Assembly (NCBI RefSeq): GCF_036370855.1
Contig: NC_088112.1
Location: 20,266,469 to 20,330,468, forward strand
Length of the DNA: 64,000 bases
DNA from: Dromaius novaehollandiae
Lineage: Eukaryota; Chordata; Aves; Casuariiformes; Dromaiidae
Direction of reading: 5' to 3'
The translations under genes were made by a program, and so were the position numbers. Of the stretch, positions 1-64,000 are shown piece by piece; positions within the stretch are counted from its first letter, which is position 1, and every line of letters begins with the position of its first letter. The notes under the pieces are model-generated. The model worked only from the letters and a program-made list of their open reading frames with translations. It made no database searches and had not been told where the DNA came from.

Positions 1-3000
1 GCATTCAAGCAAAAACGTCACAAAATTGTTGCCATGAGCAAAATAACTAGGTCATGGCTCTTTCAATTGCTGCTAATCTTCTGTATTTGGTTCATTGAGG
101 GTCTTTGCGCTAATGAAGACTGTAAAGAGTAAATGAGAATGAAAAACTACACATGAAATGCATTTCCTCTAGGGTAAGTCTACTGACCTGCGAAACCCAC
201 ACACGTTATACTACCGACTGTAAGCCTTCAACGCTGGGGAGCGAATCAAAAGTAAAAGCAACTCTGAAATGATGAAAAATGGAAATTCTCTCGCCCATAT
301 CATTAATACACAACAATAAATACATCCAAGCCTTCTCTGCACAGAGTCTCTACCAGGAGACTTTCTTTTTTCAGTACCAGATTGGAAACTTGCCATTTCA
401 AATGTTTCAGCATAGAACCGGCCCAACATTATCTTCTCCCTGGTTCTTTGAGTAACAAATATTTTACATATAATAATAACACTGAGATTCACATTCTGCC
501 CTTCCTTTCGCTGGCACGAGTCACTGGAAATTGGGAAACAGCTGTAATTGGATTTAGGGATGAGACACTAAAGGACTTCCCACACTCCTTGCATTTTTGG
601 GATTTACTGCCTAGATCTTGATCCTCAGAGTATTTGAAGGCAGAGCAGAGGCCGATTAGAGCAGATGCCCTGTGAACACGCAACTCTCCAGAGGGGAAAG
701 CAGCTTCTTTCCAACTCAGTTAGCTCCGGTAGAAGGTCCACAGCCTCTCTCCTCCCTGCCACTTCCAAGCTGGGAATACGCTGCTCTCCAAGCGGGAGGT
801 CTCATGCGAGGGAAAGCAAGGGAGATTTTTATGCCTGATTTCTGGGAAAGTGCTCATAAAGATTTATAAAGACTTGAACTCATCTACAAAGATTCGTAGA
901 GCACAGCCATCTATTTAGGTTTATACAGACTACGGATGAAATAATTTCCACCTGAATGTGTTTGCATGGGCAGAGCTTGCTCGTGCCGTGTCCAGTGTTT
1001 ATTCCCCGCCGGGGGCTCGGAGCACGGCACCCCGCAGCCCAGCCCCGCGCCCGGCCGCGGCCGCTGCTCCGCTCGCCCCGAGCAGACCCCGGGCTCGCGC
1101 TGCTCCGAAGCGGCCGCAGACCTCGCCACCAAACGCGACCGCTCTGCAAACAAAAATGGGACTAGGAGACGACCCGAGAGGAGCACGTGTGTGTGCCTGC
1201 GGGTGTGCGCGCGCTTATCTGCAGTCTGCGTGCACGCTGAGGAAGTTAATTTTAGTTTCGTATCTCAGACTCCTCACTGCTCTATCTACATGGTCTCTTC
1301 TGTTTCGGAGTGTGTGTAGCCAAGTTCAGGTGAAAAACACCATGTCTGTATTTTCCACGGTAAACCACAAGGGGTTTAAATTCACATCACTGTATTTGCA
1401 AACAAGCAACTTCTGCATGCACAGAATCCTGTTTCATTTGAAACCCTTGCCCCCAAACTGTCTTAAGTTAAAACGCTTTCAGAAGAAGAAAAGTTAACTT
1501 CTCGACCACAAGCAAAAAACCTCACACTGGCCCCACTGTATCCTGTGCACCATTAGCCAGAGAGGAGCCCGGGTTCTGATTTCCATGCCGGGTTGTCTTT
1601 CTGGTCTGTCCGGGGCTGGTCTAGACTGTATTCTGAACAGCACCAGCTAATTCCTCACCTCCCTTTCCCTGCCCACCTCCGCGACGCGCAACGAGCCCAA
1701 GAGCACGCCGGCACCAGAGCAGGAATAACCACCCGCCAGGACCACGCGTTAATTTGCTCTGCTCTGCTCCTAAATTCAGTCTCTCCCCTTCATTTATCAC
1801 TCTTGGTTTCCACCCAACCCACAGCAGGAGCTTTTGCAGGCTGGGTATTTCAGACGCGAGGGCCCAGGTCCTAATTGCCCATCTCTGCTCTTGCGTTTCC
1901 GTAGCATGGGAATCTCTTCTTTGCTCTGCACACTGACTAAAGAATGGGAAGCAGGGCTCGAAAAACACTTTTCTACCACCCGACACTTCATCATATTGCT
2001 CCCTTTTTAGCAGGTGCCTTAAACAGAAACATTTGACTGCGGGAAAAGAAGGTTAATCCGTTTGCGAGTGGCCAGGTGCTGGCGTTGGCCCTGGTTGCCA
2101 GCCTCTTCCTCGGAGGCTGCACCCCCAAGCTGGCTTGCCTGCATTCTTCGCAGGTAACGTCATCCTCGTTTAAAAGAGCGTTTGTGGCTATTCAACGTCA
2201 CTGGTTACCTCCCTCCCACAAACAGCCACTTACTACCAAAAGCAGTGGAAGGCAGCAGATGCAGAAATCAGACCTTACTGTCACCTTGTGCTGCGGGACA
2301 CGACAGAGGCTGTGTGTGCCACGACGGAAGTGAACTAAAATGGGGCCAGATCACCTGAATTCCCTGTCCCAGCTCTCCGAGCACCAGCGCTGCCGGGAGC
2401 TGCCGACAGAGGCACCCAGCGATCTGGGGCAGGATATACTTCTTCACAACACGCCGGGCCTCGCTGAGGCTCCGAGCACCTCCCCGCGCATCCCCGTGAG
2501 CAACGTGCGTCATGCCCTGCCGACTCACGCGTCGCTCACGAGCGCATCCCTGAGTGCCGGCTTGGAAACGAAAAATGAAAAGAGATTTTATACAAATATC
2601 TATTTAAACTTCCTGCTGAGACTACGAGCTAGACCGAAAAGGGAAGTGCTGTGCAAGTCCACGTTTGCACACACTAGCCAAGAGGGTCCCCAACTGTGGC
2701 AGGGTTATTCCCAGCACTTCCAAGGAGCTGTTAGACTGTTTCCAGACATGTCCACTCCCACCCGTGATCACAGCAGCCTGAGCTTCTCCTCCCTCTCCTC
2801 CTGAGACATTTTTGGGTGACCAGCAGTGGCCTGGATCACCAGAACTGCTGGTGGCCCCAGTGCTTGAGGAGAACACTTTACCCATGCTCTCTCCATGGGA
2901 GAGCAGAGCTGGTTTCCCTTGTTTCCAACTGCTTCTACCCAACCTTCCTTGCATGGGAAAATCCAAAGATCTGTGAACAGCTTGTCTAAGGGAGCAAAGA

Positions 3001-6000
3001 CCAATATCCGACAGCTCTCAGCACGCCCTGCTCATCATTTAAGAAGCAGTTTTTAAAAACACATCACAGCAGCAACGTTTTGCTACTCTTCTGCTGTTTC
3101 CTTATCTGATGCTCAGGGAACGTGCTATGTCTCAACCAAACACACCGATGGGCAGAGCGCTGGCAGCAGATGAATCACCCTAAATGGCGCGCCAGGTTGT
3201 ACAACCGAAGTTATGAATCCGACAGTTACTTCTGCTGCGTGTGGAAGTTGCGACATTCCCCACGCCCGAAACATCAGCATTTAGACAGTTGATATAAAAC
3301 TGCCCTTTCCACAAAGTTGATCCGAGAAGGAATACCTGCGCTATGCTACAAGGCGAGGAAATGCAACGGAAGCAGCAGATCCCTAAATGTACGCGGTACC
3401 CCGGGATGATGCTGTTCTCCCGCCCCAGCTCTAGGTGCTCCTCTGGGATGTGGTACCCGGGACACTGGCATCACTTGTTTAATTCCCTGTTTCACAAGCG
3501 CCCGGGAACGGGAGCGTGGAGCGGCTGGGCAGGACGGAGGAGACCTGGGATGCTCCCCGGGAAGGTGGGCTCAGCCCCGGGAGCACCGGGATGCGGGAGA
3601 CGGCCATGCGGGGGAGAGAGCCCTCCACCCCAGGAAGAGCTGGAAGCACCAAAGAGGTCCATAAACTTCCACTGCCCCCCTAAACAGGGTCCCCCCCCAC
3701 GGGGCGAATTCGCGAGGACGGCGAAAATCCCACAGCGTCACCGGGCTGTCTGGGAAAGGCGGAGGAGCGAAAGGCACCTGCCCCTGCTCGCGTCCCCAAA
3801 GCTCAGAGGCCTCCCTGCCACTGGAACATCCATGTCACGGCACGGGATCGTTTGGGGCAGCGTGATCCCTTCTCATAGAGGTGTTTGAAAAAGTTGGCTC
3901 ACCACCATCAGCGGTGAGTGAAAGGTATATCTGAAATCCTCTTCAGCTGCAGAAGAGGTGCTCATAACACACTGAAAAGGTTAAAAAAGGTAAATTTACA
4001 GTTGGTTTCCAAAAGAAAGTAGTTAATTTTTTTTTTAATTCAGATGAATGAGCATTGGAATCATAGTTCCAAAAAATGCCCGTAGAAGATTCCACGGTTG
4101 TCAGCTTACGATTTCATGACGCAATTTCAAGACTAAAATTAAATGGCTGCTTTTTCAATGTTAGTCATGCAACCTTCCCCTGAGATCTGAATGTCAAGCT
4201 GGGTCAGGATCTCTCTTTCCTCCACATGATCATCAATTCTAAGGTCAAATTTTATGAAGTCACTCCTGTAAAGCTATCATTTCAAATTATATGTCAATTA
4301 TGTATGCCAAATTTAGCAGCTCTTCCTTTTTAAATCCGAGCCTACTTAAAACTCCTGGTATCTGCAGCAAAATATTTTGTCTCACAGTTGTGGTCCTGAA
4401 TCTGGAGAGGACCAGTAGTGAAGGAAAGCTGTCTTCACCGAAGGGCCATGTAGTGGCTTTGAAATCAAATTCCAATAGGGACAAAAACTCAGCTTTCGGA
4501 AAATCTCAGCATCACATTTGTCCCTGATATAAACAGGGAGGCAGAGAACCGAATGGACATAAAAAGTAGCTGTCTGCAACCTAAAATAAAGGGGGTTAAT
4601 CTAGAGCTTTCTGTATCTTTAGCAATAACCTTTGCCCCCAAACAAAACTATATCAACATATAAGGCAGGTGGAGCTGGGGAGGCCGAATTAGAGTTATGG
4701 TCTAACAAAAACATTAAAGAATCATATTCCCTGTTTGCACGGGGCAGTACACATAAAACCCACAGCACAGAAGCAAGCTTAATTCATTTTCTTCCACCTA
4801 ATCTGGTCACCTACGAATAGAGCTGGTTAGCATCACACGCGCTGCAAAAGCAGAATACGAGAGCTCAAGCACAGCCTAGGATCTGAACAACGAAACGAAG
4901 AAATTCAAGCTGAATTAGATCGAGATGAAAGAATTTCTGAACGGCGCCTTCTGGACTCTTGCTGTAGTCCTTAACAGCATCGTGTGTTGGTTAGCACCAA
5001 GAGCGGGATGTGAGATGTTACCAGTTCTGTATTTTTCCTCCATAAACTAGAGATTATAGATATCTAGTGTGACTGGAGCTAATGCGCTCTTCTTCTAGAA
5101 GCAGAGTACGGACAAGACGACAGAACTCAGTCATCGATCAAGCAAGAAAAAAGCATTTGGGATTTGCACAGAGTCAAACTGGGGCAAGGGAACCTCTGAC
5201 TTTGCAGAAAAAAATGTTGTCTGGTTTGATGGTATGGCCTACATTTTGAGCTCCAGTGCATTGCTGGTGCCTGGTGAGTCCGGAGAACACGACGCAAGCG
5301 CTGCCAGTTCCCAGACCACTGCATCATGCTTTTCAAAAATTCAAATTCAAATGTTCAAATTCAAAACAGTCAAGAAAAATTATCCCCTTTGATACCATGG
5401 AGCTCCTAAAATGTCTTCAGGACTGGAATTCAGCTTTCACTAGACTGCCTGTGGATGAGGTCTCTTCCTATGAGACCTTCCCCGCTGCCAGGCAGCTTCC
5501 CAGAATTATCACCCGGGAACGTTTCAGGTCCAGTAATGACAGAGGAAACACCTGGGCCACTCTGCTCAGTGTGTCCACGTGTATCAAAGGTAGACCTGCT
5601 GGATATACGAAGAACTGACAAATCCATGAGCTAATTTTACAAAGAAAAGGAAATTTGACAGGCTTTGAGGTCACGTCAGTTAAAATAATAGTATAGTAAT
5701 GGGTTAAAATAATCTAGACACAAATCCCACATCATTCTAATCTCTGCTCAACTGATTTCATTGAAAGAGGCTGAGAAAAAAGCGTAAACTTCTTTCTGTA
5801 CAGAACAGGCATTTGAGGGGTCTAGAAACTGTTGCATCCCCCAGGAAGCTTACCTCCTGCAGTGTCCCCCAGTTTATCATAAAGTTTTAAATTTAACAAA
5901 TACCTGGATGTGCACGAGAGGCATACGAGTGGTTCCCACTGAAGTTCAGCGGGGCCCATGCAGCAGGGAGCCCTGAACACCCAATCGACAGCGCTTTCAC

Positions 6001-7400
6001 GTATCCAAACGAAAAATTTTACAGAGTAAAAGTCCTTGATCTTGCAAACACTTACATATACAAATAATTTTATGCACAAATTGTCAGGCTGATTTCCACA
6101 AGACAATCCACACATGTTTAATAGTTTTCTTAAAGAGCATTTGCAGGACCGAGCTTTATGCACAGCGATGATCTCGGGAATTACGTTGCCCATGGAACAG
6201 GCAGTAACCACCAATTTAGGAACAAAGGGCATCATGCTCCAATCTCTACCATAAATATTTAGTGTCCCCACAATCTGAGTTTTTAGTAACTAATATATAG
6301 GTTGAGCTGCTTGAAACTTAGCAGAAGGGTCTATGTGGGACCCTTTGCCACCGATGATAAAGTTAAACTACTAGTGAAAACCTCTGCTGTAGACACTGTG
6401 CAGTGAAAGCCACAGCCTGTACCGAAACCCCTGCTCCAGAGAGCTGCATCCACCATTTAAGAGAGTTGTACAACCCAGTAGGGATTAAACCAACAAACTA
6501 CACAGATGTTAAGTACCCCTCTTCAGAAGTTTATCTAAAAAATATAGTATTTTTAGAGAATGATACCCGCTGTCCTGAGCATGTTAACTGTGGTCTGGAA
6601 AAGGGTGAAGAATGATATCTCTGAGTTACATTCAAGAATTACACTCCCTGCCAAAGTAATCTGTAGGCCAGTATAAAGAAGAAAAAGCACTGTAAAAAGA
6701 TTATCTCCGATTCTCTGGGATTCTCACGCAAGGGCGCGTGCAAGCTGAGGACACGGCTCTTCTCCGTGAATAATGCCATAAGTGACAGGAATGGCCAAAA
6801 AGCAGGAAGAGCTGCCGCTGCGGGGAAAGAGCAAAACCGGATCACACGAATCGGGGGAAAACACAGAGCCCCAGGACAACGAAAGCCGCAGGGCTTTCCC
6901 AGCTGATGACAGCATGTAGATCCGACCCGTGACAGTGCACGCCAGCCCTGCCTACAGAGGTGCGTATGCAAGGATGTCGCATTCCAGCTTCAAAACTGAA
7001 GAAAACAGATCCCCCACCAGCAAAGGGGTCATTTTTGCCACTAGCGTGGTTTGCAAGTGCAGGACACGCTCGGCACGGCGCTCCCAGCATCTGCCTTCGC
7101 TTGGCCCGGTTCCTCCCGACGAGGTAAAGCACTGCCGTGCGGCGTTTGCTTTAAAGGCAAACTGCAAATGCAGGCCTATAACTTATTTACGTGCTTTAGA
7201 AACTTGCTAATTTGCACCAGTGACTAGATACCCCATTGGAAGGCTTTCATATTTTATGAATCAGCAAGCAAGCTAATGAACGAACGATTAAGGAGCGGAC
7301 GAAGAAACGCACTTTGTTACCTTTACCGAGCGCTAAAAACGAGTTATGTTAGCAGATGCATTTTGTGAAAGCGATGCAGTCTAGACAGCAACCCACGCCG
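1..7400 (-). other. TCF7: TCF7 intron 3, distal part; no exon seen
   Basis: I see no coding exon of TCF7 on the minus strand and no independent gene. Contents are a small CpG-rich cluster at about 990-1200, moderately GC-rich sequence at 3480-3800, AT-rich sequence at 3900-5100 and a short ATTCAA-type repeat at 5331-5367. Open frames up to 181 codons here have no recognisable protein features. Confidence 0.6.
5331..5367 (+). repeat. Short (TTCAAA)n-type repeat
   Basis: About 37 bp of imperfect TTCAAATTCAAATG-type repeats inside TCF7 intron 3. Confidence 0.8.
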
Positions 7401-7539
7401 CGTGCTGAGGCGCTTGGGACAAGGAGTGGAATATCTGCCCATGGCATGACGATAGGACAGCCAGCGACGCAGGGTCGTGCACACCGGTACGGTGCGACGC
7501 GGGCATTCATTCAACGTTAATAACCCTCTGCGCTTCTCA

Positions 7540-8700
7540 ATCACGTCTTCCCAAACCCTTCGGATAGGGGGGAAGCACCCGGCCGACGAGGCCCGGGCAG
7601 AGCCCGAGGCGCAGCCTCCCCACGGCACCGGGGGAGAAGCGACTTGCCGGGCGGCGGAGCCGGGAAGGAGATCCATGGCCACATGTTTCCAGACCTACAT
7701 TCCCATCCGGCTGCCAGGAAGAGGCGCTAATTGAAATATTACCGTTCGCTGACCTACTTAGAGCGCTACCATCAAAAGTTGGGAGCTGTGACGGAGTGTT
7801 TCCCCCTCTACGCTCGGGCTCTTTTCGGATAACGCGGTCTTTGAAGCGAGCTTTGCAGCTGCGTTAAACAGACGGGTCATTACTGTTTGCTCCGCTTTCT
7901 TAACGAGTCCCTGTTTGCAGCGGTTCAGCCACTGCAGAAATCGGGCAGAATCTCACAAAACTTCAAATGCATTTGCAGCGTGGTCGTCTTTGCAGACGCA
8001 GGGCATCGGCTGCACCTCGCAGCCGCCATCCCCGTCCCCTGGGTGTGAGGTCCACACCAGCCCCCCCTCCTCACCACCTTCACCGGTTGCGGGGCCACCT
8101 TGTCACCGCTCATCGCCAGCCGTCCTCCCCCCCAGAAAAAGCAACCCCCAAGCCCTTTCCGGCTGACACGGGCGCCAGCCAACGCCAACAACCGCGGCGC
8201 GCGGAGGCAACAGGCGGCTGGAGGCCCCGGGGCGGGTGACGCCGCGCCGGCCGGGCCCGGACCCCCGCGACGGGGAGGACACGCTCCGGCGAGGTCTCCG
8301 CCTGCGCGCGAGATGCACGGGGCTGATAGCGGACGTTTCAGCCCCGGGAGGACGGCGGAAACGGTCACCGCCGTGCCCGGGTTTGCAGGCAGATCAGCGC
8401 TGCCTAAGTAGGTCACATCCTGCGGCGGTAAATCACGGTCCCCTGCGCCCCGGCGGGGGCCCAGCCGTCCCCAGGGGGGATGCGGTCACCCGGACATCCT
8501 AGGTACCACCCGTCCAGCTGACCCGCGGAGCCATCTACGCCTAAATTCTGCCGTAACCGCCCCAAAAACCTCGCGAGGGAAACGCCGCCCCCCGAGCCCC
8601 CCGCGCCCCGGGCAGCTGGGAGCCGTTACGCGTCCCCGGCCTCGCCGTACCCTCGCTCGCTCCGCCAGCTGTTTACAGGCACTTCGCCGAGGTGCGCCAG
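7540..8700. promoter_or_regulatory. Intronic CpG island (TCF7 intron 3)
   Basis: About 1.1 kb of dense CpG, with GC runs on both strands, about 17-18 kb downstream of the TCF7 start. No recognisable coding exon lies inside it. TCF7 in mammals has an internal promoter that yields short isoforms lacking the beta-catenin-binding domain, and an intronic island of this kind is a candidate for that role. The island call is visible; the promoter role is inference. Confidence 0.6.
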
Positions 8701-8924
8701 GTGTGGATGCGGTTACCAGCCTCGCGACTGTTTACCTCATCCTCCCTTCTGCATCACATTGTCACCGACTGTACGTAAAAAAATCAGATAACAATGGTAC
8801 TGGGGCCACAGCCCGCTCAGCCTCTGCACACCGGGCTCACGCAGGCGCTGGAGGACGTGGTTCACGTACAACCCTCGCAGCAAACCACACACGAGCTGCT
8901 GCAATCAAGTATCTGCCTTATCTC

Positions 8925-8977
8925 TTTTTTTTTTTTCTTGCTGAAGTAAATTACACTGAATTTTTTTTTTTTTTTTT
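8925..8977 (+). repeat. Two poly-T tracts (12 and 17 nt)
   Basis: T12 at 8925-8936 and T17 at 8961-8977, 24 bp apart. No flanking target-site duplication was recognised, so they are treated as simple repeats rather than retroposon tails. Confidence 0.9.
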
Positions 8978-9249
8978 ACCCTTTTCAAAGCTAATACACA
9001 AATGACAGGATGTTGTTGAAGGAAAATATGAGCTTTCATATGCTATTATTATTAGCACATGCGCACCTCGGTGCTGCTTTGATCTTACTGTAGCTGCGTG
9101 TTTACTCCTCCCGACTGTGCACCGGCCGAACTCAGACCGCCGCCGGCTCCGATGGAGAGCGGGAACGGTTAAAGCAGGATTTGCTGGCCACAACCCCACG
9201 GGGCCGGAGCTGCGGGATAGCTGCGCGGGGGACGCTCGGCCGAAGGCAC

Positions 9250-9258
9250 TATATATAG
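9250..9258. promoter_or_regulatory. Candidate TATA box in GC-rich context (intron 3)
   Basis: TATATATAG lies directly beside GC-rich sequence, within TCF7 intron 3 about 0.5 kb from the large intronic CpG island. On the minus strand, sense for TCF7, a GC-rich block follows at the distance expected for a start site. The motif is near-palindromic, so direction is undetermined. Confidence 0.25.
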
Positions 9259-9359
9259 TTTTCCCGAAGCCTCTCAGCTGTGACGAGGTGTTTGCTGTGA
9301 AGCGGAAGGGTGGTAATGTGTACTCAATAAACGCTCTTTGATAGTCAGCGTGTAAGCGA

Positions 9360-12300
9360 GAGCGTGCTCGGGTTTTGTTTGCAGCGGAACCGGGCTTCTT
9401 CCATTGTTTTAGGAGCAAAAAGAAAAGAAACAACGTCAAATACAACACTACGGGCGGGCTTGAAAACGGTGCAGGTTCACGCAAGGATTTCCAGCCACTT
9501 TGGCTGGTTGCAATGACCAAAATAAGTTTCTATATATTATTACATATTTTTTTTTACGCTCCTACTAGCAGTAAAGCCAGCCCACTGCAGAAGAGTAATT
9601 TCCAGGCCGCTTCTACTTCTGTCATCACTGGAAGCGTTGACTAAGTTCCAGTCAATGGCGAATCTGCAAACTCACCGAAGGCAGCGGCGTTTTACAGACA
9701 ACGCTCAGGGCGTAATGCGGTGATGATGCACCCAAAGAAAAGCCTAACTTGGCTCTTAGTCCCTGGACTAGATGGGCAAGGCCAGCAATCAGAAACAAGC
9801 AAGCGGCCAGTTAGCAAACAAATACGACTGTATAATAAAAATCCAGTCTATTCCCCCAGCAATACTCAGCAGGGTCCGTTTGCGCTTGGTGCTGTACGGA
9901 CACGCAGGACCAGAGACCTTCAGGTCTGGAAAGGCTGCAAACTTAGCTGAAATGCAACCCGTTTTATTAAGGTAAATAGAGGGAATGAATGAAGGAGAAA
10001 AATGTAGCGGGAACAGGAGGGGTGATTATATCAACTGGCTTCATGCACAATTAGACAATAATTTTAGACAGGCTGCTTTCAAAGCTGAGCCACACTTTAA
10101 TACTGCAACGGGCCAATTTTTCTGGAAACAAATCGCAAAGCGTTTGCACACTGCCTTCAAACTCCCAGCCACCGAAGGCAGCACATGAGAAACAAAATCC
10201 TCCATGCGTGGGAGACCCAAGTTTGGAGGGGAGCTCCCAATGTCCGCACAGATCCGCTGCAAAACAAGCTGCCACTTACGCGTGAAGCTGACGGGAGGCT
10301 GCCTGACTGCAACGTCAGGAGGCTGGAAAAAGCGATGCTAAGAAAAAAAACCAGCACAAGCAGGTTTTGAAAAATGCCAAAAAAATAGTTTGCAGAAATT
10401 TAAAAATTCCTGGCCTGCCGCAGTGACTGCGGGGAGGGAGCGAAGAACGGCAGCGCTCCCGGGAGACACGCGGCTGCCGGTTTCGCTGAGCGATGGCTTC
10501 CACCAGCATCCCGCCAACACCACCATTACGGGATTACCAGGGCGGATTAATCCTTCAGCCAGTTACCCTGCCTGGTAGCTCGCAGATCGTCTAGACTTCG
10601 TCACGTCCAACGACAGGCACGAAGTTCGTCCTTATCGCCGGAGCATCGCCCGCTGCTCCCGCGGGATTGCACCCACAGGGCGAGGGAGACCCCGGCGAGC
10701 CCAGCCCAGCCCGCGGCTCCGCGCCGACTCGGGGTGGCCCTGCGCAGACGGATTTATTTCAGACAGAACTCTCAGAAATTCAGAACCGCTTCCAAATTTC
10801 TTGACTAGGAGATCAAAGAGGCAGGAATTTGCTCCGTGCCATCTGCGGAGCTGCTCGACGGGGCAGAGCAGGCTGGAGCTGGGGGGAGGAGGAGGCAAAG
10901 AAGAAAGTCTCGGAGATTATGCCCTCAAAAACAAACTCAAATGCCACCCTCACATGAAAAAGCATTGGCTGGCAGTAACAATTAATTTCTTAACTGAAAC
11001 CCGCCCAACTGTGTCCAAGTGTTTTAATTTGCCTATTGCTACAATATGCAAGGGAGCTGGCAGTAATGGATTTGCAATTAAAACTAAAACTGGCAAAGAA
11101 ATCGCAAAGCTGGCAAAAGAGCTAATCTGCAAGCCATGATCACAAGATTACAAAGTGTTTATGCACATGCTAATTACCAGAGCGCATAGCTGAGAACGAA
11201 TTGCAGCAGAGTACCGGGTTGCGTGCTCCACATCCCTGCATCCGCACGGCCAGCCCGGTCTGCGCCCTCCCGCCAGCTCGCTGCGAGAGCTGCAAAGCGC
11301 GGGGAGAAACGCCGTGTCCAGGACTCTCCTCGCACGCGCTTGAGTGGAAGGAGCACTCCAGCCTCGCCGGAGCACGAGGAATGGGACAACGAGGCAGAGC
11401 CCAGGGAGGAGCCCGCTGGGATCGGGCTGAGTATCTCCCTCACCCTCACCACCCCACGTCCACTGCGGCAGCAGGGCTGAAACCGCTTCCCCAGCACATA
11501 AACTACAACGATATTCACTGAGAATATCATCGCCCCATCCTCGATGGGAATATGGAACCTATACACGCGAAACGTGTATCATCCTGAATAAATCAGCACC
11601 CAGTTATTCACTGTAGCATCCTTCGTCCTGCTACCTCTAGGCTCTAAAAATAGTTATTCCCCCTGGTCCCTGCAGATCAGCGGGTTACACCGCACACGGC
11701 GTTGTTCTGCACGCTGCAACTACCCAGGGCAAAAATACTCGTACTGCCACGAGCACAAAGCCTTGCACACTGCCTGCAAAGCAGAGGATGGGCAGGAAAG
11801 GGAAAAGATGCCAAGGGATCAAACGCCAGCGCCAACAGCTCATAACGGAGGTAAGGGGCACCGCGAAGAACAATTTTGAGCCAGAGGAGAAAATTTCAAG
11901 GAGAAAATGGAATGGAAGAGCAGCCCCAGAATAAAAGGCTGCTGGGAAAACAGATTCTTTAATATGTAGGATTAAGGACTGCCAATATCCTCAGGGAGGA
12001 AATGCAAATGGGGTTCAGACCATTTTTTCCATAAAAATTAGGAAGGAGAAAGAACAGACTTTGAAGTTCAACATGTTAGTAAATGAAAGCAACCGTAAAG
12101 GAGACACAAAGAGAAAGCAAGCCCTGGACGCCCAGAATTATGTCTTAAACACTTGGTAGTGAAAGACAGAACCCGAGGTGATGATGAGACTTCCCTTCAT
12201 GACATGCACAGATCCCAGAAAATCTCTAGATTAGAAACTGCCTGAGAAAAAAGTGTTACACAACCGAGGTATGATGGAGCACGGCAGTCCAATGGGATGC

Positions 12301-13690
12301 TCTGCGCCTTATTCCGCAAGCCGGGGACGACGAGGCAGCGAGGAGGACACGAATGAAAGCCTCGCGCCTATGCCAGCCCGCTCTTGGACGCGTGGAGCAG
12401 AGGAAGGATTTCTGTAGGTGCTCTATGGTCTGCGAGATGGCAGCTGGAGTTGGAGTGGAAGGAGGCAGCAGCTACTGGAAGTCTACAGAGAAGTCAGAAA
12501 TGCTGCCAACATGTTTAAAGAGATTTGCAGAATTCAGCTGCATCTACAGGGGCCGATCATTCCCGACACTCTCCCAAGAGCAGGACAGTTAAGCCCAAAG
12601 TGTACGGAGGTGACGAAAAACCAAAAGCATCTTGCAAGGACAAGCAGCAATATTCAGGTCACTGCTGCGTCTGGCAGAGGGATGATGTCTGCAGTGAACT
12701 TTCTGAGGTATCAGTGGCTTTGCCTGAGTCTGGTCACCAGCTGAGACGGGCAATTTGTATTTGGCCAATGGTCATTCCAACCTGGGTACTCGTGCAGTGC
12801 AATCACTGCAGGAGCTTAAGCCGTCATTACTGGTGGTCATGGAGCGGTGTGTATCAGGGAACAGAATCCAACCATCACCCTGAGCAGATAAGCGTTACGG
12901 AGTTAATTAGAGCTACATAAAGCGTGATCCAAAGGAGAAGTGCTTCAAAACTTGGCTTGGAGATGAATTTATCCATCCTTATAGTACACTGTCAAGCAAT
13001 TAATGGTATGTCCAGCTATGGGAGTAACTAGGTGAGATTCAGTGGTCCCTGACCTAGAGGAGATGATACCCCATGATAAAGAAGAGATGTTACAACGCTG
13101 GTTCCATCCGACCATAAGCTCTGACTCTACAGTTGCTCCTTGTTCCAAGTCAGATATAGGGAGTATGAGAGTTTAAAAAATGCGACACAACTACAAATTT
13201 GCTATGTTTTTCAAATACTTTTGGGAGAAGTCTTCTCTTATTTCCACAGGTTTGGTGGGTTGCTCTGCACCTTTCAGCAAGCATCTCCACCAGGTTCTGC
13301 AGCTGGGGTCCGATACTCTAGCCTTGCACACGGAGAGACCCACACGCAAACGTTGCCTATTTAAAGTCATCTACAAACCAGTTTAATAAAAGCTGACTGC
13401 ATCTGCTTCCATGTTATTAGTTCTGCCCCAAAACCCTGTTCCTGGCAGCACAATGTTCCACACTAATGAGCCAAATCTTCCCCTCCCATGGCAGTTCTCC
13501 TAAACCTCCACACCATCCAGCTCACAAAGCTACCACCCTGTTTTCCCCTCGGGGGAGGGAAGGATTGCAGCTGCAGAGGGGTTCTTCAAATAACGCCAGG
13601 GCCAGGGATCTGTGGGAAAATCTGCTCTCAGACAAACAGCACTTGGGGGCATCTGCGCGGAGAACCGGCCCCTCTTCGCTTCTGTCTGGG
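9360..13690 (-). other. TCF7: TCF7 intron 3, no exon recognised
   Basis: Non-coding by inspection. 10920-11180 is AT-rich, with several homeodomain-type TAAT/ATTA cores and TTTGCA-like motifs, and reads like a candidate intronic enhancer. 11220-11460 is GC-rich. An open frame at 12418-12744 on the plus strand encodes a leucine-containing stretch but no recognised domain. No repeats of known family were recognised. Confidence 0.5.
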
Positions 13691-13699
13691 TCCCACGTC

Positions 13700-14300
13700 C
13701 TCCCGGCAGCAGCGTTCTCCACGAATTAACCCCGCTCATCCCCTGCCGGTTGCTCCGCGCGGGCCGACGGCGGAGGGGCGGGCAGGGCTGCGGGGAAGGG
13801 GCGCTCCTTCCAGCCGGACGGGGTGGTGGCTTCCCGGGAGAGCTCCTGCCCAGGGCAGCCACCTCCCACCCCATCCTACCGCGCGAAGGAAGGACCCGGT
13901 GCGGGCGACGGCGGCTCTTCGCGGCGCCCTTCTCGGGGGACTTTGAGCCGTTTTTTGCCGGTTTATTCCCCTCCACGCAGCACCTCGCTCAGCACAAACA
14001 GCAACTTGAGGTCACGGCTCTGAGACGTTTGGTGATGCTTCTCAGATTAAAAAGAAATCAGATAACCCTGATTACCTAACTGAAACTAGACTTTTATTCA
14101 GAAACGGCAACGCCTGCGAGCTGGGCCGGCGCCCCTGCAGCGCTCTCCCACGCGGGCACGCCAGGTCCCACGGCCACCGGGGACCCCCCCGCGGGCACCG
14201 GGGACCCCGCGAGGGGACACGCCAGCCGCTGCTGCCCCGGGGGGCTTGGGCTTGGACACGCTCGCAGCCGGAGCCTCCAGCAAGGAAAAGGCGCGCACGA
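13700..14300. promoter_or_regulatory. Intronic CpG island (TCF7 intron 3)
   Basis: About 600 bp of GC-rich, CpG-dense sequence. It includes a short direct repeat of a CACCGGGGACCCC-like unit near 14170-14210. No coding exon is recognised. It is a second candidate internal promoter or regulatory island. Confidence 0.55.
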
Positions 14301-15493
14301 CCGATGGCTTTAATACTCTACGAACGGATGCGCGAGCGATGCCTGCGTCTGTCCCGGCGTTCCCGCTTTCCTCCCGCTTCCGAAAGTTGGACCGCATTCA
14401 TCCGAGGGGCTCCTCTAATGCCTTTCGTTATAAACCTTTCCGCACCACATGCGACAGCAACCTCTCCCTCGAAGAGCTTCCACTCGCTGCTGACTTCGCC
14501 TCGAGCCATTAACTGACAAACTGGCAGCGAACTGCTGTTAACAAATGATTTCCTAGAGATTACCGTTTAAGTGAAAAAGGTTCCAAGATAAATACTCGCT
14601 CCTCATGACAAGGAATGTGAGTTATGCATCCAGGGGTTTGGTACGTGTGTCCAAAAACCAGGCAGCGCAATCCCTGGTGTTGCACTCATCAGCACGGTAC
14701 ATGCTGGTAAACACAAAATGCCATTTTTGTCCTCGGTTCGCTACCAGGGGTTGGTACAACCCGTGATTTTAGAAGACATTTTGGACCATCCAGTCAACGT
14801 TCCCATTGCCGCTCTACGAAATTACTGTTCGAGGCTGAAAAAACGATTTGTTTTTAGAGGGAGAACACATGCCAATCGCCTCGAAGGAGTTGTGGTTTCA
14901 GGGCCACCTGCGACTTGCTAAAAGATCATGAAAGTGCAATTTGTTTAATATCTTGGAGTAAATGGTCCAAAAAAGCAGCACAGCTTACTTTTTTGGCTAG
15001 CCCCCTCTGCGATCGTCTCTGAAACACCCCCCATGGCAGGATCCTGCGCTCGGGCCCTTCCTTTTTTCCAGCATCGGCACGGCTTTCCTCGCAGCACGCT
15101 CCCAGCATCACTCACACACAACACCATAAAGCTCCACAGCTCTCCTGGGGAAACTGAGTCACGGGAAACACGCTGCCGGGGACCCGGCCCAGGAGCCGGG
15201 ATGAAGCAGCGGCTCCCTCCGCCGCAGCCCTGCGCCGCGGCTACAAGCCGAGCCGGTTCCTCTGCTATAAAACTCGCTAACGTGCCTCGCTCTGTACCTG
15301 ATTTTGAGAACATCCTGTGTTAACACACAAACAAGCGGCGTTACTAATGCCTGTTTATTCGGCTGTTCCCAGGCGGCTGACACGGCCCCGGTGCTCCCGG
15401 GAACAGGGTCGCTGGGCTCCGTGGTGGGACGGGGCCGGCTCCCACCCCCATCCCGGGAAGCACCGGCAGAGCAGTCACACATTTACCATGGCC

Positions 15494-15508
15494 TTTTTTT
15501 TTTTTTTT
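15494..15508 (+). repeat. Poly-T tract (15 nt)
   Basis: Uninterrupted T15 followed by AATTAATT. Simple repeat. Confidence 0.9.
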
Positions 15509-17377
15509 AATTAATTTGCACAAACAGCAATGCTTTTGGAAATGGCTGCTCATCTTTCATAGACTCACGCTTAGCGCTGCAGCCTGCCTCCGTCCCTCGG
15601 CCTGTATTTATATGCATTTGCAGATCTGGGTACTAGATTAGTAAGGATAGTATATGAGAGTTTAAAACTATTTTTATTTTGCACAGTTTAAGTGCATGCA
15701 CCTAGCCATATAACACTTTCAGTTAATGCCAATGCCCAAGCAACTGGCACTGATAACAGCAGGCAACTTTCTGTCCTCCTGGGTGAAGGAGTGAAATTTT
15801 CTCTACAACTCTCCTGTTCACGTGAGGTTAAGAAGTCACAGACCTCCAGCCTACCAGGATAAAACTATTGCTTTTAACTGAAGTCTGCTCCTAGCAGGAA
15901 AAGCACGGAGTCCAACAGAATAGCAGAAAACCAACGCTGCCAGATATAACCCTAGTTTCAGCCATCAAATTAATTACAGAAAACAAAAAAGGGCTTAGGC
16001 ATGATGTTAACTTCAAGCCAGAAGTGTTCAAAAACTTTTACTGGCTGTTTCTAAATATAAGAATCTGCTGCATTGTACAGACCAAATCTGCCGACACGTG
16101 AGCCAAAATTTCTTAGAAGTGAGCTGGAAATACATCCTTAAATTACTGCTGATTGTGCTCAGAGATGAATGCATTTACTCTCCGAGCTTTAGATAAATTA
16201 TTGATCGTTGTGTCGGGGCGTTCCCAAGCCCCCATACCAGCTCTTTTAGGGAGCTAAATCAGCAGCAGCTCACACGTTTCTGTGATGTCCTTTTACAATA
16301 GTTGATTCTTCGAAGTTCCTAACAGCCTGCAGGAACTCCACAGCCTGATTTAGCCAGCTGGATGTTGCCATTGGAAGAGGGCTCCGGAGCTGGACGAGGG
16401 ACAAGAGCTGCCCTTTAAGTTAAACCCGCTTGGAGGATGGCTGAAGCTCCCACAGCGAATCACTCGGAGTCCCATTTCTCGAGGGGTTTGTGCACGGCAG
16501 CGCTGGAACCACAGCTACATCTGATCTGAATGAAACGCAGACGTCACGATGTGCGTGCCAGCTACTTAAGAAGGAATGCAATTTTCTTGAACACCCTGTT
16601 ATTTTGTTTGATATCTCCAAAGATTTTTCTCCCATTCCAAAAGCAAACTCGCTTTAAGGAAATAAAGTGTTTCCAGTTGCCTTTAGAGGGGCAATGCACT
16701 TAAAAACCTGGACAGGCTGAAATCGCAGCATTTGGACACCCCAGTGTTCGGAGGTGTTTGGCTCCAGCAGCCCAATCTCTACTTATAAAAGAAAAATGCA
16801 AGCAGGAATCAGCACTGAAGATTCAAACGTTTTTTAAAAAGCTATCCCTATACTAATGATTCCAAACGAATAACAAGCTAAAAACAAAACATGACAGCAA
16901 TAAAATAAAATCCGATGAACTCTTCGAAAAGACCCTGAGCGATACCACTTGGTGCGACGCTGTTGCCATCCCAGAGCTACGGCAGTTGGCACCAGCCAGG
17001 GCTCTGCTGCAAACGCACCAAAACGAGGACGCTCTGCCTTTCCCTATTTCCAAACAAAAGCCAAGTTCTGACTGCTGGGGGGAAGAAGAAATTTTTGTTG
17101 TGGATACGTTACTGTGTAATTACCCGCTGCAATTTCATTTACGTTCTTTTGAATGCTACAGCAGATACAAAAGCTAAGTAGATGTGGCAGTTCTTCATGT
17201 CCTTATCGAATGCCCTAGGTTTTCATTTTCACTGCTAGCCTTCATATTTTAGGGATGTGCGTGTCTACTGAAGCAAAAAGAAAGAAAATATTTCCACTGT
17301 CAGGAGAAAGGGGAATGTAACTGATTTTGCCAACCTCCGAGGCTGTCAAATGGATGGCAAGGAAAGAGTTTAACGTC

Positions 17378-17410
17378 AAAAAAAAAAAAAAAGAAAAAGA
17401 AAAAGAAAAA
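17378..17410 (+). repeat. A15 followed by (GAAAAA)n
   Basis: A run of 15 A, then three GAAAAA-type units. Simple A-rich repeat in intron 3. Confidence 0.95.
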
Positions 17411-18999
17411 TATTTACCTGTTTTCTCAATAATATCAGAGTCAGAAATAAGGGGATAAGATCAGAAAGGAAGACCAATGGATAAGAGACTATTCACGGGA
17501 TCAGAACATGGAAAATTCCATAAAGCCCAAATGTTGCTAAGAATATTCAAAAGTCAAAGCTTTCTGTGGGTGTGCATGCATAGAGATGTCAACACAACTA
17601 TTTCATGATCACCGAAATTGCTACTAGCCTGCATCCTCTCCGAATGGCTATTTTTAGGACCCAGCCTTTCATGTGGCATAATGATGTGGATTTTACAAGA
17701 GCATTTATAATGTGTTTCATATGGTGTACAGTCCTGGAGAAATTGCTTTGTATCAGAGAAAGTTAAACAAAAAGGTTTGAGTTTTTTCCTTTCCTATTTT
17801 ATACATTGCTTCTGTTTTGGATTTAGGGTAAACACGCATATTTTTAATTTATCGTACGCGACAGAACTGGCTGTCGCAGCATCGCACCGCAACAGCTCCC
17901 CGCACAACGTGATGCGATTCCACAAAGCGCTACCTGGATTTCTGAACCTTTGTGCCACTTCAGATGGTCTGATTTCAAAGATCTCAACGCCGCATGCTGT
18001 AAGTTATAGCAGGAAGTCAAAGTTCAAAGGCTAAATTTCTATCTCGGTTCTACTGATGCCAGAGGTTGTGCAGGGTCTCCCACGTTCAGATCTGGCCCTT
18101 TTTCTTTAGGGGCAAAGTCACGAAAGGCCAGATTCGTAGAAGAAAAAGACTCCTCCTGGCTCTGTCTTGGCTTCGGTGATCTAACAGTGTGCACTAGTAA
18201 TTGCGGGGAAGCAATATGTAATGAGAACCAAATCGTCAGCCCGTCCATGAGAGGAACGGCACATTTTCATGTGGTAGATCTAAGGATGGTTTATTTCCTA
18301 AACATAAAAGCAACATCCACAGTGCCATCTTTTCACTGTTAGGAACCACGTTCCGCATTTCTGACCCGTTCTGAGCATTTTACTGGGAAGAATATCTCCT
18401 AAACAACTATTCCACAAGTGTGTTTATAATTTTATCCCCCTCGTGCTGAGTCAAGCACACTTTACGATCCCGGGCTTTCACATTTGCCTTTTGTGTAAGT
18501 CACATCAGAGAGGAACCTCTGTTTATGCTGGTACACGCTATTCCTAAGAGCAAACCACAGCAGAAAACAAATTCAACATATAGCACACAAGGTTGAATCA
18601 CTGTAAAACTCTTTTTTTGGTCAGTCCATGATTACTGCATAGCCCTTCAAGACAGATGTGCGTTTTGTATATTATAGTTCCAAATTCTCAGTGGAACAAA
18701 GGAGACACTGTTGAGATTTTTTTTTTGCCTATCATTTAATCAAACGTAAAGTCGTCGTAACCGGAGGGGAAAAGTACTCTAGATTCTAGTATCCAGCTTT
18801 ACTTCGGTTTCGAAAACCCACCACAGCACTGTTGAGTTTATCGTTTCGTTTGACAAAATACTAATTTTGGGACCCCGTGAAGCACAATGAACCTGATTCT
18901 CCGTTGCAGCTGAGCTGCGTTTAGCGCAGAACCAGCGGACGGGAGAGGAACGGTGGTTTAAAGCCACTCGAGTGACCTCCCAGCCCGGAGCTGCCAGCC

Positions 19000-21900
19000 A
19001 GCGTGATGGGCCGGACAGGCACCACCAGCTCTGCCGACCTTCCTCGTGCTCGGTCCTGGTTGGACATCCCGCTTTCTCCACGAAATCACTTTACAGAGGC
19101 AGCGGTGGCAGAATACACTCCTTTAACTCTGACGACGCTCATAACTTATAAACACCCCAACGCCAAACCAGAGAAAAGGGCCACGGGCAGCGGTGGCGGA
19201 CGTATGGAGGTCAGAGCTACTGGTCCGAGATCATTCGGAGGAGACCAAGAACAGGATCCTGCTGCAGTCAAGCCTCAGGGGCACATGCTGTCGCAGCCAT
19301 TTCCTCTGAGCCACAAAGTAGGTGGGTTTAGGCGCTAACGGCATGTGCTGAAGCGGCAATGCTACGGCGAGCACGGAGACCTCGGGAAACGTCAGAAAAG
19401 GGTTTGGCAGAGACTCTGCAGGCTCCCGGCGGGGCTCGGAGGACACCTGGTTGCTCACACCGTGAAATACTCGCCCGCGTGGAGCTGGGCAGAGACCTGT
19501 CCTCTCCGGCAGACCCCTGGGCAAGCCAGCAGACAGCAATACGCGTTAGGTCTTTACTGATTCAGCTGGGTTAAGCCTGGAAACTAGGAAATGAGCAGCC
19601 CCGTATCCTGTTACCAGCTCTGAGTCACCCGGTCCTCCTACCAAACCCTTGTTTCATCCTCCAGACACGGAGAGTAATGAGCAACTGTGTTATAGCCTAT
19701 TTTTTAAGGAGATACGTGAAAGAACAGCGCGCGAGAAAGCCTGCACGGGGGGCTCACAAATCCCCGTTGGGCAGCAACGCGGGGTTTTGTCAGGCCGAGA
19801 ACATCTCCCTGCTACCACGACTCTGTGGCGAGTTTAGCAAAAACTGGTACCCGCTCTGCTCTTCCCGCACCCGCCACGGGCGAACGAGGAGGAAGGACCT
19901 CATCCTCACGTGCCGACGCAAGCCATCTCCTGGCAGCGAGGGGAGTGGGAAAGGCACGTCGCAGACGGCCCCGCTGGCGTGCAAAGGGTGGGAGGGGAGG
20001 GAGGAGGGAGAAGCTGTGCCTCCCACGGTGACACCACCTTCTCCAGGGACGGCGCGGGGGGGTCTGCCACCGGGGCCGAGATGGTCCCTCTTCGAAGAGC
20101 AGAGAGCATGAGATAAGCCCTGAGGACTTTGGGAGGAATGTGTGACTTGGAGGAGTTCAGTAACCACGTGCTTGACTACAGTTTACCCAAAACTGCTCTG
20201 TTCAGCGCAGCATCTCTCAAAAAAGCGCATTTCCCACAGAGGCAGGCAGGCCGCGGAGGCCGTGTACCTCCTTCACCCAGGTCGCGGGGGGGGCTCGAAC
20301 GCCAAGCTGCGCGCAACGATTAATTAACGGCAAGCCATAGACTTTTCCTCCAGACTGCCGACACGTCGCGGGGCTCGGCCGCGGCTCCGGCCTTAGGCGT
20401 GCAGTTCGCACCCCCCGCGCCCCCCCAAGCCTCCCTCCCTTCCCGGGCTTTGGAGGCTGAGCAGCCTCTTTCATCTCGGACACGCCGCCTGCCCGACCAA
20501 CCCCGCGCCCCTCTGCTCTTCACAGTGGAAACCTCAAAAACATCAATCATTAACGTGGATGAGCTCTGGGAGTTCGGGTTTGGGTTCTGCTCTTCCTCTC
20601 CAAATCCCCAAGCAGTCGAGCGCTCGGGGTCTCCAACCCACGTGAGCTCGGAGCAAGCGCAAGCCCACGGAGGAACCGCGGCGCGACGGCAGGCAGTGCC
20701 GCACCGTCCAGACCACGTGCACACGGCTATTGACACGCACGGGTCCACACACAACTCGCCTTTGTTTCCCTGCGACGTTTTTCTTTCTCTTTTTCTCGTT
20801 CCAAAGAGTTTCAGAAGCAAGCTGAAGCTGGACCACACACAGGCAGCGCTGCATCATGTCGCTGCTTCTGCGGCAGAACGCTCCAATTTATTTCAAAGGG
20901 AAGTTCTGCTTCAAAATTGAGGGTGTGATACGAACTCCAAAATTAACACAAGAATTTTCCTTGGGGGGAACCGAGGCTGAACCAGACATGCAATAAGTGA
21001 CCTCGGAAGCCCTGTGCCTCGGTACATCCACCTACCCAACTTTAGGCTTTCATGTAAAAAATTACTTTCACCGTGATCCCGTTTCAAGCTAGGTAGGAGA
21101 GCTGGAGGAAGTGGATGCACTTTGGTCAGGAGGGAACAAGTTAGTCATCCGTCTGCCTGCCAGGATGTCCATCTAAGGACACCACGCTCCTCACACTTTT
21201 CTTCCTTGAATATAAGAATTATGGGGTCTAACGGCACAGATCCTGCCTTTGGGGGCTGGCTGGGATCCAACAGGCTCTGTGGCTTTCGCGCAGCAGCAGG
21301 GACCACCGGTAAAGCCCAGAGCTGCCGTCCCTCGTGGCCACCAGCCCCTGCCTGTTCAAGAGGCTCCTCCAGCATCTGGCAGGACACGCAGCAACTCCCT
21401 CGCAGCGACGGATCCCCGCCGCGCCGACCCCGGGGAGTCTGGCCACCCGTTTCGGCAGGATCAGAACTCGACACAGAAGAAAGCAAGACGGAAACGTTGC
21501 CCTGAGAGCGCAAGCGAGGACGGAAAAACCCGCGCAGCTGCTGGTGCTCCAGCTCTGCCCGTCGCTGGACGGGAACTGCAGCGCTGGCCCCACGCGCGGA
21601 CCCTCCGCTGCCACCACTGATGGAGACTCTGCTCCATGCGTTTCCACCTCACGAGACGTTTCTGGGACCTGTGGCCCCAGACCAGCAGTAACTGCACTTT
21701 AATCTCGCCCCGCTCAAGGGGATCGCTCAAACTCACTGAAAAAATAAAAAAAGCACCAAGCTCAAGGAGCCCAGCGGACCCCAGGGATCGAGTTTTGAAC
21801 TTCTGGCACCATTTCCCAAGCCTGCCGCCCCGCTTTGGTACTTTAAATGAGCAGCGCTTGGGAAGGTCCCACCACGCTTTTGCGGTGCTCTACCTTGAGA

Positions 21901-22640
21901 ACTTAATCCCTAAGAAAATCACGCAGAGGCTTTGCTTTCGGGAGGAGGAGAGGCTCCCGGACCTCCGCTTCCTCACGCAAGAGCGGGACAGAAAACCCAG
22001 TGCATCCAAACATGCCAAACATCTGGCGCCTGCTCTGCCGCCCCTCGTGCGCACGACACGCAGGGGAGCCGCGCAAGAGGCGTGAACCGAAGGACGCCTC
22101 GACCAGCCCCGTCTCGCCGCCCGCGACCGGGGAGCCCGCTCGCCCCTCCGTGCCCGCAGACAGCGCAGCGCTGCCCAGGCCCCCGTTTTCCAGCACCACG
22201 TACAAAAGCAACCCGAAGCAGCTCCTAAGTGCTCCCTCCACCACGGTACATGATATAACAACGTTCAGAAAAACCCCTCAGGTCTCAACGCAATTACACA
22301 ACTGTAGCAAGAAAAATATTTTAATCTGATCAAAGTGTTGACATGTTTGACCATGTCTGACCTCTAATGTTTGTAACCACCTAAAAGGCAGATGTTCTCA
22401 CCAAGGATGTACCTTAATTTGATTTAAAGTTATGTGTACTATTTTAAAAAAAAGGATGTAGTTCTGCGATTTTATATTTCGTTTAGAAAAACGGTTCCTC
22501 GGCTTCTTAATATTCTTGGGAAGTTTCTTGCAGGTTTTTAAGCAATGAATCCTATATTCTCCGCTCTGGGAACAGCTGGAGTCTCCAAGGGCAGGGAGAG
22601 CCGGAGCAGACCCACGTGCAGCGCCTGAGAGCTGCAACCC
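19000..22640 (-). other. TCF7: TCF7 intron 3, moderately GC-rich, no exon recognised
   Basis: Contains many open frames on both strands that owe their length to GC content. None shows a recognisable domain or TCF7-like motif. 20260-20500 and 21360-21600 are the densest in CpG. Confidence 0.5.
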
Positions 22641-23200
22641 TGCTCGGGTGGCTCTGCCGCTGCTCCGGGGCGCTTGCTAGCTAAAAGCGCACCTCCGCGC
22701 TACGCGTGCCCCAACCAGCGCCGGTCTAGCCCGAAAACGGCGTTTGCCACCGATGGCACCAGGTGCCGCGTGCCCGCGCGCGGCAGGGCGGCTCTCGCCA
22801 CATCCTGCCGCGAGCCGGGGGCCGGGCTGCCGCCGACGTCGGGCGCCGAGGCGTTTTCCACCCACCGCTCACCGGCGGCACCCGGACGTGCGAGTAGCGC
22901 GGGGGGGTGCGTTTTGGTAAAGCGCGCGGCCCCCGGGACCCCGGCGGGCGCCTCGGAGCGACGCGGGGGAGATAAAGCCAAAGCGACGCCGCCGAGAAAA
23001 TAAAAACAAAAAAAGGAAGCACGGCCGGGGCGATGCCGGCGGCGACACACCCACGGCGCGCGCTCCGGGCCGGCTCCGGTGCCCGCTGCGGATCCCTGCC
23101 CGGGCGCGACAGGAGCCGTCGGAAAAAACGGGGGTCTGCGGCGCGCGGCGGGGCGGGGGCTCGCGCCGACGGGGAGCTGCACCGCGTTTCTCCGTCACCC
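22640..23200. promoter_or_regulatory. Intronic CpG island 2.2 kb downstream of exon 3
   Basis: Very dense CpG and GC, comparable with the main promoter island, beginning about 2.2 kb inside intron 3. No coding exon was recognised on either strand, although overlapping open frames exceed 100 codons. It is the closest of the intronic islands to the first exons, so it could be part of a broad promoter domain or an alternative promoter. Confidence 0.6.
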
Positions 23201-24619
23201 CCATGCAAAGGCCCGGCAGTTTGGAAAAAGCAGCGCCGGGCTGATTTTTCGATACCTATTTTTTAATGATTATGAGGTTTTTCCTAGCTGCACGCAAGTG
23301 TTTACAGGAAGCTCCAGTCAGACCGAAGACAGCGTTCACCATCGAGCGCGTGCGTGCCTGCGATACGCAACCCCGCCGTCCTCCCCCTCGTTTTGTGCTA
23401 AAAACGCTAATAAAACACACTTTTACGGATGGTTAAGTATCCAAAACTTCTGGCTGCAGATTTGACCTCTTCAATTACCGTGAGCAGCCACCAGATTCAC
23501 ATTTTAAATCCCACCCGCAGCAGCAGTAAATCTGCACGAGAGCAACACGGGACCTACTGCGACAACCTTGACATCGCCAACACAAACATGGAACAAAACC
23601 GTCCCCCCGGTATACTGGAATAGCTACTGCATCATCTCTAAAAACGAAAGAAAGACCAGCCTGCATCCGAGGAAGAAATCTGCCCGTGTTGGACAGGTAA
23701 CAGAATTTTAGCTGAAGACGTTAAATCAGCGTTTTGAGCCATGAAATGCGACACAACGCGAACGGGCCTGCAGCAAAGCCCCCGCGGCGGGGAGCGGTTT
23801 CCGTGGACTCGACGGGACGGGAATCGCTCCTTCTCCATACCGACTTTTCCCACCTTTGAGCTCTGCATGGCCTGTGTGTTTCTAACCATCACCCCAAATC
23901 TAATTCAGAACCCAAATCTACTTTTCAGCCTAATTGCTAACAGACAGGTTATCCCACTTCGTTGTCCCACACATGAGGGTTTAGGATTAAAAGAAACACT
24001 CCACTGCAGTGAATACCCGTTGGGCCAGCGTAACTCAGGACTTATCCAAATTCTCTACCAGGCAGCAAGCTAAATGCTTTTAAATAAAACGGATTTAATA
24101 TCTTGATTTAAACTTTAAAACAGGCAGAGAGCATCCTCGTGTTTTGGAGAGGCGAGGGGGATACCTGCTACCCGAAGGAGGGGCCCCGAGGCGGGGAGCA
24201 GCAGCAGAAACACTTATTTTGGTTAAAACACTGCACATCGGCCCTGCCAGCGCAAACACATCTTTTCTTTCTGCAAACTGAAGGGGAAAAATTGAAGGAC
24301 AGGTCCTAAATATCTGCGCTCTGCCTTCGGCGGGGCTGCGACAGGCTGCAGCAGCACCAGACCCGCTCCGCGGTGCAGCAGCGCGGTGGGTGCAAAACCC
24401 CCCCCCGGGACCATCCGTGCCCCCGCGCCGTGCCGGTGAGCGGGACGGGACGGCAGTGATCCCAGGGAACAGCATTTCACCACGCTTTAACTCAAAGACT
24501 GTTTCAAACCCCTCAATCTATCCATTTTTCACAACACCAGCTCGACATCCTCCCCCTCCAAAGCACAAACGATTGAAACGGTGATAGCAAGGAGGCCATC
24601 ATACGTACTTTTTAAAAGT

Positions 24620-24640
24620 TTTTAACCTTAAAGGTTAAAA
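24620..24640 (+). repeat. Perfect 10-bp inverted repeat
   Basis: TTTTAACCTT (24620-24629), one A, then AAGGTTAAAA (24631-24640). Confidence 0.85.
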
Positions 24641-25185
24641 GCTAAAAGCGAAATACAGTGAGCGATGCTCTCACGCAGGCAGCTGCAAAGGCAGAGCAGC
24701 GTTTGGGGGGGGGGGACGCAGCGCCGCTGGCTCCCCCGAGGCGCGAAACCCTCATCCGTATCACCAAATTTGTTGTAAACATTAAAACCTACAGACTCAC
24801 TAGATTCGACCCGAGAGGGTAAAACTCGGTGGGAGCAAGACGGGAATAGCCCGGTGCTGCCTCCAGCAGCGTCAAGCATTTTCCTAAAAACCTCTATCGC
24901 AATTTAAAAAGCCGAAGATCCAGCTTTTGGGGGACTGACCACACGGAGCCCTGGCCGACGGGAGGCCCAAACCGGGCCGTTTGCACGCAGACGCGTCGAA
25001 CGAGAGCTGAACCGCGGGAATTAAACGCATCCCTGAACGCCAACACCGAAAGCCGCTCGGCCCCGAATCCCGGGACACGAATACAGCGAGGGGCGTCTCG
25101 GGCGGGATGTGCTGGAGAAGGGAAGGTGGAGGATAAGGAGATGTGAAGAGAGGGTCCCACGGCGAGTTTGGGGGGGACGGACGCG

Positions 25186-25215
25186 CGCTCCCGAGCATCG
25201 CGCTCCCGAGCATCG
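25186..25215 (+). repeat. Exact 15-bp tandem duplication
   Basis: CGCTCCCGAGCATCG occurs twice head to tail (25186-25200, 25201-25215) in intron 3, 157 bp from the exon 3 donor. It is a likely recent microduplication. Confidence 0.95.
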
Positions 25216-25371
25216 CGCGTCCTTCCCGCTCCTCCTCGCTCCGGCCGGGACGGACCCTCGTCCGGGCGTTTCGGAAACGCAGTCGGTGCGGAGGAGCACA
25301 CGCCGGTGCCCGCGACGCGCCGGGGCGGCGAGAGGCCGCCGGGCCTGCCCGCGAGGGGCGGCCGGACTCAC

Positions 25372-25478
25372 CAGGGGCGACATGGCTCCGTTGGGCAGGT
25401 AGGGGTCGGAGAGCATGAGGAAGGGGTAGCCGGAGTACGCCGAGCCCTTGTACATCCCCGCGTCCTGGTGCTTGAGAC
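25372..25478 (-). CDS. TCF7: TCF7 coding exon 3
   Basis: This 107-nt exon starts after a ccggcag acceptor and ends at CTG|gtgagt. Its first two bases complete the split glycine codon, then 35 codons follow: LKHQDAGMYKG, SAYSGYPFLMLSDPYLPNG, AMSPL. The YPFLM..PYLPNG..SP motif is shared by TCF7, TCF7L1 and TCF7L2 and resembles the LEF1 'YMSNGSLSP' version. 'KHQDAGMYKG' followed by 'MLSDPYLPNG' points to TCF7. It ends in phase 0, so exon 4 should start in frame, but exon 4 lies outside this window. Together the three exons encode about 124 residues, consistent with the N-terminal third of a full-length TCF-1 protein. Confidence 0.93.
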
Positions 25479-25602
25479 CTGCCGGCAGCGAGAGCCGCGT
25501 CAGGCTGCGCCCGCAGCGCGGCCGCGCCGGGAGCCCTCGACGGGGCGGGCGGCAGCGGGGCACCGCGCGGGGGGGTGGAGGGGGGGGGTCGCTCCGACTA
25601 AC
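25479..25602 (-). other. TCF7: TCF7 intron 2 (124 nt)
   Basis: Short intron with a gttagt donor and a ccggcag acceptor. It is GC-rich with several G runs on the plus strand. It splits a glycine codon (phase 1), and the join restores the reading frame into exon 3. Confidence 0.9.
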
Positions 25603-25669
25603 CATCTTCCATGTGGTCCGGCAGCTTCTCCTGATAGACCCTCTGCGGATCCTGCGCGCGGCGGATGGC
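25603..25669 (-). CDS. TCF7: TCF7 coding exon 2
   Basis: This 67-nt exon follows a pyrimidine-rich tract and a gcacag acceptor. It encodes 22 codons plus one base ([23 protein letters not shown]) and ends at a GATG|gttagt donor. The frame enters in phase 0 from exon 1 and leaves with one base that joins GT of exon 3 to make a glycine codon. The [15 protein letters not shown] string is the TCF7 counterpart of the human TCF7 segment ending in LPEPLEDG, and this is one of the better arguments for TCF7 over its paralogs. It links the beta-catenin-binding domain to the central regulatory region and has no separate known fold. Introns on both sides are tiny (25670-25763 and 25479-25602) and GC-rich, so all three exons lie within 600 bp. 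Confidence 0.93.
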
Positions 25670-25763
25670 CTGTGCGGGGGGAGAGAGAAGCGGAGCCGGG
25701 GGTGGCCGGGGGGGGGGACGGGGGACGGAGGGGGGGGGGGCCGCGCCCGCCGGCCCCGCTCAC
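25670..25763 (-). other. TCF7: TCF7 intron 1 (94 nt)
   Basis: Short intron with a gtgagc donor and a gcacag acceptor preceded by a C/T-rich tract. It is almost entirely G-rich on the plus strand (several runs of 9-12 G), so the transcribed minus-sense RNA is C-rich and the template strand could form G-quadruplexes. At 94 nt it is close to the lower size limit for vertebrate introns. Confidence 0.9.
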
Positions 25764-25961
25764 CTCGGCCTCGGCGGCGGCGGGGCTGCCGCTGCCCTCC
25801 GACTCGTTGACCAGCGAGGACTTGAGGTCGGCCAGGTCGCGCTCGGTGAAGGCGTTCTCGGGGATCTTCTCCTCCTGCTCGCCCTCGTCCTTGAACGCCA
25901 GCATCTCGTCCGTGGCCCCCAGGTCGTCGCCGCCGCCGCCGCCGCCCCCGAGCTGCGGCAT
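25764..25961 (-). CDS. TCF7: TCF7 coding exon 1: beta-catenin-binding domain
   Basis: This exon encodes residues 1-66, exactly 66 codons, ending in phase 0 at a GAG|gtgagc donor. The start ATG at 25961 has an A at -3 and opens with MPQL followed by seven glycines and DDLG. Known contacts of TCF family members with beta-catenin are all present: the aspartate equivalent to TCF7L2 D16 is D18 here, E24 corresponds to E26, and the hydrophobic L41/L48 pair corresponds to L43/L50 within [15 protein letters not shown]. The acidic [10 protein letters not shown] segment is intact, so this exon should support full beta-catenin binding and excludes a dominant-negative isoform from this promoter. The exon ends in an alanine/glutamate tail. 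The reading frame stays open through the 94-nt intron 1, but that intron is not a multiple of three, so its retention would shift the frame. Family assignment to TCF/LEF is certain; the TCF7 paralog is very likely. Confidence 0.95.
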
Positions 25962-26173
25962 CCTGCCGCCGCCCCCCGCCCGCCGCCGCGCCGCAACTTT
26001 GGCGGCGAGTATTGTTCTGCGCCGAGCGGCCGAGCCCGCCGCTCCGCGAGGGCTTCCCTTCCGCGAAACTCCCCCCGAAGAGCCTCCTTTCCCAAGTTTC
26101 CCCCCTTTTCAACTTTTTTCCCCCCCCCTCCTTTTCAACCGCTTCAAATTCCTTCACAGATTAAATTCTCCCT

Positions 26174-26270
26174 AAAAATAAAAAAAAAAACACTTTTTTT
26201 TTTCTTTCTGATTTTTTTTTCCCTCTCCCCCCCCCCCCCCGGCCTCTCTCTCTCTCCCTCCTCGCCCGGT
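26174..26270 (+). repeat. Homopolymer-rich pyrimidine tract in the TCF7 leader/promoter
   Basis: A run of about 10 A, then runs of 10 and 10 T, then 14 C and a CT-repeat. From 26194 to about 26265 the plus strand is nearly all pyrimidine. On the TCF7 sense strand this is G/A-rich. Such tracts can form triplex or quadruplex DNA and are frequently length-variable or missing in assemblies. Confidence 0.8.
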
Positions 26271-26422
26271 GACTGCGCGCAGCGGGCTCCGTGCCGCCCC
26301 CCCGCCGCCCCCCCCCTCCGCGAGCTCCCCCGGGCGCAGCGGGCGCCGGCGGCAGGCAGCGGCACGGAGCGCCCGGGCGCCTCTGTGCGAGCGCGGCGGC
26401 GCGGCGGCCGGGCGCTGCCGAC

Positions 26423-26437
26423 ATCAAAGCGCCGCCG
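26423..26437 (+). promoter_or_regulatory. TCF/LEF site with adjacent GCCGCC helper-like motif
   Basis: ATCAAAG (26423-26429) matches the HMG-domain consensus WWCAAAG. One base later GCCGCCG (26431-26437) matches the GCCGCCR 'helper' motif bound by the C-clamp of long TCF isoforms. It sits about 460 bp upstream of the TCF7 ATG, suggesting autoregulation by Wnt signalling. The GC-rich background makes a chance GCCGCC quite likely, so only the HMG core carries real weight. Confidence 0.4.
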
Positions 26438-26475
26438 CCTGAGTGACAGCGCCGGGGAGGGGCCGGGGGCGGTGC

Positions 26476-26528
26476 GCACACTCACACACACACTCACACA
26501 CACACACACTCACACACTCACACACACG
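26476..26528 (+). repeat. CA microsatellite, interrupted by CT
   Basis: About 53 bp of (CA)n broken at intervals by CT, giving blocks of CACACACT. It is located at the upstream edge of the TCF7 promoter island and is probably polymorphic in length. Confidence 0.95.
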
Positions 26529-26586
26529 AGGGCCTGCCTTAAAGGAGCAGCGAGCGCGCCTCAGCTCCCCCCCCCGCCCCCCCATA

Positions 26587-26626
26587 GCGCGGTATAGCGA
26601 GGTGGCCGCACCCCGCTATACCGCGC
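26587..26626 (+). repeat. Perfect 13-bp inverted repeat (hairpin) upstream of the TCF7 promoter
   Basis: GCGCGGTATAGCG at 26587-26599 is matched exactly by its reverse complement CGCTATACCGCGC at 26614-26626, separated by a 14-nt loop. It lies between the CA microsatellite and the 90-bp repeat tract. No transcription terminator or known element is implied. Confidence 0.9.
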
Positions 26627-26649
26627 ACCCCCCCCCCAACCCGGGGAGG

Positions 26650-27530
26650 TAGGCGCAGCTGGGCACACGCACGCTGCTGGTGTGCTGCATGCATCCGCAC
26701 GGACACCCGCCTGTGTATGCGGCCGTGCACACGCGGCCGTGCACACGCATCTGCACGTGCGCTGCTTGGTGTGTGTCCGGGCTCATCTGCAGGCAGGCGG
26801 CTGCACACGCGTGTGCGTGCACACGTCTGCGCACGCCTGCAAACACGCCTGCCTGCAGACATCTGTGTACATGCATGCGTACAGCCGTGCACACACGTCT
26901 CCATGCAGTGTTCTGCACACACACACCCGCAAACACGCCTGCCTGCAGACATCCGTGTACAGGCACACGTGCAGACAGCTGTACACGTCTCCCTGCAGTG
27001 TTCTGCACACCCAAATCTGCAAATGCAGCTGCATGCAGGCATCCGCGCACACGTCCACACTCAGGCCTGTGTGCAGACACCTGCACACCCACCTACATGC
27101 ATCTCTGCAAGCAGGCATCGGTGCATGCGTGCCTCTGCGCACACGCCTGTGCATGCAGATGTGCACGCACGCATAGGCACACGTCTGCGTGCGGACACCT
27201 GCGCCCAGCCAGCCTGCACACATCCATGAGCACGCCTCCCCATCTGCACACCTCCTACACGCGTCTACACGCGTGCGGCTCTACAGCGTCGTCTCTACAC
27301 ACGTGTGCACGCACACGAACATGCACAGGCATCCAAACACACACCACAAACACATCAGCACACATCTGCACACATCTGCACACGCACCTCTACATGACTT
27401 GCGCAGAGGCCTTTGCACGCCCATGTACAGGCACAGGGCAGCGCACAGGCGCGTGGCCCCACGCCGGGACACACGTGTGCACACACGCCCGCACACGCGT
27501 GTGCACACAGAGCCGCGCCGCGCTCCCCGA
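26650..27530 (+). repeat. Imperfect alternating purine-pyrimidine tandem repeat, 90-bp higher-order period
   Basis: About 0.9 kb built from variants of CTGCACAC, CACGTCTGC and CACACGCCTG. Two consecutive 90-bp units (26841-26930 and 26931-27020) align without gaps at about 81% identity by hand count, and a third, more diverged unit begins at 27021. The sequence is largely alternating purine-pyrimidine with many CpG and CpA steps, so it has strong Z-DNA potential. Long open frames on both strands here encode low-complexity Cys/His/Thr/Ala-rich peptides and are side effects of the repeat. It resembles a GC-rich avian minisatellite. Confidence 0.85.
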
Positions 27531-28361
27531 CCCCAGCCCCTTTGGAAGCACAGACGTGATGTCGGATTGCAGAAAATTATTAGTTTTCCTGAGTGGCCCC
27601 GAGGGTCAGGAAACACGAAATTACCATCTTCGCAGCCGGTTTCGAAGACACTAGACACTTCTGTGTCGGCGTCAGGTTTTTCTCTGTGAGCAGTTCCCAT
27701 GGAAAGGGAAACTCCCCGTCTCTTCTGATCACATACGGCAGGTCCTGTGCATGTCTCCGGTAGCTTAAAAAAACACACCGATATTTATTTTCCTTAATTA
27801 AGATTGCATAAGATAGCCCTGGGTCCTGGAGACTTTTCTACAGACTGTAATGACGCCATGTAAATTGTTTTTTATGACCCAATATACTACATATTGTCAC
27901 ATTCAGCCCTTGAATAGGAAGCTAAAACTCTCGGTGCCTATATTTCTTGTTAATTAGGGTATTATTACTATGGATATAATCTCATTACTTTTTGGGGAGG
28001 AGGAGAACTAGTTGGAGCCACTTTGAAAAGTACTGAATGTATTTAAATGAAGCAAAATCCGTCTTTCTGCTAATTGCTGATTTTGCATGACACAGAATTA
28101 TTGTTCTTATTTGGGGGGCACGGTTTGCGCTGCGCCGGGGGAGATGGGGGGCCGTGAAGGGTGCTGCTTACTGTTTTCCTGCTCGGCTCCTGCGGCCGAA
28201 CGAATGAGCAGGCTACCCCATAGGAAACTCCGTCCGCAAATTCCCATTCTTTTAAACATCGCAGAAATAAAATAAGCTGCAGCCACTTTGAGTAATCATC
28301 ATTTGAATGAAATATTTGCTACTTTAAGGTTTTTTTTTTCTCTTTCAGATGATCCCCTTGT

Positions 28362-28505
28362 TTTGCATGTGAAAAAAATCGTCTGAGATTTACAGCCCTC
28401 CCAAATGGAGATAAAGCCTTGGCAATGAGTTGGAAACCTGTTGTAATCTGTGATCCAGGAAACAAAGAGCCTCATTAATGCAGAGACTTTGGTGAGCCTT
28501 TGATG
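28362..28505. promoter_or_regulatory. Candidate upstream enhancer with two TCF/LEF sites, GATA and octamer-like motifs
   Basis: Within 145 bp, about 2.4-2.5 kb upstream of the TCF7 ATG: TTTGCATG (octamer-like, 28362-28369), AGATAA (GATA-type, 28409-28414), AACAAAG (TCF/LEF core, 28461-28467) and CCTTTGATG (28497-28505, full match to the SCTTTGATS Wnt-response consensus). The motifs are visible; an enhancer role for T-lineage or Wnt feedback control is inference. Confidence 0.35.
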
Positions 28506-31500
28506 TTAGCTAGCATAGCATTCACTCTCAGTGCCATTTGCATTTAAACATTCATAAAAACATCATCTCTGCTTCCTTTGCCTTAAGCAATTTAGGAGTA
28601 AAGTATAGCTTCTATTTAAAGAAACCCACTGTGGTGAGGCTTAGAATACAAATATCACATAATCTTCAAGCAGAGCAAATATTTTATCCTACATTTCTGG
28701 TGGGCACATTTAATAATATTATATTTAAGACCCAAAATAAAAGATCCATCTTATTTTCATTAACCGTACACCACACATTCAAGTGAAAAGCGAAAAGGGG
28801 CCCTGTTAATTCTAAATATGCTACATATGAATGTGTGGAAGTAAGAGAATCCAGAGGATTTTACATTTTTCGCGAGAGCTGAGTTTTTAAAACCTGGCTG
28901 CGTACAGCAAGGTGCCCAAATCTGTGTTTAGGCGTTCGGCACCGCAATTTGTGAGCTTGGGGAATTTGGGGAAGCACTTAGAAAACAGCGGCCTATCCAT
29001 CCTCCCGTTTTCAAAAGGATTAGTCCCAAAGGCACCTATGGGAAGTGGGGCAGTGCTAGAAATACGGGAGTCGGGTGGACCTGATGTCTGGAAAGACGCC
29101 GCTCCGGGTGCCCACGTTCAGCGTACCCTTAAAACCAACAGGGAGTTAAAACTGATCCCCTGTCACGCTGTGAGCTCCTCATGTTTCCACCCTTAGGAGC
29201 GAATACGAGGGAATCTTTACGCTTAGGGCTGTGAGCCAGTTTAGCCAGACTAATGTTTGAAGCGTTATAGGCAAGTTTCCTATATGATGAATACCCGAAA
29301 TTAAAAATTGAAATGGAAAACACTTAAAAACAACTTTACCTCGGAGAAAATATTTCTGGAGCTGGATCAAAGTGAAACAAAAAGCCTGGCTTACTTGTCA
29401 GATCATATCTGCGCTGAACTTCAAGGTTTGATTTGTATTATTTACATGGAAAAGGTCTCAAGAAACCAATTTGGCACTAAGTATCTTCATTACGTTTTTT
29501 CGCTTGTATGGGTGATTAAATCAATCTAGGGTTCCTATTTTAATTTTTTTTGAAAGGTGCAGCCATCTGTGAATCGTGGAACTTTTCTGATGTCATCTCT
29601 GTGCTGCAGACATGCTTTCCCCCCCCCCCCTTTTTTAATGAGACATTTAAAGAAAAGGAGCGTATTTGTTTTCACGGTTTCTAACTGTCCTTCCAGCAAC
29701 TGTTTGGAATTAAAGCCGTGCAGTAACTTTTTAGAACATTTTAACTGTAACAGCTGCAGATAATAGTAAGCCAGATTAAACGATAACTAAATCTGTCTGT
29801 CAGTCTATCCATTCATTATCCTGCATTTATCAACATGTTGTCTGAAGCTGTATGTGAAGCCCAGCACATATATATTTGAATCACAGTATGCGGACTGGCG
29901 CTGTGTGTCTTCGCCATACGCGTTGCATTAAGTGAAGCCTCTCCTTTAAAGTCGATGTAAAAGTTGCCGCTGGCTTCTCTTAGGCTAAAATTTCACCCTC
30001 ACTTCCACTGAAAGGGGCTTCCAGCAGAAGCACTTGAATTTACACGTCGCTTTTGTTTTCTTACGTTTTTGTTCATGTAGTAGGACCAGTTTGGATGAGC
30101 TTTCGTTTTGCTCTCCGTGGACACATTTTACACCTCGTATAGGTCCGTTTAGTCCATATAGCCCATTTAGCAGGTTGAATGTCCTACATCTGCCTTCCTA
30201 TTTCATCGCATTCGACGCAGATGCGTTTCTCCGATCTGCGTACACAAATCGAAGTGTGCTTTAATTTAAAACCAGGCTTATTTAGCATGCTTTTCACGGC
30301 AGATTAATCGGTTCTGCACTGCATTTCTGAGGAGCCTTCTGAACAGTTGCCGTTTTTTGGAGGCACCTTTGCGCAGCTCTTCCCCAACGACGGGCCGATG
30401 GACGGACTCGCAGAGCAGATGTTTCGCAGACCCGCGAACCGGGGGCCGAGGCTCCCGCGCGGCGTTGCCGCTCGGGCAGGACAGGCTGGTACCAGCCGAA
30501 CGAATCCTGGCAAGTGCCCAGAGTAAATCAGGCCACGGAGAGCTCTGTTTTGCCCAAAGGGGTTTAGGCTGGTGTAATTACCTCAGCGTAGTCATAGCAG
30601 GAACATTTCCTTAGTCTAGACAAGCTCTAATAGGTAAAATAGACCTATCGTTTGCAACTGAAACATCTCGACCCGGCTACGGCAAGCTCTGCCCCGCGAT
30701 GCTGCGTGGTCTTCTCTCCGCAGCGTCTCCCCTTGGCTCGCGTCTGCCCGGGCACAGCAGGGCCCTGGGCTGGTTTGGAGCCTCCTCCGGTTTCCAGCTG
30801 CTGGTCTGCAATAGGAAAAAGGGTCAAGCAGTCACTCAGCCATTTCCCCACGTGTTTCTCTCTGCCTGCCCGAATCCTGCACTATTTTAAGTATTTATTT
30901 GACTTCCGTGACGAGCTCTACGACGTGCATTGATCTAAACGTACTTAAAAGATTCACTGGCAGAAGCCAGAAGGTTGCTTTTAAAAATACGAACAGAGAA
31001 TCAACTCCCTGACATTGCAATATTTCAGTTGCTTTCTAATGTCGACATGCTTTTCTGGAAGTGTTCCCAGCTGTTACGACTGGAGATTCCTTTTTTCCCT
31101 CTCGGGAGGCAAGTAGCAAAGGCACCGCAGCCTGGCAGCTGGGGCCCGAATCGTGCTTTCGCCAGGAAACTCTAGTGAAAGAGGATAATCGCTCTCAGAA
31201 GTCATTATCAGATGTTAAAAGCCATAATGCGAAATCCATTTTGGAGACTGCGGTCTTTGGATAACTCCCTGCACCTATTGCACAACCTGGCAGGAGCTAT
31301 TCTCAGAGCTCCCTGCTGCAGTTTTAGGCTTTACCTGTGCCGGGAGAGTCCCTCCGCTTAGACGTTGTCAGGTTGTAGCACTGTCTCTTCAGGCAGTTTT
31401 CACTTAAAAAGTCGTTCCTGTGTTCCTGATACAAACAGCACTTCGGATTATGGAAGGATTTTGAAAGACTCACCCATTTTTCGCTCTGTGTTTTGCTCAC

Positions 31501-31905
31501 CTCTTGGTTTTGGAGCTCGACCAACCCACTGGCACCGCGTTTAGTATTTCTTACTACTTTCACTAGCAGGTTCTCAGGTGCTCGGCCGCTGCTGAGAGAT
31601 GTGTTTCCAGCAGGAAGGAGCATGTTTATTTGTTTACAAAAACACTTCTCCAGCGCCGCATCCTGTGGTCATGCAATCCTCCGAGTAGTCCCTGCGCCGA
31701 TGAGTCACCCCTCCAAATTAAAAGGACTCATGAAGAAGGATTTGCAGAATCACACTCATCGCTTCCACAACCCTTTTTTCTTAAACCATAGGGAAAAGTC
31801 AGTTGATTTTTTTGATCTATAAAACCCTATTTTTACCAACCAAACTACTGGATCCCTTTTTGTGCCTGGCACAGTCCTTGAGATTTAACGAAACCCCTAT
31901 GAGCC

Positions 31906-31913
31906 CGTGGGAA
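31906..31913 (+). promoter_or_regulatory. Candidate RBPJ (Notch) site
   Basis: CGTGGGAA is the high-affinity RBPJ/CSL consensus, about 5.9 kb upstream of the TCF7 ATG. TCF7 is a known direct Notch target in thymocytes. An 8-mer is expected about twice per 64 kb by chance on both strands, so this is weak on its own. Confidence 0.2.
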
Positions 31914-34900
31914 TAGCCCCTTGCTGTACATTACTGGCCTGCTTCAATTCGCATAAAGTACACTTTGTCCTGGGGTTCCTGTTTGTACACTGGATGGAAC
32001 AAAGTACAAGAGAAATCCAAATATTGTTCTTTACGCTCAGGCTCTGGTCGCACTTGCTCTCCGGTCTGCAGCTGAGCCTGGTCGCGAGGTCGTTATTCAG
32101 AGTCAGCCTCCGACTGCTTCTTGCCCTCTTGCACGTCTTCCAGCCGGGGGGACTGCGCTCCATCACGTGGGCCGGCAAAATTTCACATACAGCCATTCCC
32201 TATCCTGCCTCGGACAGAATGGTCCCACTTTTAAAGGAAAGTCCTATTGTTAAGAGGGCATTAACTGGAGTAATTTCAAATAAAAGGGGCTGGATAGCTC
32301 TGACTGCGGATCATCGCTGAGAGCAGGGCAGCAATGAGCTGCTGAACGGAGCGACGGGCAGTGATTTCCCAGTTTGGTTTTAGTTGTCCTGCACCGAGAC
32401 ATCCAAACGGACGACTACTGTTTTTTGGATGCTCAAGAGAGCGGTGGAAGGAGCAAGGCACAGACTCGCGCCTCGCCGAGAGGTACCTGCGGGGACCGGC
32501 GTTGCTGGGGAAAAGCGAGCAGGGTTTGGGTTATTATGACAACCTTGGCTGCAGCTCGCCCTGTGATCCCCACATTAGCACATCAAACCCCTGCCGAGCG
32601 GAGCTGGAGGCTTTGGCAGTCTCCGGCCTTGCCCGAACGCTCGCTTGAGTCACTCGGCGGGAAGCCCTCCCCGGCGGGCTGCGCTTCGGGGCTGGGCAGA
32701 AAGAAAAGGGGGGAGAAAGGGAAACAGCTGGCAGCAAGCGAGACGGAAAGGAAATCGTCAGGATAGCGGTGGTGGGACAGGCCGGCCAGTTCGGAAGCCC
32801 CAGGAAAAGGAGTCCAATATCTAAAAGCCACCCATATCATCTGGGGCATAGCAGACCACTTCTGATACACTTCTCCCGGCACTTCTCCAGACCCATAGCG
32901 AAAGGTGTCTTTCTGTGCAATTTTGTTGTGGTTTTTTTTTTGCATAATTTTTAGCTTATGATTGTTGCCTGCTGTGGGAAAGAAGAGCAAATAAGTGAAG
33001 AGCTTGGAAAAAAGGAAGCAGGGGAAAGAACATGGGGCGGGATTTCTAGAGGGGGAACATTAAATTTATAAACTTCCACAACAAAATTATTAAACGAAGG
33101 AGGAGGAAAGAGCCCAACGTATTTACAGATCTGAATTCAGCCAGGTAGAGCTTTCTGCTAATGGACGCAGAACACTTTCTTTACTAGTTGCAGAACATTT
33201 TTATTTATTTTGGAAATGTTCTTCCTTTCAGCTCTTTACTGCTTTCTCGAGACGTGCTGACACGACGCCCGGGTGAGCCTGTCAGCTCCATAGCTCTCTG
33301 TACGTTATACTGCAAAATGAAAGAGAAGTGAGGAAAGGTAAATGCTAAAGGAGGCTTGTAGCCCTGCATCATTTACGCCACCCCCCTCATCCTCGCCACG
33401 TCCCTCTTGCCAGCAGCTTCATCGCTCCCCCTTGTCCAAACGTACGTCGGCGACTTTGCTGTCCCCTCACACTCATTTGTACGGCTGCTCTTGTCTGCTT
33501 TTCTGAACTTACAAAGAGGCTAAAAAGAAGCCAGATTAAAGGAGCATTAAAAGCTGAGCTGCAAATCCTCCCATATTAAGCAAGGCAGTTCCTGTAGCTG
33601 TTTTGGGCTGGTTGAACAGAAGGGGTGCCTTTGAGTTGAACTACATGTTTCAACAGTATGTTGTTCTGAAAAGTGTTGTATATGTGCCGACATCCGCTGT
33701 TGGCATGTGTACAGACTGCAGCTTGCCAGCTCCTCCTAATCTGGAAAGAGGAGACACGCGGTGTTAAATACATGTGTCATCGCTAGTCTTCCCCCCCCGA
33801 CAATTTTATCATTCGGTTGTGCAATGCATTTGGACCAAGCTAGCCCATTTAGTTTAGATGAACTTAGGCCAGATAACTGTGCTGAAGCTGACTTCAGAGA
33901 CTCGCGAGCAGTTGCTCCAATAGCTCGTCCCCAAGGAGATGCAACCACCCTGTTGTGCTCCTCGTCCTGCCCCGCAGACAGAGACTTTTCGGTGGGGCTG
34001 CGGTCGGAGGGGGGGAGAGCCCCTAAGGAGACAGACGCACCGGGCAGCTCGCTGCATCACGCGGCTTTGCACCCTCATCATGTCGCATCTTACGGGCAGA
34101 GCAGCGCCAGGCCGGAGCAGGGCTTGCAAAGGGGACTCCAAGGAAACCCCGTGCCGCAAGGGGTGGTTTGGGTGACTCAGGAGGTGACATGGGTCCTTCT
34201 GAGTCAGGGCTGAACCCACGTTCAGGCACGGCGTTAGCACGCCCAAGCTCGGGACGTTTTTTAGACTGAAGGCCCGACTGCTCATGCCAGTAAGCGTCCT
34301 GGGAGACGTGTGTACCGGTGCAGACGGTGAGCCCAGTGTCCCCGCTGCAGCCCAGCTGTCACCATGGCGCTTCCCTCAACAAGGGCTTTGCACATGGTGT
34401 CACTTACTGCCCCCTTTAAGGCTACCACCGTGGTCCTGCCACAGTCCTAAGGTATGACTGTAGCTGGTTGTGGCACACCTTTAACTAACGAGCCCGGAAG
34501 CTCACACCTGCGTGGTAGCTTCAGCTGCTGGGTATTTAAGCCGGGGTGTTGGTGCTGCAGCCCCTGGTGATGGCTGGGCTGGTGGGGTGCGAGTAAGCGC
34601 GGGTGAAACGTGCTGGGCATGTCCGTGGGGGCTGTAGGCTCATCCTGGGCTTCTTGGGGCGGCTCTGCAGCTTGCCACCAGCCCTTTGCTGGACCTGGGG
34701 AAGCCTGGGAGTTACCTGGCCGGTAACAAGTCCAAAATGCGGTCAGGAGTCTTGGGGGATCCTGGTCCAGACTCCAGCTCTTGAGACCTTTGGTTTTTGG
34801 GCTGAGGTATGTGACAGTTTGTGTCCTTAACTCTGTCGTGAGTCTGTTAGTTGTCTGTGCATACCGTGCACGGGGATGGGCTATGCTGTGGCACCAGATG

Positions 34901-35889
34901 GTGCGTTGCTGGAGGGTTAAGAAGTGTGCGGTGGCAGTGGGCAGCTCGGTTACAGGCAAACAGGAGCTGCTAAAAGGCTTCAGTGACTGGAGAAGAAAGC
35001 ACAGAAGCAGAGACTTTAGGAGGACAAGAAGAAGTACATAAAAATGCAGTCACCCATTTTAATGGCTAAACATGAATTATGTTATGAGATGCTTTCATCT
35101 TGGTATAGGTTAGCATTCCTCTGATTTTTATATTTGTGTATAAATATTTTTCTTGAAGTCAAGTTGGCCTAATTGGAAGTAAGGGCTATTCTATGTCATT
35201 TATTTTAATACTCTAATATATTTCCCCCTAGTTAATCATTGCTATTTCTAAATATAAATTTCCTTTCCTTTTCTTTCAAGTCACTTTAAAATGAAAGGGC
35301 CTGCTTTACTCTTTGACCTCCCCTAACAAGCAGACCCTTGAAATGCAGCATTTCCAGAAAGCAAGCTGCAGGAACAACAGATGGATTTAGTAAATTACAG
35401 CCTGCACATGAATTGTACGAGGAGTAAGTTTGGGATGGAGGCTTAAAATAAGCAGAGATTTTTCTATGCTGTGGCTTGTTTCTTGCTGTCAAACCCTGAC
35501 TGTTAAATGTACAAGTTGTGTGATGTTGGCTTTCTGTACTGATTGATTTGTAGGAGTAGTTCAGCCCCAAACTATCAGCTCCGTGGGGCTCAGCCTGCAA
35601 TGCTACTCAGCCAGGAGACTGTGTCCTCGAGGTATGTTTCTGTATCTTGCTTTTTCAATTTGCTAAAGCTATTCTGATGGGCTACTTACGCTGATCAGCA
35701 AATTCAGAAACCTGTTTGTGGTTTTCCAGGGATTTTGTAGACAAATTAGTCCATGTCTATTTGCAGGACAGGTGACTCCTAAATGATAAAAAAGTAGTTT
35801 GTAATCAAAGTTGATTGCTTGTAACAATAATCCTGAGCTAGATATTTGCTTATCTCCCAAGGTGCTAATCCCTTTTGGGATTAACAACT

Positions 35890-36103
35890 CATTTCTCAAA
35901 AGTGTGGCTGTGGTTCTGCAGACCTTGCTGACATGAGTAACCCTTCCCGAGTTTGGGGGGGTGATTGGGTACAGGGGCTGCAGGAATGGACCTTCGTTCA
36001 AACACGTTTCCTTGCGGTGATTTAGCAATTGCTCTGAGGTTTGGAACTCCGTGATGTACTTGATAGAGAGGAGCAGCAGTAAGTTGTCATTGTGATCAAA
36101 CAC
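35890..36103 (-). repeat. Diverged dispersed repeat, copy 1
   Basis: Its right end (36017-36103) aligns with 37366-37455 at roughly 70-75% identity by eye, including a shared TTGATCACA.TGACAACT motif when read on the minus strand. Motifs such as CTGCAGG and ACATGAGTAA resemble palindromic MITE-like elements of archosaur and turtle genomes. The family name cannot be given without a repeat-library search. Confidence 0.5.
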
Positions 36104-37299
36104 AAAGCTTCTGCGGGGAAGAATAAATTATTTGCATGGGTGTGATGAATGCTTGAAGGGAACCTGAAAAATTGCACGTTGAGCACTGGGAAAATTTCTG
36201 AAAATGATCTGTGTTGTTCTTTGTGGTGTCAGAAACTTAACATTAAAAAGGGATCATCGCTGGTTCTGTTTATTGCATAGTAGTGTTAAATGCTTGCCAA
36301 AAGGAATATATCTAACATAGCATGGCAATCAATGTAAGATCAGGTGGGTTCTTACTCATGTCAGTATTTGCATCAGTAATGAATTTTTGGAGGAGCTGTT
36401 TCTTATCTTATATCCATAAGAACATCAATGTTTTTTACAGCATGTTCTTATGCTGTGCCCCAGTTTGCAGTCCTTCAAGTCACTTGAATTTAGATCAGTG
36501 GTGTGATAGACTTTAATGAATCTCTGCATAAGGATTGTGTATGGGACAATGTCATTCAATAAGGAACTTAAAGGAATCATATCTGCTTTAGCTAAAATAC
36601 AATTTCCCTTTGGAAGAAAAGATGCATATGGTAATAACAAAGATGGTAATAGCAACAGTCTTGTCAACACTTGGGAAACTGGTGCAAAGTATTTTCAGTG
36701 CTGCTTTCTGCTTGACCTCTGAGTGCAGTATGAGCAGCTGTAGCTCATTACTGTCTGCTGCCCTGGTCCTCAGATCGTGCTGCCTGGGGACTGCTCAGCG
36801 TGTGGCCCAGCTCCCATCCCCACGCAGGGCCTGGCTCCCCTGCGAGGAAGCTGGTGCAGGGGGGAAGGCTGTGCATGCAGATCCCCCCCCCGAGCCGTGT
36901 CGGCACGGGGTGAGGGTGCGTTGCACAGAGCATCTGCCTGGAGATGCCTCTGGGAGGGTGTCTGGCGTTGCAAGTGCTCTGCTTGCAGAGCAGGTCGCGA
37001 TGCTGCGGTGCTTAGTGTGCCAGCAGCATCCGGTGGCCAGGCTGCAAGTGGGATGCTTGTGCTTGGTGATGGTATTACAAGACTGCAAAATCTTCCCGTA
37101 AGTCACAGATCCAAACAGGGCTGCTCTGTGAGAAACAGCTACAGAACGCAAACATCAATTAACTACAGTGAAACAGCAACCCTTGCTTGTATCTGATTTT
37201 TCTTCCGAGGCAGTCATTGTGAGTGAAATTACCAGCTTTTTCTTTCCCCTTTTCAAAAGGTTCATCCCACAAGCTATCTGCGCAGTAGGTTTCAACACA

Positions 37300-37455
37300 T
37301 TCCTAGGGCTATTCACGTGTAAAAGGGCTGCAGCAATGCAGAGTAACTGGAGCAGTTTTTCCCTGATGTGATTTGTCACTGCTCTAAGTTTTGCAACTCT
37401 GTAATATGAGTATTTCATGCAGAATATCAGTGAGTTGTCACTGTGATCAAACAAA
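37300..37455 (-). repeat. Diverged dispersed repeat, copy 2
   Basis: Partner of the copy ending at 36103, in the same orientation about 1.35 kb away. The two copies share the end motif TTTGATCACA.TGACAACT and a GCTCT..GTTT/TGCAACTC block. It could be two insertions of one family or an old local duplication. Confidence 0.5.
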
Positions 37456-40400
37456 ATACTTTTCTTAAGCCACTCACAGCAAGCCTACATAACGGTTTAA
37501 GATCTGAAATGTCCAGCTGAAACTCTACAGAGGGCTGCTTGGGGAGGCAGCATGCGATTACCCAGGCTGGAGCCTGGCCAGGTTTCCAAGGTTAGCACCT
37601 TTCATCTCGACATCAAATCTTTAATGACTGCATGTGGTATAGACATTTGTTTAACATCTCGTTTGGGAATGTAATGTATCCAGAGTTACCGCACCTCTTG
37701 TCATACTGGATGTACTTGGTTCAATATTGGTCTGAAGGAAAAGGACTTTCAAAGTTGCCAGCAATATTTCATGGATGATCTTGTATTTTCCTCTGGTGGC
37801 TCCTATCTGAGTATAACCAGGATCTACTGTGTGTTTTTTTTCCCCCTCCAGATCTGCTCCTCTGTCCTCCTTACAAGCTAATAGCAAACACTGCAATTAC
37901 CCTTATTTCCAGGTTGCCAACTAAAATAATTAGAAAAATAGGCAATGTGATTTTGGAAAGATGCATTAGAAAATGAAGGGGAGCAATGACAGCATGTTCT
38001 CATGGTGCCAATTAAAACATTGCTGAAGCGGAGAGCCAAGCAGACAGAATCACAGGGATTCACTCAAACAGAAGAATCCCAGGAAGGCTCCTTTCTGCTT
38101 CTGAGCATGCGGCATATGGAAATTGTCCAGGGAATAAGTGGTAGAATGGCTTTCTTGAGCGGTGAATATTGTTTTGAAAGTGGTGAGAATAATCTGAAGC
38201 ATCTTTAAAGATGTTTGTTGTGATATCTGAGTCTAGTTGAAACAGAATCGTTACCCATATTTACCTATTAATTACTCTTGCTTAGGCTCTAACACTCTTT
38301 ATGACCCTTAAACAACTTAAGCTTTCTACTCCATTATGTATGCCTAACTGTAACCTTTGCTTAAAAATCTAGATTGTGAGGGGTCTAGACACTTTGAGTA
38401 AAAGCACAAAGCATGTGTGCATGGCAGGAGAGACCAGGAATATCTTGCAATATGCTGAATACAAACTGCATCCACGCTGCAGTTCTTAATGGGCATGGAG
38501 AAATACCTCTTGCTTGGCAGCAGCTTCAACAGCTGAATACCAAATTGGATTCCAGTTTTTTCTCTTCTAATAAATTAGGTGATTCTCTCCGTGTGCAAAG
38601 GTGTTTTTGTTCCTATGAAATAGAACTTAAAGCATAATAAAACTCTCATTTGTGAACTGAAGCAAGACAGGGCTAAATTTGGGCTAAATTCTCTTCATAG
38701 GGCCATTTTCTTTTCAGTTTATTGACCTGTATCTGTTCCTTATTGGTCAAATTCATAATGTGTTAAATCAGGCAGTCTCATTTCTGTTTTTTTCTATTGC
38801 ATTCAAATATCTATTTGCTATAGGAAGAGCTCAAATGCTCACAGGTGTTAATGTAAGAGCTATGCAATTTTGCTCTGTCCCTGTTTGCCTGTTTCTCTAG
38901 ATTTTGTGGTGATCTCCATGGGAATAAAACAGCAGGAAGAGTTTGGTGGATTTTGTGTGCAATATGACCATGCACCATGGCAGTTTTCTTAAGAACTGTT
39001 GCAAGCCAAGAAGGAGCAGAGGTGGGATCAGTCTGGGATAAATTACAAAAGGATTTGTCAGAGACTTTTGTACATGTAAACTTATCCCTTGTAAAAGCGC
39101 TGGCTGTTCCCCCTGAGGCATGAACCTCCCGTTTAGCCTAAGAAGCTACAGTAGCTCCAGCAGCAGCTGTAAGCCTGTGTCCCCTGTCTGCCTGCTGCTT
39201 AGAGGAGCAAGAGGAGACCTTGTGTTCGGATCAGGTCTTGCTGGGGCTGCCAGCAACTGTTCAGTCAGCTTGCTACAAAATATACCATCCTATCGTATTT
39301 CCTAGGAAAAAATGACTGCATGGCTCTTGCGTACTATATAAGGAGGTGGGATGAAAGGAGACTGGAGCATCCAGGGCAATGTAGGTGGTAGATAACATGT
39401 AGACCTCACAGTTGAGAAACTACATCAGGAGTTTCTACCTTTTGTAGACTACTGTCTTGTCTGTTACGATAGGAAAACCTCCCGTGAAGTGTTTTCCCTT
39501 CCTCATGGTCAAAAAACCACATGCCTGTAGCCATGTGGTGTTTGGGATGTGGTCCCTCAACCTCCTCCAGAGTGTGGTCAGGCACCCTAGTCCCAGTCTT
39601 TCTCCAGTGACACTTCAGCGATCTCAAATGCTTGGACTGGTGCATTTGCTGTTTTTTGAAGCAATAACAAAGAAGCATACGCTCTTATTTAGCTGACTTT
39701 ACTCTGTAGCTCAGTATGAGCTTGGGAGCCTGATGTTATGGGCTGTGATGCCCTGAGCAGCTGCAAGGCAAACCTGGAACTGCTGCCTGAGGCTCCAAGG
39801 GTAGGGGAGAAGTCTTGTAAACTCTTTCATTTTAAAGTGTCAAAGTGCAATGTTTACAGCCGGCTTTTCTCTGTGATGCTGAAAAACCTCTTGGCAACGG
39901 TGAGGTGGTCAGGACACCAAGACCACTGCTCGCTGTTTGAACTGGTATTGCCATCTTGTTCCCTGTACTCCCTGCTCTGCTCCCTCCTGTCTTATCCTTA
40001 GATAATTAGTGTTTGGGGCATAAAATATCCATTTGCTCTTTGCAGTTGGTGTTGTCTGTGTCTCTTGGTCCATGACTGGAGCTGCTAAATACAAACACAG
40101 TCCTAATCTCATACAATAAAACAGAGCAAATGCAAGTAAAACATAATTTCACCATTTAAGTTAACAGAGATTTTCATGGTTATAAACCTTTGAAATGGAG
40201 AAGGCAAATCCACGACACTGCAGTATTTCTTGGTGTTTTCTAAGCTGCCCAGCTGGTGTTCTGCAGCGCTGGCTGCGGCTCGGCTGCCACGCGGGGCTGG
40301 CAGGGCTGTGGCTTTCTCCGCGGGGAAGCCCGGGCTGGCCGAGGAGCCATCTGGCCCCACGGGGCTTCCTCTGAGCAGCAGCTTTGGGAGGAGGAAGAGG

Positions 40401-42814
40401 AGCGATGGGTAGCTGTGCCCTTTGCCTGATCTTGGGTGAAGCACCCATAGGTGCTGTGGCAGGACCTGGCCAACCTTTCCTCTCCCAGTGTTTTGCTGGT
40501 TGCCCCTCACCATGTTCGGGGACTTTTCCTGGGGGTCAGTAACATGCAGGGAGCTCCCCGCCGTTGGCTAAGCCTGGGGATGCGTCCCGTGGCACGTTGC
40601 ACCCCGAGCTGGCAAAAGGCTTGATTGAGAATGCTCTATTACTACTTAACAATTTAGAGGGCTGAAATTTATCTTTGGGCTATGCTGTTTCTCCCTCCTT
40701 TCCCCCTTCCCCCTGCCATGGTACTTGTGTCACTCTCAAATCATGTCTTTAGATAGCTAAAACTGCTACTTTTACCACCTCTGTTTATCACACAGAGCCA
40801 ACACTAACACAGCAATCTTTACTTTATGGTCTGATTTCTATAATGCTGCATCTATCATAAAAGACCTGAAAACTTCAGAGCGGGAAACTGGTAGTTTTCC
40901 TTTTCTCAGATGAGAAGAAGCAAAGATAGTAATGAAAAAACAGCAAGAACATCCTTCCTTGTTTTCTAGGGATCTTCAGGAGCCAGGAGCCTGGGGTTTT
41001 GCTCTTCATATTCATGGGATTTGTAGGGATTCTTTGACCTAAAGCCAGATCTCTGCCCTGTGCTTGGCCTCTTTCCCAGTCCAGCCATATCTGACTTTTG
41101 AGGGCTATTAAATCTCAGTGTGCTCCCAGCTCTGCGGTTCTGCTAGCCTTACTGTTTAAAGGAGGGCTGCAATACCTGACAGCAGCTTGGGCAGTGCCTC
41201 GGTAAGCACCACGTGTAATTCTGCAGCAGCCTATGCCCGGGCTATGTAGTTCTTTGAGAAGATATCACAAAGCTCCTTTAAAATTTTATCCTGAGTCTTG
41301 TGAGACTTTATAAAGCTCTTGCTCCAGGAATCATAAGGCTTGACTTTCTCTTAATAATAAATCTAGTTCTTATCTCTCCAGAGAGAAGCTTGGGAAAAAA
41401 GGACCCTGATGTCTTAACCAGAAAGGGAAAAGAAAGTCTGAACATCCCTTCCTGCTTGTTCCAGGGATTTTAACTTCATGATTTTTTAAAAATTAATCTT
41501 TTCTCTGTACAGTCAGCCTAATGACTTTTGTAAACTTGTGTTGGCAGAACTAACAACAGCTTCAAGTGACTAATTGTTTTCATTCATCAGCCATTCATTG
41601 CAAGAGCAATTATAGGTTCAGCGTTCTGCCCCCAAAATGAGGGCCAGATCCTGCAGTCATATTATTTACATTACCTGGCTCTCTATTTACATTTTCCAGC
41701 ACAGTGATGGCCCCTTTTAAAATCTGGCTTCTTCAGATCAGTTTCAAACCACATTTTGGGCAGAGTACTTGCAGCTCACCTTGATTTCAAGCAAGAGATA
41801 AAATAGTCTATCCTTGTAATTTGATCTGTTTGGTGGTAGGTGGCAACTAAATGTTAAGCCTGATGTTTCTTTCTATTAAACTGAAATTTAGCACCAAGGG
41901 AAATTACCACGCTATCTGCAAGATGTCAGGTTCATTTTGAAGTGTACTAAACATTTCCAGCTTGCTAGTTGCTTCTTACTTCCTTGCAGATAAGATTTAA
42001 GAAAAAAAAAAAATCACCATGGCAAGCCAGGTTTCTCTGTCTAAGCACTAAGTGGTGAAAAGAACCAGAAATAGTTAAAACTTGAAATGGTTAAATAGCA
42101 CACCAGTCTTTTCTGTGTCCTGCATGAGCTCCATCCCCACAGCCACCACTTCATCTTTCCTGCAGCTCATGTTCCCTGGTGCCCAGGGTGGGGTTGGTGG
42201 GTGATTCTGGAACTTATTGTCTGGGATTTTGTCTTAGTTGTGCAGTCAGAAATCATATATGCCCAAAACAGGGAGTATTCAACTTATGAGTGCAGGAGCA
42301 GTTATATACTCTTTTGCCAGATAGAAATGTGTAGGAAGTGGAGAAGCATTTTAGGCACCTGCATTGGGGAGGGGGGAAGAAACCAATCCACCTCTTCTCA
42401 TGTCACTTCAGTACAAAATGGAAGAAGCACAGCAAATGCCTACTTCACTTGCATCCTAGAGCTGGAATCAAACAAAAAAACCCAACTAGAAAAAATTCTG
42501 CCAGATTCTGCAAATATAGATACAAAGTTTTTTGTAATGCTCCATTGCCTTTCTATTTGGCTGAAGGGAAATTTAGGCTTTGAAAATCTCTTAAATCCAG
42601 TTGGGGAGTTGCTCATCTAATCCAAATGTCATAGCTTGGTCAAATTTCTTCTATTTCAAACTACATTTGTGTGTGAGATCCTGAAAGGTAGGGTAAGGTG
42701 TTCATTTTTAAATCCAATGTCTACTTGTACGCAGAGGAGCTGTAGTTGACAGCAAGTAGTTCATGGTGGAAAAAAAATCAAAGTGAAAATGGTAATCTTA
42801 ACATACTTTGTACT

Positions 42815-42900
42815 CTGCAGATCTCAAAACGCTTCACAAGGTGAAGGTGCCTGAGTAACCCCCTCAGCCACCCTTGAGCTAGTTAAGAGGGGAGAAGAAA
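42815..42900 (+). repeat. Possible ancient SINE fragment
   Basis: The GATCTCAAAACGCTTCACAA motif resembles the 'CTCAAAGCGCTTTACAAA' start of an ancient amniote MIR-like/SINE family. It is short and diverged. Confidence 0.3.
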
Positions 42901-43249
42901 AGTGTGTGTTAGTAACTGAGCTATTCAGTGTAAGATGTGTATTTTATGAAGTGGTAGTGTTGCTTTTCAAGGATCAGGAATAGTGAAGAGACCAAGGTCC
43001 TGCAGCCCTTGAAATGAATGTGAAACTCCCACTTCATATTCCAGTGTCTTCCCCAGTGAGTGTCGTGTGTTGTGTTCTTGAATTGCACAAATATTGTAAC
43101 TGGGATTTTAATATTCTCAAAGTAATCCCTAATGCTAATGGATAGCAAAGTGATATAAGAAATATGACTCTCCTAACAATTTAATTTTAAACACTATCTT
43201 AAAGTAATGCAACTCTTACAACATCAAAAGTACTTTGCATATATATATT

Positions 43250-43440
43250 TCTCTTTTCCAAGGCTCTCAATATGATTTATGAGCAGCAATTAACTAAGCC
43301 TTTTAACACCATGTGACCAAGGTGTTGCTGGGGCCATTTATGAACTATGCAGGCTGAGGCACAGAAGTGTCAAATGTAGCCTGTAAAGATGGTATTGCAA
43401 AATGCAGACCAGAACCTGAGAATCCTGAATGATAGCTTGT
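43250..43440 (+). repeat. MIR-like ancient SINE remnant
   Basis: A series of ordered short matches to the typical element: CTCTCAATATGATTTATGA, AATTAACTAAGCC, a 'GCTGAGGCACAGAAGTGTCAA' type block and 'CCAGAACCTGAGAATCCTGA'. The order and spacing fit an old SINE in plus orientation. Identity is low. Confidence 0.5.
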
Positions 43441-44864
43441 TCTAAAAATTGCCTCTTTCCTAGTAAAATAGAAAAGATGATCATTAAAATCCATCGGGCT
43501 TGCTACGAAGTCTGGCAGACATTAGGAATTTACAAATACTTTTAAATGCAGAGGGGTGTTATTTTTATTAAATGATGAATGTAGGAGGGTTTTAACATAA
43601 CACTGAAGAAATGCATCTAAACCGTGATGGAATAAGAATCAATATAGGTCATTTTAAAAAAAAATCCTACTAGAACTGATTTTCCTGTCATTCAGCAGTG
43701 TTTATATTTATGCTGCTACATAACTTAAAAGCCTTTTAAAAATGTAAATGGCAGCAGGCTTGTAGAATACTGTATGTCATAGCTGCTGGACCACGGGCTT
43801 CCTCCTACTCTTTGGTCAGTGGTGCTCTAACTATCAGCTAATACTGAAATCGGGATAAGGCCAGGTATAAAGCATGTTTAGAAGCGAAGGAAAGGGGAAT
43901 GAGGTTATACAAAGAAGGAAGAAGAGAGTAATTTAGAAAAAAATGGGTGGCTGAGCCTCTATTTTACAGCAGTACCTACAAAAGGAGAACTTTAAATACC
44001 TTATAGTGCCTTACCTGCAAGTACATTCATATTAGTAATATGGTAAGAATTCCAAAAGATCCACCTTGCTAATTGTGGAAGGATAAAGCATGTAAAAACT
44101 TGATAAATATGGCATGGGGACTTGCCATGTGTTTAAATCTTGGAAAGGGAATTGCTTTATTCACATGAAACTAGCAGCTATGTTGTAGTAGAAATAGTAT
44201 GGCTTTGTGCAGGGGTTTCTGCTGCGTGGCAGATGATTTAATTGGGGGATTTCTTTTAATAAAAAAGGAAAAGTAGAATATAGATGTGGGTAATTAAATA
44301 TAGGAGATCCTATTTCTGTTTTTAGTGTGAATGCATTTTTTGTATCTTTACAAATGAGTCAGGTTTACAAATAAAGATATGGTCATGCATAGAGAATTTC
44401 TCAAGTTCTTGTATGAGTGTGAGCAGTGCCTTGTGAGCCAGTGTCAGCGTTCTGTAGTAATGGTCTCTGCTACCAGCACAGTTATTGCTCTCACTGATTT
44501 ACATGCTCTGTGTATTTATTTTCACATGCAAGTATCTTCCTCTTCACCTCTGGGGAGTATGTTACCCTTTGATAGGTCCTTAAAGTACTATCTGCTTACC
44601 TGATTCTGTTGGGGGGGAAAACCCAAAGACAGAAAACCCCATTCCTAAAGCAAGTTAATGCAGGCAAAGCAAGTAGCTTTTGGGGACCCTGCAATTCAAT
44701 GCAAACTTTGCAATCTGTGAGACTGCATGGTTGCTGATCCTCATGTTGCTTCAGGCTCCTGATTCAATTCAAAATCCTGCAAACTGGTCAGGCAATCCCT
44801 GCCTATTGGTGTTTCGTTTTTTCCTCCTCTGGCTGAAGGTGCAGAGTAAAATAGGTCTGTGGTC

Positions 44865-44955
44865 CCGCTCCCATTACAGCCTGGGAGAGTTTGCTTACGC
44901 TGAAGTCACTGGCAAAACCCTCAATAGCTTTAATGGGGGCAAGAACAGGCTCCCC
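44865..44955 (+). repeat. Relic of a common sauropsid dispersed repeat
   Basis: GAAGTCACTGGCAAAACCCT followed by CAATAGCTTTAATGGGGGCA matches the frequent 'GAAGTCAATGGCAAAACTCC / ATTGACTTCAATGGG' element found in turtle, crocodile and bird DNA. Family name uncertain. Confidence 0.5.
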
Positions 44956-45899
44956 GTGATTTAGTCTACAGGGTTCAGCTCAAGGCAGAAAGACAGGGGC
45001 TCTTTGAAAATGACAACTTGTGGCTTTTGGAGAGGTCATTAACATATTTGTCATGGGGGAAAGAGGGTAAATAAGGAACTTGAAAAGAAAGACAGACGTT
45101 AATTACGCCTCAGACAACATTGCTGTGTGCTGATGACATACTGTAGCTCTCCAGACAACTATAATTTGCAAGTGAACCCAGCTAGAATGAGACTTTACAA
45201 CAAGCTGAGCAATTAGTTCTTCCTGAGTTGCAAGGGTGACATCATGTGTGCAAAACATGCCTTCGCCTTCAGCTAACAACACACACTCATCTATTCTTCC
45301 TGTAGGCTCACTGTTTGCTGAGAAGGCCATTAAATCATACCCCGATGGATGCGCCGGCTTTCGGAGTCTGGTGAATAAAGGTCCCTGAAGTGCAGATAAA
45401 GAAACACGGACACGAGTCATCGGCTATGTATACAGAGCATCAGCTATCAACAACAAAAGCAAGTCTCATACCTGATTTTATGCTGTGTAGCTATGTGTCT
45501 AATTCTGTCTTTTAAAGACCGAGTTATGTTTCCAGCATCTTGAAAATTTGTCCCCATTGAACCTGATATAATCAAATGTTTTTCATGTGGAATTGCTCTA
45601 GAAATTGGGAAAGGTGAAGGCTTGCTTTTATGAGCTCTTTATATAGAGTTCTGCTAAGAGCAAGGAGTTTATTTAAATAGGGAATATAATAAAAACAGGA
45701 AGTAATCAAACAGTGAGGTTATTATGCATCTGGGCATAGATTTCCAGTAGAAGTGTGTGGTGGGGACTTGATAGGTTGGATCACTTAAGCTCACACAGCA
45801 TATAACACTGTCAAAGACTGTAAGGATCCATCTGCTATGTGAAGGGGAATGAATTATGGCATTGATCTATAAAGACAATTACATTTATTCTTTAATCAG

Positions 45900-45980
45900 A
45901 AATGTAGTCCCACTGAAGCCACATAGTACTTACCTACAGTCAGCTCAGCTTCTGCTTAAGTGCTTTGCAGAATCAAGAAC
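45900..45980 (+). repeat. Relic of a palindromic MITE-like element (right end)
   Basis: GTCCCACTGAAG, then CTTAAGTGCTTTGCAGAATC, resembles the '...GTGCTTAAGTGCTTTGCTGAATC...' end of a palindromic element common in archosaurs. It appears related to the relic at 60396-60490. Confidence 0.5.
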
Positions 45981-47879
45981 CAAATAATCTCAAAGATTTT
46001 TCACTACTTTTGTCTGTTAGTGTGATGCAGACTGTCCTGTAGCTTTTGATATTTTTATTGAATTAATGAGAAAGAAGAAAGGTATATGGATGGACTTGAC
46101 TTTAGGGATATGTTTGTGTGTGAAAAGCTGCTTTATCCTTTGAAGAAAACTTGCCACAAATGCAAAACGAGCATTTCACCATGACTGTTTTTTGTAAACA
46201 CAGCAGTGGACATGCAGATCTGGCAGAGCAGGATGCAGGACAGCAGCAGAAGTATCACAGCCAGAGGGCTGAGGAGGCTCCCGTTGAATGGGAGCAAGTG
46301 TCTTCTGCTGCGATGAGGACCTTTCCAATCCCACACAGCCGTCCATGCATCCTCCTTTCCCTTCTGAAATCCTGAATGTTTGCTCAGTGCTGGTTACTCT
46401 CAGCATATGTGGAATTTTTTTGCCCTCTCCCAGTGAAGTAGATGGGAAAGCTCCTGCTTTCCATGGCAGCCCAGCTGGGCATGTGATACTCTTTGGCTGA
46501 ACTTAACCTCCTCTGCAGATCCATGAAAGTCCAGATCTATAAATTCTGTACAGCAGGATACTTGGACCTCATCACTCATGCCGTGATTTCAATGAATAAT
46601 CTATATTCTCTTGTTCATTCACAACAAGTTTACATAGTCTCCAGAAGCTTTAAAATTAGAACCTTTGAGGAAAATAGAAATCTGTTCTCTAAAGCCAGCA
46701 GGATATGTAAATAGGAGTTAAGAACATTAATAGTCCTTTGTTAACAAATGCAGGAGTGAAATCTGCTGGCTGTGCTTGGGATTTGTGACAGGCCTTTACG
46801 TCCTTACAAAGTTGGCAAAAACCATCTAAGAAATGGGAAGAAGATGAAAGTTTAGTGCCCTACTAACTGGCTGTTAGGTAGAAAGCCGTGCAGCAGTGAG
46901 CTCTATGGGGCCAGGCAGCCCTTTAGTTGCTGCCTACCCAATGTGCTGCAGAAGTGTTGGTATCCCTTCTGGTTTGTGACAGCTCATCCCAGCACAGAGA
47001 GGCTGTGTGCAACATTAATTTCTGCAATTTCTGCAGAAACGCTCCCATTTGAATCACAGGGAGGAAGGTGGACATGGGAGTAGGACGGTGAAGGTGCCAT
47101 GCAGAGTCTGAAGGGAGGAAAAACTTTGGGAAGAGTCTGGAACCCTGTTCTCAGCCACAACTGCAGGGAGTTTCCTCCTAACTGAAAAATGAGGGTCCCT
47201 TCCTACAGGCTATCGAGTTCCTTTCTTTATCTGTAGCTGCCAACGTGGCCACAGATGTGGCAGGGGAAACCATGGGTTTTGGTGGTGTGGTCAGAGGAAG
47301 AGCGAGGCATGTTTGCATGAACTGCCTTTTGGCTACAAGCTCTGCGCAGCCTGAAGAAGCAAACCTCCCACGGAGCCCGACTCGGCTCGCTCCACGGGCC
47401 ATTCTGCTCGAATTATTCCTCTGGCAATGCACCCCTTCAGCTAGAGCTTAATAACATAAAGCTGGTGGAAGGCTGGTTTAGGTTATAAGGGCATGGTTTT
47501 GATTAATTTCCTACATTTCAAGGGCAAAAATGGGTAAGCTTGGTCTTTACCCAGTTCTACACCACTTTCCACATTTTGTTGGCCTTCTCCTGGCAGTGCA
47601 TACCTTTTCTTGCCTGCCTCATGTTTCTCCACATACTGGAGAGAGATGTGGGGACATTCCACATTTAAATCATAATACATCATAATCTCCTTACACAACC
47701 TCAGTTTTCCTGTGCAACTTTGAGAATTAGGTTGGAAGCTTTCAATTGCAAGAAAACGTACGTGAGCAGAAAGTGCCACTATTATGTGATAAAACAAGAC
47801 ATACATTCCTGTCTTCTGTTCACTTTGCCATAATGTTGCATGGTGTATAGAAGTAGTAAAGTCTCTCTTCCTTTCTTCT

Positions 47880-47920
47880 AGATGCATGTGTGTGCGCATG
47901 CGCATGTGTGTGCCCATACA
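47880..47920 (+). repeat. Alternating purine-pyrimidine GT/GC tract
   Basis: About 40 bp of GCATGTGTGTGCGCATGCGC-type alternation with an internal palindrome. It has Z-DNA-forming potential. Confidence 0.8.
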
Positions 47921-49914
47921 CACCAAGCTCCCCGCAGAGCACATAAGAGAATCTACTTAGTGGTTTTAATGAAAATGCAGCTTCATGGCTGTAATGATCA
48001 ACAGCTGGAAAAATGCATGCTTTTCTCCATCATTTCTAGAGGTATTTGAAAGATTTTTGTTCTGTGGCTTTCCTGGGTGACTTTCCTGATGAGCTGATTT
48101 AAAAAAAAAAATCATTTAATTTCTTCGAAGACCATCGTGGTTACCACAGAAATACGTTAGCTGCAAAACAAGGAGTAATTAGTTTATGTTTGTTCCTTTG
48201 TGTCTCCTAATTTCTTCCATTCAGGATTTAAAGCATATAATTAAAGGGATTATTCAGCTTTTATTTTTTTCCTCTATAAATTCATTTAAAGACAAAACTC
48301 TGTCTGTAAAGCATAAATAATAATGATTATATGTGGTAATTAGTCCAACCTGTTTGTCCACATAGCAGAAGACAATGTGTCTTCTGTCGAAGGCTGGAAT
48401 GCTGACTGGTGATCACTGCCGGCTTCGGCTACGGCATTCGCGGTTATTTATCTCGTCCTTTATAGGTACTCAGCTAACTGCCCTTAAAATACTGTGTGGA
48501 AGGTACTTCTTGTCCATGTGCAATAAAACTGTTAGAATTTGGTTTTACATGACAGTGAGTTCAGTGACAACCCTGGCTGGGTGGCTTAATGTGCTTAGGG
48601 TGATGCAGCCAGCCCCTCTGCCCGGAGTGGGTCCCTTCGGAGCGGTGCAGGACAGCTTCTTCTGTCCTTCGAGCTGTGGGGCAAGCTAAACTTGACAAGA
48701 AAGGCATCAACAGGCTCCAGAAGTCTAAGGTCAGGTGACAGTTGAGCAAGGATGCAGAGTGTTGCGACACTGGCGTTGGAGGTAGTTATTTAACACCTCT
48801 GCCCTGCCGGGATTTGCCAAGTAGGCAAAGTTTGGCTTGTCTGTGCGGAAGGGCTGAACCTAGTAGGACTTCTCTGACGACACTGGATAGATTGGGGTTG
48901 TTGCAAAATGAGTTTTCTCTGAACACAGGAACGGGTGTTGGAGCCCTTCCACTCACAGGGAGGTGTAGAGGTTAAATCACGTTGTAGCTATTCTCTCCTG
49001 GAAGGAATGCTCTCTTTTGAAGGTCTAAGATGAGCAAACTGTCCTGCAAACAGGGATATAAGTCTTATCCCAGGGCTACACAGTCCTGTTCCCTTTCTCC
49101 AGTGGATCTGGAGGCGTAGCCCACTAGGTAGGGAAAAGCATCAAGGGGAGGATTTCTGCACAGTCTCCTGTCGTACGCAGGGCTGCGGTTTGGTAGGCAG
49201 AGCACTGCCTGCGGAGGTGAGGTGGGGTGTGGTGGGAGGCCTGTGTTCCCAGCATCCTGCACCGGCTCCAAACCTCTGCATTGCCCCATGGGAAGGGAGG
49301 AAAGCAGCCGGGCCCTGAGCTGGCAAGTGTACTCCAAAGCCTCTCCTGGATCAAGCCTTGCAGGAAAAATAGTACCAATCAGTGCAGTATGGCTCTGGAG
49401 AGGGCTTAAACCTGAGCTAGCTTCTGTGATCCTTAGGTCTGTCTAGACAGTGGGATGCTGGGTGCGTATTAAAAATTTACTCGATGCAGATGGAGAAACT
49501 GAATTCTGAGCATCACTCTTTTGGGTATTGGGCTTTGAAGTCCACGTTAGCCCCCTTTATGTACCTCATTCCTTGTTTGAAAACTTTTAAGCTTTGCTTT
49601 TTCTCTTAAGGTTTTTATACCCTTTGTATCACCTGGCAACATGAGCACCCAAGTTCATCTGCTTTAGTGTTCTGAAATATTTTTCCACCCCGCTCACTCT
49701 GAACTGCCGGTGTTGTCTTCTCAAAATAAGACCACTGCTTTAAGGGCCTAAATATGCTGCTGCTTAACTGCAGCAAAGGAGTTTGAAAGCTTAAGCCATG
49801 GTGTGGCTGGCTATAAGAGACCGAGGTGAGTGTCAGTGCGAGGGCTGGGTGCACCATGTGTGACACAACCCGCTATGGGACGTGCTCAGGAGCCTGCTCT
49901 GGAAGCGCTTTTGC

Positions 49915-50125
49915 AGGAGCTCCGCGATGCTTTAGCTCGGGGGCGTCACTCGAGCTCCCCCCGGGAGCAGGGCGCGCTCCCGGCTGGGGTCTCGCCCCGG
50001 GCAGCGGCGCCGCGCAGCGCCGCGGGCCGCACTGCGGCGCTCCCTGGTGGCCGGCGCGGGTGCCGCGGGCCCGCCCGCCTCGGGCCCTGCGCGGGGTCGT
50101 GGGAGCCGCGCGCGCCTCTAGTGTT
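49915..50125. promoter_or_regulatory. Isolated small CpG island
   Basis: About 210 bp of very dense CpG in otherwise CpG-poor DNA, 24 kb upstream of TCF7. It contains a CTCF-like motif. An open frame at 49830-50135 (plus) spans it and includes EALLQELRDAL, but no protein was recognised, so no gene is called. It could be an orphan promoter or insulator. Confidence 0.7.
50035..50053 (-). promoter_or_regulatory. CTCF-like binding motif
   Basis: Read on the minus strand, CGGCCACCAGGGAGCGCCG closely matches the 19-bp CTCF consensus (core CCACCAGGGGGCGC; one mismatch in the core). It lies inside the isolated CpG island. Orientation of the motif is toward TCF7 (minus strand). Confidence 0.6.
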
Positions 50126-51250
50126 TTACATATAGGTACTGCCTGCTTTAGCTTCTTGAAATGTGAAAGTCACTTCCCAACACCAGGATGACTTTTGGTA
50201 ATAACATCCAGGAATGGGCATTCAGGATAGAGCATTCGTCTTAATGCAATTCTTGCACAATTATAAGTTGTTTACCTTAGACATTATTCTGAGGAGTAAT
50301 AAAAAAAAGTAAAGAAAATCCTGGTTAATAACCTGAGCAAAACAATTATCCTGCTAATACTCTTTATTGAATCATATATGCAAAACACAGCAGGTTTTCC
50401 TAACATGTATTAATGTTATGTATTTAATGTATTAATGTATTTAATCTTGATGCAATGCTTGGTTTTAACCCTGGAGTGTCTTGCAATTCAGGCAGAGCTC
50501 TGCTGCTTCTGGTGTGGTTCAATAGACGAGGCTGAGCCAGAAGCCTCTGGAATAAGAAACAAGACTTCGCTGTTATGGGAGCCCCTCAAAGGTCTTGTTA
50601 TGGTCCAAGAGTAACTGTAATAATGAAGATTGGAGGATTGTTTATATAACAGTTCAATGGCTTGGTTAGTTTTTATAACTGTCTGCAATTGGTCTTTGGA
50701 AGCTCTCCCAGTGTTTACTGAAGTAAATGTCAGTACAAGACTATTGTGGTGTTTGTGCCATAGATACAAACTCTGGCAAAAGGCAAATAACCTGGTGCCA
50801 TGCACCGCTCCAGCGCTTTACTCCTCTAGGGGAGGGCAGCATCCGGCAGCGCTCTCCCTGCTCTGCGCTGGTTGCTGTTCAGAGTAAAACTGCTTACGTT
50901 TACTTGGCTTCTGCTGTCGCCAGTAGTAGTGGTCAAATGTCCCGGAGCACCACAAAAGCTCGAGTCTGGAGTCGTGCCAGACTGGCGGCATGGAAGGAGA
51001 GAGATCAAGAAAAGGCTCCCACGGGTGAATGTGTGAGACTCTGCTGCGTCGTGTCCCGTGATGTGGCGGGGTATAAATAGGCTGCTGGATCTCGGAGCTG
51101 GCGGAGCGTTAGTAGGTCACCTAGACAATTTCCCTGCATCACAAAGGGTGATTCTTCTGGCCGCATATTTATTAGGGCTTTACCGTGCTTGCTTTTGAAT
51201 TCTGCAGCGGAGGAGTTGCTACAAATGACCCTTCTGCCCCCGAACTATTT
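50126..51250. other. Intergenic, nothing recognised
   Basis: AT-rich, with an imperfect ATGTATTTAATGTATTA-type repeat at 50405-50446. No gene or transposon recognised. Confidence 0.5.
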
Positions 51251-51560
51251 CATATTCTAATTTTCTACTTTAATTTTCTTTCCTCATGTTGAGCCTAAAT
51301 TTCCTTCTATTCAGTTTCCTATAATTGCTCCCAGTTATCCATCCTATCCCACCCTCAACACTTCCCTCCCCCCCGTGAAGCTGGTACCTGTCAGATATCC
51401 ATGGACTACTTCGTTTGGTTGTGGACATACATATGCAATTCCTCTAATCTTCCCACTGCCATCCGTTCCCTCAGGCTCTTCATTATTTTGCTAGCCCTGC
51501 TCTGAACTGCTTATCATTTATCAATATTATTTTATAATGATTTCTGAACTGCACATGCCT
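51250..51560 (-). mobile_element. Ancient CR1/L3-type LINE remnant
   Basis: The plus strand reads as the antisense of a CR1-like 3' region: TTCCTTCTATTCAGTTTCC, then TTCCCTCAGGCTCTTCATTA and CTCTGAACTGCTTATCATTT, in the order typical of these LINEs. It is heavily diverged, with no reading frame left. The element's sense strand is minus. Confidence 0.55.
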
Positions 51561-53480
51561 TACTGGCATTATCCTATGTGCTGTCCACGTGCATAAATCC
51601 CACTGCAGTTGCATTGTGTGTATGGACCTGGTTGATCCTATTGCCTTAACGAAGGAAGCTCTCGCAAGGGACAAACGCGGGAATACCCCGTCCTGCCTTG
51701 TGATGGTCTGCTCCTCAGATGGGACCACTGCGCATCGGGTACTGCTCACGGTTAAAGATTCACCTGCAGTAAGACGTTAGGGGCAAGCATGACAGAGGAG
51801 GGAAGAGCACTGTTTTCCCCCATCGTTTGAAAATCCTCTTCTGATGTCTGAGATCTTTGCTTATCTGGATCTTTTGCAGCCAGTAACAGGGGCTGCAGTT
51901 GCTGAGACACAGCTATAAGTCATGTAACTTACTCTTTAAATCACTGTTTATTTTCCATCAATACCGTCTGCTTAGTTTAGAAGGATACGGTCTGTGCTTT
52001 CAACATGTTGGTCTCGTGCACTCTGGGGTTCTTGCTTTTACAGTGTTTTTTACGGCAGTGAAGAAATGTGATGTATTCCTGAGGGGGTATGGTTTGTGCC
52101 TCTGTTGTTGTTGTTTTAAGGACTTGTAAGCTTGTCTGGAAGATAAATAGTTAGAAAGTCTGCTAGTAAAATGCTTTTTGGGTAAGAACATTTTGATACA
52201 TAAAACTTTGCCTGTTGTCTCTTTGCTATAACATTCAGGTTTCATTCTGTAATGGGCAAGGAAGACTGGAGAAATGTATGTTTAGGAGTCTTTTTATAGC
52301 AAACAAATTATGTTAATACATAGAACAGAAAACAACTTTTAAAACCACTAAGTACTAGCAGTAAAATATAGTGACCACGAAGCATTTCGTTTCTGAAAAT
52401 AGACCACCAGAGAATTATATTTCAAAATGTTTTGCAGACTGAGCATGTTTCTGAAAAGTTAATCTTTAAAAGAACAAAAGAAAAGGCTTGAACAATAAGT
52501 CTACATGAAATAATTATGTGAGTAAATACCAAGCTAGTTAAGGAGGGAGCAAAACTTGAATGAACCTCACATGCAGAGCAGTGTTTTAAGAACAATAAGA
52601 CAGACTGTGACTAAAATGGGTGGCTAGGCTCTCCATTGGGGTAAATCATTGCCATAAATGAGGGTTTGGCCCGGGGTTTATGATTACAATGTCTTGCTCC
52701 TTGCAGGTCGAAGTGCAGAATATGCTGTTGGGTGTTTGCTCTTACCTTGACCAAATTTGAGAAGAATCAGAGATGCTCATGTGTGGAAGAGAAGAGCTCC
52801 TGGGATATTGTTCACTTAACTGATGAGTTGCTAGTGGAAAATGGCCCAAAGGGTGTGTGATTCTACTGCCTGTTTGCCAGTTGCTGTTATTAATCTTTTG
52901 GCTACGTAATTTCTTCTGTTCTCCAACTGCTTCTGAAGGTAGATGTGGCTGCTCTCAACGATGACCTTCTCGATGAAATGGGTGCCCTGTGGAAGGGAGC
53001 CGTTCTGCTGTCTGAGATTTGTCAGTGTATTTTTTTCTTTGGTCAGACAAAGACTAGGAAAATGGGCACGCAAGTATGCTGTGCAAGAGTCCTTGGTCAC
53101 CGGAGCTTTGTCCTTCTCGCTTACAATCAGTTTCTGGAGAAGTCTGTGGGTCTGGAAGTGAAAAGCAATGCAGGTGGACTCTTCCCTGCTCCCACCATCG
53201 ATCTCTGTCAGCAGAGCGGAGTTGCATCATCTCTGTGGAGCTTCCAGGCAAGGTTGGCCACTAACTGCTGCGGAGGGTTTTATAAATCCAGAAAATTCTG
53301 TCATTACAACATCCATGAATGTACAGTTGCATTGTGCTTGGTTAGATGTTTGCTTTGATCTTCCCAGAGAACCTAACCATAGTCAGCTATTTAATGAGCA
53401 AGGAAAGGAGTCTGAGAAGTCTGCTGACCCATCCCCTCAACCACTACAGGAATGACTACCTTTGCCGTTTTAATGGAAAG
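51560..53480. other. Intergenic, nothing recognised
   Basis: Mostly AT-rich. Overlapping open frames on both strands at 52831-53358 (89 and 137 codons) have no recognisable domain. Confidence 0.5.
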
Positions 53481-54260
53481 TTTTTTATCCTGTTCTTAAA
53501 CAGTTTCAGTGATGGAAGCTCCACAGCTTCTCCAATCAACCCATTCCAGTGCTTACCTATCACTAAAAGTTTTCTTGAAGTCTAGCCTAAATATTTCTTG
53601 CCAAAGTTTAAGTCCTCATTGCGTCTTTCCTGGGAGTCCTCCTCATTGACTCAACGGTGGATGTGGCCAGTAAAATATTTTCTTGTTTGAATGCCTTTTA
53701 GGGACTGTGATCAGGTTCTTTCCCTGCTGGTCATCAATTCACTGGGCTAAGCAACCCGATTTTCTCAGTCTTCTCCCACAGGCCACATGTTCTAGTTGTC
53801 TGATCATTTCCATCTTTGGCCTTTGCACTCTCTCCAACTGACCCATATTTTTCTTGAAGTTCAGGCCCCGAAGTGGCCTTGGTAGCATAGCTGAGACCAT
53901 ACTGATGGTGAATAGAACTGAAGCATCATCATATGTCCTACAGGGAAAACTCTGTATACACTCCAGTATGATGTTCTTGGAAAAACCCGGGATTAGTGAC
54001 CTGTATCACTATAACCAATTCACGGGGTGCATCTGCAGACATGTATTGGTGCTTAGTTCTTCTTGTGTTGTAAAACATACCACCCGTCCATACTGAACTT
54101 CATCCATTCTTATTTCTGTTGCAGAGATCATGTTGAATTTCAATCTTTGATGTATTTGCATTGGCTACCACATTCACATCATCTGCAAGTCTAAAAATGT
54201 TCCTGCAGATCTTTTTCATTCATACACTTGATAATGAGTTGATGTTTGTCCTCTGGGTAC
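53480..54260 (-). mobile_element. CR1 LINE fragment (reverse-transcriptase end and 3' region), degraded
   Basis: About 780 bp in which ordered segments match antisense CR1. In plus-strand order they are a 'GTGATGGAAGCTCCACAGC' block, 'CATTCCAGTGCTTACC', 'CTCAGTCTTCTCCCACAGG', 'GCACTCTCTCCAACTGACCC' with 'TTCTTGAAG', 'ACTGAACTTCATCC', 'TCATGTTGAATTTCAATC' and 'ACATCATCTGCAAGTCTAAA', the last corresponding to the reverse-transcriptase ADDTK-side region. The element is 5'-truncated and shot through with stops and indels. CR1 is the main LINE of birds and reptiles. Confidence 0.75.
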
Positions 54261-57200
54261 TGCTGGACACCCAGATACCGGGGACTAGGTATCCACTTTG
54301 TTTGGCACCTACCCTGAAGAATTAGTCAAAGCCTCTCTAGTCTATGGAGTTAAAAGTGGCCAAGTACCCTGACTGTTCTACCTAAATCTGACCAAATCTG
54401 AGGCTCATTTATGCCTGAAAAATTGTTTACTGCCAGTTCAGAATGGGAGTTACTGAAATCCCCTGAGGGCAAAAACACTGCCTTCTTTGGGAATTGGAAA
54501 CAACCCGAGAGCCGCTGTCTCATGAGATTTCCAGCTCGTACAAGCTAGTTCTGTGTGGGTAGGAAGCATTGCGGTAAAGGGATCTGAAGATGAGAAGGGG
54601 CAGAAAACTTTTGAACCCGAAGTGTGAAGCAAAGCTCATTGAAGTCAATGGAAACTCTCTGCCTGGTGGCTCGTGGCCATGTGGAGGCCTGTTAAAAAAG
54701 CAGAGCAGAGAGAAAGCGCATACTGTTGAAGCAAAAAAGATTGGTAAGATAGGAGGGGAAAAATATATTTCTGCAGAAACCTCAAGGGCTGTGGAAAAAT
54801 ATCCTTCCAAAGGCTAATTGGAGCTATTTAGAGCAAGCCTTTTCCTGTAAAGTAATAACAATAACAGAGGGCCAAAGAGTGAGGGAGGAGGTAGAACAGA
54901 AGATCAATAAAAACAAATGAAAATACAACAAATGTAGAAAGATCAAACCAAACGAGCTGCTAGCTTTCTGAAACTCCAGGCTGTGTGGGCCAGCCTTTCC
55001 ACGTTTTAAGGTTTTGTTTTGCAAGTTTGCTTTCTCCCGCCCGGGTGGTGGGCACGGGGGGGCTGCACAGCTGCCCCCAGCCCAGAAGCAGCAGCTCCGT
55101 CCGCAGCAGAGCGCTGAGGGTGGGGTGGATGCATCTGTGGCTCTGTTCTGCCCTTTCCTTGTGCATTTGCTCTCGTGAAAATAAAGGCGCCCTAACACTG
55201 CTGGTTTGGTGCAATTTCCTCTGTTTTCCTCCAGCAGACAAATACTGTTCCTCCTGTCTTGTCCTGACGTTTATTCTTCCTTGCTATTAAAAACAGGGCT
55301 GCTGAGTACCTTTTGTGGGGCCTCGCGTGCGCGTATGAGAGTCTGTCTGAGGGCAGAATCTGTCCGTGATGTCACCTTTTATCGGCAGCAAGATAGCAGT
55401 CGGAGGAGAATTAGTCCTTGGCTCCTATTTGGTTTCTAATATTGTAGATTGACTGCTTGTTGCAATAATGAGAAATGCAAGTAAGCAGGCATCACATCAG
55501 CCCTTGCAGTCCCACTTTCTATTGCTGTCATCAAAGGGTTTAGGAAAGTTTGTGTTCAGAGCAGTTTTTTACAATACACAGATGTGTTTGCACAATATTG
55601 TCTGGGAAATGCTGCACTGTAGGTAGCGACTTATGGGTAAGGCATGATCTGGATTTGGGCATTTTGGTCCAGTGGTCGCGGCTGGGTGGGACTGGAACCA
55701 GAAAGTCCAGGTGAGCCAGGAACCAGGTGACCCACGAAAATAAGGTGGCTGAGAGCTGGGTCATGGCCAAGAAGTCACAAAGCGATGTTGCGCCACCCTG
55801 ATGTATGGAGCTGTTCCGGATTTTAACCGGTGAACTGGAAACATCCTGACTTTCAGAAAACACTGGAACAAGCACACAGGACTCTAGATATTCACATTTT
55901 TTAGATGATTCTCATTCATCTCTGCCTTTTTTTAGTTTGGGGAAGTGGCAGCTCTATACTGGCTAAAAATAGCTGGTAGTTACAACCACCGAAATATTTT
56001 TGATCATTTTGCAGGGACAGAATTATTGCTTTTAGTCTGGATTTCCAGCTACCGAAAAGTTAGTGTTGAAATCTGGATGAGAAATTCCATGGTCATTTGC
56101 TGCAGTGTGGGATTTCATGAGGTGCTTTGCAGTTTACCAGCCATACAATAGGTTGGATAAAATGGATAAAGTGTTAAAATTAGCAATAATTTATCAAGAA
56201 TTCTGAAATGGCATCAGCAGGAGCCCCAGAAACATGTCAAGAGGTTGTGAACAGTCTCTACAGTGGCCAAAAATAAAATATTTACACAATACAGGCTTTG
56301 AAAGCAAAAATCAGAGAAATATTTGATAGGAATAAGAAATTCATGAACTGGAAGTGGCATTTGCAACCTAGGAGGAAATTTTTGCTTACAAGAGCAAGGA
56401 TTTTTTCTTAATTCTTCTTGCTTTATTTCACTGCTTTTTGCTTTATATTGCTACTCCAGTCTGGAACAAAATGAAGCAAAAGATTATCACAAAATTTGTG
56501 CAGCACTTACAGCTCACATGAAGTTTGAAGTAGAACGCAGATAACAGGTCCTGAGCTGGTCTCATCTCTGGGAGAATTTCATTTCTAATGAATACACAGG
56601 ATTTATATTTTACATAAGATGAAACACAGCAATGTTTTTTGATTAAAAGATCTGATCTTGTTACTTGTATACCTGATCGTATATTTGATTTGGGCCTACA
56701 GTGAGAGGATACTTTAAATGTTCAAGGTGCTCAAGAAATACTGAGGTTTCAGAGCAGTGTTTCAGACCTTCAGGAACACTGGGCAAACAGGTTATAAAAT
56801 CTCTGCTCTCTGTAGCAGAGTAATCTCTTTATACAGAGGATTTTAGCATTGTCCTTCAACCTTGCTTATCACTATGTATATAAAATATCACTTATTTTTA
56901 CCTAAAGGTTTTAATGTTTTGGATCATGTGCATTTTCTGATGTTGTCCTGGTGTTGTCCTCCAGGAATCTCCCTTTTTCTTCTTTCCCAAACCCAGTGTC
57001 ATGCAGCCTCTTCTACCTGGGCTCCTGACATACTCCACATGGCTTGATAGAGGTTTACTGGGGGATGGAGTGGTCTCTGAACTTGCTCCAGTTGCATATG
57101 TCTAGAAAAGGTCTTCAGTCTATGAATTGATGTCTGATTTGCATTCTGTTTTTACAGACAGTTTTATTTTCAAAGCTTTGCTTTATGTAATTTGTTACGA

Positions 57201-57800
57201 AGAACAAGAAGCCATCAACTATAGTTAAATTGAACCATTGACCATGAGGGAAGCAGAAGGCCCTTTAAGCTATCAAATTTCTTTAAGAAAGCAAAGTTGG
57301 TCAGAGTCATCATCTGGATTTTTTGGGATTTATTTATTTCACTTCATTAATTTTTAAGGTTTGGTTGCAAAGAAATATATATCGTCTTTGGAACTGCGTA
57401 ACTATTGGAATGAATATTTAACACATGATTCCCAGAGAGACTGGGTTTTGAAACACAATGTTGTAGCTGTTACAAATTAATGAATGTTCTCTTAAATATT
57501 TCTGTTTTATATCTTTGCTGCCTTAAAGCCTTGCCAGTATAGGGGAAAAGAAAGCTTAATACAAATAAGCAAATCGCTTTTCAGTTTGCTAGAAGAAATG
57601 ATTGATTTCTCTGGACAGCTGAATGGCTCTTTCAGCAGGGCTGGGAAACCAGGGCACGGGTTTCATGAGTTTCCGAATTGGGCTCCATGGTCTGAAATTC
57701 AATCTCGTGCAAATTGTCATAATCCAGCTGAAATCACCATAGCTTCAGTATTTAGACGGGCTGATGATCTAATCTTCTTTCCCCTCAAATGGGTGTTCAT
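54260..57800. other. Intergenic, nothing coding recognised
   Basis: AT-rich. 54632-54661 carries GCAAAGCTCATTGAAGTCAA, a fragment like the sauropsid 'ATTGACTTCAATGGG' repeats. 55020-55140 is slightly GC-rich. No gene recognised. Confidence 0.5.
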
Positions 57801-58520
57801 TTGTTATAAGCCAGGACTAGAAATCCCGCCTTGTCTCCGTGCGGGAAGGGGCACAGCCCCCAGACCCGCGCGGAGGAACGGCGAAGGCAGGGAAACGCGG
57901 GGCGGCTTTGCTGTGGGACTCGAGTGAGCTGACCCGGCTTTTGGGGCTGAAGTGAGCCGCGCGGCAAGTCTGCAAGGCTCGGAGGCCGAGGCTGGTGGTG
58001 GCCGGGGTGGGTCCCGGCTGCTGGGGCTCTGGCCGGCTCGTGCTTCCGTCCCTGCCATCCGCCCTCGCTTGACGCCGCTGCTGCCGCGTGGTTGCTTCCA
58101 CCAGCTCTGTCCAGGGCAACCTCCGGGTGAAGCAAGGGGTTGCAATGTCTAAGGCGACCGTGGTGCTGGCTCAGGAGCTGGGTGCTGGCTCAGGGCGTTT
58201 TGCAGCAGCACCGACGACCGTTCCTTGCTGGCAGTGAGCCCGGGGCTAGACTGCAGCAGCAGCACGCTGATAAAAGACAGAGGGAAGCAAAAAATAAATA
58301 AAAGATGCTTGGATGTGTTTGGTTTGTAATCTAGTAGGCATCTATTTTCCTCAGTTTGGAAGATACTTGACTCTACTTGTCCAGTCTAGGATGATCTTGA
58401 CGGGGCTGAGTATTGCCGGTTAGTGCTGAGCGGGGAGGAAGGGCGGTGGGAAGCAGTGCTGCTCGGGACCGTGCGTCTGGGATCCCGGGGGTCCCGTGCT
58501 CGGGGGGCACCCCTGTCGCT
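57800..58520. other. GC-rich patch upstream of TCF7
   Basis: A moderately CpG-rich block (57820-58260 and 58430-58510). It includes a 14-bp sequence repeated at a 19-bp interval (GGTGCTGGCTCAGG at 58162-58175 and 58181-58194) and a GTGGGAA RBPJ-like core at 58446-58452, about 32 kb upstream of the TCF7 ATG. No gene recognised. Confidence 0.45.
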
Positions 58521-58653
58521 ACTGCAACTATAAACCCCTATTTTGAAAAATTTAGCTTGCTGTTTTAGTTCTGCTTAAGATTTCCCGCTTTGCAGTTGCC
58601 TCACTTGCTAATGCAGAAATCATTTTTCTGCTAAACGTTCGTGTGCTCAATGC

Positions 58654-58676
58654 AAAAAAAAAAAAAAAAAAAAAAA
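58654..58676 (+). repeat. Poly-A tract (23 nt)
   Basis: Uninterrupted A23 flanked by TGC and TTGAATC. No retroposon body or target-site duplication was recognised. Confidence 0.9.
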
Positions 58677-59548
58677 TTGAATCTAAGATACTTATTTCAC
58701 TTTTCTTTTTATATGTTTGATTACACTTCAGTGCAGGTCCAAAGCAAGGTCCAAAGGCACACAGCCTGCTGTGCCATATACTAAGAGCACTCTTAAAGTG
58801 ATTAGCTAGATGCACTGCGATCAGCTGTAACTAATGAGAGGTGTATACCAATTTCTTACTAAAGAAATAAGAGAGCTAAATATAGAGGTAAGTACACTCA
58901 AGCTACAAATTTTAAAAGTTTCCATTGTTTACTTATCTAATTAAGAATCTATCTCCATATAGACACTTGTACGGCAGGTACAAATATATCGAGATGTCTA
59001 TCTTTGTTCCACTGTACGTTTGCCAGCCGGTCTCTATACATAGCAACATAAAACGGCTTGTATATCCTGCTGCCTTTTGAAAGTTACAGAAAATTACCAA
59101 CAGTTTCTTTTCTCTAGTTTGCTCAAATGCTTGTGGTTAGATATTCTGAAAGCAGAGAATTACAGAAAAAAAAAAGAGACAAAAAGAGAGAAGATTTTGA
59201 CACTTTGAAAATTAGTTGGTTGACTAAAAAAATGCTTTTTTAATAAGTCGGGACATTATTTTGATTCTCAGCCTCTGCTTGTACTGGCTACGGTGAAATC
59301 AGGCAAAATTGCTGCCAAAGATTCAGTCCGGTTTTGAAGGGTTCGTGGCTGGGTTGGAGCCATGTTCAGTTTGTGGCACTCAACGGCTAGAAGTTGAGAG
59401 CAGAGTGGTGGGTTTTATGGAGCAGAGCCAGACTGCGTGTGTGTTCCCCAAAAGTCTGGCTAGGATAGATGAAGATTTTGCTCAGAGCACACAGTGACCT
59501 GCATCTTATCAACTGTCTCAAAATCCAAAATGTAAAACAAACTGAGAG

Positions 59549-59594
59549 GGAAAGATGAAAAGAAAACCATTGGAAAGATGAAAAGAAAACCATT
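59549..59594 (+). repeat. Exact 23-bp tandem duplication
   Basis: A 23-bp unit beginning GGAAAGATGAAAAG and ending ACCATT occurs twice without a mismatch (59549-59571, 59572-59594). It is a recent local duplication. Confidence 0.95.
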
Positions 59595-60395
59595 ATTAGG
59601 TTTAAGAGGGCTATTCCTCATTTTTTCTTAATTCAAATAAAAATCAAAACTTTGCGAAGCAGCGCTTTAACATAATAGATTAATAAAGAAAAGGGAAATG
59701 TCCTTAATGAAATCATACCCAATGAACATAATAAGCACAAATCATATTTAATAACTGAGTCCTGTGTAGGAATGGGTTTAAAGTGCTTAAAGCCTGAAAT
59801 TAATTTGGCTTTGTTATCCCCTGGTTAAATTTGATTCTTTTGCGGATTGGCCATTAATATTGAGGAGCTGCGCAGAGCACAAGCACACCTGGCCTGACTA
59901 TTTGCTAAAACACTCTGGCAATGAGCACGAATCGCGAGGGGTAGCGTTCTGAATGCGACGGGCGGCTCATATCAGTACTTGACGATTCAAAGGAACAAAG
60001 ACCTGCAATGTGTTGTTTTAAATGATTTCACTTTGAAAGCTGTTCAAAAACTGTCCCCAAATTCGTATTCGGTTAAAAGCAGCCCTTCGTATCCCTCACT
60101 TTATGATGCTGCAGTGCTGCGTATGAGCGATCACCGTTCCATTTTTTTCACTGCTGCCATGTAATATTGCAATAATTCAATGTTATTTCTAGTTATGAAT
60201 CCACTGCAGTTTCTTATTCTTGATACGGCGAAGTTTTATCTTATGCATATTTTAATTATAAAAGGCCATTACTAATGATATTGGTATGAATTGCTACAAG
60301 AAAGTTAATGGCTTAATCCTGGTATCTTTGAATAAATGATGGGGCAGTGGTTTCAGTGAAAGGAGGATCATTCCTGCTTTCTTTTGTAATTTATA

Positions 60396-60490
60396 GCCCT
60401 GATTCAGGAAAACTTTTAAGCACAGACATTAAGTTAACCACCCACTTCAGTCCCAGTGACTTCAGAGGAATTTCAAGATCAGACCATTGG
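60396..60490 (+). repeat. MITE-like palindromic element relic
   Basis: CCCTGATTCAGGAAAACTTT, AAGCACAGACATTAAGTTAA, CCCACTTCAGTCCCAGTGAC and TTCAGAGGAATTTCAAGATC follow the order of a well-known archosaur/turtle palindromic repeat. It has been shortened and diverged. The family name needs a repeat database. Confidence 0.6.
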
Positions 60491-63400
60491 CAATATTTTT
60501 CTGTGTTGTTATTGACTCATTTCTGTCAGAGGCACCAGAATAATAAGTAGAATCCAGCTGTCAAAATTCATCCAGTTTTGTGAAAAAAAAATCTTCACTA
60601 AATTTACAAAAGTTAATATAGAAAATTATGAATTTATCTTAAAGGGTTCCAGCTCAGAACTGAAGATAAACACAATTCCCAGTCTTTTAAAGGGATAATT
60701 ATTTGAGGAGCTTCTGTTCCTCTACCCTTGTGCTCCAGGAGGGGTGGACCCAGGTATCAGGTATTGAAGGGACCTGGAGCTTTTTTTTTGGTCTCCAACT
60801 TTTTGTTTACCTGAAGGAGCTTAAGAAAGACTTTTGCAAGCATAAGGTAATTTATGGCTGGTCCAGGTCTGAAATCCCAGTTGTTATTTACCTGGAACTG
60901 GGTAGCCCTGTGTTAGGGAATTGTTCTTTTCCTTGACTGCACAAATGTAATTTTAAATTTACTCCCATGTGTATTACAGCATGGGAGATGAAAATTTGCT
61001 TTCTGCAAGCATTCGCTCTAGTGGAAGTGGCTCACACAGATGTCGACCGAAAAAATAAATCCCAAACCCCCATGGGACTAGGCAGAATCAAGCATTAGGA
61101 GGTTTGCACGGCATCGTCTTTGCTGAGGGCCTGTCTGCAAGGCAGGAAGGCTTCAGCTCTGTCGCAGCCTGACCCGAGTGAGACGTTTAGCTCCGAGGGG
61201 CCCTGGGTTTTTGCAAGGAGGTCACCGCCGCTCCCTCACCGGCCGCGGGGCTGGGGTTAGGTCCGGGCAGGTTTTCTACCATCCGCAGTCTTGCAGGTCT
61301 GACCCTGTGTGGTGCTGAGCGCTTCTGCCCAGCACCTGGGGTTACCCACCACTTCGCAGGACGGACCCCAAGGAGGAATTTTAGCAGGTCTCCTGGGGGC
61401 GGCTTGGCATGGCGTTCTCGGGGTAAGGGACTGAGGTACTCGTGCTGCCCAAGGGCAGCGTTCCTCCTGCAGAACTAGGTCATGTTCATTGGATACGTAC
61501 GCAGAACCGCCACTGCTTCCAGGGGGATCTCTCCGCGTGGATCCAGTTTGGCTACGAGGGAGATGATGGCATGGATAAGTGATCCATGGTTTTGAGGAGG
61601 TTTTTGCCTCTATTAATGTGCAGAAAAATTATTCACTTATTAAATTATAAAATGAAAGTATGAGCCAGCTGTGTTTCCTGACAGGACTTTGATTTAGCAG
61701 AGCTCTGGAAGGCCTCTTTCTCGGTGGAGTCTTTGGAAGAAGTTACTTTGCATCAGAATGGACAGAAAACTGAGGCTTAGGGTTTTGTGTACACAGAAGT
61801 ACCATAATGTGGCAGGAGAGGTGGCTGAATGGAGTAGGGGATGCAAGTATTTGAGACCAAACGTACACGACGAAGCCTGAGATCTGCTTGTCACAGGGAA
61901 GGGGCCAAGCAGGGACTTTTGATGAGCTCTTCCTTTCACTTTCAGAAACCTTGGCTGAAGAATGAGCCACCGATCCACAGATGACTGGACTCGGCGCCAG
62001 TCGATCAGTCAACTGGTCAGACTTTGTCCAAAGACGCAAGTGAAAATAAGTTTGTAAGAGTCAAGCACTGAGACTGGTGGAAAAGGCACCATTGACTGGG
62101 AGGCCCTGTTGCAAGGGAGACAGGATTTCCATAGAAATTTTGGCTAAAAGCTTTGGCAGAGCAGCTTGGAAAGTCTGTTACAAACAGGTACAATTCTTGC
62201 CAGTGTCTTGAGGCTGGGCTAAACGTCAGGGCTCCTGTCCTCTCTGCTGCTGTAAGGACCTACCCTCAGCTTCCGTAGCACTCCCACCCAAATCTATTCA
62301 TTTTCCTCACTGCAAAACACCTTTAAATGCTCACACCGAATCCTTTTTGTCCCAACATGGACATAGCCCTTAAAAGCCGTTCCTCACCCAAGTAATGTGG
62401 ATCACAGCTCTCCCTCCTTGCCACCACCACAAATAGATGGAGGTCCAGCATTTTCCTCCCACAGCCAATTCTTTCCTGGTCCCTCCTGGCTCTCCTAGCT
62501 GGAATTTTCCCTATCAGGCTTTTCAGCTCAGAGGGGCTGACGAGCAAGGACGCCGGCACTGCCCTGGCTTCCAGCCTGGGAGGAGACGGCAGGCAAGGCT
62601 TCGAGTCGTGCTCCTCTCCCAGGCTTTCTTCGGGGTCAGTCCCACCTCCTCGCTGGGTCCCGGTGGGATCAGCCTGCTCTGATCCTTATTTCGAAGGACC
62701 GGTGACCCAACAGCACTGCATTTCCCTGGATTTACAGCCTGCCGCCCGCTCGTCAGCCCAGCGTCGCCGCCGGCATCGGAAAGCGTGGCGTGAGGCTTGA
62801 GCGAAACCAGTACGGTTTAAGGCCTTTTCTCCGGCGTCTGGTTTCTTTCACAATTGATCCGTTGGGTAGTTTTGATAGTGAAAATCATAATGAGGGAAAG
62901 TTTTAATCTGAACAGTCAAACAGACAAAAGAAGAATGATCTGGAAAAAAATCCCCCAAACTCCTTTTGCCTGCCATGCAGCGTGAAATGGAAATAAAGGT
63001 GGCCACTGCCTGTACTCGACAACGCTGTGACATGTGATATTTTCAGAGGTATCTTGGGAACATCTACCACATTTTACAGCATGTGAGGCATATCATCTGG
63101 AGCCGTTTTGATCTCCTGTAACCTGTTCACAAATGCATATATTTCATAACAGGCCCCGCGCGTCGATAAGGATCTCTGAGCTTCTTCTGCGCGGTATCTG
63201 CAAACAATTCAAAGCTGTTCCACACAAACAAATGTGAGAACCCCCTGACCACAGACTGCCTTTAGAGCAGACCAAGATTTGATGTTACTCATATCTTCCA
63301 GTACCTGTCAGAGTTCAAACAGGAAACCTGGTTTTTCCTCTAATGTCAACAACTCTTTTTTCTGAACAGGCGTTCGGCAGCAGGCGCACGCTCGAGCGGT

Positions 63401-64000
63401 GGAAGTCCTGTGTTTCTTCAGGACAAACAAGAGCTTGCTCTGGTACGTCATTGGTGACATTAACAAGAGCTGAATATGTGGTTTTCGGTGATCCTGTGGG
63501 TGCTTCTATAGAAACGGACATACTGGCTTTGAACAATCACACAAAAAAGGAATTCATTCATACAGGATATAGGTACCGCTTAGCGAAGGACTCGCTTCAG
63601 ATAGTGCTTCGCTTAGGAAAGGTCAGAAAAACGTGAGTGCTCTTTCTTTTGGCGGTGCTGTTTTTTGTGTGCTTACTTGGTAGCACTTTTCATCACTTCA
63701 GCGTGTTTGTCATTTATCTGCTGTCCTGCTTTCCAGCGCTTCATTGATGTAACACGAAAAGTTTAAATAGAATAAGTATTTGCATTTACCAGTAAGGACG
63801 TTTCATCTGAGCACCTCAGCTATGAATTAATCAATATGTCCCCATACAGCATGCCAGTAGCCTGATATCCAGGTCAGGGATTTGGCCATAGCCACGCATG
63901 GATTTTTTGGCACTGTTGGGAACAGAAGTCAGGAATCGTAGCTAACAGATATCCCCGCTAAGCAGTACATGTTACCTTTCATAATGCTAATTAATAAATG

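Follow-up and report, generated by a model that had tools for sequence, protein, structure and literature searches.

A CpG-Rich Domain of About 68 kb over the Predicted TCF7 Gene of Dromaius novaehollandiae: A Probable DNA Methylation Valley and Its Upstream Edge

Introduction

DNA methylation valleys, also called canyons, were reportedly described by Xie in 2013 and by Jeong in 2014, and hyperconserved CpG domains at Polycomb sites are said to have been described by Tanay in 2007. The portions of PMC8941758 drawn on here report valleys in the fibroblasts of seven vertebrates, including chicken, with lengths from 5 to ~60 kb and often covering whole gene bodies. As described by Li et al. (2018, PMC5806489), in the sections of the text used, human valleys have low deamination in both their island and non-island parts, with a role for Polycomb, and hyperconserved CpG domains at Polycomb sites are cited in the same source. 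Moreover, the sections used from Long et al. (2013, PMC3583005) describe broad non-methylated islands at developmental genes under Polycomb regulation, as well as particularly high CpG observed/expected ratios (o/e) and GC in chicken islands relative to their own genome. TCF7 does not occur in the main text of PMC5806489 or PMC3583005, and Tcf7/Lef1 are not named as valley genes in the part of PMC6126923 considered. Likewise, no mention of an avian TCF7 valley was found in the titles and abstract openings of the open-licence papers listed, which is no proof of absence.

The domain around TCF7 reported here can be compared with each of these systems. Similar to the hyperconserved CpG domains of Tanay 2007, CpG retention in the sequence is taken as a mark of hypomethylation; however, those domains rest on cross-species conservation, while the TCF7 domain rests on one genome. 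It is also like the broad non-methylated islands in being long, CpG-retaining DNA at a developmental regulator, although theirs were measured biochemically (Long 2013, PMC3583005, in the sections used). The valleys or canyons, as far as the portions used of both sources go (Li 2018, PMC5806489; PMC8941758), share with it a great length, a developmental transcription factor, the inclusion of the gene body and the keeping of non-island CpG. Meanwhile, the TCF7 domain is known only through its CpG content, and its ~68 kb slightly exceed the largest of the valleys reported, at 5 to ~60 kb, in those portions of PMC8941758.

Results

Gene Content of the Window and Its Surroundings

The window, meaning the whole stretch of 64,000 nucleotides that was analysed (G000:C15:20266469-20330468), belongs to a genome of 1.47 Gb in 271 contigs; negative positions lie to its left. 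Its minus strand carries a gene predicted to be TCF7 from its own domains and from its neighbours, SKP1 and VDAC1. When 10 open reading frames (ORFs) were scanned against Pfam, TCF7 exon 1 alone passed, within the minus-strand ORF 25503-26108 (E=3.9e-26), and one other match was far below its cut-off. The TCF7 HMG-box exons were located by Pfam near -22.0 and -21.2 kb. In addition, an exon carrying a presumed C-clamp motif was placed near -27.4 kb, and a motif also marks the probable last coding exon, near -32.3 kb. A Skp1-family match is found at ~-40.3 kb on the plus strand, and porin-family matches at 112-119 kb, also on the plus strand, were taken as VDAC1; SKP1-TCF7-VDAC1 is the gene order in human and chicken. 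Just upstream of exon 1 and within its CpG island, CA-rich tandem repeats occupy 26477-27516, including a 90-base unit with 2.4 copies and 80% match. The coordinates of the features are collected in Table 1.

Table 1. Features of the TCF7 locus, in positions of the window unless stated otherwise.
Feature	Position	Strand	Basis
Whole CpG-rich TCF7 domain	~-33,900 to 34,350 (G000:C15:20232569-20300818)		Segmentation
CpG-rich TCF7 domain, part within the window	1..34350		o/e 0.78 for 1-35030; segmentation
CpG island around TCF7 exon 1	24001..27790		Merged 500-bp windows, each of GC>=0.55 and o/e>=0.65
Possible TCF7 exon 2, from a second PF08347 match	25312..25473	-	E=1.0e-4; G000:C15:20291780-20291941
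TCF7 exon 1, N-terminal beta-catenin-binding domain	25764..25943	-	PF08347, E=2.2e-23; G000:C15:20292232-20292411
Edge zone	33650..35040		Union of bootstrap and profile intervals; best change points 34,350-34,660
CpG-poor segment	34351..47300		Rate 0.23, close to the median of 20 random 2-kb windows (0.27)
AT-rich block without CpG	35041..35400		GC 0.33; the outside rate predicts 2.2 CpG, P(0) ~0.11

Extent of the CpG-Rich Domain

The CpG contrast noticed in the initial annotation is real: CpG o/e is 0.78 for 1-35040 compared to 0.36 for 35041-64000, and 0.775 over 69 kb compared to 0.224 in 35-48 kb. Its CpG counts were reproduced in 16021-16620 (20), 29401-29700 (6), 35041-35400 (0), 35041-35640 (3) and 42001-42600 (0), and the count of about 20 for 34441-35040 came to 18 on recounting. 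Segmentation of the window plus 100 kb added on each side, 264 kb in total, gave CpG rates of 0.55 from -33.9 to -27.6 kb, 0.79 from -27.6 to 34.35 kb, 0.23 from 34.35 to 47.3 kb and 0.45 from 47.3 to 164 kb. Instead of the length of at least 35 kb proposed before, the whole domain measures ~68 kb, with the window containing its 5' half and the left end lying beyond it at ~-33.9 kb; of the two edges, the left is placed with less certainty, two fits giving -33.8 and -36.7 kb. Between -34 and 34 kb, CpG o/e is at least 0.6 in 29 of the 34 two-kb windows, and the longest run of 2-kb windows at o/e of at least 0.4 comprises 35 windows, compared to 6 for the runner-up in the 264 kb.

Regarding its fit to the gene, the domain begins just past the last coding exon of TCF7 and reaches ~8.4 kb further than exon 1, enclosing exon 1 and the HMG exons (by Pfam) and the presumed last exons (by motif) of this developmental transcription factor. 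Local dips, with o/e of 0.28-0.43, are present within it at 12501-13500 and 15501-16000, and are perhaps later insertions or methylated patches. On the other side, the TCF7-VDAC1 intergenic region and the sequence after it, from 47300 through the window end at 64000 to 164 kb, have an intermediate CpG rate; at 0.45, it is higher than in the non-island segments to the left of the domain, where the baseline is 0.17-0.22.

CpG Contrast in Relation to GC Content and Islands

GC is 0.54 in the domain, 0.39 in the left flank and 0.42-0.46 in the right flank, dropping at both edges. The control dinucleotide does not follow CpG: GpC o/e is 1.19 over the 69-kb domain stretch compared to 1.24 in 35-48 kb, and the change-point fit on 25-48 kb shows no GpC step at the CpG edge, with a gain of 109 log units for CpG and a best GpC gain of 5, at 26.3 kb. 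Blocks of 500 bp matched at GC 0.36-0.46 have a median o/e of 0.57 inside the domain (n=28) and 0.23 in the flanks (n=209; p ~1e-12), with 0.20 in a random sample (44 blocks), so that the contrast persists after GC correction. This random sample is small: it comprises 20 two-kb windows, of which 14 come from the same contig (C15). For blocks at GC 0.46-0.54, the values are 0.63 in the domain (n=45), 0.45 in the flanks (n=80) and 0.50 in the random sample (n=8), the difference between domain and random sample (45 vs 8 blocks) not being significant (p=0.16). In the GC-rich bins, no clear difference in o/e is seen between domain and flanks, with 0.77 (n=31) vs 0.67 (n=12) at GC 0.56-0.62 and 0.95 (n=23) vs 0.99 (n=8) above 0.62, the GC-rich flank windows being mostly islands; the random sample has a median of 0.19 (n=7) in the former bin and 0.69 (n=6) in the latter. 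Two random windows of the same contig with GC 0.58 have an o/e of 0.14 (L038) and 0.28 (L044). GC content as a full explanation was consequently rejected for the AT-rich blocks, by the GC-matched comparison and by these GC-rich, CpG-poor windows.

The TG/CA ratios are 1.08/1.09 inside the domain, compared to 1.22/1.19 to the left, 1.30/1.23 in 34.3-47.3 kb and 1.20/1.16 beyond; a lower TpG/CpA inflation inside is expected if CpG deamination is rarer there. CpG-rich DNA as such is not rare in the genome, since 6 of the 20 random 2-kb windows exceed an o/e of 0.5 and the six windows taken from other contigs pool to 0.56, those from C15 giving 0.32.

Islands defined by a 500-bp rule make up 62% of the domain, in 24 pieces. 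With these masked, the remainder of the domain has an o/e of 0.57, compared to 0.18 on the left, 0.22 in 34.35-47.3 kb and 0.35 for all of the right side; a laxer 200-bp rule masks 72% and leaves 0.41, compared to 0.18 on the left, 0.20 in 34.35-47.3 kb and 0.28 on the right. CpG appears to be retained in both the island and the non-island parts of the domain, which in this one genome serves as a proxy for low deamination. The other islands in the 264 kb, at -77.9, -48.8 and 103.4-105.9 kb, are ~2-2.5 kb wide.

Position and Width of the Edge

The edge lies near 34.4-35.0 kb. The best CpG change point falls at 34.35-34.66 kb across the stretches fitted. Bootstrapping 500-bp blocks on 25-47 kb gives it an interval of 33.65-34.75 kb, and the profile intervals of four stretches have upper ends of 34.68, 35.04, 35.01 and 35.02 kb. 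A border exactly at 35.03 kb, near which the initial annotation had placed it, is disfavoured, since the profile intervals reach this far only at their upper limit and the o/e of 34501-35000 is already 0.41. Its abrupt appearance there is partly due to a drop of GC, which falls from 0.54 to 0.31 at the 250-bp block starting at 35001. Similarly, the lack of CpG in 35041-35400 (65 C and 54 G) is compatible with background, since so few are expected (Table 1), whereas 42001-42600 has none against 5.9 expected (p 0.003), a stretch chosen by eye in the interior of the low segment.

The width was estimated by logistic fits with a Poisson likelihood, in which CpG clustering makes the differences weaker than they look. 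On 28-47 kb, widths from 0.09 to 8.8 kb all fit within ~1 log unit, while on 15-47, 1-47 and 25-47 kb a width of 4.4-8.8 kb is better than a step by 3-7 log units. A width of 17.6 kb is worse than the best by 3.6 units on 28-47 kb, 7 on 15-47 kb and 11 on 1-47 kb; on 25-47 kb, a stretch beginning within the promoter island, it falls only 0.5 units short of the best and beats the step by 7. The border may then be anywhere from <0.1 to ~9 kb wide, possibly an edge of several kilobases or, less probably, a longer gradient at the right end of the domain. The sharpness of the boundary was, therefore, overstated by the initial annotation, and the smooth gradient that it had set against its own proposal is seen in part.

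As for its rank among the CpG steps of the 264 kb, the step at 34.7 kb is the largest only at the 10-kb scale; at 5 kb, six others exceed that at 34.6 kb, which at 3 kb is outside the eight largest. The ordinary promoter CpG islands (-77.9, -48.8 and 103.4 kb) have larger steps than the one at 34.6 kb at the 3-5 kb scale, and they differ from the TCF7 domain in size, with ~2-2.5 kb compared to 68 kb.

Sequence at the Edge

Compared with the genome, by a search that skips very common words, 34001-37000 matches itself and one 77-base stretch at 78%, and no multi-copy sequence starting at the edge was found in that comparison. There are no N letters across the 264 kb and no tandem array in 27.5-55.7 kb. 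None of the 10 ORFs scanned, out of 198 stop-to-stop ORFs of at least 90 aa, gives a coding match at the edge. A coding exon or mobile element was considered for the minus-strand ORF of 200 aa at 34450-35049 and set aside, as it has neither a Pfam pass nor a PDB match.

CTCF-like motifs with up to two mismatches number 12 in the whole window, compared to 14.9 expected, in a crude consensus-based test; two-mismatch matches near the edge lie at 34679 and 34891. A CTCF-bounded domain was not retained as a candidate, given the lack of motif excess within the window.

Comparison with Other Loci of the Genome

HOX-like clusters were recognised by runs of homeodomain matches, and one point was sampled in each of three of the four (C2, C7 and C22, with C28 unsampled). 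These points have an o/e of 0.61-0.64 at GC 0.43, resembling the AT-rich parts of the TCF7 domain. Two TCF/LEF paralogues were sampled at three points each: that on C4, presumably LEF1, gives 0.82 and 0.74 within the gene, at depths of ~20 and 10 kb, and 0.63 at 7 kb upstream of it, and that on C6, presumably TCF7L2, gives 0.38, 0.27 and 0.19, both names being assumed from chicken chromosome positions.

Two other patterns were noticed among the domain matches. C33 and C35 have, among the matches listed, three homeodomain matches with identical E-values over ~27 Mb, with a nearly constant offset of 13.70-13.88 Mb; for two of them, one further match with the same E-value is present on another contig. 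Barely diverged Z and W chromosomes, like those of palaeognath birds, or two haplotypes of a single chromosome would give such a pattern. In G000:C12:4969410-5203807, six HMG-box matches share the same E-value and have one in-frame stop each, the first at 4969410 and five more spaced 43-50 kb, possibly a tandem array with a broken copy per unit.

Discussion

A CpG distribution that does not depend on GC in the AT-rich blocks and that matches the gene, together with an edge at which no repeat was found, is best accommodated if CpG was retained in a gene-wide domain hypomethylated in the germline, probably a DNA methylation valley near the upper reported size. As read from the sequence, the methylation state, the factors involved and the germline timing would then be as follows. 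In the germline and early embryo, the TCF7 domain would be unmethylated, as in a DNA methylation valley or broad non-methylated island, a state for which CpG-island-binding proteins, Polycomb and TET activity at TCF7 are probably responsible. Its CpGs would escape the deamination of 5-methylcytosine, so that even AT-rich sequence outside the islands would stay closer to the expected CpG frequency, and beyond ~34-35 kb, upstream of TCF7, ordinary methylation would have let CpG decay to the local background. The edge would then represent the evolutionary time-average of the valley border, so that no single base need define it. The escape from CpG decay around TCF7 proposed in the initial annotation agrees with the high o/e of AT-rich and non-island parts, the fewer TpG/CpA and the HOX-like profile, and among its three explanations (valley border, evolutionary breakpoint and assembly join) the first is the best.

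As GC and CpG fall together at the 250-bp block from 35001, two unrelated sequences might be suspected to have been joined near 35.03 kb, be it by the insertion of a repeat, at a rearrangement breakpoint or in the assembly. However, the best CpG change points come earlier, and such an event is very improbable, since the edge is nearly single-copy apart from the weak 77-base match in the search that skips very common words, has neither N letters nor a tandem array nearby, and lies between genes in the SKP1-TCF7-VDAC1 order of human and chicken. The domain could also be an averaging effect over a cluster of short, separate CpG islands with methylated DNA between them, in line with the 24 island pieces covering 62% of it and with the lower remainder of 0.41 under the laxer mask; but the remainder exceeds all flanks under both masks (0.57 vs 0.18-0.35 and 0.41 vs 0.18-0.28), and the other islands of the same 264 kb are only ~2-2.5 kb wide, making this account quite improbable.

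The composition of the domain, with GC of 0.54 compared to 0.39 and 0.42-0.46 in the flanks and a fall at both edges, and the similar o/e of GC-rich flank windows are also what would be seen if recombination at CpG-island promoters had added G and C, and hence CpG, by GC-biased gene conversion, without broad germline hypomethylation. Recombination in birds occurs at promoters, and birds are not known to have PRDM9, both of which were counted in favour of this mechanism. Nevertheless, AT-rich blocks inside the domain have an o/e of 0.57 compared to 0.20-0.23 elsewhere, some GC-rich DNA on the contig is CpG-decayed (L038 and L044), the random sample at GC 0.56-0.62 has 0.19 compared to 0.77 in the domain, and TG/CA is lower inside. 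Biased gene conversion may contribute to the GC and CpG of the domain, leaving its AT-rich interior unexplained, and as a replacement for germline hypomethylation it seems unlikely.

A broader and rather doubtful proposal is that TCF7, and probably also the C4 paralogue, are each enclosed whole in a domain left unmethylated in the germline. These domains would approach or exceed the largest valleys reported, and their extent would follow the transcription unit, from the last exon to 8-9 kb past exon 1. If this were true, gene ends and not promoter islands would set the borders of valleys, and the long-term extent of a valley would be recorded in the sequence alone. The preferred reading as a methylation valley makes this a domain of a known kind, whose main interest is its match to the whole TCF7 gene, its edge being ordinary. 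It provides a 68-kb, single-gene TCF/LEF domain, with a similar signal where one paralogue was sampled but not where another was, and an indication that CpG content alone can flag DNA unmethylated in the germline over evolution. The TCF7 domain is, in this regard, a testable case for what sets the size and the borders of valleys in birds.
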